Assembly (NCBI GenBank): GCA_024401275.1
Contig: JAKSLJ010000001.1
Location: 1 to 64,000 of the forward strand
Direction: 5' to 3'
From: Bacteroidaceae bacterium
GTDB lineage: Bacteria; Bacteroidota; Bacteroidia; Bacteroidales; Bacteroidaceae
DNA: 64,000 nt
Shown here: positions 1-64,000 of the stretch, one piece after another
Layout: each line of letters begins with the position of its first letter
Numbering within the stretch: position 1 is the first letter of the stretch
Made by a program: the position numbers and the translations under genes
The notes under the pieces: generated by a model
The model's input: only the letters and a program-made list of their open reading frames with translations
What the model was told of the DNA's origin: nothing
Database searches by the model: none

Positions 1-160
1 CTGTATGTTTCATGTAAACCTCTTGAGTTGTGTCCAACTTCTTGGGTTCACTTCACTCGTGGGCGTATTGTATAGCGGAGTCAAAGGACAGACTATTTCA
101 AAGGCTGTTCAGGCTAAGTGGCTCAAGGGGCTTTATGTTAAGTCTGGTTTGAAGCAATAA
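1..160 (+). CDS. C-terminal end of an unidentified protein (partial)
   Basis: The frame starting at base 2 is open from the window edge to a TAA at 158-160, giving about 52 residues that end in VKSGLKQ. It contains a hydrophobic stretch (LLGFTSLVGVLY) followed by a Lys-rich tail. It lies 16 bases before a gene on the same strand, so it is probably the last part of an upstream gene of the kinase operon. The family cannot be recognised from this fragment. Confidence 0.5.
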   Translation, partial: CMFHVNLLSCVQLLGFTSLVGVLYSGVKGQTISKAVQAKWLKGLYVKSGLKQ

Positions 161-176
161 GCACTACTTTGACGTT

Positions 177-791
177 ATGAAGATATTTAAGTATATATTG
201 TCTATTATCCTTTGCCTCGCCATCAGCGAGGCAAAGGCGCAATATTGCGAGACCTTGGTTTTGAAGCCTTATGGAGACCTCTATGAGGGTTATATCTCAA
301 AACAGGATTTCAAGAAAGGAACTATTGAGTTTACGTGCAACGATACAGTCGTAAATGATATCAAGACATCTGATATCCTGTCAAAATATATAAATATACG
401 CACAGACAATAATAAAAATGGACTGTTGGACGTGGTCTATCAAGACACAGTCTTCTTCATAGGCCAGATCCATAGGGTTATTCCTGGTAAGGAGTATAGG
501 ATGACCTGTGAAGACGGCAGCGAGAAGGTTATTCCTTCTGCAAAAGTATCGAAATTGTGCAAGAAACCTGTTCGCGAGAATGTAAGTATCTTCAAGCAGA
601 GTCCTTTCCTTGACGTTATCGTTATGAAAGGCAGTGTGGAAGGCGAGTTTGAAGGTATTATCACAACCCAGTCTTACACTTCTGGCGAAAAGTCGGTTCT
701 TGAGATGAGTAATGGAGCCATGATGAAGTTCAATATGAGCGACCTTGCCTTGTACAAGAAAATCCCTAATCCTGATTATAAGGGAAATTAG
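177..791 (+). CDS. secreted protein of unknown function
   Basis: This gene encodes 204 residues. It begins with a signal peptide (MKIFKYILSIILCLAISEAKA, cleavage before Q), so the mature protein should be periplasmic or exported. The rest is hydrophilic and beta-rich by eye, with two similar-looking segments around residues 30-110 and 130-200 (each starts with a short YEGYI or FEGII stretch), which hints at a duplicated small domain. I recognise no family. It is the first complete gene of an operon leading into the Ser/Thr kinase, 49 bases upstream of it. A role connected with the kinase is inferred from position only. Confidence 0.75.
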   Translation: MKIFKYILSIILCLAISEAKAQYCETLVLKPYGDLYEGYISKQDFKKGTIEFTCNDTVVNDIKTSDILSKYINIRTDNNKNGLLDVVYQDTVFFIGQIHRVIPGKEYRMTCEDGSEKVIPSAKVSKLCKKPVRENVSIFKQSPFLDVIVMKGSVEGEFEGIITTQSYTSGEKSVLEMSNGAMMKFNMSDLALYKKIPNPDYKGN

Positions 792-840
792 ATAAAAACG
801 TGATCGTGACTAAATAGCAACAAAAAACAAATCTGTAGTA

Positions 841-2577
841 ATGTCTGACAACATACTAATAATTCAAGGCCCAGAAGAAAAGAGGAGGTCTGTACACTAT
901 GAGGTGGATGGCGATCTGCCTGTGCTGGGCGAAGGTAATTTTGGCTCAGTCCGTAAGGGTGTGATGGTTGACGAGATGACGGGAAGCAGCCGCGATGTAG
1001 CCATAAAGTTCCTTTTCAGCGATTTGTCTGCTCAGGGCGTAGAGCGTTCACGCCGCGAGGCAGCTATACGAATAAAGAACGATAATCTGGTAGAGATGAT
1101 TGACTTTGTGCAGATTGTTGCGACTGATGCAAATGGCAACAAGTCGGTGCGCAATCATGTCGTTAGCGAACTCCTTCAGGGCGTGATGCTTCTCAGCCTT
1201 ATGAAGGACGGAAGAATTACAGATCGTGAGGGAAATGAGATTCCGCGTGCCCAGAATCTTCTTGAACTGTATCAGACAGACCCTGTGCGCTTTGCCTGTG
1301 AAGTTGTCTCTGAACTGCTCTTGGGAGTGAAGGCTTTGCATGAAAATGGCTATATCCATCGAGACATTGATCCGAGCAACATCATGATAACGATGGACGG
1401 TAGGATAAAGCTCATAGACCTTGGAGTTGCCAAGGATATTTCCGCAACGGCAAAGCCTGGTGCTGCACATCTTACGAATGTCGGCGATTTCGTAGGCAAG
1501 CATGCTTATGCAGCTCCAGAGCTTATTCTTGGAGATGTGAACAGCCAGAATCCTACAACCGATTTGTATGCCGTCGGTATCATGCTCTTCCAACTTGTCA
1601 CAGGCAAGTTGCCGTTTAAGGGTAGTATCCACGAGATTACACAGCAGCACCTGAGTACTCCTGTCCCAGTGGATATGGTGCCTAATTCTGACTTGCGCGC
1701 GATTATTAAAAAAGCTACGGCTAAAGAACAGTCAAACAGATATTCGTCTGCTGAGGAGTTCCGTCAGGCACTGACTCGCGTAAGACTTGACGGTCCTGAG
1801 AAACCTGGAAAAGGAGTCGATAAAGATGCCATGAAGAAATGGGCAAAGATTGCTGGTATTGGTCTGGCCGCAGTGGTCGCAGCGGTACTTCTTATTCTGA
1901 TAGTGCCAAAGTTGTTTGGCGGAAGCGACAATGGCGAGGTAAGCAATACAGCAGAAAATACCTATGCTCAGCAGACTACAGCAGCTCCAAATAATGTTGT
2001 TGCCAGTGGAGCAGGGCAGGATACTCCTTCTAATAGAAATCAGCAAACTAAGCCTGAAGACGAACCTAATGTCAAGGATACGGAAGGCGCATCGGATGTT
2101 AATAATACTGATGGCGCAGCTGATGTAAAGAATACAGACAATGGTGTTGATAAAATAGTAGAAGAAGCAAATAAGGTAGATGAAGCCGCAAAGAAGAAGG
2201 CTGAAGAGGCTGCCAAGAAGGCTGAAGAAATTGCAAAGAAGAAAGCAGAAGAGGCGGCCAAGAAAGCTGAAGAAGCTGCTGCTAAGAAGGCTGAAGCTGC
2301 TGCTAAGAAGGCAGAAGAAGCTGCCAGGAAGAAAGCTGAGGCTGAGGCTAAGTCTGCCGGTCCAAAGGTTCCTTACGGAACGTATAGCGGACCTGCCAAT
2401 GGAACTGGTGGAGAAATCAGAGTGACAAGAGCCTATAGTCTGAATCTTCGCAAGAGCAATGGCGAGTCTGTATATCTCCAACCGGGAGATAAAATCTATA
2501 ATACCGTTTTCAGAGATGGTGAACTAAAACAGGGTATTTGGCTTCATAATGGAATTTCCCAACTGATTATGAGATAG
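841..2577 (+). CDS. transmembrane Ser/Thr protein kinase
   Basis: This 578-residue protein is a Hanks-type kinase of the PknB group. The N-terminal cytoplasmic kinase domain (about 20-315) has the glycine loop GEGNFGSV (30-37), the ATP-binding Lys in VAIKF (K56), a helix-C Glu near 73, the catalytic loop HRDIDPSN (H173, D175), IDLG in place of the usual DFG (D193) and an APE motif (225-227). A single membrane helix lies at about 339-360. Beyond it are a Thr/Asn-rich linker, a Lys/Ala/Glu-rich coiled coil (about 450-508, many AAKKAEE repeats) and a small C-terminal domain (about 510-578). All main catalytic residues are present, so it should be active. Following genes start 4 bases later and encode secreted proteins. 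The extracytoplasmic coiled coil and end domain could sense or bind them; this is inference. Confidence 0.93.
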   Translation: MSDNILIIQGPEEKRRSVHYEVDGDLPVLGEGNFGSVRKGVMVDEMTGSSRDVAIKFLFSDLSAQGVERSRREAAIRIKNDNLVEMIDFVQIVATDANGNKSVRNHVVSELLQGVMLLSLMKDGRITDREGNEIPRAQNLLELYQTDPVRFACEVVSELLLGVKALHENGYIHRDIDPSNIMITMDGRIKLIDLGVAKDISATAKPGAAHLTNVGDFVGKHAYAAPELILGDVNSQNPTTDLYAVGIMLFQLVTGKLPFKGSIHEITQQHLSTPVPVDMVPNSDLRAIIKKATAKEQSNRYSSAEEFRQALTRVRLDGPEKPGKGVDKDAMKKWAKIAGIGLAAVVAAVLLILIVPKLFGGSDNGEVSNTAENTYAQQTTAAPNNVVASGAGQDTPSNRNQQTKPEDEPNVKDTEGASDVNNTDGAADVKNTDNGVDKIVEEANKVDEAAKKKAEEAAKKAEEIAKKKAEEAAKKAEEAAAKKAEAAAKKAEEAARKKAEAEAKSAGPKVPYGTYSGPANGTGGEIRVTRAYSLNLRKSNGESVYLQPGDKIYNTVFRDGELKQGIWLHNGISQLIMR

Positions 2578-2581
2578 TATT

Positions 2582-3697
2582 ATGAAAAAGTATTTTCATG
2601 TATTTTTGCCCCTTCTCGTATTTCCTTTCATGTCAGTTAATGCGCAGTCGGTCATCTATGCTTCCCGCCAGTTGGAACAAATGGCAAAGATGGTGCAGAT
2701 GACGGATGTTGTCAAGAAACTTCCGGAAGGTGTTTCTGTAGGTTGCTTTAGCTATAAGGGGCTTCCTCTTTCTGTCGTGAAGAAAGGCAATAGAGTACAG
2801 CATATCGGTTACTCTGTTTTTTCCGAGCAGCAGCGCAATGATATAGGCGAGATAAGGAGTAACTTTGTTGAGCGTTTTCTTCTCACCACTGATCTTCCTT
2901 TCGTTCGTGAGAAGTCTGTAGAGATAGAGATGCAGGAGGAGAAAATCGTGTTCCGCTCTGGCGGTTTGGCTACTTTGAAAGGATTCGTCAAGGACAATTC
3001 CTGCTCTGTGGAAGCTTCCCTTGTTAAGGAAAAGTTCCATGATGTGAAATGGAAAAAGGCAGGAAAGACTGTTTGCGAGATGGGATTCCCTGCAGACCAT
3101 GAGCTTATGACAGGCAGAAACATGTTGGAGAACGATGAGCGTCTCCAAATGGACATCATGTCTATGTCTGACACCGTAATCAACAAGCTACGAAATCTTG
3201 ACGAAAGTTCTTTGCAGAAGCATCACGAGGTTTATATTCAACATGGCGGAAACTATATGTTCAAGGAACTCACAGCCGACCGCTACTTTACTAAGAATGT
3301 GGGCAACTCTTTCTCTCCTCTTTGTACTCCGATGGTACCAAGAGAGTCTTTTGCTAATTTGCTTACAGACAATGATATAGAGAATAACTATACGCTTGAT
3401 GTCACTCTTAAGCAGTTCAATTATAACCAGTCCGTATTCAGTGTTCCACTTACAAAATGGATAGCCTATTATAAAGAGCAAGGTTTCAAACCTTATTTCT
3501 GCATAATCGGTCAAAATAAGAGCATGCTGGATTGCTTGCTCATACTTCGCAATGTGGAAATGGGATGCAATCATGTGATGCGACTAAACTTTGACACAGA
3601 AACACTTGCTTATAGAAAAGGGAAAATAAAGGCACGTCTTAATGCTTTTGTTCCTACATCTAATTTGAAGGACATTTATTACGAGAATAAGCTATGA
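2582..3697 (+). CDS. secreted protein of unknown function in the kinase operon
   Basis: This gene encodes 371 residues with a signal peptide (MKKYFHVFLPLLVFPFMSVNA, cleavage before Q). No catalytic motif or known domain is visible. The mature part is mixed alpha/beta with few cysteines. It starts 4 bases after the kinase stop and its own stop overlaps the next start in an ATGA, so it is translated with its neighbours. The tight spacing suggests it works outside the cytoplasm in the same process as the kinase. Confidence 0.8.
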   Translation: MKKYFHVFLPLLVFPFMSVNAQSVIYASRQLEQMAKMVQMTDVVKKLPEGVSVGCFSYKGLPLSVVKKGNRVQHIGYSVFSEQQRNDIGEIRSNFVERFLLTTDLPFVREKSVEIEMQEEKIVFRSGGLATLKGFVKDNSCSVEASLVKEKFHDVKWKKAGKTVCEMGFPADHELMTGRNMLENDERLQMDIMSMSDTVINKLRNLDESSLQKHHEVYIQHGGNYMFKELTADRYFTKNVGNSFSPLCTPMVPRESFANLLTDNDIENNYTLDVTLKQFNYNQSVFSVPLTKWIAYYKEQGFKPYFCIIGQNKSMLDCLLILRNVEMGCNHVMRLNFDTETLAYRKGKIKARLNAFVPTSNLKDIYYENKL

Positions 3698-4503
3698 GAA
3701 AACTTGTATTCTTATATATATTAATGTGTGCTGCCCTTGGAGTCTATGCCCAGGAAGAATTGACACCGTCACAGCAGATAAATGTTATTAAGCGTGACTC
3801 TTCTTTTGTTTATGCAGAGGCTACGGACACCACTGTTGAGCAGTCTTTCAATGCGGCAAATGTGCAGCTCATGCTTGAGATAAAGAACTTTATCCTTTCG
3901 CAGCGTGAACTTCAAGAAGCTGATATGGTGCTTATCAAGGACAAGGCAGCAAAATGTGAACGTATTGAGATGCCTCGTGGAGACAAGTTCCGCATGTTCG
4001 TTTATGTGAAGAAGGAAGATATCATGTCTGCACAAAGTATTACCTATCTTCCTAAAAGCGCATGGCAGGCTATGGAAGGAGCGCAAAATCAGAGCGATCG
4101 TGCGGCAGAAGAAGAGGGGTACGAGGATGTGTCTCCTTTAGAGAAAACAAACTTTCCTGCTTCTCCGATACAGACTCACGAAACAGTCACAGCCTCCTAT
4201 CTGAAAGACTGGCAGAAAACGCTTCTCACCAATATGCTGAACTGTGCTAACCTCAATGATTGCCTTATCTTCCTCAACAAGATGAAGATTCAGAATAAGG
4301 TGAAGAGGGTGGGAGATAGTGAAAGTGTTCCACAGAATTCTCAGCAGGCATTCTATGCCGTCTTCTCTGCAGATGACAAACTCGTAACCATTCTCGGAAA
4401 AGACGAAAATGGCAGCAGAATTAACTTCATGACAAATCAAAACGATTCACTCAGCAGCTATTCTGACTATAAGCAGATTTGGTTTACATTATCAAACTTT
4501 TAA
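3694..4503 (+). CDS. secreted protein of unknown function in the kinase operon
   Basis: This gene encodes 269 residues. A signal peptide (MRKLVFLYILMCAALGVYA, cleavage before Q) leads a polar mature protein with an acidic linker in the middle (EEEGYEDVSP, about residues 145-155). The part before the linker and the part after it look like two separate domains. Start and previous stop overlap by 4 bases (ATGA). I recognise no family. Confidence 0.8.
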   Translation: MRKLVFLYILMCAALGVYAQEELTPSQQINVIKRDSSFVYAEATDTTVEQSFNAANVQLMLEIKNFILSQRELQEADMVLIKDKAAKCERIEMPRGDKFRMFVYVKKEDIMSAQSITYLPKSAWQAMEGAQNQSDRAAEEEGYEDVSPLEKTNFPASPIQTHETVTASYLKDWQKTLLTNMLNCANLNDCLIFLNKMKIQNKVKRVGDSESVPQNSQQAFYAVFSADDKLVTILGKDENGSRINFMTNQNDSLSSYSDYKQIWFTLSNF

Positions 4504-4550
4504 CACCTACCGTCCCTGAAGTTTCAACTTCGGTCATAAACAATATCCCA

Positions 4551-5522
4551 ATGAAACGACTTTTTTATACACTCACATTCATCCTTCTCTCTCTTAGCAT
4601 TTCGGCTCAAGATAATGTAGCTGTAGAAATACAAGATCTCAGTAATGCTAATCTCCGAAAGACAATGGAGAATAATGCTTCGAAATTGCTTACAGCCATT
4701 AATGAGGCAGAGAGTAGTAACTCTCAGTCCATTAATTATTCAGGCATAAATATAGAGCAAGACGCCAAGGACGTATTGTCCATGCTTTGGAGCAGCATCC
4801 ACATGCGTGTCGTTGAAGAAGATATCGTGGAAAAATGTCTTACGCTAAGGTCTCGCAATCGCATTCGTGGTTACGAAATAATGAGAATACCTGTTGAGAT
4901 GAAGCCATTTGCTGATAATTATAAGGACGACCTTAACCAGGAGGTTACCATTACGTTCAATACTCAAGGAGGTATTTCCGACTTTGTTATCTCATCAGGC
5001 ATTCATCAGTATTCTACTCTCATGCAGGAAGCTGTGGGTGTGGACGACCTTGACAGACGTATGCAGATACTGCATTATGTTGAGCAGTTCCGTACGGCTT
5101 ACTGCCAGAAGGACCTGGCGTTTATGGAGAATGTCTTTTCTAATGATGCCCTGATTATCACTGGACGTAAGGTACAGCGTAAGAATGCTGAGATTGGGCT
5201 GAAGCCGGAGTATGTCTATGACAAGCAGACAAAGGTGGAATATCTTTCAAGACTGAAAGGAATCTTTGCCCGCAATCAGTATGTCAATGTCAAGTTCTCC
5301 GACATCACCATTGAGCGTAACGGTGCTAAGCCTTGGATTTATGGTGTAACATGTGTTCAGGATTGGCAGACAAAGCGTGCCAATGGGGGACATTACGAAG
5401 ACCTTGGTGTGGTCTTCATGCTTTGGGATTTCTCTGACGAAAACCATCCGCAGATACATGTCCGCACTTGGCAAGCTACAGATGATGACAAGGTATTCAA
5501 CACAAAGTCTTTCAAATTATAG
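4551..5522 (+). CDS. secreted protein with a probable NTF2-like C-terminal domain
   Basis: I start this gene at the ATG at 4551, giving 323 residues with a clean signal peptide (MKRLFYTLTFILLSLSISA, cleavage before Q). A start at 4479 would add 24 residues overlapping the previous gene and would spoil the signal peptide. Residues from about 175 onward (EQFRTAYCQKDLAFMENVF, then a Trp-rich strand region ending in VRTWQ) have the pattern of an NTF2/SnoaL-like cone fold; this is a pattern judgement. It lies between two other exported proteins of the kinase operon, 3 bases before the next gene. Confidence 0.78.
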   Translation: MKRLFYTLTFILLSLSISAQDNVAVEIQDLSNANLRKTMENNASKLLTAINEAESSNSQSINYSGINIEQDAKDVLSMLWSSIHMRVVEEDIVEKCLTLRSRNRIRGYEIMRIPVEMKPFADNYKDDLNQEVTITFNTQGGISDFVISSGIHQYSTLMQEAVGVDDLDRRMQILHYVEQFRTAYCQKDLAFMENVFSNDALIITGRKVQRKNAEIGLKPEYVYDKQTKVEYLSRLKGIFARNQYVNVKFSDITIERNGAKPWIYGVTCVQDWQTKRANGGHYEDLGVVFMLWDFSDENHPQIHVRTWQATDDDKVFNTKSFKL

Positions 5523-5525
5523 TTT

Positions 5526-6509
5526 ATGAAGATTAAAGTTGTAATACTCTTCCTCCTTTTCGCCACTACGATGATGGCGCAGGAACTTACGGTCAAGTCG
5601 TTTGCGCTTGACGAGACTGACTTGTCGGCACGAACAAATCAAGTTCTCGACGCGAATGGAGATCCTTGTGCCCTTGTGAAGGTGGGATTGGTTATCCCTA
5701 ATGCCGAATTCGATGGATATATTGTAAAAACGGTAGCAAAGACAAGCGAATATTGGGTGTATTTCACAGACGGTTCTGAAAATATTAAAGTGACAGCTCC
5801 GGGCGTATTGCCATTAGAATATAATTTCCCAGAACCTTTGAAGATGAACTGCACATACGTGCTGACTCTCACAGTGCCAGAAAACTATATAATGCCTATT
5901 CCTCAGACACAAACTGAAACAGAGATAGAACCTGAGAATAATGTTGTGGTGGAGGAAAAACAGCCAGAACCTGAGATCGCGAATGTTGTTCAGAATACAG
6001 TTGTGTCGGACTATCTCCCTATATTCCGCATTCAGCCCGCTTACCAAATTGGCTCGTTGACTGGTGTTACAGCTGCTATTGGACTGAACTTCAGTGGTTT
6101 CGATATTGAACTTGGCGGCGTTAAGGGCATGAGTAAAGAAGAATATTTTGTTTATCGTTCTGACGGAACTGAGGTTGGACAATCTGCGTTTGATGCCATG
6201 GCTCTTGAAGGTCGATTAGGCTATAGAATAAAAGCTGCCCGAGGTTTGTTCATAACTCCGCAGGTTGGTGCCAGTTTATTGGTAGTCTCTGATGGTTTGC
6301 TTGTCGATAAAGCCAATGCCATTTCTGGTGTTGCTGGTGTTCGCGTATCGTATAGTTTGGCTAAGAACTTTGCGCTTTTCGCTGCTCCTTCCTTCGGTTT
6401 TAAACTTTCTGAAAGCGATGGATATAAGCAGATTTGTGAAAAGGCTGACGGCTTAAGCAAGTGGAGCGGCGGATTCAACTTTAAGATTGGTTTGTCAGTA
6501 GAGTTCTAA
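5526..6509 (+). CDS. PEGA-like N-terminal domain fused to an outer-membrane beta-barrel-like domain
   Basis: This gene encodes 327 residues with a signal peptide ending MMAQ. The N-terminal part (about 20-120) resembles the Bacteroidetes PEGA-type proteins: it has DLSARTNQVLDANGDPCALV, then a strand-rich domain ending near TLTVPE. A Glu/Pro/Gln-rich linker follows (about 125-160). The rest (about 165-327) has alternating hydrophobic and polar strands and ends in an aromatic residue (LSVEF), as in outer-membrane beta-barrels. It is probably an outer-membrane protein and closes the kinase operon before two surface lipoproteins. Known PEGA-type domains bind cell-surface or periplasmic partners; the partner here is unknown. 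Confidence 0.75.
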   Translation: MKIKVVILFLLFATTMMAQELTVKSFALDETDLSARTNQVLDANGDPCALVKVGLVIPNAEFDGYIVKTVAKTSEYWVYFTDGSENIKVTAPGVLPLEYNFPEPLKMNCTYVLTLTVPENYIMPIPQTQTETEIEPENNVVVEEKQPEPEIANVVQNTVVSDYLPIFRIQPAYQIGSLTGVTAAIGLNFSGFDIELGGVKGMSKEEYFVYRSDGTEVGQSAFDAMALEGRLGYRIKAARGLFITPQVGASLLVVSDGLLVDKANAISGVAGVRVSYSLAKNFALFAAPSFGFKLSESDGYKQICEKADGLSKWSGGFNFKIGLSVEF

Positions 6510-6522
6510 AAAAGAAATCACT

Positions 6523-7782
6523 ATGAAAACAATATTTAAATACGCATATATATTCCTTGGGGCAGCTCTCCTTCTTCTGTCGTCCTGTGATGAAACGTTG
6601 AGTGGAGATTTGTCTCAAATAGTTTTTTCCAAAGAGAAAAAAACAATAACTTACAATCTTTCCGTTGATCAAACGACGGTTAATTTCGGCTCAGGTCAGT
6701 CTTCACAAAGAATAATCGTTAGCTCAAATGACTCGTGGGAGGTGACTACACAAGATTCATGGATAAAATTGTCAGATAAAAATGAAAACGGATTTACGGT
6801 AAGTGTAGAGGCTAATACCGGTTCAGAGCGCAAAGGTACTATTACCGTTGAAGGTACAAATAGCGGCAAAGTTACAATAAATGTTACTCAGTCTGGTATA
6901 TCTTATGATATCTCAGCTACACCAACATCAGTTAATTTCGGCTCTGGTCAGTCTTCACAAAATATAACTGTTAGCTCAAATGACTCGTGGGAGGTGACTA
7001 CACAAGATTCATGGATTGAATTGTCAGATGTCACCAAACAGGGATTTACAATAAGTGTTAAAGCAAACAATGGTCCAGAGCGTAGCGGCACTGTTACCAT
7101 CAAAGGTACCAATAGCGGAAAGTCTGTTAGTATTAATGTGACTCAGACTAAAGCTTCCGATATTAGCCGTGATGACTTCTCGGGCGACAACTCATTAGAC
7201 GGCAACGGTCACGAATATGTTGACCTCGGCTTGTCCGTAAAATGGGCAACTTGCAATATCGGCGCAAGCAAGCCGGAGGATTACGGCAGCTACTTCGCCT
7301 GGGGCGAGACAAGCCCTAAGAGCTACTTCGATTGGAGTACATACACATTGTGCAAAGGATCTTCTTCAACCATGACCAAGTACTGCAACGAATCAATCTC
7401 TGGCACTGTTGACAACAAGACCACCCTTGAACCTGCTGACGATGCTGCATACAAAAACTGGGGCGGCTCTTGGCGCATGCCGACTAAGGCTGAGCAGGAT
7501 GAACTACGCACACAGTGTACTTGGACGTGGACTTCTCAAAGTGGTGTAAATGGTTACAAGGTTACTTCTAAGTCTAATGGCAACTCCATTTTCCTCCCCG
7601 CTGCCGGCTGTCGCTACGGTGGTGACCTCTACGATGTCGGCTCCTACGGCAGCTACTGGTCGTCGTCGCTCAGCGAGTCGTACTCGGACAGCGCGTACTA
7701 CCTCTTCTTCTATTCGGGCGGTGTCGATTGGCTCAGCAGCGGCCGCGGCGGCGGTTTCTCTGTGCGCGGCGTCTGCCCGTAG
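6523..7782 (+). CDS. surface lipoprotein with two BACON domains and a FISUMP domain
   Basis: This gene encodes 419 residues. A lipoprotein signal (LLLLSSCDE, lipidated Cys near 25) is followed by two BACON domains (about 45-125 and 130-215), which are tandem copies: both contain NFGSGQSSQ and SSNDSWEVTTQDSW, and their DNA is nearly identical about 252 bases apart. A FISUMP domain (Fibrobacter succinogenes major paralogous domain, about 230-419) has EYVDLGLSVKWATCN, YFAWGET, SWRMPT and a final SVRGVCP. BACON domains usually bind carbohydrate or mucin-like surfaces. It starts 13 bases after the previous gene and so may belong to the kinase transcript. Confidence 0.9.
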   Translation: MKTIFKYAYIFLGAALLLLSSCDETLSGDLSQIVFSKEKKTITYNLSVDQTTVNFGSGQSSQRIIVSSNDSWEVTTQDSWIKLSDKNENGFTVSVEANTGSERKGTITVEGTNSGKVTINVTQSGISYDISATPTSVNFGSGQSSQNITVSSNDSWEVTTQDSWIELSDVTKQGFTISVKANNGPERSGTVTIKGTNSGKSVSINVTQTKASDISRDDFSGDNSLDGNGHEYVDLGLSVKWATCNIGASKPEDYGSYFAWGETSPKSYFDWSTYTLCKGSSSTMTKYCNESISGTVDNKTTLEPADDAAYKNWGGSWRMPTKAEQDELRTQCTWTWTSQSGVNGYKVTSKSNGNSIFLPAAGCRYGGDLYDVGSYGSYWSSSLSESYSDSAYYLFFYSGGVDWLSSGRGGGFSVRGVCP

Positions 7783-7797
7783 CCTTCGAATTTACAA

Positions 7798-7852
7798 CTA
7801 GCCAAAGGCTAGTCGCGAGACCGAAGGCGAGTCCGAAGGATGCGAAGCACAA
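7798..7852. repeat. GC-rich dispersed repeat, copy 1
   Basis: This segment just after the BACON/FISUMP gene reads, on the minus strand, almost the same as 32260-32313 (shared blocks TTGTGCT, CGCATCC, CGGACTCGC, CTCGCGACT). The second copy lies inside the start of a coding sequence, in the opposite orientation. Confidence 0.6.
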
Positions 7853-7885
7853 CTTATGTCCAGACAGGCAGAATACCTAACCCAG

Positions 7886-7964
7886 AAGGTTTTAAATAGA
7901 GAGGGTACGTGGCATTGCCAAATCCCAAAAGGCAATGCAACGTACCCTCTCCATTTGAAACCTT
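7886..7964. repeat. long imperfect inverted repeat (hairpin)
   Basis: Two arms of about 34 bases (7886-7919 and 7931-7964) are reverse complements with about four mismatches around an 11-base loop. The inner arm sequence is GAGAGGGTACGT followed by GGCATTGCC. It may be a strong terminator for the gene ending at 7782 or a small palindromic element. No T-run follows directly. Confidence 0.65.
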
Positions 7965-7975
7965 AACATAGTCCA

Positions 7976-8003
7976 GCTGGTGTCCTGCCCTCAGGACACC
8001 AGC
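7976..8003. terminator. perfect 12-bp hairpin, possible terminator or 5' leader structure
   Basis: GCTGGTGTCCTG (7976-7987) pairs exactly with 7992-8003 around a 4-base loop. It lies 51 bases before the start of the next lipoprotein gene. There is no T-run after it, so a role in the leader of the downstream gene is as likely as termination. The gap between the two genes (272 bp) holds this hairpin, the larger one at 7886 and the repeat at 7798, and shows no open frame. Confidence 0.5.
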
Positions 8004-8054
8004 CGCCGCAGAAGTAATATGGTATAAATTAATATTGAAACAAAATAGAAAACA

Positions 8055-10094
8055 ATGAAAAGAATATCTGTTATCCTTACATCGTTATTAGCAATTGTCG
8101 GTTTCCTCTTTACCGCTTCTTGCTCCTCGCATAGCGACGAACTGCTTAACTCTGATGCACAGCAGGATGGTGTCCATACTTATAACCTTCACCTGAATAC
8201 TGGTGTACCTGACTTTGAAGGTGCGCAGTCACGAGCCACAACGAGCAGTTGGGCTTCAGGAAGTGTGTTGTATTTCCTTTTTGATAATGTGTCGGGCAAA
8301 GCTACTTACGACGGCTCATCGTGGACATTTAAGACGAACTCTACTCTGTCGAACACATCAAGCGCAGCTTCATGTACAGCAGTCTATGTGGAGAATCCTG
8401 CAAGCACTGGCAGTTCCAGCATAACATTGAACGAGAAATCTGCCGTCTATAAAGGCACAGGCACATACACTTGTAGCTCAGATGACATCTATGTGAACAT
8501 CAACCTCTCGCCAGTAACTGCCCGCATGCGCTTCAAGGGCTCCTACGGCACGCAGATTGAATTGCCTGCGGACAAGAATGATATTAGCTATGTGTCGTCT
8601 ATCTCGTTGTCAACACTTGAAATTACAAAATCTAAGATAAATGCTTCATTGAAAGTCGGTAGTGATGGCTATACGCCATACATCTATGGCACTCTGACAA
8701 ATGCAAGCGGAAATAACACAATCTATGTGAAGAATATTTCTGAGCCAAACGACTATCAGCAGACTTCTTTCTCCGGAACAAAATTGTCTGTAGGCTCAAG
8801 CGGCTATCTGACTATTCCGACAAATAGCAACTACAGCAGCTTGGGTTGGAGTAAGATTGCTGGTAGTGCGGTTAGTGGTTACGAAAATGGTTATGAATAC
8901 GTTGACTTGGGGTTGTCTGTATATTGGGCTACATGCAATGTCGGCGCAAGCAAGCCGGAAGAGTATGGCGACTACTTCGCTTGGGGCGAGACAAAGCCTA
9001 AGACAATCTACGATTGGAGTACATACAAGTGGTGCAACGGTTCTGAAAAGACCATGACCAAGTACTGCACAGATTCACGAGAAGGCACTGTTGATGTTGA
9101 CAACAAGAGAACCCTTGAACTCGCTGACGATGCTGCATATAAAAATTGGGGTAGCTCTTGGCGCATGCCGACAAGAGCAGAGCAGGATGAACTTCGGGGA
9201 AAGTGCACTTGGACTTGGACTACCCAGAATGGGGTAAAAGGTTACAAGGTTACTTCAAAGACGAACGGTAATTCCATTTTCCTTCCTGCTGCCGGTTATC
9301 GTGACAATGGTTCTCTCTGTTATGATGGCGATCTGGGCCACTATTGGTCGTCTATACTCTTTACCGCGGCGGTCGGTTCGGTTATGGCTTTTGATTTGTT
9401 TTTTGATTTTTCCAATGTCCCTGACTACGATGGTTATTACAGATGCAACGGCTTCTCTGTCCGCGCAGTTTGTCCAAAGGAGCCTGAGCACGAATACGTT
9501 GACCTCGGCTTGTCCGTCAAATGGGCAACTTGTAATATCGGCGCAAGTAAGCCGGAAGAATATGGCGATTACTTTGCATGGGGTGAGACAACACCTAAGA
9601 CTACATATAATTGGAGTACGTACAAGTGGTGTAATGGCTCTGACGATACTATGACCAAGTATTGCACATCATCAAACTATGGAACGGTTGATGATAAGAT
9701 AACCCTTGACCTCGCTGACGATGCAGCCCGTGCAAATTGGGGCGGTTCTTGGCGTATGCCAACTTTTAAGGAATTAGATGAATTGAAAATTAAATGTACA
9801 TGGACTTGGACTATTAAAAACAATGTTTGGGGATATAATGTAACAGGTTTGAATGGTAATTCTATTTTTCTTCCTGCTGCTGGTTATGGATATGAGGGTG
9901 TTCTTCGGGGAGAAGGTTCCTATGGATACTATTGGACATCTTCTCTTTATACGCAAGTGTCGTTTTATGATGTGAGTTATTTGAACTTCGCTTATTATCT
10001 AGACTTTTGCTCAAATGATATTGGTTGGCATCACGGATATGGACTTAAATTTATCCGTGCCAACGGTCGATCTGTCCGCGCTGTTTGTCCGTAG
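8055..10094 (+). CDS. fimbrillin-like lipoprotein with two FISUMP domains
   Basis: This gene encodes 679 residues. A lipoprotein signal (FLFTASCSS, Cys near 23) is followed by a fimbrillin-type beta-sandwich region (about 35-275), with the YNLHLNT strand and a GSSGYLTIP end like major or minor fimbrillin family members. Two FISUMP domains follow (about 283-475 and 478-679), each with YVDLGLSV, WATCN, YFAWGET, SWRMPT and a final SVRAVCP. The DNA of the FISUMP units is similar to that at 7205-7780, so the three units form a dispersed repeat in which recombination could change surface sequences. It is presumably surface-exposed. Function is unknown. Confidence 0.88.
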   Translation: MKRISVILTSLLAIVGFLFTASCSSHSDELLNSDAQQDGVHTYNLHLNTGVPDFEGAQSRATTSSWASGSVLYFLFDNVSGKATYDGSSWTFKTNSTLSNTSSAASCTAVYVENPASTGSSSITLNEKSAVYKGTGTYTCSSDDIYVNINLSPVTARMRFKGSYGTQIELPADKNDISYVSSISLSTLEITKSKINASLKVGSDGYTPYIYGTLTNASGNNTIYVKNISEPNDYQQTSFSGTKLSVGSSGYLTIPTNSNYSSLGWSKIAGSAVSGYENGYEYVDLGLSVYWATCNVGASKPEEYGDYFAWGETKPKTIYDWSTYKWCNGSEKTMTKYCTDSREGTVDVDNKRTLELADDAAYKNWGSSWRMPTRAEQDELRGKCTWTWTTQNGVKGYKVTSKTNGNSIFLPAAGYRDNGSLCYDGDLGHYWSSILFTAAVGSVMAFDLFFDFSNVPDYDGYYRCNGFSVRAVCPKEPEHEYVDLGLSVKWATCNIGASKPEEYGDYFAWGETTPKTTYNWSTYKWCNGSDDTMTKYCTSSNYGTVDDKITLDLADDAARANWGGSWRMPTFKELDELKIKCTWTWTIKNNVWGYNVTGLNGNSIFLPAAGYGYEGVLRGEGSYGYYWTSSLYTQVSFYDVSYLNFAYYLDFCSNDIGWHHGYGLKFIRANGRSVRAVCP

Positions 10095-10235
10095 CCCGTG
10101 GCTTAGAATTACCTCATGCCCCCAGCCCTTATCCCTTAGCAGAACTCTTGTGCTTATATATAATTCACTAAATAACAACTAATTCAAAATCATTATGTCA
10201 CAAATCATTCAAATTGTTCAGACATTTCAAGAATA

Positions 10236-10471
10236 GGCTGAAGGCCGTAAACACTATAGCCTAGGGCATCGCCCTAGGAATGAATGCGTAGGGGGAAAAT
10301 TCGCCGCAACGCGGCAACAACAATTATGGGCAGCGCCCTGAAACATAGCCCAAACATCCCAACCTATTCGGGTTGTGAAATGTTGTCGTTGCTGCGTTGC
10401 AGCGTATTCAAAACGAATCATGACATTTCCTAGGGCGATGCCCTAGGCTACAATGTTTTCGGCTTTCAGCC
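10236..10471. mobile_element. palindromic MITE-like element
   Basis: The ends (10236-10278 and 10429-10471) are inverted repeats of about 43 bases with about four mismatches, starting GGCTGAAGGCCG on the left and the complement on the right, and both containing CCTAGGGCATCGCCCTAGG, which is itself palindromic. A second inner pair surrounds CGCCGCAACGCGGCAACAA. There is no open frame. No clear target duplication is visible. The rest of the 10095-10749 gap contains this element, the repeats at 10501 and 10523, and a promoter. Confidence 0.6.
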
Positions 10472-10500
10472 AATCTAGTACATTATTTCCAATTTTTAAA

Positions 10501-10526
10501 GAGTCAAGTGGACGGTTCTCTGACTC
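10501..10526. repeat. dispersed palindromic repeat (TGAGTCA type)
   Basis: Arms GAGTCA and TGACTC enclose the core GGACGGTTCT. The same layout recurs at 33245, 37101, 41304, 42263, 44511, 45229 and 46985, and with different arms at 14050 and 21150. Confidence 0.7.
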
Positions 10527-10626
10527 TCTCCCACACTACAAAAGCAAGACACTGCGTACGAAACTGATGTGCTCTGGTGTCTTGCTTTTTCTATTACGGA
10601 AGGTTTGATGGGAGTGTGTTGAGATA
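10523..10626 (+). repeat. direct repeat left of the ATPase gene (with hairpin)
   Basis: About 104 bases are repeated at 12063-12166 with roughly ten differences. Each copy contains AAAAGCAAGACAC (10540-10552) and its complement (10577-10589), a 13-bp stem followed by TTTTTC, which would act as a terminator on the plus strand and, because of the A-tract on the other side, possibly on both strands. Confidence 0.75.
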
Positions 10627-10711
10627 TACCACCAATTTGATACAAGTTTAGATTTGTTCTTCTTATGGCGAAAAGTTGTAAAAATATGCATAATATATTG
10701 GCGAAAAGTTG

Positions 10712-10719
10712 TATCTTTG
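10712..10719 (+). promoter_or_regulatory. -7 promoter box of the ATPase gene
   Basis: TATCTTTG fits TAnnTTTG and lies 31 bases before the chosen ATG. The stretch TTGGCGAAAAGTTGTA containing it is a near-repeat of the one about 40 bases upstream (TGGCGAAAAGTTGTA), which may be a duplicated control site. Confidence 0.55.
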
Positions 10720-10749
10720 TGTCGAAAACAATGGAAAAAAGTTGCAAAT

Positions 10750-12063
10750 ATGCTTAAGCGAAAGATACAAAACAAGCTTGAAAGCTGGTATGAATCAGGG
10801 CATTACAAGGCTCCTTTGCTTTATGGTGCTCGTCAAGTCGGGAAAACAACTGCGGTAAGAGAGTTCGCCACTCGCCACTACAAGTATTTTGTGGAGGTGA
10901 ATTTTGTGAAACGGCCTATAGCCATGCAGGCGTTTGACGGCGATTTGACAACCAAGAATATTGTGACGAACTTGTCGGCAATGGGCTTTGGACCTTTCGT
11001 TGAGGGAGAAACATTGCTTTTCCTTGACGAGATACAGGAATGTCCCAATGCCCGTACAGCCATCAAGTTTCTGGTTGAGGAGAATGTTTACGATTATATA
11101 GCTTCCGGTTCATTGCTTGGCATCAATTACAAGCCCGTTCCATCATACCCTGTTGGTTTCGAAGAGAAATACGATGTATATCCTATGGACTTTGAAGAAT
11201 TCCTCTGGGCAAAAGGAATCACATCGGATGTTTATGATATAGTGAAAAGGTCATATCGCGAACTGAAGCCTGTTCCAGACTTTATCCATCAACAACTAAT
11301 TCGCTATTATCGGGAGTACCTGGTGGTTGGAGGTATGCCTGAGGTGGTAAGCAAGTTTGTTGAGAAGAATGATTTCCGTGAGGTGATAAAGGCACAAAAG
11401 TCAATCATCTCAACTTATCGTGCAGACATCACCAACTATGCGGGCAAGCAAGCTTCACTGGTAAAGCGTGTATTCGACGCCATTCCTTCTGAACTGGGCA
11501 AGCAAGACAAACGCTTTGTCCTGGCCAACATAGAGAAAGGAGCTTCCTTGCGCAAATATGAGGATCCGACACAATGGCTGATTGATTCGGGAGTTGCATA
11601 TTACTCCTTTAATACAAACTCCTTTGAGTTGCCGTTTGAAGCGACAGAAAACAGACGTCTATACAAACTATACATGGTTGACACAGGATTGTTATGTTCC
11701 CAACTGCTTAGGAACATGCAGTTTCAGGTGATGAATGGAGATATTGCTGTCAACGAAGGTGCTCTAACAGAGAATTTTGTGGCATGTACGCTTGCTTCAC
11801 AGGATGTTTCATTACATTACTATGATAAGAAGAGTAAGCTGGAACTGGACTTCATAATTGCTGATGGTGATGGCATTAGCATAATTGAAGTGAAGTCGGG
11901 CGAAGACCATAAGAAACATGCTTCCCTGAACAATGCGATAACAAATAATGCTATGCATATAAATCGCAGCATTGTTCTTTCAAAGTTCAATGTAGAGGTA
12001 GATAACGGAATAATATACCTGCCTCTTTACATGGCATCAATGCTGGTAGGGACGGATTACTAA
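10750..12063 (+). CDS. AAA ATPase with DUF4143 C-terminal domain
   Basis: I start at the ATG at 10750 (MLKRKIQNKLESWYESG), the usual start of this family; the open frame extends 32 codons upstream but would run across the promoter. The 437-residue protein has a Walker A GARQVGKT (about 25-32), Walker B LLFLDEIQE (about 92-100), a sensor region ASGSLLGI, and a C-terminal DUF4143 domain whose end (KLELDFIIADG, then IIEVKSG) has a PD-(D/E)XK nuclease-like D...E-V-K pattern. These ATPases are common, often multi-copy, in Bacteroidales; their role is unsettled. The gene lies between two direct repeats (10523 and 12063), which suggests it moved as a unit. Confidence 0.9.
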   Translation: MLKRKIQNKLESWYESGHYKAPLLYGARQVGKTTAVREFATRHYKYFVEVNFVKRPIAMQAFDGDLTTKNIVTNLSAMGFGPFVEGETLLFLDEIQECPNARTAIKFLVEENVYDYIASGSLLGINYKPVPSYPVGFEEKYDVYPMDFEEFLWAKGITSDVYDIVKRSYRELKPVPDFIHQQLIRYYREYLVVGGMPEVVSKFVEKNDFREVIKAQKSIISTYRADITNYAGKQASLVKRVFDAIPSELGKQDKRFVLANIEKGASLRKYEDPTQWLIDSGVAYYSFNTNSFELPFEATENRRLYKLYMVDTGLLCSQLLRNMQFQVMNGDIAVNEGALTENFVACTLASQDVSLHYYDKKSKLELDFIIADGDGISIIEVKSGEDHKKHASLNNAITNNAMHINRSIVLSKFNVEVDNGIIYLPLYMASMLVGTDY

Positions 12064-12166
12064 CTCTCTCTCACACTACAAAAGCAAGACACTGCGTACG
12101 AAACTGATGTACTCCGGTGTCTTGCTTTTTCTATTACGGAAGGCAAGATGGGAATGTGTTGAGGTA
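12063..12166 (+). repeat. direct repeat right of the ATPase gene (terminator hairpin)
   Basis: This is the second copy of the repeat at 10523. It begins at the last base of the ATPase stop codon. The 13-bp stem (12080-12092 with 12117-12129) followed by T residues should terminate the ATPase transcript. Confidence 0.75.
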
Positions 12167-12218
12167 TGTGAGATTGCTAATTTCTTCTTGATATTTTTTG
12201 TGTATTAGATTTTTTTAG

Positions 12219-12226
12219 TAACTTTG
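12219..12226 (+). promoter_or_regulatory. -7 promoter box before the decayed transposase-like gene
   Basis: TAACTTTG fits TAnnTTTG, with a TTG 18 bases upstream (12198-12200) and the start codon 40 bases downstream. Confidence 0.6.
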
Positions 12227-12265
12227 CACCCGAAATCCTATAAACTGTAAAACTTCAATACCACT

Positions 12266-12838
12266 ATGGGAGAACTTGCATCACACGAAAGATACGCGAA
12301 TTTCTATACCGACTTCGCCTTCAAGAAACTCTTCGGCACGGAAGCTAATAAGGAATGCCTTATCAGTTTCCTGAATGCCTTGTTTGATGGCAAGGAGGAA
12401 ATAAGCGACCTTACCTACCTGAACGTAGAGCACTTCGGTGCTGCCGCTTCAGAGCGTAAGGCAGTCTTTGACGTGCTTTGCGAGAATCCACAGGGAGAGA
12501 AGTTCCTCATAGAGATGCAGAAGGCAGTGTTCAAACGCTTCTTTGAGCAAGCAGAGATAGCTAACTTCTCCCAAGAAGAGCGTCGTGACTATCGCGAAAG
12601 CCAGAAAGATTTCTGGGACCTCTTTGCTGTTACTGAAACGGCAGAAAAGAAAGGTCGTGCAGAAGGTCGTGCGGAAGGACTTGCTGAGGGCGAGGCAATA
12701 GGTCTTGAGAAAGGTGAGGCAATAGGCGTAGAAAAAAGAAACGTACAGATAGCACGAAACCTAAAGGCTATGTGTTTGAACTCAGAGCAGATTGCTCAGG
12801 CAACAGGACTGACGATAGATGAGATAAATGGACTATAA
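12266..12838 (+). pseudogene. PD-(D/E)XK (Rpn/YhgA-like) transposase-family protein with internal deletion
   Basis: The open frame gives 190 residues. The N-terminus (YANFYTDFAFKKLFGTEANK, then LNALFDGK and FDVLCENPQGEKFLIEMQKA) is the usual start of this family, with the D...E-x-Q active-site pattern. From residue 95 it jumps to VFKRFFEQAEIANFS, which in complete members comes about 110 residues later. The C-terminus has the normal EGRAEGLAEGEAIG repeats. Full-length proteins are about 300 residues, so the middle is missing by an in-frame deletion. The promoter is intact, so a shortened protein may still be made. Confidence 0.75.
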
Positions 12839-12950
12839 ATGCGTCCTACGGCGTTGCCCTAAGCTATGGTTTTTAGGTCCTTCAGACGTTTTTGAAATGA
12901 CAACTGCGATATAGACTCCAGATAATAACTGATGTTTGTGTATCATTCCC

Positions 12951-13835
12951 TTAGAATTTAATCCTGAAATAGTTGAGGTAGTCTTTGTAGTTGTCTTGTG
13001 CTGTCAGGCAGGTGTCTCGCAGATATTCGGGTATATGTTGCCATTGCTGAAGACCACGATAGTAGAAACGGCGGAGCTCTTCTGTGATAATGAATGGCAC
13101 GATTCCATTGGCAAGGCATTCCTTAAACATTATTAACCTGCCGACTCTTCCATTACCGTCTTGGAATGGGTGTATAGACTCAAAGCGCTGATGGAAGTCG
13201 AGAATGTCGTCAAGGTCTTTTCGTTTTTTGCTGTTGTATGCCTTGAGCAATGATGCCATTTCCTTGTGTACCTTCTCGGGCGCACATGTGTCCTGACCTC
13301 CGACTTCGTTAGGCAGCATCTTGTAATCGCCGACGTGAAACCAATCCATGTTGGAATCCTGAGTACCGGATTTCAATATCTTGTGCAGTTCCTTGATGTA
13401 GGCTTCCGTGAGTTTGTCTGTGGCGTGGTCTATGATGCTGTCTATGCATCTGAAGTGGTTTACGGTTTCAATGATGTCGTCCACCCGAATGCTGCTGTCT
13501 TCAACTCCGATAGTGTTTGTCTCAAAGATGTGACGGGTCTGCTCATGGGTCAGTTTGCTGCCTTCCATGTGATTGGAGTTGAACGTAAGATCAATTTGAG
13601 TCTTATGGTAGATGCTTCCTTTAAGTCGCATGGATTTTTGTTCACGCAATGTCTTCAGAAGGACGGATTCCTTTACCTTCTGTTTTCCTTTGGTTACGAC
13701 GGCATCCTCTGGTATATTCCATGTTTTTCCTGTCAAGAAAGCTCCGTCAAGTTTTCCCTGATTACAATAATTTCTGACTGTGCGTTCGCTGATGTCGTAA
13801 CGCCTTGCATATTCTGCAACTGATATAAAACTCAT
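12951..13835 (-). CDS. Fic family protein with N-terminal DNA-binding domain
   Basis: I start at 13835 (MSFISVAEYARRYDISERT), giving 294 residues; the 14-codon extension upstream runs into the promoter. Residues 1-45 form a MerR/excisionase-like helix-turn-helix. The Fic core has the motif HPFQDGNGRVGR near residue 235, complete for AMP transfer. An inhibitory helix may lie in the segment containing ESSIRVDD or in MEGSKLT around residue 105; I could not settle which. Fic proteins usually transfer AMP to a Ser, Thr or Tyr of a target protein. The promoter (13867) is flanked by two copies of a 15-base repeat, so self-regulation through the N-terminal domain is likely (inference). Confidence 0.92.
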   Translation of the reverse strand: MSFISVAEYARRYDISERTVRNYCNQGKLDGAFLTGKTWNIPEDAVVTKGKQKVKESVLLKTLREQKSMRLKGSIYHKTQIDLTFNSNHMEGSKLTHEQTRHIFETNTIGVEDSSIRVDDIIETVNHFRCIDSIIDHATDKLTEAYIKELHKILKSGTQDSNMDWFHVGDYKMLPNEVGGQDTCAPEKVHKEMASLLKAYNSKKRKDLDDILDFHQRFESIHPFQDGNGRVGRLIMFKECLANGIVPFIITEELRRFYYRGLQQWQHIPEYLRDTCLTAQDNYKDYLNYFRIKF

Positions 13836-13903
13836 TATCGGCAAGTTTTTTTTGCTTTTTCCGACGCAAAAGTACAATTATTTTCCGCTATCGGCAAGTT
13901 TTT
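13836..13903 (-). promoter_or_regulatory. fic promoter with two copies of a 15-base operator-like repeat
   Basis: On the minus strand, TTG (13895-13897), a 20-base spacer and TACTTTTG (13867-13874) form a good Bacteroidetes promoter. The 15-mer AAAAACTTGCCGATA occurs twice in the same direction: at 13889-13903, covering the -33 box, and at 13836-13850, directly against the start codon. Confidence 0.75.
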
Positions 13904-14021
13904 GAGGCTAAATGTAAAAAGAAATGCCCAATTGTTAATCCATGTATGTTTTTTATCATACTGTCTTTTTCTGGAAATGACGGCAATCGAAAAAGCCCTT
14001 TTCTTCCTTTTTGTTCTAGGA

Positions 14022-14047
14022 AAAACAGCAAATATATTTGCTGTTTT
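14022..14047. other. perfect 26-base palindrome
   Basis: AAAACAGCAAATA followed by its exact reverse complement. It lies in the 434-bp gap between the fic start and the end of the 282-residue lipoprotein gene. It could be a protein-binding site or an intrinsic terminator of a minus- or plus-strand transcript. Confidence 0.6.
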
Positions 14048-14049
14048 AT

Positions 14050-14076
14050 GGTGACACAGAATCGTCCCCTGTCACC
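14050..14076. repeat. dispersed palindromic repeat (GGTGACA type)
   Basis: Arms GGTGACA and TGTCACC enclose a core that on the minus strand reads GGGGACGATTCTG. A nearly identical copy is at 21150-21176, and a degraded one begins at 20655. Confidence 0.7.
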
Positions 14077-14130
14077 TCGGCCAAATTGCCAAGTGCGCTG
14101 AATTTATTTCTGATTTTCAAATAAATATAG

Positions 14131-14238
14131 TAATTTTGCAACCGCAAGGTGAAAGAGAGCTGTTTCCTTTCACAATTATGGATATGTCAGTTGGGGCAAT
14201 TACCTGTTTATTTCATGAACAGATAAACAGCCCCAACT
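14131..14238 (+). other. possible small RNA (promoter box plus two hairpins, no open frame)
   Basis: TAATTTTG (14131-14138) is followed by a hairpin (GTGAAAG 14149-14155 with CTTTCAC 14167-14173) and then a second one (GTTGGGG 14190-14196 with CCCCAAC 14231-14237, with inner arms CTGTTTAT and ATAAACAG). There is no TTG at the right distance upstream and no T-run after the last hairpin, so this is a weak candidate. The second hairpin could equally terminate the minus-strand gene that ends at 14270. Confidence 0.3.
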
Positions 14239-14269
14239 ATCAAGATTCAAATGAGATGTTCCTTTTGTT

Positions 14270-15118
14270 CTAAAGATTCACCGTCATGACAGCACGGTTC
14301 TCTTCGCCAACTCCACGTGACCACATGTAAAGCTTTGTTCCATTTTCGAATGGTCTAGGGATTGGAATATCATGACCACTGGCAACTTCTTGTCCCCACA
14401 TCACAGGACCGTCTGGAGAGAGACGCCAATAATAAGCGGTTGTATATTCATACCATCCCCATAAGAGCTTCTTTGAAGCGTTTACACGTATGCCCTGCTG
14501 CCCAAATTCGACTCCTATTTGAGCGGAGAATTTACGGTCAGAGGTTCTTACATACACGCGGTTTATTCCATCTTCTATGGTATTTCTTGACAGAAGGACA
14601 GGGTATTTCCGATTTACTGCGTCAATGTACCCTGCATAATCGCTAAATTCTTTCATGCATTTGAGTTCTCCGCCTATTCTTACAAGACCTTTTGGAGAAA
14701 GCGTAACCGCTTTTGCCGCAGACAATACTGGCATATATATGGACAGGTCTTCCATGTCCCCATCATTGAAGATGAAGTCATGTGAATACAGGTTCTTCTT
14801 CGCAAAGTAATCCGCTGCATTCTGGGATGTAAGAATGTCATCTGAGGCATCGGTATAGCAGTGATACATCGAATGGAATTTGTTGCTTGCCTCCCATTCA
14901 AGAAGTTCCTTGTGGGACAATCTTGAGAGTGAGTCCAATATTGCTTGATATTCGACTTCACTTGCGAACGAAAGAATCTTGTCACAATCGTTTTTGCCCT
15001 TTTCTGCAAGCGTGGACAGATTGTTGTCTTCAAAGCTTTCAGACAGATAATCGTCTGTTGAGCATGAAGATAGTGTTGCGCATGTAACGATGGCAATACC
15101 AAAAAGTAGTTGCTTCAT
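14270..15118 (-). CDS. lipoprotein of unknown function (DUF4848-like)
   Basis: This gene encodes 282 residues. The signal ends in a lipobox (TLSSCST, Cys near 19). The segment after it (DKILSFASEVEYQAILDSLS, then KELLEWEAS) resembles the Bacteroidetes DUF4848 lipoproteins with their SFASEEEY-type start; I am only moderately sure. The C-terminal half is strand-rich and has several Trp and Tyr residues. It is followed by a beta-barrel gene upstream on the same strand (68 bp apart). Confidence 0.75.
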   Translation of the reverse strand: MKQLLFGIAIVTCATLSSCSTDDYLSESFEDNNLSTLAEKGKNDCDKILSFASEVEYQAILDSLSRLSHKELLEWEASNKFHSMYHCYTDASDDILTSQNAADYFAKKNLYSHDFIFNDGDMEDLSIYMPVLSAAKAVTLSPKGLVRIGGELKCMKEFSDYAGYIDAVNRKYPVLLSRNTIEDGINRVYVRTSDRKFSAQIGVEFGQQGIRVNASKKLLWGWYEYTTAYYWRLSPDGPVMWGQEVASGHDIPIPRPFENGTKLYMWSRGVGEENRAVMTVNL

Positions 15119-15185
15119 TTTTCCTAGTTATTCTATGTGTTATTGTTTTTAATACTTCGTTTGTGCAAACAGTTTTTCCGGATGC

Positions 15186-15818
15186 TTAGAAAATGTATGC
15201 GGCAGATAGAGTCCAGGTGCGGTTCTTGTTGCCAAAATGGTGAATGTTGTCCGTTTTGACTAAACCGTAATCATAACCTCCGCTAAGTTGGATGTGGTTG
15301 AGAAACTCCACGCCTACACGTACACCAAGACCGACATCAAAGCGCTCAAGTCCCTTGTCACCAAATGCGTTTTCTTCACTTGACGACTCTATCACACCTG
15401 CTGTATATTCCGTGACTTTGTTCTTTCCGTGAAGACCTATGTTTGCGTATGGTCCTGCATTTACAAACAGTTTCACTTCATTGCTGACAGGCATCTTATA
15501 GCCAAGTCGTATTGGCACCTGAAGATAGGCGGGAGTGAAGGCGTGATTGATGGTTGTTCCATCTACATTGGCGCCATTGTACTTGAAGCCCCAGTGTTCC
15601 CATTTCTGGGCGGAATAGATGGCTTCAAACTCAAGGTAGAGATCACCTTGTTTAGTCAGGCTGAGTTCTCCTTTTGCACCAACGTGAAAGCCTGGCTTTC
15701 TGTTGTTTGCACTTGGAGCGCAATGGTTGTAACCACCGATGGCTCCAAACTTAAAGTCTTGTGCTCTTATGGAATGATAGCACAAGACCATTAATAGTGT
15801 CAAGAATACGTTTCTCAT
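15186..15818 (-). CDS. small outer-membrane beta-barrel protein
   Basis: This gene encodes 210 residues. A signal peptide (MRNVFLTLLMVLCYHSIRA, cleavage before Q) is followed by about eight amphipathic strands, including FKFGAIGGYNHC at the start, YLQVPIRLGYKMP and KLFVNAGPYANIGLHG in the middle, and a final WTLSAAYIF ending in Phe. This is the porin-family/OmpA-like barrel pattern common in Bacteroidetes. Substrate is unknown. It lies in a leftward cluster with a second, broken barrel gene (16020-16544). Confidence 0.85.
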   Translation of the reverse strand: MRNVFLTLLMVLCYHSIRAQDFKFGAIGGYNHCAPSANNRKPGFHVGAKGELSLTKQGDLYLEFEAIYSAQKWEHWGFKYNGANVDGTTINHAFTPAYLQVPIRLGYKMPVSNEVKLFVNAGPYANIGLHGKNKVTEYTAGVIESSSEENAFGDKGLERFDVGLGVRVGVEFLNHIQLSGGYDYGLVKTDNIHHFGNKNRTWTLSAAYIF

Positions 15819-16019
15819 AAACTATTTGGATTTGTTTCTCCTACTCTATATGCTTTTCGGATTCCGCTCCTTTATGGCAGTAAGGTCTGCATATATTATC
15901 GTCGACTATAATATTCTCCTATTGGCGAATGTGGCTAAGTGTAAGTAACCAAAAAAGACATTATATCATTTTACATAGAAAGGGTTCACTTCAGAACCGT
16001 CTCATTTCACATTGTAATT

Positions 16020-16544
16020 TTACAACGACAAACCGATTGAGGCATATATTCCACCATGACTCTTCACTCCAGGAGTACGAGAATCATAGTATCTGTAGCC
16101 AATGCCAAACTGAGGAGAAACACCACGCGACGCTAAACGGTAGTACACTCCTGCGTCATAAGTGGTATTCTTTCAGTCGTTCTTGCCTACTGATGTGGAT
16201 ACAAATACTTTGAAGTCCAAACTCTCTTGGTCATAGGTCAACTTCTGGCGATATCCAAGACCTGCTCCAAGATTACAATGGCGCATGTGGTCTTTTGCCT
16301 CGTCTTTTTCATACAGTGTGACTCCTTCGTCGCAAACTACATAAGCAAAGAAGTTTGGTGTCAATTTCCATCCCATCTGTATGTCCATACCCAATGTATT
16401 ATAACCTTTACTCTGGCCTGATACGTCAGAAGAAATGTTTACATACAATTGCTTCTGCATCTTTTCGTAAAAGCTGCTTGTTGACTGTGCGAAGGCAATT
16501 CCTGAGAGAAGTACCATAGCGAATAACACTGTTTTTCTTTTCAT
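16020..16544 (-). pseudogene. small outer-membrane beta-barrel gene interrupted by one in-frame TGA
   Basis: Reading from the ATG at 16544, a signal peptide (MKRKTVLFAMVLLSGIAFA, cleavage before Q) and barrel strands run to TGA at 16173-16175 (codon 124). The same frame continues without any further stop for 50 codons (KNTTYDAGVYYRLASRG, then FGIGYRYYDSRTPG) to a TAA at 16020-16022, ending IGLSL. A single change of a Trp codon (TGG) to TGA explains it. The frame after the stop has the normal end of a barrel. A truncated protein would lack the last strands and be unlikely to fold in the outer membrane. Confidence 0.85.
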
Positions 16545-16618
16545 AACCGAAATGTTTTTAATCTGATTTTCTGATAAAGCCAAAGAAGCCGCTAATCAAT
16601 TAGCGGCTTCATAACCGC

Positions 16619-17551
16619 TTAATCTTCAACTTCCCAGAGTTTTGCACTTGCATTTCCTACAAGTGTGGCATTGATTAAGCTTTCCTTGTGGGATTGACTA
16701 ATATTTGAAGCCTGAATATAAGCTATAACTTTCTCCACATAGTTGCTTTCATCAATATTCGGAATATTGAGAATGCCTTCCATTATTTGTTCGAACACGT
16801 CCAAATCCATAGAGTGTTCAGGATAGTACACTTTTAACTTTGAGCAATAAGCAGACATGGTCATATCTTCATCTTGTTGATAGAGTTTATTGTCAAAGAA
16901 AGAATTAAGGCATGAAGCCGCAGATGTATCATAATACAACGTTTGTGGTGACATGTTAAAGATATTAGCAGCTTCCGCATAGATACTAACAATTATAGAG
17001 TCAACATTCTCAGTAGGTGTGGGTGCATCGTTGTTATTGTAATATTCTAGCAGGATTCTGTTGTGATAATATCCTACACTATCAGCAAAGCTTGGACTTG
17101 AACCAATTTGACAAACGGTATTTTCTAGAACTTCATTAGGCTCGTTTACACCGATTGATGGGTCATCGTCTGGAATCACTGCACTTCTTGAGCTAGGTTG
17201 AGAAACTTCTTGAGCAGTCGAAGGACAGAGTACAGCAACTGCGGAGCATGCGGTTGCACCTGCAACTCCACCAACTGGGCCTAAATATAAACCTCCAAAT
17301 AGGGCACCCACTGCATCTGCACGAACTACACCTACAAGTTTCTTGAAGAAGTCGCGGAACGATAAACGAGAAACACACATGTTCTCATTGTTCAACTCCT
17401 TGATCTGATTTGCCAACTGTACGTAGTCTTTGTTAGCTGGCATGATGTTTTCGGAACTTTCTTTTATTTCAGGAATCTCTGTTTGGGAACAAGAAGTAAC
17501 TCCAACAAGGCCCATTACGACAAGCGTAAAGATAATAAAACTCTTTTTCAT
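16619..17551 (-). CDS. lipoprotein with a glycine-zipper hydrophobic segment
   Basis: This gene encodes 310 residues. A lipoprotein signal (GLVGVTSCSQ, Cys near 21) is followed by a helical region and then a Gly/Ala-rich hydrophobic stretch at about 74-108 (VGALFGGLYLGPVGGVAGAT), which looks like a glycine zipper or the membrane segment of a bacteriocin-like peptide. The remaining 200 residues are acidic and helical. I recognise no family. It is the third gene of a set behind a DUF3244 gene and below a TPR-HTH regulator. Confidence 0.8.
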   Translation of the reverse strand: MKKSFIIFTLVVMGLVGVTSCSQTEIPEIKESSENIMPANKDYVQLANQIKELNNENMCVSRLSFRDFFKKLVGVVRADAVGALFGGLYLGPVGGVAGATACSAVAVLCPSTAQEVSQPSSRSAVIPDDDPSIGVNEPNEVLENTVCQIGSSPSFADSVGYYHNRILLEYYNNNDAPTPTENVDSIIVSIYAEAANIFNMSPQTLYYDTSAASCLNSFFDNKLYQQDEDMTMSAYCSKLKVYYPEHSMDLDVFEQIMEGILNIPNIDESNYVEKVIAYIQASNISQSHKESLINATLVGNASAKLWEVED

Positions 17552-17618
17552 AAGAGTTTAATGATTATTAGTTGAATAATATTGATGGAATTTAGAGAAA
17601 AAGCAAATAGCTTGTACT

Positions 17619-17900
17619 CTAACGAATAGACGAACATGAGCACACAACCAGAATCGTGATCAACAGAATCAGTTGTAGGCAGTACCATAGCCGGATATGT
17701 TTTGTGGGCATGTTTGTCAGGAAATTCAATGCCAGTGACAGGGTCGGCCACAGCAAGCACCATAGATGTGAACCTGATATGATTGGCAGCCCATGGTTGT
17801 CCATCAGTAAGACTATGTCATCTGTATTCAATAGTCTTAACAGAGATATGCCTATAGTAAGGCATAGAATTGTTCGGGGAATTGTTTTAGGAAGTTTCAT
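17619..17900 (-). CDS. small membrane protein of unknown function
   Basis: The frame encodes 93 residues with two or three hydrophobic helices (TILCLTIGISLLRLL, WCLLWPTLSLALNFL and LILLITILVVC). It starts 9 bases after the stop of the DUF3244 gene on the same strand, which supports a real, co-transcribed gene. There is no known domain, and the short length leaves some doubt. Confidence 0.55.
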   Translation of the reverse strand: MKLPKTIPRTILCLTIGISLLRLLNTDDIVLLMDNHGLPIISGSHLWCLLWPTLSLALNFLTNMPTKHIRLWYCLQLILLITILVVCSCSSIR

Positions 17901-17909
17901 GATAGCCGT

Positions 17910-18248
17910 TTAGTTGTTGATATAACCGGTGAATGTGTCGTTCTCAGTTTGTACCTCAATGGTAAACACTTCATCCTGATACTCCTCTGGTACGATGATT
18001 TGGTCGCCTGTAGGAGAGAGGATTAAAGAAGATGCAGCGAGAACATTGCCACACTCATCTTTAATATAGACTTCTGCTTCGGTAACCGAATCGGTAGAGA
18101 CTGTGATGACATCGCCGTCTTGATCAACGGTAGGAACTTCTGACCAGTGTGGAGTGTTACCATTATTTTGATATGTCATAACAATAGGTTTAGCGACTGC
18201 AGTTAATAACACAACTGTCATAGATACTGATAAAAAAAATTTCTTCAT
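17910..18248 (-). CDS. DUF3244 domain secreted protein
   Basis: I start at the ATG at 18248, giving 112 residues; 20 extra codons upstream would cover the promoter. A signal peptide (MKKFFLSVSMTVVLLTAVA) precedes a small beta-sandwich like DUF3244 proteins (VYIKDECGNVLAAS, then EVQTENDTFTGYI). This family is common in Bacteroidetes next to TPR-containing regulators, as here. It probably acts in the periplasm or outside. Confidence 0.8.
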   Translation of the reverse strand: MKKFFLSVSMTVVLLTAVAKPIVMTYQNNGNTPHWSEVPTVDQDGDVITVSTDSVTEAEVYIKDECGNVLAASSLILSPTGDQIIVPEEYQDEVFTIEVQTENDTFTGYINN

Positions 18249-18277
18249 ACTTTTTGCATTGTTTTGGTTTGACGCTG

Positions 18278-18308
18278 CAAAAGTATGAAGAAATGAAATA
18301 GTGAGCAA
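18278..18308 (-). promoter_or_regulatory. promoter of the DUF3244 gene cluster
   Basis: On the minus strand TTG (18306-18308), a 20-base spacer and TACTTTTG (18278-18285) match the Bacteroidetes promoter. The start codon is 30 bases further on. It probably drives 18248 down to at least 16619. Confidence 0.75.
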
Positions 18309-18422
18309 AAAAGTCGCTTTACAAATATTTTACAAATGCTCCTGGTACGAATTAAGGTGTTAACAAATCCTTTACAAATATAATGTAATAGACAGAAACT
18401 TAGAGATTTGTGTGTTTTACAC

Positions 18423-20087
18423 TTACAACGAATGGATATAGTCATCCAGTTCGGCTGCTGAGCCATCTTTTCCGAATAGTTTGACAAAAAGGCGTCTTCT
18501 TGCCAATGTTATTGCACCCCCTGAACGACCTAAGAGTTTACTAATTTCGGTGGCAGTGAGATCAAATTTCAAGAGCAAGCAGATAAAGTATTCCTGCTGA
18601 CTGAGGGGGTATGTGCTGAAGAGGTTTTCCTTGAATCCTTCTACTATAGTATTGATGGTTTTGTCAAGTAATTTCATGTCTGCTGGTTTCAGGACTTTTC
18701 CTTCCGAGAGTTTCTTTCTCAACATCTGGTAGGCATCGGAAGTGACGAGTTTCTTACGGTTGACTTTACGCATCTCCTGTTCAAGAACGGCTATCTGACT
18801 GTTGATGGACTGTGGAGCGACATTGGATTCTTTCTTCTGCTGATTATGCTGTTTCTCGTATTGCTTTAATCTGGCTATCTGTGCTTGTGCTATACGACGT
18901 TCCTTTTCTCGCTTTAGTCTATAGGCAAAGAAGGCGAGTGCCATAGCGATAGTTATGGCTATCAGTAAGGTAATGATATATAGGCGGGATTGACTTTCTG
19001 TTTTTAATCTCATATTTTCCCTTTCGCGCAGCTGGTAATTGTATAGTGCGTTTGCATTTGCCGTTGCCTCTGATGCAGTGATAAGGTCAATGGAGTCTGT
19101 CACTTCCTTGAATCTTGGCAAGTAACGGTCAATATCTTCTGCATTATGGTGGGCTGCAGCGATAAGTGACAGATAATATAAGGCGTTTTGTCTCTTGAAA
19201 ATTTCTTTGCTTTGTAGCAGTTCATGGCAAATGGACTCTGATGCATCATAATCTTTTTTCTCAAATAATAGTTGTGCTCTTGCTGTATTATAGAAATCCA
19301 TATCAGGATAGTCTTGGTTATTCTTTATATATAGCTCTGCACTATCAAGGAATTCTTCTCCCAAAGTAAGATTGCCGTTATTGCTATATGCAGTGCTTAA
19401 ATAAATATTGCAGTTGGCATTTTCCTTTAGATTGTTTGATTCAATAGAAAGTTTCTTTGCCTTATGATAAAAGAAGGCTACACTATCCATAAGCTCTGGC
19501 GTATAATGATTCATTCCCAAAGCGTATGCAATCATTTGTAGGTTGTCTATCATCGCAACGGTATCCTTGCGAATGGAATCGCAGCGATATGATCTTTTGA
19601 ACATATCCACGGAAGCTTCGCGAAGGAACTGCATTCTGAATATGAGACCAGAGTGGTATAATGCGTTACTGAGGAGCTTGTTGGCGCTGTCAAGAGGCTG
19701 GTCAAGGACTTTCTGGAAATAGGCTATGGCTTGTGGGGCATCATTCAGCCCTTTATATGTCTTTGCTGCATAGTAATAGACTTCAGGCAGTTTTCGCTCG
19801 TCGTGTGTCTCAAAATACGAAACTATGTCCGAGACACCGCTGTCGGACGGTACCGTATAATGAGCCTTGTCAACAGCCTTCAGACACAGAAGGTCGTAGT
19901 AAAAACGATTGGCGTCGGAAGAGAAGTTTGCGACGTCAATATCGCTCAACAGCCCTATCGCGCTGTCCGGGTAGGACTGTGTTAGGCTGTCTATCTCTGC
20001 CAGTTTCTCGTCGTAAGGGTTCCAGTAACACGACACTAAGCTGCCGAGTACGAATGTAAGGACTATGATGATTGATGAATGCTTCAT
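18423..20087 (-). CDS. membrane-anchored TPR regulator with C-terminal helix-turn-helix
   Basis: I start at 20087 (MKHSSIIIVLTFVLGSLVSC), a lipoprotein-type signal; an upstream start at 20129 would overlap the repeated ribD end. The 554-residue protein has TPR-like helices facing outside (about 25-350), one membrane helix (LYIITLLIAITIAMALAFFA, about 372-392), a coiled coil (AQAQIARLKQYEKQHNQQKK) and a C-terminal HTH (LTATEISKLLGRSGGAITLA, about 505-530). It resembles the two proteins at 35500 and 37727. The design suggests that an outer signal controls a DNA-binding domain at the membrane; likely targets are the genes just downstream (inference). Confidence 0.85.
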   Translation of the reverse strand: MKHSSIIIVLTFVLGSLVSCYWNPYDEKLAEIDSLTQSYPDSAIGLLSDIDVANFSSDANRFYYDLLCLKAVDKAHYTVPSDSGVSDIVSYFETHDERKLPEVYYYAAKTYKGLNDAPQAIAYFQKVLDQPLDSANKLLSNALYHSGLIFRMQFLREASVDMFKRSYRCDSIRKDTVAMIDNLQMIAYALGMNHYTPELMDSVAFFYHKAKKLSIESNNLKENANCNIYLSTAYSNNGNLTLGEEFLDSAELYIKNNQDYPDMDFYNTARAQLLFEKKDYDASESICHELLQSKEIFKRQNALYYLSLIAAAHHNAEDIDRYLPRFKEVTDSIDLITASEATANANALYNYQLRERENMRLKTESQSRLYIITLLIAITIAMALAFFAYRLKREKERRIAQAQIARLKQYEKQHNQQKKESNVAPQSINSQIAVLEQEMRKVNRKKLVTSDAYQMLRKKLSEGKVLKPADMKLLDKTINTIVEGFKENLFSTYPLSQQEYFICLLLKFDLTATEISKLLGRSGGAITLARRRLFVKLFGKDGSAAELDDYIHSL

Positions 20088-20193
20088 AATATTATGCTTT
20101 TCGATATTCCCTGATGACATTGCCGTCATACCATTTTTCGCTGACGAGAACGGCGTTCTGCGGTATGGCGGCGGCTTTGGTGCCTTGATGGAA
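20084..20193. repeat. 110-bp direct repeat of the ribD 3' end (copy A)
   Basis: It matches 21178-21287 at all but about two positions. It covers the last 35 or so codons of ribD and the start codon of the regulator. Copies are 1094 bp apart and bracket a two-gene islet. Confidence 0.9.
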
Positions 20194-20577
20194 TACCCTT
20201 GATAAATTCTCTGAGCGTTTAGGCTGATTCACGAAATTTTCAGCGATGGGGTTCTTATATAAATAAAGTTCAGGCGGTGTCCACTCTTTTTTTATGTATG
20301 CATTATTCCATTCTTGAATATTGTCAATGTTCTCTATTCCAATGTTGATGTATATGCATAACTGAACATTTATATTATATTTCTTCTTTTCAATGTAACT
20401 ATTGGCAAGGGCGTATAGCTCTAATGCATAGTTTATCCAATATCGACGAGATAAATACCTACTATCATGCTTAGAGAACTCATCTATATGGCGGCTAGTT
20501 CTATCATAAGACGTTTGTTCGTAGAATTGTCTAATCCAATAGTATATAGCTTTAGTCTTGAGATGTTTGGAATCCAT
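20092..20577 (-). CDS. chimeric hypothetical protein ending in a RibD tail
   Basis: The frame encodes 161 residues. About 128 are of unknown origin (Tyr- and Asn-rich, helical, no signal peptide). The last 33 (GTKAAAIPQNAVLVSEKWYD and onward to REYRKA) are identical to the C-terminus of RibD (21186-22133). They come from the repeated DNA at 20084-20193. The protein is therefore a fusion formed at the islet junction; its original C-terminus is probably lost. The RibD tail alone carries no active site. Confidence 0.6.
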   Translation of the reverse strand: MDSKHLKTKAIYYWIRQFYEQTSYDRTSRHIDEFSKHDSRYLSRRYWINYALELYALANSYIEKKKYNINVQLCIYINIGIENIDNIQEWNNAYIKKEWTPPELYLYKNPIAENFVNQPKRSENLSRVFHQGTKAAAIPQNAVLVSEKWYDGNVIREYRKA

Positions 20578-20669
20578 TTTTCCTAAATATTTTTATTGTT
20601 TTCTTTGAAACGTCTAATTTTTATTCCTAATAACTTCATTGTCTTGTATTATTATGGGGTGACACAGAC

Positions 20670-21089
20670 TTATACCCCCCATTCTTTATGCCTATAATAT
20701 ACATATTTATTGTTCTTCCTAATGTAGGTGAAAACGTATCCTCCTTGAAGAGCAAGAAATATCTCAGAATTTCTATAAGTTAATAGATAATAAGAGATTT
20801 GAACCTCTGTTCTTCTCCCCTTTTGCTTAATATTTTGGATTTTTATCACAGGATACTCTTTTGAAGAATCTTTTGAATACGGTAGCCCTGTTCTTATAGG
20901 ACATAAACCTTCATAGCGATATTCCTGTTCAAAAGAATCTCCCATAATTACATACAAAGAATCATTGTTAACTTTGGAAAAATTAAGTTGATAGATTCTA
21001 TCCAAAATATCATTAATGGATACATTATCATTATTAGCATAAAGTGTTTGTATGCATGCTATAAAAAAAGACAACAATATTATTCTCAT
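20670..21089 (-). CDS. secreted hypothetical protein inside the ribD islet
   Basis: This gene encodes 139 residues with a signal peptide (MRIILLSFFIACIQTLYA). The mature part is strand-rich (VIKIQNIKQKGRRTEVQISY and LALQGGYVFTYIRKNNKYV) and Tyr-rich. I recognise no family. Its base composition is more AT-rich than the flanking ribD, consistent with transfer. It lies between a degraded palindromic repeat (20655) and an intact one (21150). Confidence 0.7.
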   Translation of the reverse strand: MRIILLSFFIACIQTLYANNDNVSINDILDRIYQLNFSKVNNDSLYVIMGDSFEQEYRYEGLCPIRTGLPYSKDSSKEYPVIKIQNIKQKGRRTEVQISYYLLTYRNSEIFLALQGGYVFTYIRKNNKYVYYRHKEWGV

Positions 21090-21149
21090 ATTAATAAAAT
21101 ATTTCTAGATGCAAAGAGACCACAAATCCTTTTTTGTATATTATATAAT

Positions 21150-21176
21150 GGTGACACAGAACCGTCCCCTGTCACC
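21150..21176. repeat. dispersed palindromic repeat (GGTGACA type) at the islet border
   Basis: Arms GGTGACA and TGTCACC; the core on the minus strand is GGGGACGGTTCTG. It ends one base before the 110-bp direct repeat at 21178. Confidence 0.75.
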
Positions 21177-21177
21177 C

Positions 21178-21287
21178 TCATAATATCATGCTTTTCGATA
21201 TTCCCTGATGACATTGCCGTCATACCATTTTTCGCTGACGAGAACGGCGTTCTGCGGTATGGCGGCGGCTTTGGTGCCTCGATGGAA
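21178..21287. repeat. 110-bp direct repeat of the ribD 3' end (copy B, in ribD)
   Basis: This is the copy that belongs to the working ribD gene. It ends with ATATTATGA just after the ribD stop, which corresponds to the regulator start in copy A. So ribD and the regulator were probably once directly adjacent. Confidence 0.9.
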
Positions 21288-22133
21288 GAGTTGGGCGGAG
21301 GCCTCTACGCGGATGATGTCCCATAAGCCGTTGTCTATGAAGTGTTTATGAACCGCAGCGCCACCTTCGACGAGGAGCGACTGTATGTCCTCCATTTCTT
21401 CCAGAGAACTGATGGCGGTGAAGTCTTCCGGAATGGAAAGTTCGCTCTTTTGGCTGCTCAGAACGAACTTCTTCGGTTCCTTGCCATACCAATGACGCAC
21501 GGTGAGCGACGGTTTGTCGCGCTCCAGGGTTGTCCTGCCTACGAGGATGCCGTCGTTCTCGGCGCGGAGCTTGTGGGCAAGCATACTGGTCTTTTCGTTG
21601 GAGATGCGGACGGGCTGGAAGTCGCGGTCGATGAATCCGTCGGCTGACTGTGCCCATTTGAGCGTGATGAAAGGACGGTGGTGAGTGTGGTAAGTGAAGA
21701 AAGTGCGGTTCAGTTCGCGGCATTCCTCTTCAAGAACGCCCACGACAATCTCTATTCCGGCATCCTTTATGCGTTGAATACCACGGCCAGACACTTCGGA
21801 GAACGAATCCACGCAGCCAACAACGCATTTTCTTACTGCCTTTCGGACAATAAGGTCGGCGCATGGCGGTGTCTTGCCATAGTGTGCGCAAGGTTCAAGA
21901 CTGACGTAGATGGTAGCTTCAGACAGCAGGTGATTGTTGCCGCGACGCTCACAGTCGGCAAATGCGTTTACCTCGGCATGAGCCTGCCCGCAGCGAATGT
22001 GGTAACCCTCGCCGATGATGTTTCCGTCTTTATCTACGATAACAGCTCCGACCATTGGGTTTGGACGGGCGTTCTGGAGTCCGTTTTTCGCCAACTGAAG
22101 GCAGCGGCGCATATATTGTTCGTCGGTGTTCAT
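21186..22133 (-). CDS. ribD: bifunctional riboflavin biosynthesis deaminase/reductase RibD
   Basis: This 315-residue protein carries out the second and third steps of riboflavin synthesis in the cytoplasm: deamination of the diamino-pyrimidine product of GTP cyclohydrolase II and NADPH-dependent reduction of its ribosyl group. The N-terminal zinc deaminase domain has HAEVNAF (H52, E54) and PCAHYGKTPPC (C82, C91). The C-terminal reductase domain has FITLKWAQSADGFI, DGILVGRTTLERDKP and LLVEGG. Length is slightly short of the usual 350-370. Its end is duplicated downstream (20084-20193). Upstream an intergenic region separates it from the divergent psd operon. Confidence 0.95.
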   Translation of the reverse strand: MNTDEQYMRRCLQLAKNGLQNARPNPMVGAVIVDKDGNIIGEGYHIRCGQAHAEVNAFADCERRGNNHLLSEATIYVSLEPCAHYGKTPPCADLIVRKAVRKCVVGCVDSFSEVSGRGIQRIKDAGIEIVVGVLEEECRELNRTFFTYHTHHRPFITLKWAQSADGFIDRDFQPVRISNEKTSMLAHKLRAENDGILVGRTTLERDKPSLTVRHWYGKEPKKFVLSSQKSELSIPEDFTAISSLEEMEDIQSLLVEGGAAVHKHFIDNGLWDIIRVEASAQLFHRGTKAAAIPQNAVLVSEKWYDGNVIREYRKA

Positions 22134-22317
22134 GAAACTGAAAGATGAAAATTGAGAAGTGAAAATAAGAAGTGAAAAGTGTTTCGCAACTTGACTGATT
22201 GTAGCTGCAAAATTACTTTATTTTCTCAAAATTTCAAAACAAAAGTGTGGCAAAGGTACTGTTTTTTCCGTTATTTGTGCAATATTTCCGTCTTTTTTGT
22301 AATAAAAAACCGATTTG

Positions 22318-22349
22318 TTTGTGTGGAAAACTTAAATTTTGTAACTTTG
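22318..22349 (+). promoter_or_regulatory. promoter of the phospholipid operon
   Basis: TTTG (22318-22321), a 20-base spacer and TAACTTTG (22342-22349) are a full Bacteroidetes promoter. The psd start codon is 80 bases downstream. The rest of the 296-bp gap to ribD is AT-rich with nothing else I can support. Confidence 0.8.
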
Positions 22350-22429
22350 CATCGGCTAATAGCAAGCTTTTTCCTTTGACTAACTAAAATTATCACGGGG
22401 TGTTTGATCCCCCCTGACTATATAACCTA

Positions 22430-23122
22430 ATGGACAAAAGAATAAAGAAAATCAAGAATATAAGACTGCATCATGAGGGCGCCGACCTACTTATGGTAGG
22501 ACTGGCTTTTGTCGTTCTTGTGGGCATAATCCTTTGGTTCTCGATTGAAAACAAGATACCTTTCTACACATTCCTTGTACTTTGTGGCATTCCCTACTGC
22601 ATAGCAGTAAATTTCTTCCGCTGTCCTATCCGCCGTTTTGAAGGCGATACGGACAACATTATCGTGGCTCCTGCCGACGGTAAGATTGTCGTTGTGGAGG
22701 AAGTTTTCGAGGATAAATATTTCCATGAGCCTCGCCAGATGGTGAGCATCTTCATGAGTTTGTGGAATGTCCATGCAAACTGGTTCCCATGCGAGGGAGT
22801 CGTTGAACAGGTAAACCACTACAACGGCAACTTCCACAAGGCTTGGCTGCCAAAGGCAAGCGAGGAAAACGAGAGGGCAGAGGTGGTGATAAAGGCTGAG
22901 AACGGTCAGAGAATACTCTGCCGCCAGGTGGCTGGTGCCGTTGCACGTCGCATTGTTACTTACGCAAAACCGAAAGACGACTGCTACATTGACGAGCATC
23001 TCGGTTTCATTAAGTTCGGTTCGCGCGTGGACCTCTATCTCCCTATTGACGCGGAGGTTAATGTGAAGATGGACGAGCATACCACAGGAAATGTCACTGT
23101 GATAGGAAAACTTAAGAATTAA
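22430..23122 (+). CDS. psd: phosphatidylserine decarboxylase, short type
   Basis: This 230-residue enzyme makes phosphatidylethanolamine from phosphatidylserine. Two membrane helices near the start (LLMVGLAFVVLVGIILWFS and FYTFLVLCGIPYCIAVNFF) anchor it. Motifs include APADGKIVVVEE, FMSLWNVHANWFPCEG and the self-cleavage site FGSRVDLYLP near residue 197, where the Ser becomes the pyruvoyl group. It is of the short PSD-A class found in Bacteroidetes. The next gene, pssA, makes its substrate, so both final steps lie in one operon. Confidence 0.95.
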   Translation: MDKRIKKIKNIRLHHEGADLLMVGLAFVVLVGIILWFSIENKIPFYTFLVLCGIPYCIAVNFFRCPIRRFEGDTDNIIVAPADGKIVVVEEVFEDKYFHEPRQMVSIFMSLWNVHANWFPCEGVVEQVNHYNGNFHKAWLPKASEENERAEVVIKAENGQRILCRQVAGAVARRIVTYAKPKDDCYIDEHLGFIKFGSRVDLYLPIDAEVNVKMDEHTTGNVTVIGKLKN

Positions 23123-23199
23123 TTGATAATTGAAAATGGAAAATTGATAATTAGTTACGCGCAGCCCAATTGTCCATTGTCAATTATCCATTATCAATT
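23121..23199. repeat. AT-rich inverted repeat between psd and pssA
   Basis: AATTGATAAT at the left is matched by ATTATCAATT at the right, and several AATTGA/TCAATT blocks pair between them. It is the type of intergenic repeat often seen in these genomes. It might weaken transcription between the two genes. Confidence 0.5.
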
Positions 23200-23216
23200 T
23201 ATATATCTGTGATATT

Positions 23217-23912
23217 ATGAAAAAGCATATACCAAATACGATAACAGCCTGCAATCTTGTATCTGGCTGTATAGCAATAGTTTTTGCTGTGATGGGCGAT
23301 CCTGTCACAGCGCTTTTGTTTATTGTGCTCGGAGCAGTTTTTGACTTCTTCGACGGCATGGTGGCACGAAGACTTGGCGTTTCGTCGCCAGTAGGAAAGG
23401 AACTTGATTCGCTTGCCGACTGCGTAACTTTCGGTGTGGCACCTTCAGCGATTCTCTACTACACTCTGAAGGAGGTTGTGGCTTGTCCGATAGCATCGGA
23501 ATGTGTTAGCACCTATCTGCCTTTCGCTGCATTCATCATGGCAGGCTTCTCAGCTCTGCGACTTGCTAAGTTCAACCTTGATGAGCGCCAGACAACATCG
23601 TTCATCGGCTTGCCAACTCCGGCAAACGCCCTCTTCTGGGGCTCACTCTTGGTGGGTGGCAAAGAGGCTTTGATGAACTGCGAGTGGAGTTATATCCTGC
23701 TATTGATATTGATGTTCGTAATGAGCTATATGCTGATAGCCGAAATCCCGATGTTCTCGCTGAAGTTCAAGAAATGGAACTGGGCAGAAAACAAGCTCCG
23801 TTGGTCGTTTATTATCTCTTGCATCCCATTGTTCGTTATTTTCCAACTTTCTGCCTTTGCTGTAATCATCGCGTGGTACGTGGTGTTGTCAATAGCAAGC
23901 AACAGGAAGTAA
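23217..23912 (+). CDS. pssA: CDP-diacylglycerol-serine O-phosphatidyltransferase
   Basis: This 231-residue membrane protein joins serine to CDP-diacylglycerol, giving phosphatidylserine for Psd. It has the CDP-alcohol phosphatidyltransferase motif DG-x2-AR-x8-G-x3-D-x3-D exactly, at about residues 42-64 (DGMVARR at its start, KELDSLAD at its end). About six hydrophobic helices are visible. Length fits the family. The next gene follows after 8 bases. Confidence 0.95.
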   Translation: MKKHIPNTITACNLVSGCIAIVFAVMGDPVTALLFIVLGAVFDFFDGMVARRLGVSSPVGKELDSLADCVTFGVAPSAILYYTLKEVVACPIASECVSTYLPFAAFIMAGFSALRLAKFNLDERQTTSFIGLPTPANALFWGSLLVGGKEALMNCEWSYILLLILMFVMSYMLIAEIPMFSLKFKKWNWAENKLRWSFIISCIPLFVIFQLSAFAVIIAWYVVLSIASNRK

Positions 23913-23920
23913 GTGAATAA

Positions 23921-24331
23921 ATGGAACTTCTGAAAGAAATACTTGACCGAGAAGGCTGTTCCTTGGTAATACGCAGTCAAGGCAAAGAGCAATGTTACTG
24001 GAAGCGCGGCGTCGCTGACTTGCTGTTTTTGCTCCATAACGAACCCGATGAATTGCACCAAGCTCAGCTTGCTGACAAGGTTATTGGCAAAGGAGCAGCG
24101 GCGCTGATGGTACTGGGCGGCGTGATTGAAGTTTATGCTCACGTAATCAGTCAGCCTGCATTGCAACTCCTGGAAGATGCTGGCGTCAGCGTAAGTTACT
24201 CACAATGTGTGGAGCATATCATAAATCGTGCCGGCACAGATTGGTGTCCAGTGGAAAAGCTCTGTCGTTCTGCCGCGACAGCAGAAGAATGCCTTCCGCT
24301 GATAGAGCAGTTCCTTTCGGGGAAATTATGA
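23921..24331 (+). CDS. DUF1893 domain protein
   Basis: This gene encodes 136 residues in the style of DUF1893: DREGCSLVIRSQGKE, then ADKVIGKGAAALMVLGGV with an invariant-looking K-x-G-K-A-A pattern, then AHVISQPALQLLEDAGV. The family resembles a cytidine-deaminase-like fold but its reaction is not known. It is commonly next to ECF-transporter and aldo/keto reductase genes in this order, as here. Confidence 0.85.
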   Translation: MELLKEILDREGCSLVIRSQGKEQCYWKRGVADLLFLLHNEPDELHQAQLADKVIGKGAAALMVLGGVIEVYAHVISQPALQLLEDAGVSVSYSQCVEHIINRAGTDWCPVEKLCRSAATAEECLPLIEQFLSGKL

Positions 24332-24417
24332 GATTTAAAATTAAAAATTAAAATTTTTCTCAGCGCGGCTCTTTTAATTTTTAATCTTTAATCAGAATAT
24401 CTTAACCCTTACATATT

Positions 24418-24930
24418 ATGCAAACTCAAGACGTACAACTCTATTCCCTCTCTCTTCGCGAGAGCAAGTCTTTCCTCGTAGCTTTAGCATTCATTGCTGG
24501 CAACATCGCTTTGCCACAGCTCTGCCACCTTATTCCACAAGGAGGACTCATCTTGCTTCCTATATACTTCTTTACCCTCATAGGTGCTTATAAATACGGA
24601 TGGCAGGTTGGTTTGCTCACTGCCGTAGCATCGCCAATAGTAAACAGCCTGTTGTTCGGTATGCCTGCTTATGGCATGGTGCCAGTCATCCTTATCAAGT
24701 CTGTTCTTCTTGCCTTGTCAGCAGGACTCATGGCAAGCTATATTCGCAAGGTTTCCCTTCTCTCCATTCTTGCAGTGGTGCTGATCTATCAAGTTCTCGG
24801 CGGCATGGCTGAATGGGCTATTGTTGGCAATATCGCAGCTCCTCTTCAGGACTTCCGCCTCGGACTTCCAGGACTTCTCCTTCAGGTTGTAGGTGGTTAT
24901 CTCGTTATTCGCTATCTTATTAAGAAATAG
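24418..24930 (+). CDS. ECF transporter S component (substrate-binding membrane protein)
   Basis: This gene encodes 170 residues, almost all hydrophobic, with five or six membrane helices (FLVALAFIAGNIALPQLCHL, LILLPIYFFTLIGAYKYGW, LLTAVASPIVNSLLFGMP, VILIKSVLLALSAGLMASYI, LLQVVGGYLVIRYLI). Helix layout fits the S component of energy-coupling factor importers, which capture vitamins or similar small molecules. The substrate cannot be told from the sequence, and no ATPase or T component is nearby. An AT-rich inverted repeat lies in the gap before it (24332-24395). Confidence 0.85.
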   Translation: MQTQDVQLYSLSLRESKSFLVALAFIAGNIALPQLCHLIPQGGLILLPIYFFTLIGAYKYGWQVGLLTAVASPIVNSLLFGMPAYGMVPVILIKSVLLALSAGLMASYIRKVSLLSILAVVLIYQVLGGMAEWAIVGNIAAPLQDFRLGLPGLLLQVVGGYLVIRYLIKK

Positions 24931-24966
24931 GACCCCCTCTGACTCCCCCACAGGGGGAGGACAAAC
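24931..24966. repeat. GC-rich palindromic repeat, intergenic copy
   Basis: It is the reverse complement, almost exactly, of 29586-29621 inside the M20 peptidase gene (shared blocks GACCCCCTCTGACTCCCCCA and GGGGGAGGAC). Confidence 0.75.
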
Positions 24967-24978
24967 TCTCCATAAAAC

Positions 24979-26103
24979 ATGAATACAAAGCCTTTCCACG
25001 ATCTCCATGTTTCCACTCTCGGCATGGGCAATATGCGCCTGCCACAGAAGGGAACAGCTGCCAATGCTCCTATCGACTGGGAGGCATCGGCGGAAATGAT
25101 AGACTATGCTCTGGAGCATGGCATAAACTACTTTGACACAGCGTGGGTATATAATGAGGGCGAGTCGGAAAGATGCCTCGGAGCAGCCTTGAAGCGTCAC
25201 GAAGCAGATAGGGACAAGTTCTATATAGCCGATAAGTTTAATATCGACGCAACGACAGACTACGAGATGGTCTTTGAGAAGCAACTCAAGCGTCTCCAGA
25301 CGGACTACATCGACTTCTATCTCATCCACTGCCTTATGGACAGCAACATACAGCGATACATGGACAGTGGAGCAATTGAGTATTTTCAGGAGCAGAAGCG
25401 CAAAGGAAGGATTCGCTTCCTCGGTTTCTCGTGCCATTCCAGCGTGGAAACATTGCGCATCTTTGCTGATAAATATGAGTGGGACTTCGCACAGTTGCAG
25501 ATAAACTACTACGACTGGCGCTATAGTGCTACTCCTGCTGAATACAAAATCTTGGAGGAGCGCAACATCCCGTGCATCGTGATGGAACCTGTCCGCGGTG
25601 GAAAACTTGCCACTCTGCCTGAAGCTGCCGAGAAGCTGTTGCGCCAGGCTCATCCGGATTGGTCGATGGCTGCTTGGGCTATGCGCTTTGTACAGACGCT
25701 GCCAAATGTGCTGGTGGTGCTCAGCGGTATGAGCAATATGGAGCAGGTGGAGGATAATGTCAAGACATTCTCAACCGACAATCCGGGACTCTCGGAGGTT
25801 GACAAGATACTGCTTGGAAAGGCTTGCGAGATGTTCCGCGAGTATATCCATATTCCTTGCACAGCTTGCCGCTATTGTACGGCAGACTGTCCGCAGCAGA
25901 TAAACATCCCGGAGTTCATCAGTGTTTACAATAAGTTTAAGGTTAACGGCACTTGGGGCATAAAGAGCGATCTGAAAAATATCGTTACGGAAGGAAGACC
26001 GGCAGACTGCATACAGTGTGGAGCCTGCATGGGACATTGTCCGCAGAACATACAGATTCCGGATGTAATGACCAAGGTTGTTGAGATGGAGGAGTCACTG
26101 TAA
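24979..26103 (+). CDS. aldo/keto reductase with C-terminal double 4Fe-4S ferredoxin domain
   Basis: This gene encodes 374 residues. The N-terminal TIM barrel has the catalytic set of aldo/keto reductases: DTAWVYNEGESE (Asp and Tyr near 45-50), IADKFN (Lys near 79) and LIHCL (His near 113). The C-terminal part (about 285-370) carries two cluster motifs, CTACRYCTADCPQ and CIQCGACMGHCPQ. Such fused enzymes occur in anaerobes and probably use reduced ferredoxin or pass electrons through the clusters; the substrate is unknown. Confidence 0.92.
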   Translation: MNTKPFHDLHVSTLGMGNMRLPQKGTAANAPIDWEASAEMIDYALEHGINYFDTAWVYNEGESERCLGAALKRHEADRDKFYIADKFNIDATTDYEMVFEKQLKRLQTDYIDFYLIHCLMDSNIQRYMDSGAIEYFQEQKRKGRIRFLGFSCHSSVETLRIFADKYEWDFAQLQINYYDWRYSATPAEYKILEERNIPCIVMEPVRGGKLATLPEAAEKLLRQAHPDWSMAAWAMRFVQTLPNVLVVLSGMSNMEQVEDNVKTFSTDNPGLSEVDKILLGKACEMFREYIHIPCTACRYCTADCPQQINIPEFISVYNKFKVNGTWGIKSDLKNIVTEGRPADCIQCGACMGHCPQNIQIPDVMTKVVEMEESL

Positions 26104-26139
26104 AGTGGAAAGTGGAGAATGAAAAATAACAACCGAAAA

Positions 26140-27315
26140 TCAGTATAACAGCCCGAAGCTCCATAGAGGAAGATATTTCTCGTTGGCATATTCGGTGTCA
26201 TCGCGTACTATGAATGAGTTCTCCACATCCTTTACTTGTTTGCTGCCTTTCTTCTTTCCGCCCACTTCAAAGGTATAACTACCTATTTCGAAGTCGGAAA
26301 CCTTAGAGGATGTTACGGGCAGGTTGAGACGAGTCTGATTGTAAAAGAATGTTTCGCGGACATTACCTATGTTTGCATTATCACCACTTATGGCATAAAT
26401 GATATTAGTATTGTCCAGGAATACCTTTTCTGTCTTTCCCAGTCCTCTCATACCACCGGTTTTGTCGCGCAACTGTCCTATCATTCCCGCTTTCTCCATA
26501 TATAAAAGATATGAAGGAATATCATTGCGACTGACTTTTATTTCGTTTGCAAGGCTTGTTGCCTCTGGCTTATATGGCACGTTTCCTGCAATAATGGTAA
26601 GCATTTGCCGAAGTTTCCTACCGGTAGCAGGGGTCATGTTGGCATATTGTGGTATGTCAACCTCCATAGTCAACTGTACTATTTGCTGGAGCCTTTGATG
26701 GAAATAGCCTTCAATGCTGAAGGGGTAGTAACCTTCTTGAAGGTATTTGTTAAACAGAGGAATCGGATGTTCTAATCCATCAATCTGCACATTTCCCTTT
26801 ATTATGTCATCAAGGGTTCGTACTTGTGTTTTTATTCCGTGGTGCATTTCAAGATACTCTCGAAACGATAGTCCTTGAATGTTGAAAAGTAAGGCTCTGC
26901 GACTGAGGTCTGCCTCGCCCTCAAGAATATTAAGGACCGATGAACCTGTAAAGAAAACGTGAAGTTTAGGATGGGCATCGTATATTTGTTTAAGTTCTGA
27001 CGACCATCTTTCGTACTTGTGAACTTCGTCAATGTATAGCCATTCGCCTCCCTCCCTTACAAACTGATCGGCGGTATCTGTGAGAGAATGGGCGGTGAAA
27101 TAGCTGTGGTCAGCAGAGATATAAAGGCTCTTGCCCTTTGCTTCTGTATGTTCTTTAATGTGTTGCAGAACCATTGTTGACTTACCAACGCCGCGAGGTC
27201 CCGTCAATCCTACCATCCTAGCTTCCCAAGGAAGCTTGTCGTACATGTATCGCTTGAAACTTGTTGAAACTCTATTTAACTGTTCCTGCATGTAGTTTAT
27301 GAGTGTAAGCTCCAT
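26140..27315 (-). CDS. AAA ATPase of the DUF4143-like group
   Basis: I start at 27315 (MELTLINYMQEQLNRVSTSF), giving 391 residues; an upstream start at 27432 would place the operator array inside the gene. Walker A GPRGVGKST (about 40-48), Walker B WLYIDEVHKY (about 90-99) and a sensor FFTGSSVLNI are clear. The rest has the winged-helix and nuclease-like end of these ATPases (EVGGKKKGSKQVK near the end has a worn E-V-x-x-K element). It is related to, but clearly different from, the ATPase at 10750. Three palindromes in its leader make it the best controlled of the two. Confidence 0.9.
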   Translation of the reverse strand: MELTLINYMQEQLNRVSTSFKRYMYDKLPWEARMVGLTGPRGVGKSTMVLQHIKEHTEAKGKSLYISADHSYFTAHSLTDTADQFVREGGEWLYIDEVHKYERWSSELKQIYDAHPKLHVFFTGSSVLNILEGEADLSRRALLFNIQGLSFREYLEMHHGIKTQVRTLDDIIKGNVQIDGLEHPIPLFNKYLQEGYYPFSIEGYFHQRLQQIVQLTMEVDIPQYANMTPATGRKLRQMLTIIAGNVPYKPEATSLANEIKVSRNDIPSYLLYMEKAGMIGQLRDKTGGMRGLGKTEKVFLDNTNIIYAISGDNANIGNVRETFFYNQTRLNLPVTSSKVSDFEIGSYTFEVGGKKKGSKQVKDVENSFIVRDDTEYANEKYLPLWSFGLLY

Positions 27316-27354
27316 TTCTTCTTTGGTTTTAAATTGGTGAAAATTTGTATAAAT

Positions 27355-27444
27355 TGCACCCCACAAGGTGCAATTTGTGATTGTAAATGCACTTTCAAGA
27401 GTGCATAATACGATAAAATATGCACTTTTCAAGGTGCAAATTTA
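27355..27444 (-). promoter_or_regulatory. promoter with three regularly spaced 18-base palindromes
   Basis: On the minus strand TAAATTTG (27437-27444) has a TTG 20 bases upstream. Three palindromes of form TGCAC-N8-GTGCA lie at 27421-27438, 27388-27405 and 27355-27372, with starts exactly 33 bases apart. The first overlaps the -7 box and the others lie in the leader before the start at 27315. Confidence 0.8.
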
Positions 27445-27553
27445 TGTCTTTTGTGTTAAATTAGCAAGAAAATTGCTAATTTTTTGTAGAAAAAGTTTAC
27501 AGATCAATTGTGAGATGGAACAACTTGTCGATGTTAGTGGTTTATAATAAACA

Positions 27554-27585
27554 AAAAAATGAGTCAAGGGACAACACCTTGACTC
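27554..27585 (-). terminator. intrinsic terminator of the WbqC-like gene
   Basis: GAGTCAAGG (27561-27569) pairs with CCTTGACTC (27577-27585) around a 7-base loop. Reading leftward the stem is followed by seven T residues. It lies about 70 bases beyond the stop of the minus-strand gene 27656-28375. Confidence 0.8.
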
Positions 27586-27655
27586 GCTAATTCCTATTAT
27601 GCAAATATGCGTTACGTAACTTTGTATAATTCTCGGTATTTCTTGTTATTTACCT

Positions 27656-28375
27656 TTATTTTAACAGGTAACATGCCGATTCCGGACCTAAGTTGAAGAG
27701 AAGATCAAGAATTGAGAGGTCGGAAATGAAACCGATTTTTTCGCGGAAGACTTGGTAATAAGGCTTATTTAATGCAGAATGCAGAATGCAGAATGCAGAA
27801 TTAGGCTGCGCATTATTATTGGTTGGAGAATCATTCTGCATTCTGCATTGACTTTCCCTTCGGCCGCCGACCGTTGGTTCTGCATTCTGCATTCTCTTAA
27901 ATTCTGCATTAAATGCAGTGTATGTCTCGCCGACGAAAGTTTCTGTAAAGCGAAGCTCGTGGTCGATGTCCATAAGCTCGAGAAGCTTACGGATGATGGC
28001 GAGGTTATGGGTGAAGAGGTGCGGATTCTCGCTTGCTGACGCAAGAACTTCTGTGGCTTCTTTTTGTGATGGCAAGAAGAAGGGCTTGAGGTCGTCGGCA
28101 TAGTAGTCGAAGAAAGCGCTCTCGCCATAGGCTGTAGAGATGGCGTGCCACTGCTTCTGCTGCCAGTTGTCGTGAGAAGCAATGAGGACATCGGTGGTCT
28201 TTTCCGCTTTTATGATAGGCACGGAGAGTCGCTGCACACCGTTGGCAGTAGCTATCTGACAGCGGTTGCGCAGAGTCTGCTTCATGTAGTTCTCGTGCTG
28301 CTCTATCAGGGAGTCCTCAAGCAGCAATGCCTTGAACCATGAAATCGGAGGGAAATATGCTATTGGGAGAACCAA
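27656..28375 (-). CDS. WbqC family protein carrying an in-frame repeat insertion
   Basis: This gene encodes 239 residues. The WbqC pattern is clear: LPIAYFPPISWFKALL at the start, YMKQTLRNRCQIATANG, then HDNWQQKQWHAISTAYGESA and at the end LSILDLLFNLGPES. Between FNAEFKRMQNAE and LNKPYYQVF there are about 40 extra residues (SQCRMQNDSP, then SAFCILHSAL) made of the CTGCATTCTGCATT-type repeat (27776-27910). The insertion keeps the frame, so the protein may still work. WbqC proteins are linked to surface polysaccharide or lipid modification; the reaction is uncertain. Confidence 0.85.
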   Translation of the reverse strand: MVLPIAYFPPISWFKALLLEDSLIEQHENYMKQTLRNRCQIATANGVQRLSVPIIKAEKTTDVLIASHDNWQQKQWHAISTAYGESAFFDYYADDLKPFFLPSQKEATEVLASASENPHLFTHNLAIIRKLLELMDIDHELRFTETFVGETYTAFNAEFKRMQNAEPTVGGRRESQCRMQNDSPTNNNAQPNSAFCILHSALNKPYYQVFREKIGFISDLSILDLLFNLGPESACYLLK

Positions 28376-28378
28376 TGG

Positions 28379-28500
28379 GATTTACGGATTTCTTGCGCTC
28401 CGTAGGTGCTCAGGCGAGCAAGCTCGGAGTCCAATTTACGGATTTATAGATTTACGGATTTACAGATTTACGATTTACAGATTTACGATTTACAGATTGA
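28379..28500. repeat. tandem-like GATTTACGG / GATTTACAG repeat
   Basis: The 142-bp gap between the WbqC-like and M20 genes is made of short units GATTTACGG, GATTTACAG and GATTTACG, with a GC-rich insert (28393-28430) resembling the 7798 repeat. No gene. Confidence 0.65.
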
Positions 28501-28517
28501 TTAGTGCTTTTTCCCAT

Positions 28518-29798
28518 TCAAAGTCTATTGGACATCCCTCCCTTCGGGAGGGCTTGGGTGGGCTTTTGGGTGGGCTTAAACAGCTCCACGTACATCCTAA
28601 CCGCCTGCTCTATCTCGCTGCGGCAGATGAATTCGTCGGCTGTGTGAGAGCGTGCGGAGTCGCCAGGACCGAGCTTGAACGAAGGCCATGGCATGAGGGC
28701 CTGGTCGGAGAGGGTAGGGGAACCGAAAGGCACTCTGCCCATTTCCACGAGTTTCTTTATAAAAGGATGTGCTGGCGAGATGTGCGATGAAGAGAGACGG
28801 AAACTGCGTGCTTTCAGTTCGCTCTTGCAGTTCTCCTGGAGTATCTGGAAAACCTCCTCGTTTGTGTAGTGTTCATTGGTGCGAACATCGATGACCATCT
28901 CGCAGCGGTCTGGCACCACGTTGTGCTGGCGACCGGCATTTATCACCGTCAGCGACATCTTTGTAGGACCGAGCAACTCGCTGACCTTAGGGAACTTATA
29001 GTCGCGAATCCATTGCATATCGTCGAGCGCTTCGTAGATGGCATTCACACCTTCGTTGCGAGCCGCATGACCAGCTTTGCCGTGCGAAACCATATCCACC
29101 ACCATCAGACCTTTCTCCGCAATGGCAGGTTGCATGCCGGTTGGTTCGCCGACAATGGCAACATCTATCTTCGGAAGGAACTGGCGGACATATTCAAAGC
29201 CGTCCTTGCCCGATACTTCCTCTTCGGCTGAGGCTACGAAGATTAGCCCCCCTCCGACTCCCCCCCCAGTGGGGGAGAGATTATCATTTAGCCCCCCTCC
29301 GACTCCCCCCCCAGTGGGGGAGAGATTGTCATTTGGATTTGACAGGGAATCGTTACAGCCTACCGCAGAGTCATTTTTTTGACTCCCTCCCACTGGGGGG
29401 AGGGTTGGGGTGGGGCTTAATATGCGATACGCCGCAAGCAATGAAACGAGTCCGCCGCCGCAGTCGTTTGAGCCGAGTCCGTAGAGCCGGTCGCCTTCCC
29501 ATGTAGGTTGGAAAGGCTCCTTAGTCCATGAGTCGGAAGGCTTTACCGTGTCTATGTGAGCGTTCAGCAGAATGGTGGAGCGGATTTGTCCTCCCCCTTG
29601 TGGGGGAGTCAGAGGGGGTCTTTGAGAGGTCAGCACAAGGTTGTTCTTGTAGCGTTTAGGCTCCAGACCCCAGTCCTTCATCTGCTGTTCAAGGAGGTCT
29701 GCCACAGCCGTTTCGCTGCGACTTACCGACGGAATGCTAATGAGCTTTTCGAGCAGTTCAATAGCCTCGTTTGTATATTGCTTGATGATATTTTCCAT
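28518..29798 (-). CDS. M20 family metallopeptidase (ArgE/DapE type) with repeat insertions
   Basis: I start at 29798 (MENIIKQYTNEAIELLEKLI), giving 426 residues. Zinc-binding segments are LLNAHIDTV, GLGSNDCGGGLVSLL, ASAEEEVSGKDG with the catalytic Glu pair, and GEPTGMQPAIAEKG; a dimerisation domain with H-G-K-A-G-H-A-A-R lies between. The family removes acyl groups from amino acids in arginine or lysine synthesis; complete Bacteroidetes members are about 350 residues. The excess comes from three in-frame GC-rich palindromes (29245-29340, 29381-29420 and 29586-29621) and a repeat-derived C-terminus (PTQALPKGG). Catalytic residues are all kept. Confidence 0.88.
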   Translation of the reverse strand: MENIIKQYTNEAIELLEKLISIPSVSRSETAVADLLEQQMKDWGLEPKRYKNNLVLTSQRPPLTPPQGGGQIRSTILLNAHIDTVKPSDSWTKEPFQPTWEGDRLYGLGSNDCGGGLVSLLAAYRILSPTPTLPPVGGSQKNDSAVGCNDSLSNPNDNLSPTGGGVGGGLNDNLSPTGGGVGGGLIFVASAEEEVSGKDGFEYVRQFLPKIDVAIVGEPTGMQPAIAEKGLMVVDMVSHGKAGHAARNEGVNAIYEALDDMQWIRDYKFPKVSELLGPTKMSLTVINAGRQHNVVPDRCEMVIDVRTNEHYTNEEVFQILQENCKSELKARSFRLSSSHISPAHPFIKKLVEMGRVPFGSPTLSDQALMPWPSFKLGPGDSARSHTADEFICRSEIEQAVRMYVELFKPTQKPTQALPKGGMSNRL

Positions 29799-29859
29799 AA
29801 TTTTGGGCAAAGTTAAAAGTTTTTTCGGTTTTTGCGCACATTATATAAATAAAAATGAC

Positions 29860-29867
29860 TAATTTTG
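29860..29867 (+). promoter_or_regulatory. -7 promoter box of the acyl-CoA ligase gene
   Basis: TAATTTTG fits TAnnTTTG and lies 24 bases before the ATG at 29892. A TTTG is present at 29831 but at 25 bases, longer than usual. Confidence 0.6.
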
Positions 29868-29891
29868 CAGAAATTTCTAAAAATCTCAATT

Positions 29892-31694
29892 ATGCAGACA
29901 CGCTGTCATCTCTCAGTGCTTGCTTATAAGCAGGCGGAGAAGTATGGAAAGAAGACCGCTTTCACTTATCAGAAGTGGGGCGAAAAGAAATGGGATACGA
30001 TTTCGTGGACAGAGGTCGCAAGCCGCGTAAAAGTTCTCTCTTATGCTATGCTTAGGGAGGGAATCGGAGTGCAGGAGAATATCGGTGTGTTCTCTCAGAA
30101 CTCCCTTGACTATATCCTCACCGATTTCGCGGCATGGGGAGTCCGTGCCGTGACCGTTCCGTTCTATGCTACAAGCAGTGAGCAGCAGATACACTTCATG
30201 ATAGACGATGCCCAGATACGCTATGTCTTCGTGGGCGAGCAGGAGCAGTATGACAAAGTCATCACTGTGATGCCTCTTTGCAATACCCTGCAGAAGGTTA
30301 TTGTTTACGACCGGCGCGTGAAGATAAATCCGGCTCATTCTGTATATCTTGACGATTTCATGGAGTTAGGAAAAAGAAATCCTGACGAGGCTAAGCTGAG
30401 CGAGATGCACGCTCAGGCAAGCAACGACGATATTGCCAACATACTCTACACATCTGGCACAACGGGCAATTCCAAGGGCGTTGTGCTTACCCACGGACAG
30501 GCTGCTGCTGCCCTGATAGCCAATGACGACGCCCTGGAGTTTGACGTTAAGCACGGCAGAGTGATGACTTTCCTCCCTATTACCCACATCTTCGAGCGCG
30601 GCTGGATGTACCTGAACCTTTCTGAAGGCGTTGAGGTCATTATCAATACCAATCCGAAGCTTATCCAGCAGTCGCTTCGCGAGCAGAACCCTACCTGCAT
30701 GTCGGCAGTGCCGCGCTTTTGGGAGAAGGTCTATATCGGTGTGATGGCGAAGATAGAAAACTCTTCCCCAATACAGAAGAAGCTCATGCTGGATGCCCTT
30801 GAGGTGGGCAGAAAGCACAATGTGGAGTATAAGCTCAAGGGAAAGCATCCGCCAATCGGCTTGCATCTTAAGTATAAGCTCTACGAAAAGACTCTCTTCT
30901 CTATCGTGAAGAAGCAGCTCGGACTGACCAATGCCCACTATTTCCCTACTGCCGGCTCGTTCGTCAGCGACCAGGTGGCGGAGTTCGTCCATTCGCTCGG
31001 CATCTATATGCTCGTGGGCTATGGACTTACGGAGACCTTCGCCACGGTTTCTTGTATGCGCGTAGGTCAGCCGAACACCATCGGCAGCGTAGGCAAACCG
31101 ATTAAGGGACTTGACATTAAGTTCGGCGAGAACGACGAGATTCTCCTCAAAGGTCCTACCATTACTCAGGGCTACTATAAGCGCGACGACCTCAACAAGG
31201 AATCGTTCACTGAGGACGGCTACTTCCGTACGGGCGACAGCGGCTATATGAAGGACGGCGAGCTCTACCTGAAGGAGCGCTTGAAGGAACTCTTCAAGAC
31301 TTCAAACGGAAAGTACATCGCGCCACAGATGATAGAGTCGAAGCTGCTTGTAGATAAGTATATCGAGCAGATCTCAATCATTGCAGATGACCGCAAGTTC
31401 GTCTCTGCCCTCATCGTTCCTGCTTTTGACATGCTTAAGAAGTATGCTGATGACAATAACATTCCGTATATGAGCAATGCGGATCTTTGTCGCAACGAGA
31501 AGATCAACGAAATGATTTTCGAGCGTCTCGACACACTCCAGCAGGGACTCGCCAGCTACGAGAAGGTAAAGAAGTTCGTGCTCCTTCCTGAGCCATTCTC
31601 CATGGAGAAGGGCGAGCTCACGAATACCCTCAAGATAAAGCGCCGCGTACTCCTTCAAAACTATAAGGACCAGATCGATGCGATGTATAATTAA
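29892..31694 (+). CDS. long-chain fatty acid-CoA ligase
   Basis: This gene encodes 600 residues from the ATG at 29892; a start at 29865 would begin within the promoter box. It activates long-chain fatty acids with ATP and CoA. AMP-binding motifs are YTSGTTGNSKGVVLTHG (P-loop-like), VGYGLTETFATVS, GYFRTGDSGYMKDG and LKERLKELFKTSNGKYIAP with the C-terminal hinge. No membrane segment is obvious; such enzymes associate with the inner membrane. It stands alone, with GC-rich repeat DNA (31697-31722) right after the stop. Confidence 0.92.
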   Translation: MQTRCHLSVLAYKQAEKYGKKTAFTYQKWGEKKWDTISWTEVASRVKVLSYAMLREGIGVQENIGVFSQNSLDYILTDFAAWGVRAVTVPFYATSSEQQIHFMIDDAQIRYVFVGEQEQYDKVITVMPLCNTLQKVIVYDRRVKINPAHSVYLDDFMELGKRNPDEAKLSEMHAQASNDDIANILYTSGTTGNSKGVVLTHGQAAAALIANDDALEFDVKHGRVMTFLPITHIFERGWMYLNLSEGVEVIINTNPKLIQQSLREQNPTCMSAVPRFWEKVYIGVMAKIENSSPIQKKLMLDALEVGRKHNVEYKLKGKHPPIGLHLKYKLYEKTLFSIVKKQLGLTNAHYFPTAGSFVSDQVAEFVHSLGIYMLVGYGLTETFATVSCMRVGQPNTIGSVGKPIKGLDIKFGENDEILLKGPTITQGYYKRDDLNKESFTEDGYFRTGDSGYMKDGELYLKERLKELFKTSNGKYIAPQMIESKLLVDKYIEQISIIADDRKFVSALIVPAFDMLKKYADDNNIPYMSNADLCRNEKINEMIFERLDTLQQGLASYEKVKKFVLLPEPFSMEKGELTNTLKIKRRVLLQNYKDQIDAMYN

Positions 31695-31766
31695 GGAGCC
31701 CCCTAGCCCCCGAAGGGGGAACTTTTAATAGATTTTATCCCTCAAAAAGGTAATTATAAAGACGAA

Positions 31767-32189
31767 GGAAGTAATATACTATTTGGCACAACGCTGATTA
31801 TAAACAAAAACCAAGATACACCCCTTGAAGAGTATGGGTGCTTGTCAGCACCTGATGTCATGCTTCCGCTTTGTTCTTATAAGAGCGAGCTCTTAACGCC
31901 CAAACCGAAAGCATAACATCACCTTCTTAACGAAGGCTTTCATACTCTTCAAGGCGATAAACCGAAGATAAACATTCGCGGTTCGATTTGGAGGGCATCT
32001 GTTGTTTTTTCTGTTTATCGCTTTTTGAAGGCTGGTGGCTTTCTGTTTGGCATTTTATACGAGAGCTTGCTCTCAGGAAAAAATGACGAACTGAAAAGAC
32101 ACGAAACTCCAGAGAGTTTCAACTGAAGACTTCAAAAAGGGTTTTTCTGGTTTTTGTCTAAAGAAATGCCCAATTGTATATCATTACCA
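31767..32189 (+). mobile_element. non-autonomous transposable element, copy 1 (423 bp)
   Basis: The ends GGAAGTAATATAC and GTATATCATTACC are imperfect inverted repeats, with similarity reaching about 48 bases inward (ACAAAAACCA on both arms). The element is flanked by a perfect 8-bp direct repeat, AAGACGAA, at 31759-31766 and 32190-32197. There is no transposase. The right half can form several stems (TTTCTGTT with AACTGAAA nearby, GAGAGC with GCTCTC, GAAACTC with GAGTTTC). Copies 2 and 3 are at 37276 and 47636. Confidence 0.9.
31823..31954 (+). mobile_element. nested 132-bp insert with cloverleaf folding potential (in copy 1)
   Basis: Perfect 14-base inverted ends, CCTTGAAGAGTATG and CATACTCTTCAAGG, enclose three further stems: GGTGC/GCACC, a long imperfect arm starting GATGT-ATGCTT and closing AAGCAT-ACATC with an inner AAGAGC/GCTCTT, and CCTTC/GAAGG. 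GATA stands on both sides (31815-31818 and 31956-31959). The interior is identical to 47692-47823. Confidence 0.8.
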
Positions 32190-32205
32190 AGACGAAATTA
32201 CGAGT

Positions 32206-32901
32206 ATGACAAACAATACATCACCAACAATAAGCGACAAATCACATAAAAGCTCCCCCTTGTGCTGCGCATCCTTTCGGACTCGCTGTCGCTCGCGACT
32301 GGCCTTCGGCAAGTTCGGGGGATGGGGGGCTTTATTTCTTCTTTTCTTACTCCTCGCCTGCAATTCGGAGAGCCAGTACGACACGTCGCATAAGTGCTAT
32401 CTTGTCATAGACAACGGCATGCACCTCGACGCTACCCTCATGAGCGCGATGAACAGCATGTCGCCGGGAGTCTTTTGCCGCGTATCCTACGGCAGGAAGA
32501 ACGGTGCGGAGACCTATTTTGTTGAGTCAAACCAGTTGAACGGAGAGACGAAGAAGCCCGTTTCCTCTTCATTTACGCTGAACGATGTCGATCGCCAGCG
32601 CACCAAACTGCTCGGAGTCTATAACGAGAGCGGACTGATTGTAGGTTTCGGCAACCTCGACAATCCCCCTGTTTTCTATGCCTACGATGCCGTATGTCCA
32701 AACTGTTACGAGCTGCACGACGTTGGCTGCTATACGCCGCTTCAGATGAACTCTTCCGGCATTGCCACCTGCTCCAACTGCCACCGCTCCTATAATCTCA
32801 ACACCGGCGGCAACATCACTGCCGGCGAACGAGGCAGGCAGCTCTATCGCTACCGCGCTACTACCAGCGGTCCGCAGGGCGTACTCATGGTGAGCAATTA
32901 G
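32206..32901 (+). CDS. probable lipoprotein with a four-cysteine Rieske-like domain; N-terminus derived from a repeat
   Basis: This gene encodes 231 residues. After about 42 unusual residues comes a lipoprotein signal (ALFLLFLLLACNS). The mature protein ends with CPNC (about 165) and CSNCHRSYNLNTGG, the layout of Bacteroidetes Rieske-like proteins with CxxC pairs in place of the His ligands. The first 42 residues (SPLCCASFRTRCRSRLAFGK) are the translation of the dispersed repeat at 32260-32313, also found at 7798. No other in-frame ATG is present, so the repeat has displaced or extended the original start. Expression is uncertain. Confidence 0.65.
   Translation: MTNNTSPTISDKSHKSSPLCCASFRTRCRSRLAFGKFGGWGALFLLFLLLACNSESQYDTSHKCYLVIDNGMHLDATLMSAMNSMSPGVFCRVSYGRKNGAETYFVESNQLNGETKKPVSSSFTLNDVDRQRTKLLGVYNESGLIVGFGNLDNPPVFYAYDAVCPNCYELHDVGCYTPLQMNSSGIATCSNCHRSYNLNTGGNITAGERGRQLYRYRATTSGPQGVLMVSN
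32260..32313. repeat. GC-rich dispersed repeat, copy 2 (inside a coding sequence)
   Basis: It matches the reverse complement of 7798-7852 in most positions. It forms codons 19-36 of the gene at 32206. Confidence 0.6.
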
Positions 32902-32929
32902 ACACTCCATAATTAACTATTTCTGTAAT

Positions 32930-33199
32930 ATGAGATATCCCAATATTATTCGTAACGTATTTGAGTATGCAGAAGTGATATGGCTTGGTAATGGCGTGGC
33001 ACATCGGATTACCAAGTGGGAGCCGCTTTTTTATGTTGGACTCATCTGTACGATTGTGGTTTTTGTAAGTTGGGTGGCTATAGTTTGTGATGATTACCAC
33101 ACTACCAGAAGCGTTCGAGAAACGATAAAGAAAAATCTAGGAGGTCTGTCGTTCATAGGTTTCAATGTTGTATTGATAGCATTCTTATTGTGCATTTAA
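32930..33199 (+). CDS. small membrane protein of unknown function
   Basis: The frame encodes 89 residues with two hydrophobic helices (PLFYVGLICTIVVFVSWVAI and LSFIGFNVVLIAFLLCI) and a basic loop between (TTRSVRETIKKN). It has no known family. It is followed 46 bases later by a palindromic repeat (33245) like those after other small genes in this region. Confidence 0.65.
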   Translation: MRYPNIIRNVFEYAEVIWLGNGVAHRITKWEPLFYVGLICTIVVFVSWVAIVCDDYHTTRSVRETIKKNLGGLSFIGFNVVLIAFLLCI

Positions 33200-33244
33200 T
33201 AAGGCATCTGAACCGCATCTATCCACACCCTTTTCAATCATATG

Positions 33245-33271
33245 TGAGTCAAGTGACGGTTCTCTAACTCA
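33245..33271. repeat. dispersed palindromic repeat (TGAGTCA type)
   Basis: Arms TGAGTCA and TAACTCA, core GTGACGGTTCTC. It lies 46 bases beyond the small membrane protein gene ending at 33199, on the way to the convergent acyltransferase gene. Confidence 0.75.
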
Positions 33272-33337
33272 ATTCCCTATGTAAAAAACGGCTACAAAAT
33301 TGAAGTGCTGATTGTTCATTGTCTTTGATAGTAATGG

Positions 33338-34291
33338 TCACAGACGTCTCAGCATGTTTCTGTTGAACAGCAACCGGCTGATGCCGGTTTTGTCCATTGC
33401 GTAACCAAGCATAAGCGATCCGGAGGTTGCAAAGACTATCACGGTCAGACTGTAGCTTATTACGTATCCGTTGTCTATAAATCCTCGTAATATATGCTTT
33501 GATAATAGTGTGAATAGCGGATGTAGTAAATATACAGGCAGAGTGTTGCCGCCTATATAATCAAGAACCCGACAAACTTTTGACGGAAATTTCTTCGTAC
33601 ACCAAACTAAGGATTCTATCGTGCAGACGCCGAGAATTATGCAGTAGTACGTCAGTTGCGAGGCATACTCATGATTGCAGACAATGCCGTAGAGCAATGT
33701 GACAAAGCCTATTGGTATCGCCACGAAAGCGCCCTTGAATATACTGCAAAAACGAATTCCGCAGTTTCTTGTTATCACTCCCGAAAAATAAGCGAGAGGA
33801 GACATTAGCCCCAGTAAAGGCGAACAATATGACATTAATACGCACAAGAACAAAGACACCCAAATCGCTCTGTCAATACCGACTTTGAGGGATAATCGGT
33901 GTGAAAGATAATACGTACTGCTACAAATTATCATTGTATGCAGATACCAATAAGGACCTAACGGCTTCAGAACAAGTTTCTCCAATATTACAGGGAGACT
34001 AAGTTCTGATACGCCATCTCTCACTGGAAGGAAATATGAAAGTATTATGTACGCCGTTTCAAAAACGGCATACATAATCAACATTCTTGTAATATAGTCA
34101 GCGAACTCCTTCCACGTTTTCCCAACATTAAAAAGATAACCCGTAATAAAGAGAAACAAAGGAACTACAAACGCCAAGATACCATTCTGAACATTAGGAT
34201 ATGAATCCTTGAATGGTGTGCAGTGAATGAGTATTACAAGGAAAATCAGAAAGCATCTGACGATGTTTATTGCCATTGATTCACTTTTCAT
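33338..34291 (-). CDS. acyltransferase family 3 membrane protein
   Basis: This gene encodes 317 residues with about nine or ten membrane helices. The start (INIVRCFLIFLVILIHCTPF) carries the conserved R and the active-site-like His of acyltransferase-3 proteins, which acetylate or succinylate surface sugars. FVVPLFLFITGYLF and TLPVYLLHPLF are typical inner motifs. It starts 9 bases after the gene 34301-35503 ends, so it is in the same operon as that secreted protein and the TPR regulator. Confidence 0.88.
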   Translation of the reverse strand: MKSESMAINIVRCFLIFLVILIHCTPFKDSYPNVQNGILAFVVPLFLFITGYLFNVGKTWKEFADYITRMLIMYAVFETAYIILSYFLPVRDGVSELSLPVILEKLVLKPLGPYWYLHTMIICSSTYYLSHRLSLKVGIDRAIWVSLFLCVLMSYCSPLLGLMSPLAYFSGVITRNCGIRFCSIFKGAFVAIPIGFVTLLYGIVCNHEYASQLTYYCIILGVCTIESLVWCTKKFPSKVCRVLDYIGGNTLPVYLLHPLFTLLSKHILRGFIDNGYVISYSLTVIVFATSGSLMLGYAMDKTGISRLLFNRNMLRRL

Positions 34292-34300
34292 TCCAATAAT

Positions 34301-35503
34301 CTACCTTATTATTATCTTTTTCTTACCATTAATATATACGCCTCTTTTCGGAACAGAGTGTAATCGGCGACCTTGTAGGTCGTACAGTGAGGAATCACTG
34401 CCCGTGCTCACTCTGCTTATGCCTGCTGAGGTTTCGCTGAATGGTGCTTGATAGACAAGCACGTTGCCTTTCCAGCAACGAAGCAAATAGGAAATGACTT
34501 CGTCGTCTTCGGACTGTAGGCAATGTTCCTTAAGGTGTTCATCTTTGCTTACTCCGACACCTTCTATCAGGTAGTCTTGCTCTATGCCGAAGTCCAGTAA
34601 TACTTCTGGCTCATTGTCCGCATTGACTATGTATATCTTGCGTCCCTCTTCGAATGCAATCTTGTCGGTTTTGAACTCTGGTGAACAGATCAGCTTGCAG
34701 GAGCGGTTGCCTATCACCGTATCTCCCTTAACTTCCACGGTATAAGAGTGCATAGCTTTGTGATTACTTATGGAAACGGCATGGCATTCCCATTTAGTAC
34801 CCTCCGTCAACATTCTCTGGTAAGGAATGCAGATCTCAAAGTCCGTATCTCCCGCATTTTCTCTGCTGTTCACTTTTCTGCCGCCCTTGGTTGAGAAGAT
34901 TACGTGGCTGATGTTAGTGGCTTTCGGGAGTCTCTTTTTGTTTGGAGCTTGGTTGCATTGGAAAAGTTCCATCGGACCGCCGATGTAGCCATAGCGATAG
35001 ATAATTCCATTCCACGAAGGCAGCAGAAGCATGTCGCCATTATATATGTAATATTGCAACGAATCTTTCTGCCAGTCTATATATTCCTCTCCGACGCTAC
35101 CATCTTGGAGACCATAGCGAATTGTTCCTCCATACTCAAACGCTGTGCTGAAATCATAGAGCATGCGTTCCTCTCCGACGGTGCCGTCATCCAATATCGG
35201 ACGAACGTAAACCATCGTGTCCATCTCGTTTCGGATGTAGCCTATCAGTATGGTATCTCCTTCAATGCCGTTTGTGTATTCCGCTTTGTCAAGAGGCATG
35301 TAGCCGCTTTCTGCACGTCCTAGTCGGTATCTGACGCTCTTTTCCTGTAAAGTTCCGTCTGGACCAGGTTCCGGTTCAAAGAATACTTCCCATTCAGAGC
35401 CTTCTGTCCATAGTTGGATAGAATCAAAGTTAGACACATTTTGTTTTTGCGCTTGTGCAAGTATCGGCACAATGACGCACAAGGAAATTAGTAATCTTTT
35501 CAT
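34301..35503 (-). CDS. secreted protein with T9SS-like C-terminal tail
   Basis: This gene encodes 400 residues. A signal peptide (MKRLLISLCVIVPILAQA) starts it. The middle is strand-rich. The last 25 or so residues (SLYDLQGRRLHSVPKRGVYI, then NGKKKIIIR) have the form of the short sorting tail often seen in Prevotella secreted proteins: a YDLQGR strand, a turn with GVYI, and a basic end. It is possibly exported through the type IX pathway. Start and upstream stop overlap (ATGA), tying it to the regulator at 35500. Confidence 0.8.
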   Translation of the reverse strand: MKRLLISLCVIVPILAQAQKQNVSNFDSIQLWTEGSEWEVFFEPEPGPDGTLQEKSVRYRLGRAESGYMPLDKAEYTNGIEGDTILIGYIRNEMDTMVYVRPILDDGTVGEERMLYDFSTAFEYGGTIRYGLQDGSVGEEYIDWQKDSLQYYIYNGDMLLLPSWNGIIYRYGYIGGPMELFQCNQAPNKKRLPKATNISHVIFSTKGGRKVNSRENAGDTDFEICIPYQRMLTEGTKWECHAVSISNHKAMHSYTVEVKGDTVIGNRSCKLICSPEFKTDKIAFEEGRKIYIVNADNEPEVLLDFGIEQDYLIEGVGVSKDEHLKEHCLQSEDDEVISYLLRCWKGNVLVYQAPFSETSAGISRVSTGSDSSLYDLQGRRLHSVPKRGVYINGKKKIIIR

Positions 35504-36855
35504 AACATATATTGGTTTAAGTAGTTTTCAATCGTTTGGTTCTGTACATCGCTGTCTAGTTTCTTCTTCATGCGTTGTTTCCTTACGGCTACGGAGGATG
35601 GTGCAATGCCATAGACATCAGCGAGAAGGGCGTTAGGTACACGCATCATGATCAGGCAGCAGAAGCGAACGTCCTCGTTTGTCAGAACAGGATGCCGTCT
35701 GCGCAGTCGGGAAGTGAACCCGGGAAGAACCATATCCGTATTCTTCTCTATTAGTTCCCATGATGATTCCTCGAGGTTTATGTGACCGCTTTTGCCGCGA
35801 TTGGCATTCAGGATAGGTAGGATTATGGCATATAGATGTTCATAATAGAGCTTCTGTAACTTTATGTTTTCCTCGCGCACCTGGTTCTCGCTTGCTTTGG
35901 CAAGCTCTGACAGTCGCATGGCCTCAAGTTCGCGGGTGTGTGCGACTCTTGCCTTCCGACGATAGAAAAGTCCGGCTATGGAGGCAGCGAGCAGCAAGAG
36001 TAACACTATAATAATAATGAAAAACAATTTCGCTCGTTCCGCCTCGTGTTCAGCACGTTTAGACTCCATCTGCCGTTCATGCTGAAGAGACTGTATCTTA
36101 GCCATGTTCTGAGAGTTTTCGTCCTTGGCGATACTGTCAGTTATGTCCATCAGACTGACGGCACTCTCGTAAGCATCTTTCCATCTCTCTGTGTCCTCGT
36201 AACGAAACATCATCAATCGGGTCAGTTCTGCTTTATTGTAGATACCGCTTTCTTCAATGTACGTCGGCAGAAGCATCATCATCTCCTCGTATCTCTCTTG
36301 TAGGTTGAGACCATAGAGGTAGGTAATACGATAGAGGTCAGAGTTCACCACTTCCGGAAAGATACGCATCGCTTCTTTCGTGAAAAACGACACGCTGTCG
36401 CCGTTGCCAATCGCCATGTTTATCTGGGCAAGTAATAGGAGTGTTTGAGCGCGGAAGTCAAGCGTATCGCTCCGAGTCAGTTCGTAAGCCCTGTGGGCAT
36501 TAAGTGAAGCGCTGTCTGTTTTCCCCTCAACTAGATTTGTCGTTGCCAGCCTTTGCAGAGCCTCTGCCATCAGAGCTTGACCATGGCGCTTGTCGTCGTG
36601 GCAGATGGCTTCCGCTTCATTGAGCATTTTCTGCTGGTAGATTTTTTGCAGGTCTGTGAGATTCCTCTTTTCGTATTCCGTGGAAACTTTCGAATATAGG
36701 TGGAAACGCTTTTCCCCGTCGCCAGACTGCTGACATTCGTCCAGTTCATTAAGTAATGTGACCAATTCTGAATCCTCTTCATTAAGAGGAGCATTGCTTA
36801 CTTTGGTACAGCATGCAAACAAGACGACGAATGTAATAGGAAATAGATTCTTCAT
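35500..36855 (-). CDS. membrane-anchored TPR regulator with C-terminal helix-turn-helix
   Basis: I start at 36855 (MKNLFPITFVVLFACCTKVS), giving 451 residues; the 38 upstream codons would cover the promoter. The lipobox-like FACC is near residue 15. TPR helices follow (about 25-270), then a membrane helix (LFFIIIIVLLLLLAASIAGLF, about 285-305), a helical linker (TRELEAMRLSELAKASENQV) and a C-terminal HTH (LTNEDVRFCCLIMMRVPNAL, then GIAPSSVAVRKQRMKKKL). Like the proteins at 18423 and 37727. The operon order suggests control of its own downstream secreted protein and acyltransferase. Confidence 0.85.
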   Translation of the reverse strand: MKNLFPITFVVLFACCTKVSNAPLNEEDSELVTLLNELDECQQSGDGEKRFHLYSKVSTEYEKRNLTDLQKIYQQKMLNEAEAICHDDKRHGQALMAEALQRLATTNLVEGKTDSASLNAHRAYELTRSDTLDFRAQTLLLLAQINMAIGNGDSVSFFTKEAMRIFPEVVNSDLYRITYLYGLNLQERYEEMMMLLPTYIEESGIYNKAELTRLMMFRYEDTERWKDAYESAVSLMDITDSIAKDENSQNMAKIQSLQHERQMESKRAEHEAERAKLFFIIIIVLLLLLAASIAGLFYRRKARVAHTRELEAMRLSELAKASENQVREENIKLQKLYYEHLYAIILPILNANRGKSGHINLEESSWELIEKNTDMVLPGFTSRLRRRHPVLTNEDVRFCCLIMMRVPNALLADVYGIAPSSVAVRKQRMKKKLDSDVQNQTIENYLNQYML

Positions 36856-36872
36856 GTTCTGAAATTTTGCTG

Positions 36873-36880
36873 CAAAGTTA
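36873..36880 (-). promoter_or_regulatory. -7 promoter box of the TPR regulator operon
   Basis: On the minus strand TAACTTTG is followed after 17 bases by the start codon at 36855. A TTG lies about 18 bases upstream, within an AT-rich stretch. Confidence 0.65.
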
Positions 36881-37100
36881 CTAATAAAAATACATTTACA
36901 AGCATCCTTCTGATAAATGTAAATGCCTGTAAATGTAGTTTCTGTGTGTATAGTGCTGATAAACAGCAATATGGCTCTCTCTATATTGTATATTATGTTG
37001 AGAGCCGAAAACTCGTAAGGGGTGCCACTTTTGTGGCAAGGAAGAGACTGGCTCGAACGCAGAACTTGATTGTCTGCTTGACTCGGGTTAATAGACTTTG

Positions 37101-37125
37101 TGAGTTAAGGGACAGCTCTGACTCA
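37101..37125. repeat. dispersed palindromic repeat (TGAGTTA/TGACTCA type, worn)
   Basis: TGAGTTA and TGACTCA enclose AGGGACAGCTC. One arm has changed. It lies in the 871-bp gap between the two regulator genes, together with the hairpins at 37149 and 37193, the element at 37276 and the hairpin at 37648. I see no gene there. Confidence 0.6.
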
Positions 37126-37148
37126 TTATGGCGACAAAGTTAAGAAAA

Positions 37149-37180
37149 GGGGGCGTGTCAAAAGTAACTGACACACCCCC
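37149..37180. terminator. GC-rich hairpin, possible terminator
   Basis: GGGGGCGTGTCA (37149-37160) pairs with TGACACACCCCC (37169-37180) with one mismatch and an 8-base loop. A second pair, TCCTACATC (37193-37201) with GATGTAGGA (37242-37250), follows. It does not lie just after a known gene, so this may be part of a repeat. Confidence 0.45.
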
Positions 37181-37275
37181 TTCCTACACCAATCCTACAT
37201 CGCCGCTGACACCCGATAACCACTGGGGTTCGCTGAGATTTGATGTAGGAATGTAGGATTTTGCTTGAAAAACTA

Positions 37276-37553
37276 GGTAATGATAATTGGGCATTTCTTT
37301 AGACAAAAACAATAAAAACCCTTTTTGAAGTCTTCAGTTGAAACTCTCTGGAGTTTCGTGTCTTTCTGTTCGTCATTTTCTCCTGAGAGCTAGCTCTCGT
37401 ATAAAATGCCAAACAGAAACCCACCAGCCTTCAAAAAGCGATAAACAGAAAAAAAACAACAGATGCCCTCCTAATCGAACCGCGAATGTTTATCTTCGGT
37501 TTATCTTGGTTTTTGTTTATAATCAGCGTTGTGCCAAATAGTATATTACTTCC
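37276..37553 (-). mobile_element. non-autonomous transposable element, copy 2 (278 bp, no nested insert)
   Basis: This copy is inverted relative to copies 1 and 3. Its ends are GGTAATGATA and TATTACTTCC. It is flanked by a perfect 8-bp direct repeat, AAAAACTA (37268-37275 and 37554-37561). Where copies 1 and 3 carry the 132-bp cloverleaf insert, this copy runs straight through with a single GATA, so it shows the empty site. Confidence 0.9.
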
Positions 37554-37647
37554 AAAAACTATTTTTTATTTTGTGGTCAACAAAATCGTTAAACTACAGT
37601 GCGACAACTTTCATTCTAGGGCGAGGAAACCTGTCATCCTATACGAG

Positions 37648-37680
37648 GAAAACTTTCCTCCCTAGGCGAGGAAAGTTTTC
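37648..37680. terminator. hairpin near the end of the TPR regulator gene at 37727
   Basis: GAAAACTTTCCTC (37648-37660) pairs with GAGGAAAGTTTTC (37668-37680), 13 bp with a 7-base loop, with more GCGAGGAAA units beside it. It lies 47 bases beyond the stop of the minus-strand gene, a suitable place for its terminator. Confidence 0.55.
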
Positions 37681-37726
37681 TTTTCTTTGAGCAAAAAGTT
37701 CCCCCTTAACAATTTTTGAAGTCTTT

Positions 37727-38926
37727 TCAATACAGTAGCATCAGTTGCCTGTCGAAGTCAACTGCTTTGCCTTCTACACCGTAGATTCTCTTCAGCAGTC
37801 GGCTGCGGGTAAGGGAAACCTCTGGAAATCGGCAGTCCATTATTGTTGCTATCTCGCCTGGTTTGAACTTCAATCGGGCGAGAATGCAGATTCTTAGCTC
37901 GCGCTCGGTGACGTTATGCTTGTTGAGTAGGATGAACATCTGCGGAAGGTGCTTCTTTGTGAATCGGATAAGTTCCTTCCAGTGCTTATCTGTTGGATGT
38001 TCTGTGATGTGAGTTATGTAGTATTCAAACGTGCTTCTTATTGGAGACGATTGTATCTCGTCCTCGATCATTGCCGTGTTCTTGATGTTTAGTTGTTGCT
38101 CGTATTGAGACACTCGGCTTTTTAGTTCGCTGATAGACTGTTCCCTTTGCGCTATTTCCTCATCCAGTTCCATACGTTGGCGCTCAAAGAGTTGGTCCTT
38201 GCTTTCAAGAAGTACAACCTTCTCTTCAAGCAGGGCGTTCATATCCTCCATTTCGTTCTTCAGCTGGGCTTTCTCCCTTTCGTAACGCTCGGTAGCGTTT
38301 CTGAGTTTCCTTTCGTTTGCCTTTCGGGATTTCCTGTCTATTAATATCGAACTGCCGGCTATCAGGATGATAATGATGATTGCGGCTATAAGCCACCATT
38401 GCAATGTGAGGATGTCTGCGGATTTCCGTTCAGATTCTTCTGTTTTCTTTTGTGATAGCGATTCGTTTGCTTCATACGACAGCAAAGCGTATTTTGCAGT
38501 GGAATCGGCAATGCCCTTCTTGTCGTAGAGTAGGCTAAGACCACCGTAAACCAACATTCTGATATACGGATCAACATCATTGTTGTTGCATTTCTGGAAA
38601 AGAATCTGCGCGGAATCAGGCTTGTTTACATTAATATAATAAATGCCTTTGATGTAATAGTATGATTCATAGCCCGGCGAAACTACTTCGCTGCTGGCTA
38701 TTCCCGATTGCAGTTCGTAGAAGTCCATGCATTGCTTGGCTTTGTCGTATTGCCCAAGCTTCAGGAAATGCTTTATGCTGTCAAGCATCTGTGTAGATAC
38801 TTTCGCGGAATCCGGATAGGATTCCTTAGCCATGCTATCGTGCTGCTTCTGCTCCTCGTTGCCAGTGGAGTTTGTGCAGCAGACCAATGAGAGGCAGAGT
38901 ATCAATATACACAGTAGTTTGTTCAT
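37727..38926 (-). CDS. membrane-anchored TPR regulator with C-terminal helix-turn-helix
   Basis: This gene encodes 399 residues. A lipoprotein signal (MNKLLCILILCLSLVCCTNS) precedes a shorter helical-repeat part (about 30-150), a membrane helix (WWLIAAIIIIILIAGSSILI, about 177-196), a long coiled coil (about 200-290) and a C-terminal HTH (ITHITEHPTDKHWKELI, then VTERELRICILARLKFKPGE and DCRFPEVSLTRSRLLKRIYG). It is the smallest of three such regulators in the window. Unlike the other two it has no co-directed partner downstream, so its target may be the divergent Sel1-type gene at 39165 (inference). Confidence 0.82.
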   Translation of the reverse strand: MNKLLCILILCLSLVCCTNSTGNEEQKQHDSMAKESYPDSAKVSTQMLDSIKHFLKLGQYDKAKQCMDFYELQSGIASSEVVSPGYESYYYIKGIYYINVNKPDSAQILFQKCNNNDVDPYIRMLVYGGLSLLYDKKGIADSTAKYALLSYEANESLSQKKTEESERKSADILTLQWWLIAAIIIIILIAGSSILIDRKSRKANERKLRNATERYEREKAQLKNEMEDMNALLEEKVVLLESKDQLFERQRMELDEEIAQREQSISELKSRVSQYEQQLNIKNTAMIEDEIQSSPIRSTFEYYITHITEHPTDKHWKELIRFTKKHLPQMFILLNKHNVTERELRICILARLKFKPGEIATIMDCRFPEVSLTRSRLLKRIYGVEGKAVDFDRQLMLLY

Positions 38927-38959
38927 TCTTCAGTGATAGGATTTGTTTGTTTTGCCATG

Positions 38960-38967
38960 CAAATTTA
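38960..38967 (-). promoter_or_regulatory. -7 promoter box of the TPR regulator at 37727
   Basis: On the minus strand TAAATTTG stands 33 bases before the start codon at 38926. It is back-to-back with the promoter at 39106. Confidence 0.6.
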
Positions 38968-39105
38968 CACATTTTGATTCCTTTACTGAAATTTCTTGCA
39001 AAAAATAATTTTCAAAAATTTCGTGCAAGTAAGCTTAATGTGTTGATTATCATTATTTTATGCCTTTGAAAATAATTCGCAGAAAATTCTTATTGCCGAT
39101 ATTTC

Positions 39106-39136
39106 TTGTAGGAAACAACTAAAATGATTAACTTTG
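39106..39136 (+). promoter_or_regulatory. promoter of the Sel1-repeat gene
   Basis: TTG (39106-39108), a 20-base spacer and TAACTTTG (39129-39136) make a full Bacteroidetes promoter 28 bases before the ATG at 39165. Confidence 0.8.
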
Positions 39137-39164
39137 TGGCAGATTTCTAAACAATAAAGAAGCT

Positions 39165-40280
39165 ATGCATAAAAACATTCCTTACTGTTTCTTATTTCTC
39201 ATTTGTATAATTACAAGTTGTCAGTTTGTAGAATTGACACCGGAAGAGAAAGCTGCTCGTTATGATGAGGCAATGTCTTATTTCTATGAAGGCAACGGCA
39301 CTCCTAAAAACGAGAAAGAAGCTTTAAGGCGACTCCGCCTACTTGAAAAACAAGGATGCTTGGAGGCAGGCTGCAAACTTGCGGAATTGTTTTTTCAAAA
39401 TCATCTTCTCTCGTATTTGGAGATAGACTATGAGAAGTTCAAAGAATATGCTGATCAAGGTGAACCTCTGGCCATGTATGGGAGAAAGCTTACAGGAGGA
39501 CTTCTAGATATAAATGATTCCGAGATAGGCGATGAAAATGACTATGCTCAGAAGACATTTCGTGCATTGATGAAGATTGCCAAAGATAATGAACCGAACA
39601 TAAAACCTAGTGTGCCGAAGAGTTATTTATGTGATATTTGGAAGGCAATAGGTGATTGTTATGAATATGGTGAAGGCGTTGAAAAGAACAACTCGTTGGC
39701 GTTCCAATGGCATCTCAAAGCCGCAGAGCATGGGAATATGCATGCGCAATATTCTTTAGCACATTTTTATGAATGGAAAAATGAAGATGAGAAAACAAAA
39801 AGAATTGTGGAGTGGAGTAGCATGGCAGCAGAAAAAGGTGATCCAATGGCACAATGTGACTGGGGCTATTTCCATGTGACTGGATATGGAGGAGTGCCGA
39901 AAGATTCCAGTGAGGCTGTAAAGTGGTATATCAAAGCTGCAGAGCAAGATTATTCGACTGCATTATATCGCTTGGGAAGATGTTATGATAAAGGTCGTGG
40001 CGTGGAGCAGAATTATTATTTGGCATACAAATGCTTTCGCAAAGCAGCGGAGTATAATAATCCAAGTGCGCTCTATTTCATTGGCGAGTACTATCGTCTG
40101 GGCATTTGGGTAAAGAAGGATATGTACAAGGCTAAGAAGTGGTATATGAAAGCGGCTCATGAAGATTTGGATGATGCCTATGTAAAGTTGAACAAATATT
40201 TCAAAGGATGGAAAAATGATAAGAATTGGAAACCGCGTGCCAAACTTTGTGGAACTTTATCAAGTTTAGGCGAATACTAG
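39165..40280 (+). CDS. Sel1-like repeat lipoprotein
   Basis: This gene encodes 371 residues. The signal ends in a lipobox (ICIITSCQ, Cys near 19). From about residue 150 there are at least four Sel1 repeats of about 36 residues (IGDCYEYGEGVEKNNSLAFQ, DWGYFHVTGYGGVPKDSSEA, LGRCYDKGRGVEQNYYLAYK, IGEYYRLGIWVKKDMYKAKK). Sel1 repeats mediate protein-protein contacts, in many species in secretion or signalling. It is divergent from the TPR regulator at 37727. Confidence 0.9.
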   Translation: MHKNIPYCFLFLICIITSCQFVELTPEEKAARYDEAMSYFYEGNGTPKNEKEALRRLRLLEKQGCLEAGCKLAELFFQNHLLSYLEIDYEKFKEYADQGEPLAMYGRKLTGGLLDINDSEIGDENDYAQKTFRALMKIAKDNEPNIKPSVPKSYLCDIWKAIGDCYEYGEGVEKNNSLAFQWHLKAAEHGNMHAQYSLAHFYEWKNEDEKTKRIVEWSSMAAEKGDPMAQCDWGYFHVTGYGGVPKDSSEAVKWYIKAAEQDYSTALYRLGRCYDKGRGVEQNYYLAYKCFRKAAEYNNPSALYFIGEYYRLGIWVKKDMYKAKKWYMKAAHEDLDDAYVKLNKYFKGWKNDKNWKPRAKLCGTLSSLGEY

Positions 40281-40336
40281 TCAATTTGGATTCTATGAAT
40301 CTGTATATCTCTAATGATAATATAAATACCTTTATT

Positions 40337-41299
40337 ATGGCAAGAGGAAAAAGAACCTGCAGGATTTTGAAGGAGATACGCAGGCAGATAGCAGAAGCTA
40401 ACGACATAGAGTTCGTTACTTCCGAATGTAAGTTCCAGGGCGATTGTCTCGGCACATGCCCTAAGTGCGAGGCGGAAGTGCGTTATCTTGAGGAGCAACT
40501 TGAACGCCGCAGAATGCTTGGCAAGGCTGTCTTACTGGCAGGAATCTCCATGAATGTGCTAACCTCAAATGCTATGACAGCTGTTGTGCCAACTGCTGAC
40601 TATCAGAGAGTTGACACTACTATCCTAAATGATGATGACAGATTGTTTGGCGATGTATCATCAGAACACCAACCTACATTTCCTGGCTTAAATAAGTATC
40701 TTGCTGATAATCTCCGCTATCCGGACACTGATAAAGAAGGAAGAGTTGTTGTCAGTTTTTTCGTGGAAACAGACGGCAGCCTGACTGACATAACCGTCGT
40801 GAGAGGCATAGCAAAGGAACTTGACGAGGAAGCCGTAAGGGTGATTAAGTCTATGCCTAAATGGATTCCCGGAGAGAAGAATGGACATTTGGCAAGAATC
40901 AGATTCACACTACCTATAGTTTTCAAAAAAGGCAGGACGGTAGAGAAACCTAAAATGGAGGCTGCACAGGAAGTGAAGGTGTATGATCTTGTAGGAGATG
41001 TACCAGCACAATCGCCTTCATTTCCTGGAGGTTATGATGCTTTGAAAAAGTTCATTGATGAGAATCTCCGCTATCCGCATCCTGATTTCTGTGGAGAAGG
41101 AAGAGTGGTTGTTACCTTTACCGTTGAGATAGACGGCAGCCTGACTGACATAAGGGTCGTAAGAAGCATAGCAAAAGAGCTTGACGAAGAAGCCGTACGA
41201 CTCGTAAAGTCCATGCCTAAATGGATTCCGGGACAACATGTTGAGGGGAAGCCGGGAAGAATGAAATACACACTCCCAATAGCCTTTAAACTGATGTAG
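40337..41299 (+). CDS. TonB-family protein with two TonB C-terminal domains and a Cys-rich start
   Basis: I start at 40337 (MARGKRTCRILKEIRRQIAE), the usual start of this Bacteroidetes group; an upstream ATG at 40226 overlaps the previous gene. Of 320 residues, the first 60 have CKFQGDCLGTCPKC, a likely metal- or disulfide-forming set, and there is a hydrophobic segment (AVLLAGISMNVLTSNAMTAV). Two TonB C-terminal domains (about 105-200 and 225-318) follow, each with RVVVxFxVExDGSLTDIxVV and SMPKWIPG; their DNA is about 80 percent alike, so the second is a recent duplication. TonB domains pass energy to outer-membrane transporters, but no proline-rich spacer is present here. Confidence 0.85.
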   Translation: MARGKRTCRILKEIRRQIAEANDIEFVTSECKFQGDCLGTCPKCEAEVRYLEEQLERRRMLGKAVLLAGISMNVLTSNAMTAVVPTADYQRVDTTILNDDDRLFGDVSSEHQPTFPGLNKYLADNLRYPDTDKEGRVVVSFFVETDGSLTDITVVRGIAKELDEEAVRVIKSMPKWIPGEKNGHLARIRFTLPIVFKKGRTVEKPKMEAAQEVKVYDLVGDVPAQSPSFPGGYDALKKFIDENLRYPHPDFCGEGRVVVTFTVEIDGSLTDIRVVRSIAKELDEEAVRLVKSMPKWIPGQHVEGKPGRMKYTLPIAFKLM

Positions 41300-41303
41300 T
41301 TAT

Positions 41304-41330
41304 TGAGTCAAGGGACGGATCTCTAACTCA
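41304..41330. repeat. dispersed palindromic repeat (TGAGTCA type)
   Basis: Arms TGAGTCA and TAACTCA, core GGGACGGATCTC. It begins 5 bases after the stop codon of the TonB-family gene. Confidence 0.75.
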
Positions 41331-41400
41331 ATTCATAATAGATGTGAACAGAAGAAGTGTCTCTTGATTCCCTTTGAAAACCGATAATTAACATTGCAAA

Positions 41401-42285
41401 ATGATTAAAAGAATTATAGAATATACATTCCTGGCAGTATGTCTTCTGTGCATAGCATCATGCAAAAAAGAAATTGTGGCAGACGATATATATGCATATT
41501 GGGCTCTACAGAATGAAGTGGAGTTCAAGGGTGTTGTATTTACGCATCTTAAGTTCACTGATGATGAAAAATGGGGTAGCTGGGTAGATCCTGTTACGAG
41601 TGATACTATCTATCATTACAATAAGTTGACTGTCACTGGCGATTCCCTTTGCCTTACGGATGACAATGGTAAAGAGTTGATTTGTAGAATAAATGAACTG
41701 CATGACAGCACCCTTGTAATAACAGATTTCCCTGGTGCCAACAAGAGATTGGAATTCAAAAGAATTGGTGATGTGAGACGATACCTTGGAGACGATAAGC
41801 CGCTGTTCAAGTACGGAATGTGTAGTAGATGCTCCATAGAAGCTAAGTGCTTTCCCAAAGACAGTCTTGACATCAATATTAAGTCTTATTACTCCCTGAA
41901 TAAGTATAATTACGAAGGCAAGAGCCAAATCCTAAGTAACGAGCAAGTGCAACAGGCTCGCAAGCTCCTTGAGAACTACATTGTGAATAAAGACTATGTA
42001 GAGGAATGTATGAATGGAATAGACGATGCCTATCCATTTAATGAGTATTTCAGGCAATATTCCGGTTGTATCGTAGATGGCGAACTGATAGTAAATGTCT
42101 CTCTTCTTACTCGAACGGATACAATGTTTAGTCCTTTCCCTTACATGGAACTTAAAGAATATATGTCACAGATGTCAGATGGCGGTCCTCAATTTGCAAG
42201 AGCAAAGATAAACCTCTCAAAGCAGAAGGTTTTGTTCTTTATGACGAACGGACCGCACATGATGAGTCAAGAGACGAAACTCTAA
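41401..42285 (+). CDS. lipoprotein of unknown function; C-terminus formed by a palindromic repeat
   Basis: This gene encodes 294 residues with a lipoprotein signal (LLCIASCKK, Cys near 21). The body is strand-rich with one CSRCSIEAKC cluster near 140. No family is recognised. Its last codons, MSQETKL and the stop TAA, lie within the palindromic repeat at 42263-42289, so the original end has been replaced or the gene uses the repeat as its stop. Confidence 0.75.
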   Translation: MIKRIIEYTFLAVCLLCIASCKKEIVADDIYAYWALQNEVEFKGVVFTHLKFTDDEKWGSWVDPVTSDTIYHYNKLTVTGDSLCLTDDNGKELICRINELHDSTLVITDFPGANKRLEFKRIGDVRRYLGDDKPLFKYGMCSRCSIEAKCFPKDSLDINIKSYYSLNKYNYEGKSQILSNEQVQQARKLLENYIVNKDYVEECMNGIDDAYPFNEYFRQYSGCIVDGELIVNVSLLTRTDTMFSPFPYMELKEYMSQMSDGGPQFARAKINLSKQKVLFFMTNGPHMMSQETKL

Positions 42286-42289
42286 CTCA
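42263..42289. repeat. dispersed palindromic repeat overlapping a stop codon
   Basis: Arms TGAGTCA and TAACTCA, core AGAGACGAAACTC. The stop codon of the lipoprotein gene (42283-42285) lies in it. Confidence 0.75.
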
Positions 42290-42319
42290 TAAACTATCCT
42301 TAAACATGAAACTACAAAC

Positions 42320-42802
42320 ATGAGATCAACCCTTAACAACATATTAAGAGACAGAATACTTCTTTTGTGTATTCTGGATCTATTGGTGATTTTCTGGATT
42401 ATATGGTATGAAAGTAGAATACAATACGAGCCACCTCTAGATTATAATGATATTATTCTCCCATTAATCCCAGAAACATACAATGCCATCATAGCTACTA
42501 TTATCGCAAATATAATAGTGCTTATAGTTGAAACAATAAGGCTTTGTCGCCAAAGAACAGAAAAAGGAAATCTGAAAAGCATAGTTGCATATTCCGTCTT
42601 CTCAATATGTTGCATGGCATGGGGATATTTTCATATCTCATCAAGGGTCAGAATTGGAGTTGTAAATCATACAAATCTTTACATCTCACTATGTGTTATT
42701 CATATTATTAGTTGCATAGTATATGTATCGAGATTATTGTCAAAACGGGATGCAAGTCCTAAAACAAGTGAAAGTTATGAAGATGTCATCATTGATCGTT
42801 AG
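42320..42802 (+). CDS. membrane protein of unknown function (four helices)
   Basis: The frame encodes 160 residues with four hydrophobic helices (ILLLCILDLLVIFWIIWY, YNAIIATIIANIIVLIVETI, IVAYSVFSICCMAWGYFHI and LYISLCVIHIISCIVYVS) and a polar C-terminus. I recognise no family. It stands between a lipoprotein gene and an immunity-like gene, in an AT-rich stretch where each gene has a different style. Confidence 0.7.
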   Translation: MRSTLNNILRDRILLLCILDLLVIFWIIWYESRIQYEPPLDYNDIILPLIPETYNAIIATIIANIIVLIVETIRLCRQRTEKGNLKSIVAYSVFSICCMAWGYFHISSRVRIGVVNHTNLYISLCVIHIISCIVYVSRLLSKRDASPKTSESYEDVIIDR

Positions 42803-42836
42803 TTTCAAAATAACATACTGAATAGGTTAAATAAAT

Positions 42837-43226
42837 ATGAATAGATTTTTGTTATTATACATACTATTGCCGTGTTTATTCGGCTGCAAGAACGGACAAA
42901 GACAACAGGTAAACTATGTAAGTGAGGGCAATCGTATTGATAGCATTTCATATACAGGCAAAGAATATGGTACAAACTTTGGTCCAACGAGAATAAAAGA
43001 AGGAATGGTCCCAAACGAAGAGTGTGCTGCAAGAATCGCATACGAATATGTCTCTGCTGTCTTTGGAGAGGAATGTGCGAATAAAGAACAGCCATATAGC
43101 ATTTCATTGATTAATGAACAAGTCTGGGATATTGCTGGTTGTCCTCCAAAGGGTGAAGGAGGGGCATTTCATATTGCGATAGAGAAAGCGACGGGCAAGG
43201 TTCAATATATTATTCATGGAAAATAA
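42837..43226 (+). CDS. lipoprotein with NTF2-type immunity-like domain
   Basis: This gene encodes 129 residues. A lipoprotein signal (LLPCLFGCKN, Cys near 17) leads a domain with GMVPNEECAARIAYEYVSAV, then EQVWDIAGCPP, GAFHIAIEKATGKVQYIIHGK, which matches the NTF2-fold immunity family (Imm-NTF2-2) as I remember it: VPD-ETAIKIAE, W-V-EG-LP, then G-VAYAEI-K-DG-I. Such proteins neutralise peptidoglycan- or other toxins of neighbours. No toxin gene is beside it. A second, broken copy of its end lies at 46950-46985. Confidence 0.75.
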   Translation: MNRFLLLYILLPCLFGCKNGQRQQVNYVSEGNRIDSISYTGKEYGTNFGPTRIKEGMVPNEECAARIAYEYVSAVFGEECANKEQPYSISLINEQVWDIAGCPPKGEGGAFHIAIEKATGKVQYIIHGK

Positions 43227-43239
43227 AGCTTGAAGGATT

Positions 43240-44502
43240 ATGAAGAGACAAAATAGAAGAATCATACTTATAGTGCTACTGGCGCTCATTGTTCTGTCAG
43301 GCATAAGTATTGTAGTTATTCGCTGTATTCATAAGCATAAGGCTGGGGATGATGTTATAGAACTTATAGAAAAGCAGCTGGACGAAGTGAATAAGTTCTG
43401 TGGTGTTGAGACGCGTCCTGAAGAAGGCCAATCTCGCACAGCGTTTGCTTTGGAGATTTTCAAGAAAGTGTGTGCTGCAAGCGACAGCAATGTATGCTTC
43501 TCTCCATTGGCGGCTGAGTATGGACTTATGATGATAGCAAATGCTGCCGATGGACAAACTCTTGACGAGATAATGACGGCGATGAAACGAAAGCCTAAGA
43601 TGCTTGAACAGATGAACAAGGAGGCAAAGAACTATATGGCGTTCATCAATGAAGAGCATCTTGACTCGGTAAGTATGTATAATATGATGTGGCTAAACAA
43701 TCTGAAAGAGCCTTCATACACAAGCAAGTGCAAAAGGTATTTTGATGCAGAGATTAGCACTTTGGATTTCAACTCCAATGATGCAAAGAATACTATGGAG
43801 ACATCGGTTCGCAAAAAGACAGATGGTTTGCTGAAGCCTGAGATAGGCGACATTTCTGATGCAAAGATCATCCTTATGAACCTCCTGAGCTTCAAGGGAA
43901 AATGGAAGTTCCCTTTTTATAAAGAGTTTACAAGGAAAAGTACCTTCCATAATGCTGATGGTACTGAAGCGAAGGTTAGTATGATGCACGGCATATATGA
44001 AGATGGCGACTGCAGCTATCAGCATACGGACAAAGGGTACAGCGTGGTAAGCCTGCGCTTCTCCGACCGCCATTATGAGATGGAACTTTATCTCCCGGAT
44101 GAAGGCCAGAGTGTCGATGGATGCATAGCGAAATTTGACAACGCACCAATCGTACGGGAAGAGAACACGAAAGTATATCTCGATCTGCCTCGCTTTGATG
44201 TCAGTGCATCAACCGACTTGGTTTCTGTTTTCCGCACTATGGGCATCACTTCTGCGTTTAATGAGAGTGCTGACTTCTCAAAGTTGTCCACTCCAGATCA
44301 GTATGTTGGAAAGATTCTGCACTCGGCGCGAGTAAGCATCGATGAGAGTGGCTGTATGGCTGCTGCGGACAATGCTGTGTTCTTAGCTGAACTATGTTTG
44401 ATGAATGAGGTGAAATTAAGATTCGATCGTCCTTTCTTCTATATCATTCGTGAGACAGACTCAAGGACTGTATTGTTTATGGGCAGAGTAAATAAACTGT
44501 GA
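43240..44502 (+). CDS. serpin-family protease inhibitor, membrane-anchored
   Basis: This gene encodes 420 residues. An N-terminal membrane helix (RIILIVLLALIVLSGISIVV) anchors it. The serpin signature blocks are clear: NVCFSPLAAEYGLMMIANAA, LMNLLSFKGKWKFPF, FHNADGTEAKVSMMHG and DRPFFYIIRETDSRTVLFMG at the end. The reactive loop hinge reads VSIDESGCMAAADNAVF, close to the E-x-G-x-x-A-A-A pattern of inhibitory members, so it may block a protease by the suicide mechanism. Bacterial serpins are uncommon outside a few gut groups. It starts 13 bases after the immunity-like gene. Confidence 0.92.
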   Translation: MKRQNRRIILIVLLALIVLSGISIVVIRCIHKHKAGDDVIELIEKQLDEVNKFCGVETRPEEGQSRTAFALEIFKKVCAASDSNVCFSPLAAEYGLMMIANAADGQTLDEIMTAMKRKPKMLEQMNKEAKNYMAFINEEHLDSVSMYNMMWLNNLKEPSYTSKCKRYFDAEISTLDFNSNDAKNTMETSVRKKTDGLLKPEIGDISDAKIILMNLLSFKGKWKFPFYKEFTRKSTFHNADGTEAKVSMMHGIYEDGDCSYQHTDKGYSVVSLRFSDRHYEMELYLPDEGQSVDGCIAKFDNAPIVREENTKVYLDLPRFDVSASTDLVSVFRTMGITSAFNESADFSKLSTPDQYVGKILHSARVSIDESGCMAAADNAVFLAELCLMNEVKLRFDRPFFYIIRETDSRTVLFMGRVNKL

Positions 44503-44510
44503 CAAAAGCG

Positions 44511-44535
44511 TGAAGGAGAACCGTCCCTTGACTCA
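44511..44535. repeat. dispersed palindromic repeat, inverted and worn
   Basis: On the minus strand it reads TGAGTCAAGGGACGGTTCTC, with a damaged second arm. It begins 8 bases after the serpin stop. Confidence 0.6.
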
Positions 44536-44539
44536 ATGG

Positions 44540-44566
44540 TTGTCACCATTGTCACGATTGTCACGA
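44540..44566. repeat. three tandem 9-base units TTGTCACSA
   Basis: TTGTCACCA, TTGTCACGA and TTGTCACGA follow one another exactly; more TGTCA units come after. It lies in the 275-bp gap after the serpin gene, with the promoter at 44675. Confidence 0.6.
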
Positions 44567-44674
44567 CTGTCAATTGTCATTAACGATTTTCAGCTCACAA
44601 CATGTGCGAGTTTATAGGTAAATGGGCAAAAATGCCGATAATTTACCCCATTGACAGAGAAATAAATCGGATAA

Positions 44675-44706
44675 TTTGCCCGTTTTGATTTAAAAGCATA
44701 CCTTTG
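44675..44706 (+). promoter_or_regulatory. promoter of the membrane protein gene at 44778
   Basis: TTTG (44675-44678), a 20-base spacer and TACCTTTG (44699-44706). An inverted pair GATAATTTAC/TAAATGGGC nearby may form part of a control site. Confidence 0.75.
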
Positions 44707-44777
44707 CAGTGTGTCAAGGTGATACAGTAACATAATAAGAATCTTTAAGTGGTAAAACGGCTCCTACTTCAGACACT

Positions 44778-45251
44778 ATGAAAAACTTTCTGTTATACAT
44801 ACTACGGACATATCTTTTGAGTACCGTCGCTATTACTCTGGTGGCTTACCTTGGAACGGTAGTCATACAGTACTATTACCCACCAGAACAGCAAACTCCG
44901 TTTTCAACTCCAGCTTTTACTGGTATAGTATGCGGTATTATCTATCCTGTATTAAATCTGCCAGTATTCATGGTATTGTATAAATATAGGTTTACCATGA
45001 TTGAAACAATAGTAGAAAGCATCTTTTTCATTAATTTGGCAGCCCATCTTGGGAAGATAATCTGTTATTTATTACCTTCTTCTCGGGTGTGGAGGCATAA
45101 AACAGGCAATGATCTTGAAATCTGGGGATGGGAAGATGCATGGTGGTATGGTGATGGTCTAATAATCGTTTATAGTATTTGTCTAACTATAATACTTTGT
45201 CTCCTTTATATAAAGATAAAGAGAATGATGAGTCAAGTGACGGTTCTCTGA
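44778..45251 (+). CDS. membrane protein of unknown function; C-terminus formed by a palindromic repeat
   Basis: The frame encodes 157 residues with four hydrophobic helices (LLSTVAITLVAYLGTVVIQY, AFTGIVCGIIYPVLNLPVFM, IVESIFFINLAAHLGKIICY and GLIIVYSICLTIILCLLYIK). The last codons, MSQVTVL and the stop, lie within the palindromic repeat at 45229-45255. No family recognised. Confidence 0.7.
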   Translation: MKNFLLYILRTYLLSTVAITLVAYLGTVVIQYYYPPEQQTPFSTPAFTGIVCGIIYPVLNLPVFMVLYKYRFTMIETIVESIFFINLAAHLGKIICYLLPSSRVWRHKTGNDLEIWGWEDAWWYGDGLIIVYSICLTIILCLLYIKIKRMMSQVTVL

Positions 45252-45255
45252 CTCA
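45229..45255. repeat. dispersed palindromic repeat overlapping a stop codon
   Basis: Arms TGAGTCA and TGACTCA, core AGTGACGGTTCTC. The stop codon at 45249-45251 lies in it. Confidence 0.8.
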
Positions 45256-45313
45256 CGCAAATAAGTGTATCCCTGGGCTTACGCCGCCCCCTTGTTAAGG
45301 GGCTCTCAAATCT

Positions 45314-45745
45314 ATGAAATATTTAACAAAAGCCATTGACTGGTTGTATTATTTGAGTCTGGAGTTATTTACCTCAGCTCATGTTGACAAAGGAAGGGGA
45401 ATCAACCACTTCAATGATGACAAATACGCTCATATACTAACAGGTTGTACCATTTTACCTTGGATTCTATCATGTATCTTTGTAGTTTCACATATCGTTT
45501 GCCCACATTTCAATCTGAGGTCAAACGATAATCCCCTTCAAATTTTAACAATAATAGTTAGCATCCTTATTGGAATCTTTATTATTAAAAGATATGATAA
45601 TGCCCCTTCATTGCTTTTTGAACATCATAAGAGGAAGTTCGATGAATGGAAACTGCCAAAACAGATTTTCATGATGCTCCTGCCTGTATTATTGTGCCTT
45701 GCATCATGGTGGTTCACGTTTACCATTTTTAATTTATTCTACTAG
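45314..45745 (+). CDS. membrane protein of unknown function
   Basis: The frame encodes 143 residues with three hydrophobic helices (LTGCTILPWILSCIFVVSHI, ILTIIVSILIGIFIIKRY and IFMMLLPVLLCLASWWFTFT). A short first segment (YLTKAIDWLYYLSLELFTSA) resembles small Bacteroidetes proteins of unknown function. A GC-rich hairpin (CCCCTTGTTAAGGGG) lies just before the start. Confidence 0.65.
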   Translation: MKYLTKAIDWLYYLSLELFTSAHVDKGRGINHFNDDKYAHILTGCTILPWILSCIFVVSHIVCPHFNLRSNDNPLQILTIIVSILIGIFIIKRYDNAPSLLFEHHKRKFDEWKLPKQIFMMLLPVLLCLASWWFTFTIFNLFY

Positions 45746-45783
45746 AATCAATAAAAGATCACCCTTTAAGACTACGCTAATAA

Positions 45784-46920
45784 ATGAGACTAATGAAAAT
45801 AATTAATTACCTATTCCTTGTATGTTCTTTGATTGCTTGTAAGAATAATGGAATCCATGTTGAGCATTCCGAAGACATTGTGAGCTCGGATTCTCCTCAC
45901 TACGGAGAAGAACCTATTCAAGCGTGTTATGAATTGGACATGAAGAACTTCCAATCATATAAAACTTTCAACGAACTGACCATGAAGGGAACGGGGAAAA
46001 CTGACATGCTGCCTTGTGTCTATGTTTGGGACAAGGGCGATTCCATATTCGTAAAAAGTTCCGATGAAAGGGATTCCTTGCGTTTGTATGTTAGGAAAGG
46101 CAAAGATATGTGGTATAGTCGTATGGATTATGAATTATGGAAAAAGAATGGATATAGAGTCGTGAAAAGCGAATGGGACAAGATGGCTCGTTCGTATGAT
46201 CGATATTTCTACAATGACACCATTCTGGAAGTGAAGACCGACTATAGTGATGATTTTATCTTTAAGACAATCTTCGTGAAGACCTCAGATGTTGTTTCCG
46301 AGTTCCGCATGTCTGGCAAGGATTTCAAAAGCTATGCAGATGACCTACGCTCAAAGGTTTGGCTATTGTGTTCGGGCAAGATGACGTATAAAGGGACTTC
46401 TCCAAAGGTGATAAAGTATTCTTTTTCATACGATGATAATAAATACAATCTCTGCTCAAAAGAAACGAAGACTGCATACGAATACCCCAAGACTTCATTG
46501 GGAGTTTGGGCAATGCAGCCTGGTCTTGACGAAGCTTGCCTGTATGGAGGTCAAGATATAAGAAATTTCACCCAGTCAACTCCTAATGGTGTTCTGAATG
46601 TTGCGGCCAATGATACCACCATATACGAATTAGTAGATAAAGTTCCTGATTTCCCAGGCGGCTGGAGTGCCATGAAGGACTTTTACGCCAAAAATGAAGC
46701 TTCTACTAGTAGGACACAAGATTACAATCATCGTGTGGTGTTGAAATTTGTTGTAGAATGTGACGGAACTATCACTAATGGAAGGGTGATTGATAGTCCA
46801 TCACCAGAATATACCAATAAAGCGATGAAGTTGCTATCTTTGATGCCAAAATGGACGCCAGCAGAACTTGGTGGTAGTGTTGTTAGGCATGAGATTGGGC
46901 TTCCTTTTTGCTTTAAATGA
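45784..46920 (+). CDS. lipoprotein with C-terminal TonB domain
   Basis: This gene encodes 378 residues (a start at 45793 is equally good and gives the cleaner signal MKIINYLFLVCSLIACKNN). The lipobox ends in LIAC. The middle is unknown. The end (about 285-378) is a TonB C-terminal domain: VPDFPGGWSAMKDFYAKNE, then HRVVLKFVVECDGTI and LMPKWTPAELGG. It resembles the TonB-family protein at 40337. A lipid anchor instead of a membrane helix makes a role in classical energy transfer doubtful. Confidence 0.82.
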   Translation: MRLMKIINYLFLVCSLIACKNNGIHVEHSEDIVSSDSPHYGEEPIQACYELDMKNFQSYKTFNELTMKGTGKTDMLPCVYVWDKGDSIFVKSSDERDSLRLYVRKGKDMWYSRMDYELWKKNGYRVVKSEWDKMARSYDRYFYNDTILEVKTDYSDDFIFKTIFVKTSDVVSEFRMSGKDFKSYADDLRSKVWLLCSGKMTYKGTSPKVIKYSFSYDDNKYNLCSKETKTAYEYPKTSLGVWAMQPGLDEACLYGGQDIRNFTQSTPNGVLNVAANDTTIYELVDKVPDFPGGWSAMKDFYAKNEASTSRTQDYNHRVVLKFVVECDGTITNGRVIDSPSPEYTNKAMKLLSLMPKWTPAELGGSVVRHEIGLPFCFK

Positions 46921-46948
46921 TTAAAAAGACAAACAACAGCGGGTAAAT

Positions 46949-46984
46949 GTATTGAGAATGCGACGGGTAAGGTTCAATTTATTA
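46949..46984 (+). pseudogene. remnant of the NTF2-type immunity gene end
   Basis: The bases translate as about 12 residues, IENATGKVQFIM, matching IEKATGKVQYII near the end of the gene at 42837-43226. At 46985 the dispersed palindrome begins. This is a leftover of a second copy. Confidence 0.6.
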
Positions 46985-47011
46985 TGAGTCAATGGACGGC
47001 TCTCTAACTCA
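46985..47011. repeat. dispersed palindromic repeat (TGAGTCA type)
   Basis: Arms TGAGTCA and TAACTCA, core TGGACGGCTCTC. It follows an immunity-gene remnant directly. Confidence 0.75.
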
Positions 47012-47036
47012 AATGTAGAAATAATCGCGGTAATAT

Positions 47037-47067
47037 TTTGAAGTAAGAATAAATATCTGTAATTTTG
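47037..47067 (+). promoter_or_regulatory. promoter of the broken Fic gene
   Basis: TTTG (47037-47040), a 19-base spacer and TAATTTTG (47060-47067) give a full Bacteroidetes promoter 27 bases before the ATG at 47094. Confidence 0.75.
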
Positions 47068-47093
47068 CAGCAAACTTTACGACAAGAGCTATA

Positions 47094-47643
47094 ATGAACC
47101 AAGAGAACAAGGACATACTGAAGGGATTGATTGAGAAACATAAGGAACTCGGAATCTCTGACCAGATAGACTATGAGAAGTTCTATCTGTACTCTCTCAT
47201 TACCCATTCTACCGCAATAGAGGGGTCTACTGTAACCGAAGTGGAAGCGCAACTGCTCTTTGATGAGGGTATCACCAGCAGCAAGCGTACCATGATGGAA
47301 CAGATGATGAATCTTGACCTCAAGGATGCATACGAGTATCGCAGGAGAAGTGGTCGATAAACAAGAATTAATTGCAGAAATGGCCGGTAAATGGTCGATA
47401 AAACCATATTTGGCCGATAAATTGGCCAATATTCTGATATTTTTGGCCGATAAAGAAACAGTGACGACCGAAGCGATAACCAGTAAGTTCGGTTTCTCTG
47501 CTACCTCTGCAAAACGCTATCTTCGCAAACTTGCGGATTTGGGGTATATTGAAGCTAGGGGAGGCAACCGCAACAGGTCATACAATTCTGTTACTGGAAA
47601 ATGGACAGGTACCGTGCTCTCTGCCCATAATAAATGGAAGTAA
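47094..47643 (+). pseudogene. Fic family protein lacking its catalytic core
   Basis: The first frame (47094-47360) gives YEKFYLYSLITHSTAIEGST, then VTEVEAQLLFDEG and MEQMMNLDLKDAYEYRR, the standard N-terminal part of a Bacteroidetes Fic protein. A second frame (about 47340-47643) gives the C-terminal winged-helix region, with KPYLADKLANILIFLADKE and TSAKRYLRKLADLGYIEARG. The region between, with the HPFxxGNGR motif (about 150-200 residues), is missing and the two parts are in different frames. It is not functional as AMP transferase. The element at 47636 is inserted at its 3' end. Confidence 0.8.
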
Positions 47644-47985
47644 TATACTATTTGGCACAACGCTGATTATAAACAAAAACCAAGATAACCCCCTTGAAGA
47701 GTATGGGTGCTTGTCAGCACCTGATGTCATGCTTCCGCTTTGTTCTTATAAGAGCGAGCTCTTAACGCCCAAACCGAAAGCATAACATCACCTTCTTAAC
47801 GAAGGCTTTCATACTCTTCAAGGCGATAAACCGAAGATAAACATTCGCGGTTCGATTAGGAGGGCATCTGTTTTTTTTTCTGTTTATCGCTTTTTGAAGG
47901 CTGGTGGGTTTATCCCTGCATTATAGCCGCCCCTTATCAAGGGGCTCTAAATGTCAAAAGAAATGCCGAATTGTATATCATTACC
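47636..47985 (+). mobile_element. non-autonomous transposable element, copy 3 (350 bp)
   Basis: Ends GGAAGTAATATAC and GTATATCATTACC, flanked by a perfect 8-bp direct repeat, TAATAAAT (47628-47635 and 47986-47993). The left half matches copy 1 almost exactly, including the nested cloverleaf insert. The right half has been replaced after GGCTGGTGGG by other DNA with a CCCCTTATCAAGGGG hairpin. Confidence 0.9.
47692..47823 (+). mobile_element. nested 132-bp insert with cloverleaf folding potential (in copy 3)
   Basis: Outer stem CCTTGAAGAGTATG (47692-47705) with CATACTCTTCAAGG (47810-47823). Arms: GGTGC/GCACC (47706-47710 and 47717-47721), a 20-base imperfect arm (47723-47742 with 47771-47790, containing AAGAGC/GCTCTT), and CCTTC/GAAGG (47791-47795 and 47801-47805). 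GATA flanks it on both sides (47684-47687 and 47825-47828). Confidence 0.8.
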
Positions 47986-48016
47986 TAATAAATAACTAAA
48001 AATAACAAACAACACT

Positions 48017-49612
48017 ATGAAAAAGGTTATCTTATTCGTCCTTATGGCGATTCTTTCTGCTGTGACAATGGCACAGAACGATGAGAAAAAGCAGGCTGCC
48101 TACGACCTCGTGTCTGAAGGCGTGAAACTGTATGACAGCGGCAAGTATGAGGAGGCGTTGAAGAAATTCAATGCTGCCCTGAAACTCGACGATACCTACG
48201 CTTCCACCTACTACGAAAAGGCGCTGGCACTTCGAGCCATGGACAACAACAAGGAGGCGAAGAAGACTTTGGAAAAGGGCCTTAAGAAGGCTACTTGGGG
48301 TAACATTGCAATGAACTACAAGTTCCTTGGCGATATCACGGATGAGGAAGGCAATGCTCGCAAGGCTATTGAATATTACTGGAAGGCTAATGACCTTATT
48401 GACAATAACGATGAGTATGACAGGGTGCGAATACAGCGTCATTCTGTTATGTACAACTTGGGCATAGCTTTCACAAATCTTGCCAAGCAGGAGCCGGACA
48501 GCTGTTCTGCTCATAAGAACGCTGCGTTGGGATGCTTTTATTATTCATTGCATTACCAACCTACTCACGCGAGTTCTTATTATGGTTTCTATAACGCGGT
48601 GGCTTCTCCAGAGGAAGCTCCTGCGGATGGCGGCTATTCTTGGGCACTGGGAATGTTGGGATGGTACGGATTCTTCGGCAATGGTCATCCTTTGATTGAG
48701 AAGATGGCTGAAATGCCAGAGAGGTGGGCTACTGTGAATCTGACCCAGGCAGAGATGGACTCTCTCAGCCACAACGCAAGGATGGCCTTAACGAGTGTGC
48801 AAGAGTCTGCTAAAAAGGAACCGTCGGAATACGGAAAACTGTACGACATGTTCATGTATGCCATTCCTAAAGTGGCAGAAAACTTCAAGGAAGAGCCTGT
48901 GCCTTTGTGTATGGCAAAAGATATGTATGAAGAATTCCTCTACCCTCTGTATGCAAAGATGATTCGCGAAGGTGTGTTTGAGACATTCTGCCATGTTGCG
49001 GCTATGCGCATCCAGAGAAGTACTATTCCAAACAAGAACTGGATAGACAGGAACGACGCGGCTGTGAAGAAACTTACCGACATGCTGAACAAAGGCAGAT
49101 ACTTCGACCCTGATGTGGTCTATGAACAGACATACGGCAAGGTTCCTGGCCCTGAGGTGACTTCGGCAGAGGAGGCTCACGCACGCAACGAGGAGGCAAA
49201 GCTTGCCTGCATATATTACCTGAATCATTACATCGGAACGGAAGAGATGCAGAAAACAATGCAGTTCATCTTTAGTTGGGTATCATCTTCTCCAGATGTT
49301 ACTGTCCCTTTAGGCAAAACTGAAGAAAAATGGGTTGCAGAAGAGACATTGCCTTATCTCATAACTTATATGGCAGCATGCTCGGTCTGGCTACTTGATA
49401 ATGGCACAAAGGAGCTTACGGAGGATGCTTATCTGGGCGCAGTAACAGACATGCTGAACTTCTACAATCATAACAAGGAGAAGACTGGCTCGAACGCAGA
49501 ACTTGACCGTTTGTTTGAACTCGGTGTCAAAGACTTCAAAAGCTTTGAGAAGGAGATAAGGGCCAACTTCCCGAAGAAAGAAGACCTGCAAAATTTGAAA
49601 ATAGAATATTAA
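48017..49612 (+). CDS. secreted TPR protein
   Basis: This gene encodes 531 residues. A signal peptide (MKKVILFVLMAILSAVTMA) is followed by TPR units (AYDLVSEGVKLYDSGKYEEA, KLDDTYASTYYEKALALRAM, NYKFLGDITDEEGNARKAIE; about 28-140). The remainder is helical without a known domain. It should be periplasmic or exported and probably binds partner proteins. It starts 31 bases after the end of the third transposable element, so its promoter may lie within or have been changed by that element. Confidence 0.85.
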   Translation: MKKVILFVLMAILSAVTMAQNDEKKQAAYDLVSEGVKLYDSGKYEEALKKFNAALKLDDTYASTYYEKALALRAMDNNKEAKKTLEKGLKKATWGNIAMNYKFLGDITDEEGNARKAIEYYWKANDLIDNNDEYDRVRIQRHSVMYNLGIAFTNLAKQEPDSCSAHKNAALGCFYYSLHYQPTHASSYYGFYNAVASPEEAPADGGYSWALGMLGWYGFFGNGHPLIEKMAEMPERWATVNLTQAEMDSLSHNARMALTSVQESAKKEPSEYGKLYDMFMYAIPKVAENFKEEPVPLCMAKDMYEEFLYPLYAKMIREGVFETFCHVAAMRIQRSTIPNKNWIDRNDAAVKKLTDMLNKGRYFDPDVVYEQTYGKVPGPEVTSAEEAHARNEEAKLACIYYLNHYIGTEEMQKTMQFIFSWVSSSPDVTVPLGKTEEKWVAEETLPYLITYMAACSVWLLDNGTKELTEDAYLGAVTDMLNFYNHNKEKTGSNAELDRLFELGVKDFKSFEKEIRANFPKKEDLQNLKIEY

Positions 49613-49681
49613 TTACTTTTTTTTTGCAAGGTTTCGCTATTTTGTTCGTTATATAGATAAAAGTTGACTTAACAAACCCAT

Positions 49682-50242
49682 TTGAAACCAAGGACGGAAA
49701 ACATAACAGATGCGGAAATCCTTAGCTTGTACGCTACCGACAGCGAGCAGGCATTACGGGTTCTGTATCTCCGTGACAGTGGTTATCTGAACGCTGTCTG
49801 CCATCGCTATATCTGTAATGATAGTGATGCGGAGGATGTTTTGCAAGATTCGTTCCTGAAGATTTTCGGGAATATCGGGAAGTACAAGTCGCAAAAGGGG
49901 GCTTCGCTGCGGTCGTGGATGTCAAGAGTAGTTGCCAACAACGCCATCGACCTGTTAAGGAAACAACGGAAACTGAAGGAAATTCCTGCCTGCGACTACC
50001 AGAATCTGCCGGACGAAGACCCTGACCTTGATGGAATTCCGATAGATGTGTTCCACAAGATGATACGACAACTTCCGGATGTCTATCGAGCGGTGCTCAA
50101 CCTTCATGTCTTCGAAGAGAAAACCCACAAGGAGATTGCAAGGATTCTCGGCATAAAGGAGAATACATCATATTCACACTTCCATAGGGCAAAGAATTTG
50201 CTCGCGGACAAAATAAAACGTTATAAACAATTGCAACGATGA
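49682..50242 (+). CDS. ECF-type RNA polymerase sigma factor (TTG start)
   Basis: This gene encodes 186 residues. Region 2 has YICNDSDAEDVLQDSFLKIF (about 43-62) and region 4 has LHVFEEKTHKEIARILGIKE (about 140-160) followed by SYSHFHRAKNLL. No in-frame ATG precedes these, so TTG at 49682 is the likely start, which is unusual in this window. It overlaps the next gene in an ATGA. It should direct polymerase to a small set of genes, most likely its own operon. Confidence 0.92.
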   Translation: MKPRTENITDAEILSLYATDSEQALRVLYLRDSGYLNAVCHRYICNDSDAEDVLQDSFLKIFGNIGKYKSQKGASLRSWMSRVVANNAIDLLRKQRKLKEIPACDYQNLPDEDPDLDGIPIDVFHKMIRQLPDVYRAVLNLHVFEEKTHKEIARILGIKENTSYSHFHRAKNLLADKIKRYKQLQR

Positions 50243-50649
50243 ATCAGAATTGGATAGATAAAGCAAGAAATGCGGAACAGGGCTACGAGATTCCTGTTTC
50301 AGATGAACTGTGGACTCGAATCCAAGAGATTCGGGTGCAAGAAAGGAGGAAGCAACTACGCATTGTTTGGCTAAAGCGTTCTGCCATAGCCGTCGCAGCA
50401 TGTCTGGCAGCCATCGTTTGCCTGAATATGCCATGGGAAAACAATGATGGAGCGGTCATCAGCGAGCTTGAATTGAAATCACAGTCGAACAAATGCGTCA
50501 TGTATGATGATGGCAAGATAATCAACGACAATAGGCTCGTGCTTGTGCAAATGCAGGAGGAACTGGACGCTTTCGACGCAGTTTCGGATGTTGTGGATGA
50601 GACAATGGAAGACCAGTTGTCAGAAATGTCTGTAATAGTGGAGGATTGA
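50239..50649 (+). CDS. possible anti-sigma or membrane partner of the sigma factor
   Basis: The frame encodes 136 residues. A cytoplasmic helical part (about 1-45, WIDKARNAEQGYEIPVSDEL) is followed by one membrane helix (SAIAVAACLAAIVCLNMPW, about 50-68) and an acidic outer part. This is the layout of anti-sigma factors, and the gene overlaps the sigma-factor gene by 4 bases. The N-terminal part has no clear anti-sigma (ZAS) motif, so this is by context. Confidence 0.7.
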   Translation: MNQNWIDKARNAEQGYEIPVSDELWTRIQEIRVQERRKQLRIVWLKRSAIAVAACLAAIVCLNMPWENNDGAVISELELKSQSNKCVMYDDGKIINDNRLVLVQMQEELDAFDAVSDVVDETMEDQLSEMSVIVED

Positions 50650-50651
50650 TC

Positions 50652-51086
50652 ATGAGAAAAATATTGACTACACTTCTGTTTACGCTAATGCCACTGCTTC
50701 TGTCTGCACAGGAGAATCTGGCAATAAACAGCCTTTTCCACGGACGATTGGGCAAGAACAATGTTTCCGAGACTATCATCAAGGGCGAAAAGGTTGAGGA
50801 ATATGGACTGGACCTTTACCACAGTCTATCTACAAGGCAGCCTACTCTTGCCGCGAAGATGAGTCGTGCCGTTCTGGAGGATGCCGAGAAAGCCACTTCC
50901 AAGGAGGTGAAGTATGATGGCGACAAGCTATACTACGCCTTCATCTCCATCCGTGACTCTCGCTACAATTCATATCGCCATATCCTTTACCTCAACAATC
51001 TGCTGAAGGGCGGCAAGGATATTATCCTGATATTCATGGAAGGCGATGCCAATGTTCAACAAGTGAAGAAAATGCTGAAGAAATGA
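50652..51086 (+). CDS. secreted DUF6108-like protein
   Basis: I start at the ATG at 50652 (a TTG at 50646 would overlap the previous gene by 4 bases). It encodes 144 residues with a signal peptide (MRKILTTLLFTLMPLLLSA). The body (NLAINSLFHGRLGKN, VEEYGLDLYHSLS, ILYLNNLLKGGKDIILIFME) is like small Bacteroidetes exported proteins of the DUF6108 type that follow ECF sigma genes. Function unknown. Confidence 0.75.
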   Translation: MRKILTTLLFTLMPLLLSAQENLAINSLFHGRLGKNNVSETIIKGEKVEEYGLDLYHSLSTRQPTLAAKMSRAVLEDAEKATSKEVKYDGDKLYYAFISIRDSRYNSYRHILYLNNLLKGGKDIILIFMEGDANVQQVKKMLKK

Positions 51087-52333
51087 GAACGACGCTCACA
51101 CTACTATTATTCCTGATGATGTCGCTCACTGCAGGCGCACAGAAGAATGACACGATAGATGTTGACTTGGACTTTATCAGCCACGACGACAAGAAACTGT
51201 TTCGCATGGACAACTATTTCTCTCGCAAGACCAAGCGGAACAGACTGGTAGGTCCGAGAAGTCACAGAATAATCTCCCTTGATCCTCTCACGAACCAGTA
51301 CCAGGAAATCAATGTCAAGGACATCTATCCTGCGCCACAATTCGATATGCAGCAGGGTATTAGGGCTCTTGACAACAACAGCATAGAGCATTATCTTACG
51401 CCAGACAGCGTATATGGATTCTTTACAAGAGGCTACTATTACTTCCGTCGAACGATAAAATTCAACGGTGAGAATAAAACGGTGTTCTTGCAGCGCGAGG
51501 ATTTGTACAAAGAATGTGACGTGCGTGTGTTCAGTTATGAAGACGAGAACGGCAAGACACATCATTTTGCGCAGGTGGCTGATGGAGAAATGCTCCAAAT
51601 GATAGACGATGACGGAAACGAAAACATCGATGCTATCAAGCAGAGCTTTCTCCAAAACGAGTATGCGAAAGACAAGGGCACGCGAAGGATGATCTCCAAT
51701 ATGAAGCCAACGGCAGAAGGCATTCGCAAGGTATATAAGGCTCTGACTCAAGGAGGCTACTCTCACTACCCTCATTTCAGATGGGGAGTAGCAGCGAGTA
51801 CTGGTATTGGACAGGTTAGTTCGGATAGCTATGAATTTGATAGCAAGCTCCTTGCAGCAGGAGGATTCTTCGCCGACATCCCGATAGCAGGAGGCGTTTC
51901 GCTTCATCCTGAATTGTTGTTTGGTAAATTATCGGTGAAGGGAACAATGAAAAACGCTGGCACACTTCCCAACTCCGTAGCATATAACAGGACGGAGATA
52001 AGTGTTCCACTGATGCTTCGCTACACCCATTTCGCTACTCGAGGCAATCTTATTCCTTTCGTTCAGTTGGGCGTTGGCGCAAGCTATGCCTTGAAACAAA
52101 ACTGTGACTACAGGCAAGTAGTGTCCACGGCATACGACAAGTTCGGTTCGATATACTCGGTTAAGGAAGTCAGCGACCAGATTTCCGATTTGCATACGAG
52201 TGTTATTGGTGGCGTTGGTGCAGAATGGGTTGTGAGCAACAAGCATTCGCTGTTCCTTGAACTCCGTTATGCAAAGGGCATAAGCGAGCTTAGCCATAAT
52301 GATTTCCTGTTTGTTGTTGGATTGAATTTGTAG
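51083..52333 (+). CDS. outer-membrane beta-barrel-like protein in the sigma operon
   Basis: This gene encodes 416 residues with a signal peptide (MRTTLTLLLFLMMSLTAGA). The first half has an exported domain of unknown type (with a KTHHFAQVADGEM segment). The second half (about 230-416) has repeated amphipathic strands: GVAASTGIGQVSSDSYEF, FFADIPIAGGVSLHPELLFG, LIPFVQLGVGASYALKQN, LFLELRYAKGIS and LFVVGLNL at the end, as in outer-membrane barrels. The start overlaps the previous stop (ATGA). Presumably an outer-membrane output of the sigma factor. Confidence 0.8.
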   Translation: MRTTLTLLLFLMMSLTAGAQKNDTIDVDLDFISHDDKKLFRMDNYFSRKTKRNRLVGPRSHRIISLDPLTNQYQEINVKDIYPAPQFDMQQGIRALDNNSIEHYLTPDSVYGFFTRGYYYFRRTIKFNGENKTVFLQREDLYKECDVRVFSYEDENGKTHHFAQVADGEMLQMIDDDGNENIDAIKQSFLQNEYAKDKGTRRMISNMKPTAEGIRKVYKALTQGGYSHYPHFRWGVAASTGIGQVSSDSYEFDSKLLAAGGFFADIPIAGGVSLHPELLFGKLSVKGTMKNAGTLPNSVAYNRTEISVPLMLRYTHFATRGNLIPFVQLGVGASYALKQNCDYRQVVSTAYDKFGSIYSVKEVSDQISDLHTSVIGGVGAEWVVSNKHSLFLELRYAKGISELSHNDFLFVVGLNL

Positions 52334-52349
52334 GAAACAATTATTGAAT

Positions 52350-53273
52350 ATGAAGAATATAATAATATCAATGATAGCGTCCCTGATGCTTTTTGTGTCG
52401 TGCGCGGATGTAGAGCCTGACAAATACGCTTTTGAGGATATTGATGTGGAGATTATGCAGGCTTGGGACGGCAAGTACCCTAAGTTTGAGGTGACCGTAA
52501 ACAATCCCATGAACCATAAGATAGACAAGGTTGTGATTCGTTTGCTGTATCACGACCAGATGTCTAGATTTGAATCTGAGAACGAGGTCAAGGATATAGA
52601 ACTGCCGTACACTGGTGGTAAATGTGTCTATACTGCGAAAGACGAGTTTCCTCATGCTTTCACAGGTGATACCTACAAGGCGTACGCATACGCCGTTGTG
52701 GGAAATTGCATAGCACGAAGTGGTGAGGTAAAGATGGTCATCACTGGAACATACGCCCCCAAAGTTACATCGGCGACATTCGTGTTTGATGATATCAGCA
52801 AGTCAAACAAAGGCAAAGTACATATTTACGGCAAGAACTTCTCCCAGCGTCATCTGTTTGGCAGTAGCAAAGGCCATGTACAAGTGCCTTATCCTTTCGG
52901 GGCTGCCGTCTATTCCGATAGCATTGTCATAGGCAACTGCTCCGCATCGGCATACGGTGAGTCGGAAATCACATTGAGACAATATGATGAGAGTACTCCT
53001 GTAAAGGTAACTGTTCCTGGACTTCGTATAGAGAGCCTTGACAAGACGACAGTGAAAGTGCGAGAGGGTGAGATGTTGACCGTAACTGTGTCAGGAATGA
53101 GAGCGGATTGCACTTATTCTGTGCTTGGCGCAGACATCGTTTCGATAGAAGACGGCATAATCAAGTGCGTTCCGAAAGTTGCGAGCAGAGGACCGCTTAC
53201 CATCATTGAGAATCATGGCACTTTTAACATGTGGTGCTTCTCTAAGGAGGACGTGCTGTTCGCAGGCTTTTAA
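52350..53273 (+). CDS. lipoprotein with IPT/TIG-like domain
   Basis: I start at the ATG at 52350; the TTG at 52344 gives only two more residues. It encodes 307 residues with a lipoprotein signal (ASLMLFVSCAD, Cys near 18). Beta-rich: an N-terminal region (about 25-130) and an IPT/TIG-like domain (PKVTSATFVFDDI, then GKVHIYGKNFSQRHLFG, about 135-230), followed by a Big-like end with VREGEMLTVTVSGMR. Last gene of the sigma-factor operon. Confidence 0.75.
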   Translation: MKNIIISMIASLMLFVSCADVEPDKYAFEDIDVEIMQAWDGKYPKFEVTVNNPMNHKIDKVVIRLLYHDQMSRFESENEVKDIELPYTGGKCVYTAKDEFPHAFTGDTYKAYAYAVVGNCIARSGEVKMVITGTYAPKVTSATFVFDDISKSNKGKVHIYGKNFSQRHLFGSSKGHVQVPYPFGAAVYSDSIVIGNCSASAYGESEITLRQYDESTPVKVTVPGLRIESLDKTTVKVREGEMLTVTVSGMRADCTYSVLGADIVSIEDGIIKCVPKVASRGPLTIIENHGTFNMWCFSKEDVLFAGF

Positions 53274-53308
53274 ATAAATCCTAAAAAGTTATTTTTTCGA
53301 GCATTTTC

Positions 53309-53339
53309 TTGTGTGAAAGAATAAAAAATCGTACTTTTG
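53309..53339 (+). promoter_or_regulatory. promoter of the DUF3857 gene
   Basis: TTG (53309-53311), a 20-base spacer and TACTTTTG (53332-53339). Between it and the ATG at 53424 are short tandem-like units (AACCTTAACGATA, AACCTTAACCATA, then CGACAAACCATAAACT), which may be repeats of no function. Confidence 0.75.
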
Positions 53340-53423
53340 CAGCAGAAATTATAACCTTAACGATAACCTTAACCATAACTATAAACGACAAACCATAAAC
53401 TAAAAACCAAAAACAAAAATACG

Positions 53424-54368
53424 ATGTATAAGCTTTTATCATTTATTGCAGCTCTGCTGATAGCTGTTTCGGCAGGCGCTCAGAACGCTAAGTTCGGCAA
53501 GCCTTCACAGGAAGAATGGGATCTCCAGAGCGTGAGCTTTGCTCCTGATGCAGAGGCAGTTGTGCTCTACAAGTCAGTGGATGTAACCTACAAACTCTCG
53601 GGCGGCTTCGGTGCGTACGGCAGCAATGGCGACGGCAGTCTTGACGACAGCGGTTCTGCTTCTACAGGTATCAACAAGCAAATTGACCCAGAGACGACCT
53701 CAATGCTCTATAATGTCAAGGTGCGCACAAAGATTCTGAAGGACTCTGGTGCGGGCTACGCTTCAATGGACATCATCATTTTTGATGCCCAGGACGACCA
53801 AAGCGTGTTGGAAGAGTTCTATGAGATGAGTGTCGTTGTGTATAGCATGGTTAATGGTAAGGTGAAGAAAAAGAAAGTCGCCGCTACCAATATCAAGAAT
53901 GAACGCGTTGACAAGTTCTATTCAATCCGTCATATCCGTGTGCCGGAAGCAAAGGCTGGCGACATCATTGAGTATCAGTACCAGCTTTTCAGTAATCGCA
54001 TAACATTCATCTATGACACACAGCTCCAGGAGAGCATCCCTGTGCTCTATGCAGAGTGCAAGATGAATATTCCTTACTTCCTCCAGTTCAATGTAAACAA
54101 GCCAGAGATAAAGAATATCGGTAGTACTGTAGCTCTCGGCCATCTTCAGATAGGCGAGTTGCAGAATGGCTTCGAGATGCCTAAGCAGTGTGTGACAAAT
54201 GTCTATACAATCATCGCTCGTGACATGCCTGCATACGACGGTGTGATAGACCTTGAGAACCTCAAGTCTGGCAAGGTATATTGCGTGCGTACGGAACTTA
54301 AGGAAAAACGCTACGATGTAAAGCCTGATGCCTCAGGTCCGGTAAGACATCTGATAATCGGAAAGTAA
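53424..54368 (+). CDS. secreted DUF3857 domain protein, without transglutaminase domain
   Basis: This gene encodes 314 residues with a signal peptide (MYKLLSFIAALLIAVSAGA, cleavage before Q). The DUF3857 pattern is present: PDAEAVVLYKSVDVTYKL, RIRILKDSG-type strand (here KVRTKILKDSGAGYASMDII), RHIRVPEAKAGDIIEYQYQL. Many DUF3857 proteins go on to a transglutaminase-like domain and reach over 600 residues; this one ends after the first domain. Likely periplasmic. Confidence 0.82.
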   Translation: MYKLLSFIAALLIAVSAGAQNAKFGKPSQEEWDLQSVSFAPDAEAVVLYKSVDVTYKLSGGFGAYGSNGDGSLDDSGSASTGINKQIDPETTSMLYNVKVRTKILKDSGAGYASMDIIIFDAQDDQSVLEEFYEMSVVVYSMVNGKVKKKKVAATNIKNERVDKFYSIRHIRVPEAKAGDIIEYQYQLFSNRITFIYDTQLQESIPVLYAECKMNIPYFLQFNVNKPEIKNIGSTVALGHLQIGELQNGFEMPKQCVTNVYTIIARDMPAYDGVIDLENLKSGKVYCVRTELKEKRYDVKPDASGPVRHLIIGK

Positions 54369-54391
54369 AAAAAGACGTCGTCCAAAAAAGT

Positions 54392-54488
54392 GGGGATATA
54401 TGGTGTTGTCCCCAAAATGTAGGGCGAGGATTTCCGAGCCGTGATTCAGGTTTAATTCCCGCAATCGGCTCGGAAATCCTCGCCCTAC
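54392..54488. terminator. bidirectional terminator region with a perfect 23-bp inverted repeat
   Basis: 54419-54441 is the exact reverse complement of 54466-54488 (arms begin GTAGGGCGAGGATTTCC), with a 24-base loop. A smaller hairpin (GGGGA at 54392 with TCCCC at 54409) stands before it. The pair lies between convergent genes. Confidence 0.75.
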
Positions 54489-54504
54489 AAGCAAAAGTTC
54501 CAAT

Positions 54505-55050
54505 CTAGATTTTCGTCATGTGGTAGCCCATTCGCTTCAGTTGTACGGCGGCGCCAGCGAGGTAGAGCTGGTGCAGGGTTCGAACATAGGCGTGGAAAGC
54601 CATTGGTGTGCCTGGCTCAAAGCCTTCGTGGAGTAGGGCGTGGTGGGCAGAAAGTGCCATGTCGCCACAGAGCTTGGTAAGGGCTTTGGCTTCGTCGGCA
54701 TTGAGCTTCAGGATGTCCTCGCAGATGTGCTCGTCCATGCAGTCGTAGCCGCGCACTTCGCGTAGGAAGAAGTAAAGGTCTTTCTCCTTTGAGTATTTCT
54801 CCCAGTCGTCATCCCACAGTTGTGCCACAGCCATGCCGATGAACATCATCCAGCCGAGAGAGACGGTAGGGTAGGCGCCGAACTCACGCATGCCATCGGG
54901 CAGATAAGACTGGCAAATCTGCTCCCATTTGTCTTCAATGTCCGGTGCATCGGGCTTCATCTTATCTACCTCGTTCTGGGCGAGGAGGTAGCCGTGGAGA
55001 TTCTTGTAGAGAGTTATTTCGAAGTTGTCTAAGTATTCCTTATCTTGCAT
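54505..55050 (-). CDS. conserved hypothetical protein
   Basis: I start at 55050 (MQDKEYLDNFEITLYKN), giving 181 residues. The ATG at 55074 lies inside the terminator hairpin of the upstream gene, so I reject it. The protein is helical and cytoplasmic, with Trp-rich stretches (TVSLGWMMFIGMAVAQLWDD, then EVRGYDCMDEHICEDIL). It has no signal peptide. The pattern is that of a conserved Bacteroidetes family, but I cannot name it. Confidence 0.75.
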   Translation of the reverse strand: MQDKEYLDNFEITLYKNLHGYLLAQNEVDKMKPDAPDIEDKWEQICQSYLPDGMREFGAYPTVSLGWMMFIGMAVAQLWDDDWEKYSKEKDLYFFLREVRGYDCMDEHICEDILKLNADEAKALTKLCGDMALSAHHALLHEGFEPGTPMAFHAYVRTLHQLYLAGAAVQLKRMGYHMTKI

Positions 55051-55058
55051 AATGGTGT

Positions 55059-55086
55059 AAAAAGGCCCTGCCATTAATGGCAGGGC
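55059..55086 (-). terminator. intrinsic terminator of the GH43 gene
   Basis: On the minus strand a perfect 10-bp stem (GCCCTGCCAT with ATGGCAGGGC, 55065-55086) is followed by five T residues. It stands 8 bases after the GH43 stop and ends 9 bases before the start of the next gene. Confidence 0.85.
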
Positions 55087-55093
55087 ACTGTGG

Positions 55094-56563
55094 CTATTGA
55101 TTATTCTTGAAGTTCCATTTAGAGTTGTCGCTCTTCATGTCCCATGGGGCGAGAGAAGGTGTGCTGTCGCCGGCAGAGTAGAGGCAGAGAGTAGTGTTGA
55201 TCTCGCCACCACACTTTGTGCGGCGTGGCATGATGCGGTAAGTGCCGTCAGTACACTGCTCTATGCGCCAGAGCTGTACACACTCGCCTGAGTATGGAGC
55301 AGCCTTGACATCTGTGCCGTCGGCAGTGAGAGCGAGTTCTGTACCTTCAATCATTATCTTATAGTAGAGAGAGCCGAGATAACCGCCCTTGTCTGCAACA
55401 GCAGTGATAGTCCATTTCTGATGAGGACGCATCATGTAGTCGCCGATGCGGACATAGAAGCTGCCATCTTCTTCAGCAGCGTTCTTCCATGTATCCTTCA
55501 CGTCAGCGAGAGTCTGCTCAGGGAGACGCTTCTTAGTGGCAGTAGTGTCCATCTGGAACCAACGGCCGCGCTGCTGCTGAAGGCGAACGAAGTCAACGGC
55601 AAGTTCAAGTGCATAGCCGCGACGTTCAGAGATGAGAGAGTAGTTGCCTTCCTTGAAGAGCTGACCAGCTACAGGCCAGTCGTTCTTCCAAAGGAGTGGA
55701 CGGATGGCGAGTGTGCTGTAGCCGCCACGATCCATGTCAGCCTCCCAGTGGAAGGATGTCTTCTCAACGCCGTCAGCCTCAATGAATCGGCCGAAGTGGC
55801 CTGCACCAACCTGTCTGCCTTCAGCGAATGTAACCATCTTACCACCACCATGGAGCATATCGCGTCCCATGTTGTCAAGGTAAGGTCCTGTTACGTTGCG
55901 TGAGCGACCAACGACGATGTTGTAAGTAGAGTTTACGCCGTCGCAGCAAGTGCCGTGAGTACCAAGCAGATAATACCAACCGTTACGGTAGATGAGGTCG
56001 GTAGCCTCGCAGTCGATGGCGATGTTCTTTTCCACGTTTCCTTCCTTGCGCTTACCAGTGGCAGGGTCAAGCTCTACGATGCGGATGAAGCCGAAGTATG
56101 TGCCGTAGCTGCACCAGAGTCTGCCTGTTGTTGGGTCAAGGAGAAGACCGGCGTCAATAGCGTCGCAGTCTTCATCGTCAGCAGATTCTGCTACTACGAC
56201 AGGTTCTGTATATTTGAAGTCAGGAGAGTTAGGGTCGAGAGTCTTGTTCCACATGGTAACGACAGTGCCACGGTGAGTGCCGCCAAGACCACCGCCGGTA
56301 GTGCTGTAGGCTACGAGGTAGCGGTCGCCAATCTTCAGTACGTCAGGAGCTGCGCCGCGACCAGGACGAACGGCACCGCGATTCCATTTCCAGCCGTCAG
56401 CAGACCAGATACCGCCTTCGCCGGTTCCGAATGTGTAGTACTTGCCGTCGCAAACAGCTATTGTAGAAGGGTCATGGATGAATGGTTCGCCATCGAGGTG
56501 AACACTTTGTGCAGAGGCGCAGAGACTTGCGCCGAGGAGTATTGTTGATAGAAGGGTTTTCAT
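55094..56563 (-). CDS. GH43-type glycoside hydrolase with C-terminal lectin-like domain
   Basis: I start at 56563 (MKTLLSTILLGASLCASA, cleavage before Q), giving 489 residues; an ATG at 56596 lies in a hairpin. The five-bladed propeller (about 25-340) has the GH43 catalytic layout: HDPSTIAVCDGKYY (base Asp), DCDAIDAGLLLD (modulating Asp) and IDCEATDLIYRNGWYYLL (acid Glu). GGGLGGTHRG and GAGHFG motifs fit arabinan endo-1,5-alpha-L-arabinanase-like members. Residues about 380-489 resemble a ricin-type carbohydrate-binding domain (QLWRIEQCTDGTYRI). It should cut arabinose- or xylose-containing plant glycans outside the inner membrane. Confidence 0.9.
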   Translation of the reverse strand: MKTLLSTILLGASLCASAQSVHLDGEPFIHDPSTIAVCDGKYYTFGTGEGGIWSADGWKWNRGAVRPGRGAAPDVLKIGDRYLVAYSTTGGGLGGTHRGTVVTMWNKTLDPNSPDFKYTEPVVVAESADDEDCDAIDAGLLLDPTTGRLWCSYGTYFGFIRIVELDPATGKRKEGNVEKNIAIDCEATDLIYRNGWYYLLGTHGTCCDGVNSTYNIVVGRSRNVTGPYLDNMGRDMLHGGGKMVTFAEGRQVGAGHFGRFIEADGVEKTSFHWEADMDRGGYSTLAIRPLLWKNDWPVAGQLFKEGNYSLISERRGYALELAVDFVRLQQQRGRWFQMDTTATKKRLPEQTLADVKDTWKNAAEEDGSFYVRIGDYMMRPHQKWTITAVADKGGYLGSLYYKIMIEGTELALTADGTDVKAAPYSGECVQLWRIEQCTDGTYRIMPRRTKCGGEINTTLCLYSAGDSTPSLAPWDMKSDNSKWNFKNNQ

Positions 56564-56573
56564 ATTTTGGAGA

Positions 56574-56593
56574 CCCAACGGAAAACCGTTGGG
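56574..56593. other. 8-bp hairpin between the two genes of the GH43 operon
   Basis: CCCAACGG (56574-56581) pairs with CCGTTGGG (56586-56593) around AAAA. It lies 10 bases before the GH43 start and may slow or protect the message between the two genes. Confidence 0.6.
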
Positions 56594-56610
56594 CACAGTG
56601 GCTTTTGAGG

Positions 56611-57318
56611 TTATTTTATTGTGAGATAAGTTACAGGTTTATTGTTCTTGTCGAGGAAACGGAGGCAGAAGTTGCTCATACCAGGACCGTTGATGACATA
56701 GCCGTTAATGCGGTTGTCGCCTTTCTTGAGATGAACGAGTGCTGATGCGTCGTCAACAACCATTCGGCGGTCGCCAGAGAGAATGAGTGCTTCCTCGCCG
56801 TTGATCCACCACATAGAGGCAGAATTAGAACCGACTGACAAGCGAACATCCATCTCTTCAGGAGCGATGACATGTGTTACGGCAGCAAGGATAATGCCGT
56901 ATCTCTGAAGTGAACGCTGTGTGGCAAAACGATAGAGCTGCACATTGTAACCAGTACTCTCAAGAACATGCCACTTGAGTTTAAGTGAGTCGTTGACTAC
57001 AGTCTTCTGACCGTCTTTTGGAGTTTCTGGCAGAACCAATGGCTTCTTTTTTGACGAAGTGAGCTTAGAGCAGAAAGTCTCGCGGAGGTAAGAATCTGTG
57101 AACACTGTGTTGGAACGGTTTGGCCATAAGATTGGCTCCAACAGAGACCAACGGCGGATAAAACCGTTTTCGTCAGGAGTAGAACTTGAGTTTTTTTCAA
57201 CTTTGTTGAAATAAACATTGTTTTCGCCAGCAGATGATGCTGACCAACTGCTGTTCTGTGCGTGTGCGCCGAGAGCAGATGCAAACGCAAAAAGGGATAG
57301 TATAAAGAGTTTTTTCAT
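56611..57318 (-). CDS. secreted protein paired with the GH43 enzyme
   Basis: I start at 57318 (MKKLFILSLFAFASALGAHA, cleavage before Q), giving 235 residues; the upstream ATG at 57411 would cover the promoter. The mature part is strand-rich (VMEMD-like VIAPEEMDVRLSVGSNSASM, then WWINGEEALILSGDRRMVVD and NRINGYVINGPGMSNFCLRF), like the beta-sandwich of a carbohydrate-binding or glycoside-hydrolase accessory domain. It precedes the GH43 gene by 47 bp in one transcript, so both probably act on the same glycan. Confidence 0.75.
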   Translation of the reverse strand: MKKLFILSLFAFASALGAHAQNSSWSASSAGENNVYFNKVEKNSSSTPDENGFIRRWSLLEPILWPNRSNTVFTDSYLRETFCSKLTSSKKKPLVLPETPKDGQKTVVNDSLKLKWHVLESTGYNVQLYRFATQRSLQRYGIILAAVTHVIAPEEMDVRLSVGSNSASMWWINGEEALILSGDRRMVVDDASALVHLKKGDNRINGYVINGPGMSNFCLRFLDKNNKPVTYLTIK

Positions 57319-57344
57319 ATCGTGGTTAAGATTGTTAGTTTGTG

Positions 57345-57352
57345 CAAAGGTA
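57345..57352 (-). promoter_or_regulatory. -7 promoter box of the GH43 operon
   Basis: On the minus strand TACCTTTG stands 26 bases before the ATG at 57318. No clear -33 box is visible. Confidence 0.55.
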
Positions 57353-57445
57353 AAAAATAAATCCTTAAAGTAATATTCCTTATAATTAATAATGTGTGGG
57401 ATGTATCGCAAATGTATCTATTTGTATCATTGCCAAACGAAAATA

Positions 57446-57469
57446 ACGATGCCACGAGTGGGACATCGT
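57446..57469 (-). terminator. intrinsic terminator of der
   Basis: On the minus strand ACGATG, a small bulge, CCAC, a 2-base loop, GTGG and CATCGT pair and are followed by TTATTTT. It begins 27 bases after the der stop codon. Confidence 0.75.
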
Positions 57470-57496
57470 CATTTTCTGTTATGCGGTAAGTGGTAC

Positions 57497-58810
57497 TTAC
57501 TTCTGTCGGATAAAGACATTGATAGGAGAGCCGGTGAGAGTCCAGTTCTCGCGAATCTTGTTCTCAAGGAAGCGCTTGTACTGCTCCTTGACATACTGCG
57601 GAAGGTTTGCATAGAACACGAAAGACGGAATCTGTGTGTCCGGAAGCTGTGCACAGTACTTGATCTTGATGAACTTACCCTTGATGGATGGCGGTGGTGT
57701 TGCCTCTATGATAGGCAGCATTACCTCGTTGAGCTTAGTGGTACCAATGCGCGCCTTGCGGTTGAGATAGACTTCCTTGGCTGTCTCGAGCACCTTGAAG
57801 ATGCGCTGCTTGGTGAGTGCAGAGGCGAAGATAATCGGAAAATCCTTGAACGGAGCCATGCGCTCGCGGATGGCGTTGGTGAAGGTATCGATGACTATCT
57901 GCGACTTCTCCTCTACGAGATCCCACTTGTTTACCACCACGACAAGGCTCTTGTTGTTCTTCTGGATAAGCTGGAAGATGTTCATGTCTTGTGCCTCAAT
58001 ACCGCGAGTGGCGTCGAGCATGAGGATGCAGACATCGCTGTTCTCAATGGCACGGATGGAGCGCATGACGCTGTAGAACTCCAGATTCTCGGAAACCTTG
58101 TTCTTACGACGGATGCCGGCTGTATCTACGAGGTAGAAGTCGAAGCCGAACTTGTCGTAGCGAGTATAAATGCTGTCGCGAGTGGTGCCGGCAATGTCGG
58201 TAACGATGTTGCGGTCCTCGCCGATGAAGGCGTTGATGAGCGAACTCTTGCCTGCATTTGGGCGACCGACAACAGCGAAGCGAGGAATACCTTCCTCTGC
58301 TACTTCCTGCTCCTCGTTAGGGAGAGTCTCAAGGATGAGGTCGAGAAGATCGCCTGTGCCAGAGCCTGTGGCGGCTGAGATGCACTGTGGATCGCCAAGA
58401 CCGAGCTTGTAGAACTCCGCGCCAAGATAGATGCCCTCATTGTTGTCAATCTTGTTGACACAGAGGATGATAGGGAGTTTTGTACGACGAAGAATAAGTG
58501 CTACATCCTCGTCCCAGTCTGTTACGCCATTGAGTCCGTCGCAGACGAAGAGGATAAGCTGAGCTTCCTCTGTTGCGACAATAACCTGCTTGCGAATCTC
58601 TTCTTCGAAGATATCGTCAGAGTTTACTACCCATCCGCCGGTGTCCACAACAGAAAATTCACGGCCGCACCATTCACATTTTCCATATTGGCGGTCGCGT
58701 GTGGTGCCGGCTTCATCACTGACAATGGCACTACGGGTTTTTGTTAATCGATTGAAAAGTGTGGACTTACCCACATTAGGGCGTCCTACAATAGCTACTA
58801 AGTTGGACAT
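57497..58810 (-). CDS. der: ribosome biogenesis GTPase Der (EngA)
   Basis: I start at 58810 ([16 protein letters not shown]), the normal start; the 38 upstream codons come from repeat DNA. This 437-residue GTPase has two G domains in a row: [17 protein letters not shown] (first) and [18 protein letters not shown] (second), followed by a KH-like C-terminal domain (about 350-437). It helps assemble the 50S ribosomal subunit and is normally essential. Length is usual. Confidence 0.97.
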
Positions 58811-58812
58811 GA

Positions 58813-58986
58813 TTAAAAGCCTCTCCCCCCAATCCCCTCCCCCGATTATGGGGAGGGGGAGAGATATGATTTGTGGGGAGAAAATAATTTCAATAATGTT
58901 TATAAATAAAATGTTAAGCCTCACCTTTATAGAGTAATTGCTCCCCCTCCCCCATAATCGGGGAGGGGGTAAGGGGGGAGAGGCTC
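58813..58986. repeat. GC-rich inverted-repeat element between der and the DUF2723 gene
   Basis: About 48 bases at the left (AGCCTCTCCCCCCAAT, then CCGATTATGGGG) recur inverted at the right (58940-58986, CCATAATCGG, then GGGGGGAGAGGCT). About 75 bases of AT-rich DNA lie between. The right end touches the stop codon of the DUF2723 gene. No gene is inside. Related C/G-rich palindromes occur at 24931, 29245 and 29586. Confidence 0.7.
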
Positions 58987-61900
58987 TTATCGTCTCATCG
59001 CGTTGTGGAGAGCGTTAGCTTCTTCAGTAAGCTTCTGTGCCAAGTCTTCATCTACAGACTCTGCAGCATCAGCACATGAGCCGATGATATAGACGAAGAT
59101 GGCAGGATTCAAGCCTGTGTTTGCTCCTGCTGGAAGCTTGCTGATATAATCAAGATACTGACGAGCATAGCTCAAGTAATCGTTGATTATAGCCTTTGCC
59201 TTAGCCTTGTCGCCAGTTTCTGCGAAGACTTTAGCGAGACATACGCTCTGGTCAGCGAAGCAGCGAGGAACATTGTATGCAGGAATCTCCTTCTCGCAAA
59301 TCTCTGCAATCTTGCGTGCCTTGTCCTTTTCGCCCTTGTCGAGCAGACGCTCTGCAAGGTTAGAGAGCATGCGGCGGTGAGTATAGCACATGCGCATTAC
59401 GGTTTCGTCAAGGTAGATGCCCTTTGTGCTGAGACCACCGAACTTGAAGCGGTTCACTACATTGTTGTAAGCACGCTTGGTGTCGAAGTTCTTTCTGTTG
59501 ATTTCGCCGTAACGGTCAGCTTCGTCGTCCTTTGTGTTGAACGGAGTGATGCGGTTGGCAAGACCTTCCTGGATGAAGTTGTCGCCGAGGTTCATGAAGT
59601 TGTCTGCACCAACGGTAGTAGCCACGTAGAGTGGGCGAGTCCAGTTGTGGTTTGCAAGCATTTCAAGCATCATGAGGTCGTTCTTATATAGAGCGCGCTT
59701 GCCTGAAAGCGAGATAGCCATCTTGTCGGGAATCTCCATGCTGTCAGGAATCATCATACCCGACTTGCGAACGGCATTCTTGTCGATAGTGAGATAAAGC
59801 GTGTCGGTAGGGATGCAATGGTAGTCCTCATTGGCAGGATTGCAAACCCAGTGGTCGAGCACGTTGCGAAGCTCAAACGGCTCGTTGCCGAACTGCTTCT
59901 TCGCAGCTTCAGGATTTGACTCGTAGAAACTGAGCACCTTGTCCTTCATCTCTGGCTCAACATAAACCATGTCGTTAACGCCAGAGCAATATTGGTAGCG
60001 CTTCCATGTGATAGGAAGTGAAGGAGAGTCGTATGCAGGACGGACCATCTGGTCGATGTACCAATCAGTAGCGAGGTAAGAGAGGTTGCAGACGCGGACA
60101 TCTGTGCCCTTGCCTTCCACGTCCTGATTGTACCAGAGAGGGAATGTGTCGTTGTCGCCGTTTGTGAAGATGATTGGGTTTGAGCCTTCCTGGAGTGAGT
60201 TCAGGTAGTTCTGACCGAAGTCGCGGCATGTGTAGCGACCAGAACGGTCGTGGTCATCCCAAGTCTGAGAAGCCATCTGCACAGGAACGAGCAAACAAGC
60301 AACACCGGCAACGGCTGACGCAACGGTGCTGTTTACCTTCGCTTTCTTGATACCCTCAATGATGCCAAGCACGCCGATACCGCACCAGATAGCGTAAGCA
60401 TAGAACGAACCGGCATAAGCATAGTCACGCTCACGAGGCTGCTGTGGAGTCTGGTTGAGGTAGAGCACGATGGCAAGACCTGTCATGAAGAAGAGGAAGC
60501 AGACAATCCAGAACTGCTGGATGCCACGCTTGCCACGGTAAGCCTGGAAGAAGAGTCCGATGAGGCCGAGAAGCAATGGCAGGCAGTAGAACACATTATG
60601 TCCCTTGTTGTTGGCAAGTTCGTCAGGGAGATTCTGCAAACCGTCAGACCATGGGAGGATGTTGTCGATGAATGGAATACCAGTAATCCAGTTGCCGTGT
60701 TCAATCTCGCCGTTACCCTGAATGTCGTTCTGACGACCGGCAAAGTTCCACATGAAGTAGCGCCAGTACATGAAGTTCACCTGATAAGAGAGGAAGAACT
60801 GTATGTTCTCAAACATCGTAGGCAGGACGATTGTGCCATCGTTTATTGTGGAAGGAATCTCTGACCCCTGGATGCCGCCGAGCCATGAGTCGTAAGCTCC
60901 TGCATGAGCCTTGCTGTGCATGCGAGGGAAGAGTACGTTCTGGGCGAACTTTGGCTTGTCCTTGCTGTCAACGATGAAGTATTCGTCTGGCTGCTCGTCG
61001 CTCTTCTTCTCCACCTTAGAGTAGATAGGAGCGCCCTTTTTCATCTCTACACGACCGTCATCACCGAACTTGTACTCGCTTGCGAAAGTCTGTCCGTAGA
61101 GGAGCGGAGTGTCTCCGTACTGGTCGCGGCTGAGGTAGTTGCCGAGGGTGAAGATGTCCTCTGGTGAGTTCTGATCCATCGGAGTGTTGGCTGCCGAGCG
61201 GATAACGATGACCGCATAGCTTGAATAGCCAATCATGATCATGAGGAGAGAGAGGAGGGTAGTGTTCTTGATGCGCGAAGTGATATGCTTTACACCCTTG
61301 TCGGTCTTGAGGATTACGAAGAGAACAGCAGTGAGTACGAGACCAACGATACCTGCTGACCATCCGAATCCGATGCAAGTGATACCGAGGAGAAGGATGG
61401 AAAGGCAGAACGAGATGTTCTCGCGAGTCTTGTCCTTCTGCGTATAACTCTCATAAACACCCCAAAGCACAACGCCGATAAGTGTGAAGATGTAAACGAT
61501 TTCGCCTGTGTTGAAAGGCATTCCCAATACATTTACGAAGAGCAGTTCGAACCATCCGCCAACCTTCACGATTCCCGGAACTACGCCGTAGAGAATGGCT
61601 GCGATGAGTACGAAAGAGATGCAGAGTGCTATGCAAGAACCTTTGAGGTTTGCGTCCGGAGTGCGCTTGTAGTAATATACAAGAACGATGGCTGGCAAAC
61701 AGAGGAGGTTAAGCAAATGGACACCGATGCTCAAGCCTGTCAGATAGAAAATGAGTACAAGCCAACGGTCAGCATGAGGCTCGTCGGCATGGTCTTCCCA
61801 CTTGAGAATCAGCCAGAAAACGACAGCCGTGAATGCAGAGGAATAAGCATAAACCTCACCCTCGACAGCAGAGAACCAGAATGTGTCGCTGAATGTGTAG

Positions 61901-62313
61901 ATGAGTGCACCGACCATACCCGCAGCCTCAATGCCGATGAGAGTGCCAAGTGGCATGTTCTCGCCCCTGAGCAAGGCTTCCTTGCGGTCTGGGTCGAGCA
62001 TGAGCTTGCGACCGAGATTGGTAATCGTCCAGAAGAGGAACATGATACAAGCCGCACTCAGCAGCGCAGACATCGTGTTCACCATGCGGGCTACGTCAGA
62101 AGGGTCGCTTGCAAACTGTGAGAACAGATTGGCAGTGAGCATGAAGAATGGTGCGCCTGGTGGGTGACCAACCTCAAGCTTGTAGCCTGTGGAGATGAAT
62201 TCAGGACAGTCCCAGAAACTGGCTGTCGGTTCAATGGTGCTACAATAAACGAAGGCAGCAATCATGAATGCCACCCATCCGAAGATATTGTCCACCAGCT
62301 TAAATTGTTTCAT
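58987..62313 (-). CDS. large DUF2723 membrane protein (glycosyltransferase-like)
   Basis: This gene encodes 1108 residues. About ten to twelve membrane helices fill the first half. The N-terminus has the DUF2723 layout: [20 protein letters not shown] and [15 protein letters not shown], which resembles the D-x-E-type loop of membrane mannosyl/arabinosyltransferases (GT-C fold). The second half is soluble and includes [17 protein letters not shown] and a TPR-like tail. In Bacteroidetes these proteins are thought to modify exported proteins with glycans; the donor is not known. It lies upstream of der on the same strand. Confidence 0.93.
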
Positions 62314-62505
62314 ATTGTCAGTTTTTGATTTTACGATTTGATGATTCTGCGATTTTTAATCTCTCGCTTAATCACGACGATTTAGCGCGCAAAAAATCGC
62401 GTGCAAAGTTACTAAATAATTGGCTGATAATGATAAACATTAATATTTTTTTGCATTTTTGTACTATTTTTTGAGATTTATTATTCCATTTCGGGAAAAA
62501 GTTTG

Positions 62506-62513
62506 TAATTTTG
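62506..62513 (+). promoter_or_regulatory. -7 promoter box of the DUF177-rpmF-fabH operon
   Basis: TAATTTTG fits TAnnTTTG and lies 43 bases before the ATG at 62557. No TTG lies at the right distance; the -33 region is weak. Confidence 0.6.
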
Positions 62514-62556
62514 CAGCCCGAATGTGCGTATGGTGCACATTATATTATATAGTCAA

Positions 62557-63078
62557 ATGTACAATTTATCGCAGTTCATACTTGACTTTCAGAGCATCAA
62601 GGAAAATGAAGAAACCTTCTCCTTCAAGCTCAACGACGACTATTTCAAGGCGATTGAAGCCACAGAGATACGAGGCGGAGAGGTTGAAACCACCGTCAAG
62701 GTGAGTCGCAAAAACGGCTGTTTCGAAGTAGTTTTCCTTTCTGAAGGAACGGTAACCGTAGATTGTAGCAGATGTCTCGACCCAGTCACTCTGCCTGTCT
62801 CGACTGAAGACAAACTGTACGTTAAGCTCGGCGAAGAATACCTTGACGAAGGCGACGAGATGATTTTCATTCCCGAGAGCTCGCAGAAGTACGACGCTTC
62901 CTGGCATATCTACGAGTTCATCGCACTCACTATTCCGCCACAGCACTCACATCCAGAAGGCGAATGCAATCCGGATATGATGTCTTTGCTATATAATAAA
63001 AATGAAGAAGCCGACGGTGAGGCAGAGACGGACATCGATCCGCGATGGGCAGCACTCGGCAAACTTCTCGAAAAATAA
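62557..63078 (+). CDS. DUF177 (YceD-like) protein
   Basis: I start at 62557 (MYNLSQFILDFQSIKENEE), giving 173 residues; an ATG at 62524 adds eleven poorly fitting residues. DUF177 features: TVDCSRCLDPVTLPV with the conserved C-x-R/C-x-x-P, and WHIYEFIALTIPPQHSHPEG, then PRWAALGKLLEK. This family lies before rpmF in almost all bacteria and is linked to 23S rRNA processing in some. Spacing to rpmF is 65 bp. Confidence 0.92.
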   Translation: MYNLSQFILDFQSIKENEETFSFKLNDDYFKAIEATEIRGGEVETTVKVSRKNGCFEVVFLSEGTVTVDCSRCLDPVTLPVSTEDKLYVKLGEEYLDEGDEMIFIPESSQKYDASWHIYEFIALTIPPQHSHPEGECNPDMMSLLYNKNEEADGEAETDIDPRWAALGKLLEK

Positions 63079-63143
63079 GTGTTAGCCGCTGATGGCAAAC
63101 ACCCCATAACCGAATAATTAATAATAAAAAAACTTAAAAGAAT

Positions 63144-63329
63144 ATGGCACATCCTAAAAGACGTCAGTCTAAAACCCGTACACTCAAGAGAAGAACTCAC
63201 GACAAGGCTACACTCCCTACACTCGCAGTATGCCCTAACTGTGGCGCATACCACATCTACCACACAGTATGTCCTACTTGCGGCTACTATCGTGGCAAGA
63301 TCGCTATCGTAGTTGATGCAGCTGAATAA
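63144..63329 (+). CDS. rpmF: 50S ribosomal protein L32
   Basis: This gene encodes 61 residues, the usual length. It starts MAHPKRRQSKTRTLKRRTHD and has a zinc-binding pair of CPNC and CPTC (about 30-46). It lies between DUF177 and fabH, the conserved order that links the ribosome to fatty-acid synthesis. The gap to fabH carries a TTTTTCATTTTTCATTTT-type repeat (63390-63412). Confidence 0.97.
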   Translation: MAHPKRRQSKTRTLKRRTHDKATLPTLAVCPNCGAYHIYHTVCPTCGYYRGKIAIVVDAAE

Positions 63330-63426
63330 GAGTCCTAAGAGTGAAAGTGAAAAATGATAAACAAAAAGAGTTCGCCTCGTTAGTTTTCATTTTTCATTTT
63401 CATTTTTCATTTCCAACACATAAATT

Positions 63427-64000
63427 ATGAGCAAAATTAACGCTATAATCACTGGTATTGGCGGATACGTTCCAGAGTACATCCTCGACAACGAGGAACT
63501 CTCAAGAATGGTTGACACCAATGACGAGTGGATTATGACGCGTGTAGGTATCAAAGAGCGCCGAATCCTCAAAGAAGAAGGACTCGGCACATCTTATATG
63601 GCACGCAAGGCAGCGAAGCAGCTTATCCAGAAGACTGGTGTTGATCCAGATTCTATCGACGCTCTCATCGTTACCACATCTACTGCCGACTATAAGTTCC
63701 CTTCAACAGCATCCATCGTTGTCGGAAAGCTTGGCCTCAAGAACGCCATGGCTTTCGACTTCTGGGCAGCCTGCTCGGGATTCCTCTACACGCTTGACGT
63801 AGCAGCCTCAATGATTCAGAGCGGTCGCTACAAGAAGATTATCGTTATCGGTGCCGACAAGATGTCGTCTGTAGTTGACTATACTGACCGCGCTACTTGT
63901 CCGCTCTTCGGTGATGGCGCTGCTGCCGTACTAGTTGAGGGTACAGAAGAGGAGAACATCGGTGTTCTCGACCACCACTTCCGCACAGACGGTGCCGGAC
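63427..64000 (+). CDS. fabH: 3-oxoacyl-ACP synthase III FabH (partial, runs off the window)
   Basis: The frame starts at ATG 63427 and is open to the end of the window (191 codons). It starts the fatty-acid chain by joining acetyl-CoA (or branched acyl-CoA) with malonyl-ACP. Visible motifs are [38 protein letters not shown] with the active-site Cys near residue 117, and [13 protein letters not shown]. The His and Asn of the active site lie beyond the window. Confidence 0.95.

Follow-up and report, generated by a model that had tools for sequence, protein, structure and literature searches.

Short transposable elements with IS1595-type ends and divergent folded modules in a Bacteroidaceae genome

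The first 64,000 nucleotides of contig JAKSLJ010000001.1 from a Bacteroidaceae bacterium (assembly GCA_024401275.1), referred to here as the window, hold three copies of a short element that contains no transposase. Which enzyme moves such an element, and what does its folded interior represent? A first-pass annotation had placed each copy between a different pair of perfect 8-bp direct repeats, and all three pairs were found exact. Its coordinates hold for copies 2 and 3, whereas copy 1 ends at 32188 and not at 32189, which is the first base of the right-hand repeat. The features, with the evidence for each, are as follows.

31759..31766, no strand: 8-bp target duplication AAGACGAA, left of copy 1 (exact repeat)
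31767..32188, plus strand: complete, non-autonomous element copy 1 of 422 bp (ends and duplication; further copies in its own genome)
31767..31788, plus strand: left end of copy 1, GGAAGTAATATACTATTTGGCA (end-pattern match)
31822..31955, minus strand (favoured strand): folded module of class A, copy 1 (RNA model match of 133.4 bits, to a model partly built from copy 1, and covariation)
32021..32139, plus strand (favoured strand): folded module of class C, copy 1, with two arms (folding, module scan and strand energies)
32167..32188, minus strand: right end of copy 1, GGTAATGATATACAATTGGGCA (end-pattern match)
32189..32196, no strand: 8-bp target duplication AAGACGAA, right of copy 1 (exact repeat)
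37268..37275, no strand: 8-bp target duplication AAAAACTA, copy 2 (exact repeat)
37276..37553, minus strand: element copy 2, in inverted orientation, without module A and with four bases deleted from the GGTAATG end (ends and duplication; loss read from the sequence)
37321..37438, minus strand: folded module of class C, copy 2 (module scan and strand energies)
37554..37561, no strand: 8-bp target duplication AAAAACTA, copy 2 (exact repeat)
47628..47635, no strand: 8-bp target duplication TAATAAAT, copy 3 (exact repeat)
47636..47985, plus strand: element copy 3, module C mostly replaced (ends and duplication)
47691..47824, minus strand: folded module of class A, copy 3 (RNA model match)
47986..47993, no strand: 8-bp target duplication TAATAAAT, copy 3 (exact repeat)

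Transposition within and beyond the window

Two random 8-mers drawn from the window agree with a probability of ~2.7e-5, and the end pattern, with at most 3 mismatches allowed, occurs 5 times in the window and in none of 100 shuffles. The 22-bp right end differs by a single base between copies 1 and 3, and the GGTAATG end of copy 2 lacks four bases (GGTAATGATAATTGGGCA versus GGTAATGATATACAATTGGGCA). The interiors also differ, copy 1 possessing two modules, copy 2 being devoid of the left module and copy 3 of most of the right one. The sequence of copy 2 fits a clean deletion of module A, bounded by two TATC repeats.

In the genome to which the window belongs (G000, 3.2 Mb, 91% complete), a slightly looser end pattern returns 19 matches at up to 1 mismatch versus 0 for a reversed-pattern control, and 35 versus 2 at up to 3 mismatches. 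With 1 mismatch or none, this looser pattern occurs in 12 of 299 genus genomes, G000 included. DNA-level matching of the full element reports hits in 2 of 100 genomes, namely G000 itself and G037, the latter with three short weak pieces, and at blastn sensitivity the whole element has no match in plasmid or phage collections. Among 38 end pairs in the fetched DNA (distinct, convergent, 40-1000 bp apart, with up to 4 mismatches together), the 8-bp duplication is exact in 12 and has one mismatch in 8, as compared with 0 exact and 3 one-mismatch agreements in 4864 tests on displaced 8-mers; this count leaves out copy 2, because of its broken end, and a 1620-bp element that exceeds the length bound, both of which have exact duplications. 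The positions bordering the 8-mer agree poorly (each in 1 to 6 of 12), which fixes the length of the duplication at 8 bp. The insertion targets are mostly AT-rich. With different perfect 8-bp duplications at many loci, the real transposition proposed in the first-pass annotation is supported; movement was probably in trans, since the elements contain no transposase. One further locus (L006), where the end has 4 mismatches and the repeat 1, was dropped as chance.

G000 also contains a second MITE family, 170 bp long and palindromic, with similar ends and other contents (L031, L033, L034 and L036, on contigs C7 and C9); four of its copies have different exact 8-bp duplications. In L002 (contig C19 of G000), at positions 1450-1500, an element copy directly adjoins the remnant of another IS1595-type end, which suggests a nested insertion.

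Candidate transposases and related elements

Three transposase profiles, those of IS1595, ISL3 and IS256, were tested against the genomes and records that carry the ends. An 8-bp duplication and GG ends are features of the ISL3 family, from which an ISL3-family transposase had initially been proposed as the mover. ISL3 matches (PF01610), however, occur in just 2 of the 14 genomes or records, in G343 and as a 52-residue fragment in G000, and these loci display neither a GG end of the element kind nor a fitting 8-bp repeat within ~1.4 kb of flank per side, a span that a longer ISL3 element could escape. The proposal was therefore not borne out, and we regard an ISL3 enzyme as a highly improbable mover. 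IS256 (PF00872) was rejected as well, with 0 of the 14.

IS1595 transposases (PF12762) are found in 3 of the same 14 genomes or records, with fitting ends at 2 of the 3 loci, the third (L145) being devoid of ends of the element kind. Across the genus, 61 of 398 genomes carry a PF12762 match. Among the best-scoring 40 of 69 listed matches, GG inverted ends and an exact 8-bp repeat surround the transposase in 19, a raw count, uncorrected for chance agreement, from a search in which GG was required and the MITE pattern was not used; the other 21 of these 40 gave no end pair. Good ends for which a matching duplication was not found occur in L187, L191 and L199, and L178 shows a spurious second end pair (13/22). 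At 12 of the 19 loci, one end lies within 3 mismatches of the end pattern GGNNNYNATATACNNTTNGRCA, which had been broadened after related ends turned up in virus records. Examples of IS1595 element ends are GGGAACTATATACCTGTTGGCA, GGTAATGATATACCTGTTGGCA, and GGCAACTATATACAATTAGACC. When compared with the nearest among 20 IS1595 ends, the right end of copy 1 is identical at 18 of 22 positions, a value reached by 0 of 20000 random GG windows, and the left end at 16 of 22, a value reached by 15 of 20000. None of the fetched IS1595 elements has ends identical to those of the window.

The 18 of these 19 IS1595 elements that were examined measure 1.9-4.8 kb and each encode at least 1 further ORF of at least 80 residues besides the transposase, and the two transposases scanned comprise the domains PF12762 and PF12760 (DDE and zinc ribbon). 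The passages on the IS1595 family in PMC8101967 describe 8-bp duplications, a DDE_Tnp_IS1595 domain, and a zinc finger except in the IS1016 group; they also assign a terminal GG to the related eukaryotic Merlin elements, a feature that Merlin and the window elements have in common. The 8-bp duplications are likewise common to IS1595-family transposons and the window elements. In contrast to the IS1595 relatives, with their DDE_Tnp_IS1595 domain, zinc ribbon and further ORFs, the window elements have no transposase, and their interior is non-coding and folded. No PF12762 match was found in G000, which is 91% complete, so the partner may lie in the missing part, may have been lost, or may be a relative outside the profile, and the elements are probably moved in trans. 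Many such ends occur also in G136 and G346, where no IS1595 transposase was found. The window elements are probably IS1595-type MITEs, and an IS1595 enzyme is their likely mover.

Ends of this type also bound other cargo. In L074 (G257:C4:98800-102400), positions 994-2613 form a 1620-bp element with IS1595-type ends and the duplication TTTTCAAT; its two main ORFs have no Pfam match at E 0.01, and no transposase was recognised. Its protein with the motif LTESxLHxxxKES carries LTESQLHRVIKES, and ORFs of this type are found in L144 and in 3 of 18 IS1595 elements (L181, L188 and L196, the first 60 residues being inspected per ORF). A 724-bp element in L057 (G270, positions 1501-2224; the same place as L295) has such ends, a duplication matching at 7 of 8 positions, and a Y1 (RAYT-like) transposase gene inside. 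In four IMG/VR virus records of up to 387 kb (L096, L097, L098 and L099), such ends are located between ORFs, beside terminator-like hairpins, and no matching duplication was recognised. By reading, the ORF between two such ends in L099 looks like a BspA-type LRR protein.

Architecture and conservation of the folded modules

The element (423 nt as first delimited) folds as one nested structure, with z of -9.4 and -11.4 on the two strands. The interior of copy 1 consists of two modules facing outward from the centre, A on the minus strand and C on the plus strand. A module is closed by a stem of ~10-14 bp and has three arms, or two in class C; one arm is long and carries an internal loop close to the tip. 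The central-arm internal loop is kept in most class A and D modules as GGGCGTT on one side and TAAG on the other. The plan of the whole element repeats that of the module, an outer stem being followed by three arms, two of them modules. Read outward, the order is 5' GTTTATCG or similar, the module, and GGTTTTTGT or similar 3'.

Scanning the fetched DNA for GTTTATCG, a closing stem and GTTTTTGT returned 33 distinct modules, sorted by motifs into six classes plus one unassigned; class D of G136, which has another 5' flank, is left out of the 33. As the scan required the closing stem, this stem is built into the set, which holds neither for the arms nor for the strand bias. Loci with two scanned modules are divergent in 14 out of 14 cases (among 20 loci listed) and always combine two different classes, the pairings seen being A+C, B+C, A+E, A+F, and A+G. 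Six further loci with two model matches, read on the better strand, are also divergent. G346 and G351 are not independent, because they are apparently one assembly, with the same contig numbers and places. In L264, the two modules are unusually far apart. In L008 and L009, the tip hairpin of module C (about 1560-1600) holds an inserted palindrome, CCCTGAGCTTGTCGAAGGG, which we take to be a widely dispersed bacterial repeat.

Searches with known RNA families return little. Rfam 15 reports no match at family threshold in window positions 31000-48200 (one match at E 0.66 lies outside the elements) and 4 sub-threshold matches in 9 module loci (best E 0.021); one of these 4, a ylbH leader match (E 0.22), overlaps a module end in L273. 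ARAGORN reports 0 tRNA or tmRNA genes in 8 loci. The 7 hits of a viral-contig search with the conserved central-arm motif proved to be the same stretch in all 7 contigs, without a tip hairpin, and were judged chance.

An RNA model built from six class A/D modules identifies modules in 16 of 398 genus genomes, G000 included (at most 8 candidates scored per genome, with stricter filters). An alignment of class A/D modules comprises 24 members, truncated ones among them; 90.9% of its cells pair, and both-side changes occur at 29 of 52 base pairs (131 cells), counted on the structure of one member, L001, and without regard to the relatedness of the sequences. It was made with the model, whose structure does not include the closing stem and one of the side arms, and it leans to the central arm and to the remaining side arm. 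None of 500 shuffles reaches 29 pairs and 131 cells, and slid controls reach at most 10 pairs and 28 cells, while the count of further pair types is reached by 2 of 500 shuffles. In classes A and D, to which these counts refer, the fold is kept by compensatory changes.

The two strands of a module are not equivalent. In 33 out of 33 modules, the RNA energy is lower, by 2.1 to 21.6 kcal/mol, for the outward strand, the one that begins with GTTTATCG. At mismatches inside helices common to both strands, G-U occurs 65 times versus 14 for A-C (class A 25:4, B 6:3, C 5:0, E 20:4, G 6:2, unassigned 3:1, F 0:0), counts that ignore kinship, copies within a class being related. This bias towards G-U pairs suggests that the fold is selected as a putative outward RNA.

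Do the modules and the ends form a single element? In G000, at least one IS1595-type end is found at 9 of 10 listed module loci, a count that leaves out the fragments L012 and L018; the end at L009 is decayed, and L010 is without one. In G136, ends are present at 4 of 6 class-D loci. With ~700 bp of flank per side, ends are clear at 1 of 8 module loci of G351 and at 0 of the 6 fetched from G312, and the other module genomes (G306, G437, and others) show no end above a weak score. Modules and ends are thus separable, since the module loci of G312, G306, G437, and others show no clear end. The module pair may be an older element whose ends have decayed, or else an independent family that MITEs have captured. 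Two module loci of G437 (L287 and L275) are bounded by other inverted ends, TTAGGCAGGGCTTTGACAAAAACC, and no duplication was recognised there.

Possible action and known systems

We consider it quite probable that the elements are MITEs with ends of the IS1595 kind, moved in trans, and that they carry divergent structured modules selected as outward RNA. A different relation would hold if the modules formed a mobile structured RNA family that stands by itself, with a specific function and perhaps a separate way of moving, and that IS1595-type MITEs have merely captured. The paired or single modules without a clear IS1595-type end (6 of 6 in G312, 7 of 8 in G351, and those of G306, G437, and others) fit such a family, as do the other inverted ends of G437 and the conserved internal loop of the central arm. 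However, no gene is seen travelling with the modules, and an exact 8-bp repeat with GG ends is present at 0 of the 39 loci L255-L293, in a search confined to exact repeats and GG ends. Old MITEs with decayed ends would moreover look alike, and weak end-like matches occur in L280 and L289. A free-standing family is possible in our judgement, if somewhat doubtful.

The structure might instead act as DNA, nested hairpins from single-stranded DNA being recognised by the transposase or by a host protein. Whole elements are indeed nested inverted repeats, and in the sister 170-bp MITE, of other sequence, the two folded copies are simple palindromes too. Yet selection on DNA would leave both strands nearly alike, whereas the outward strand is the better one in every module and G-U far outnumbers A-C; the favoured strand also switches between the halves of one element. 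This makes action as DNA unlikely. A REP-like nature of the modules, with a Y1 (RAYT) transposase spreading them as palindromes, is hardly credible: the head-to-head hairpin pairs do resemble BIMEs, and the Y1 gene of L057 lies inside an element with such ends, but REPs are not known to have target duplications, and no Y1 match was found in 5 of 8 module-bearing genomes (G351, G312, G306, G437 and G296, three of these five being only 67-80% complete). REPs are also small, at 20-40 bp in the description given in PMC3733652.

If the elements are IS1595-type MITEs whose modules are selected as RNA, the following action can be proposed. An IS1595-family transposase (DDE and zinc ribbon) encoded elsewhere would cut at the GG/CC ends and insert the element, for the most part in AT-rich intergenic DNA, with a stagger of 8 bp. 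The elements bring no gene of their own, their content being the divergent pair of structured modules. Transcription from either neighbour would meet the antisense module first and then the sense module, which would fold in the RNA and be followed by a U-rich tract. Every transcript would thereby gain a large 3'-side fold, whichever the direction of insertion, and such a two-way transcript-end or stability element could render insertion between genes tolerable. Gene orientation gives the transcript-end role no support, the neighbours being tandem at 13 loci, divergent at 8, and convergent at 9 (30 loci, out of 38 scored, at which a neighbour was called on each side, neighbours being mechanical ORFs of at least 60 residues). 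In class A, ~10 bases separate the stem from the U-tract. A terminator scan was unremarkable, with 2 sites versus 0.9 expected, one of them outside the element. Both the two-way transcript-end role and the transcription of the modules are inferences.

A mobile element with a cargo of paired multi-arm folds under clear compensatory selection is unusual, and it raises the question of why a selfish element keeps the fold, and not the sequence, of its outward RNA. Outward-facing cloverleaf-like pairs with preserved base pairing point to a mobile structured RNA. Tentatively, with a confidence just short of even, we propose that it represents a new class, in which back-to-back cloverleaf-like RNAs, of different classes in several combinations, are dispersed over Prevotella-type genomes partly by IS1595-type transposition and act in whichever transcript leaves the element. 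The modules provide a concrete RNA family to probe. The IS1595 link, in turn, gives ends for finding transposase-less cargo elements in Bacteroidales and virus records.

How do these elements compare with known repeats? The bcr1 element of Bacillus cereus is a small, non-autonomous MITE with a stable RNA fold, and REP/BIME repeats are paired inverted palindromes between genes, in which they are like the window modules. The latter differ from REP/BIME repeats as much larger multi-arm units, with 8-bp duplications on the MITE-borne copies and no consistent link to Y1. The palindromic candidate RNAs of human-microbiome Bacteroidetes, as presented in the main text of PMC8040213, are structured on both strands, with examples of 80-132 bp, and are mostly or entirely from Bacteroidetes; two overlapping Prevotella-only candidates are mentioned, terminators are predicted in 230 of 250 palindromic candidates, and this main text contains no word beginning transpos or mobile. 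The modules are alike in their both-strand structure, and the tables of PMC8040213 may include some of them; among titles and abstract openings, no paper was recognised as being about these elements. A further group consists of ERIC, Correia/NEMIS, CIR, and RUP, which the parts of PMC2229807 devoted to them describe as bacterial MITEs with stable RNA folds, likewise small and non-autonomous, with highly base-paired transcripts and, in several families, duplications. ERIC, Correia/NEMIS, RUP, and bcr1 form long stem-loops, and CIR has two arms and a linker. MITEs with structured transcripts are already known. The novelty lies inside the element, in its divergent pair of folded multi-arm modules: unlike ERIC, NEMIS, CIR, and RUP, the window elements carry two different multi-arm modules back to back, with classes in several combinations.
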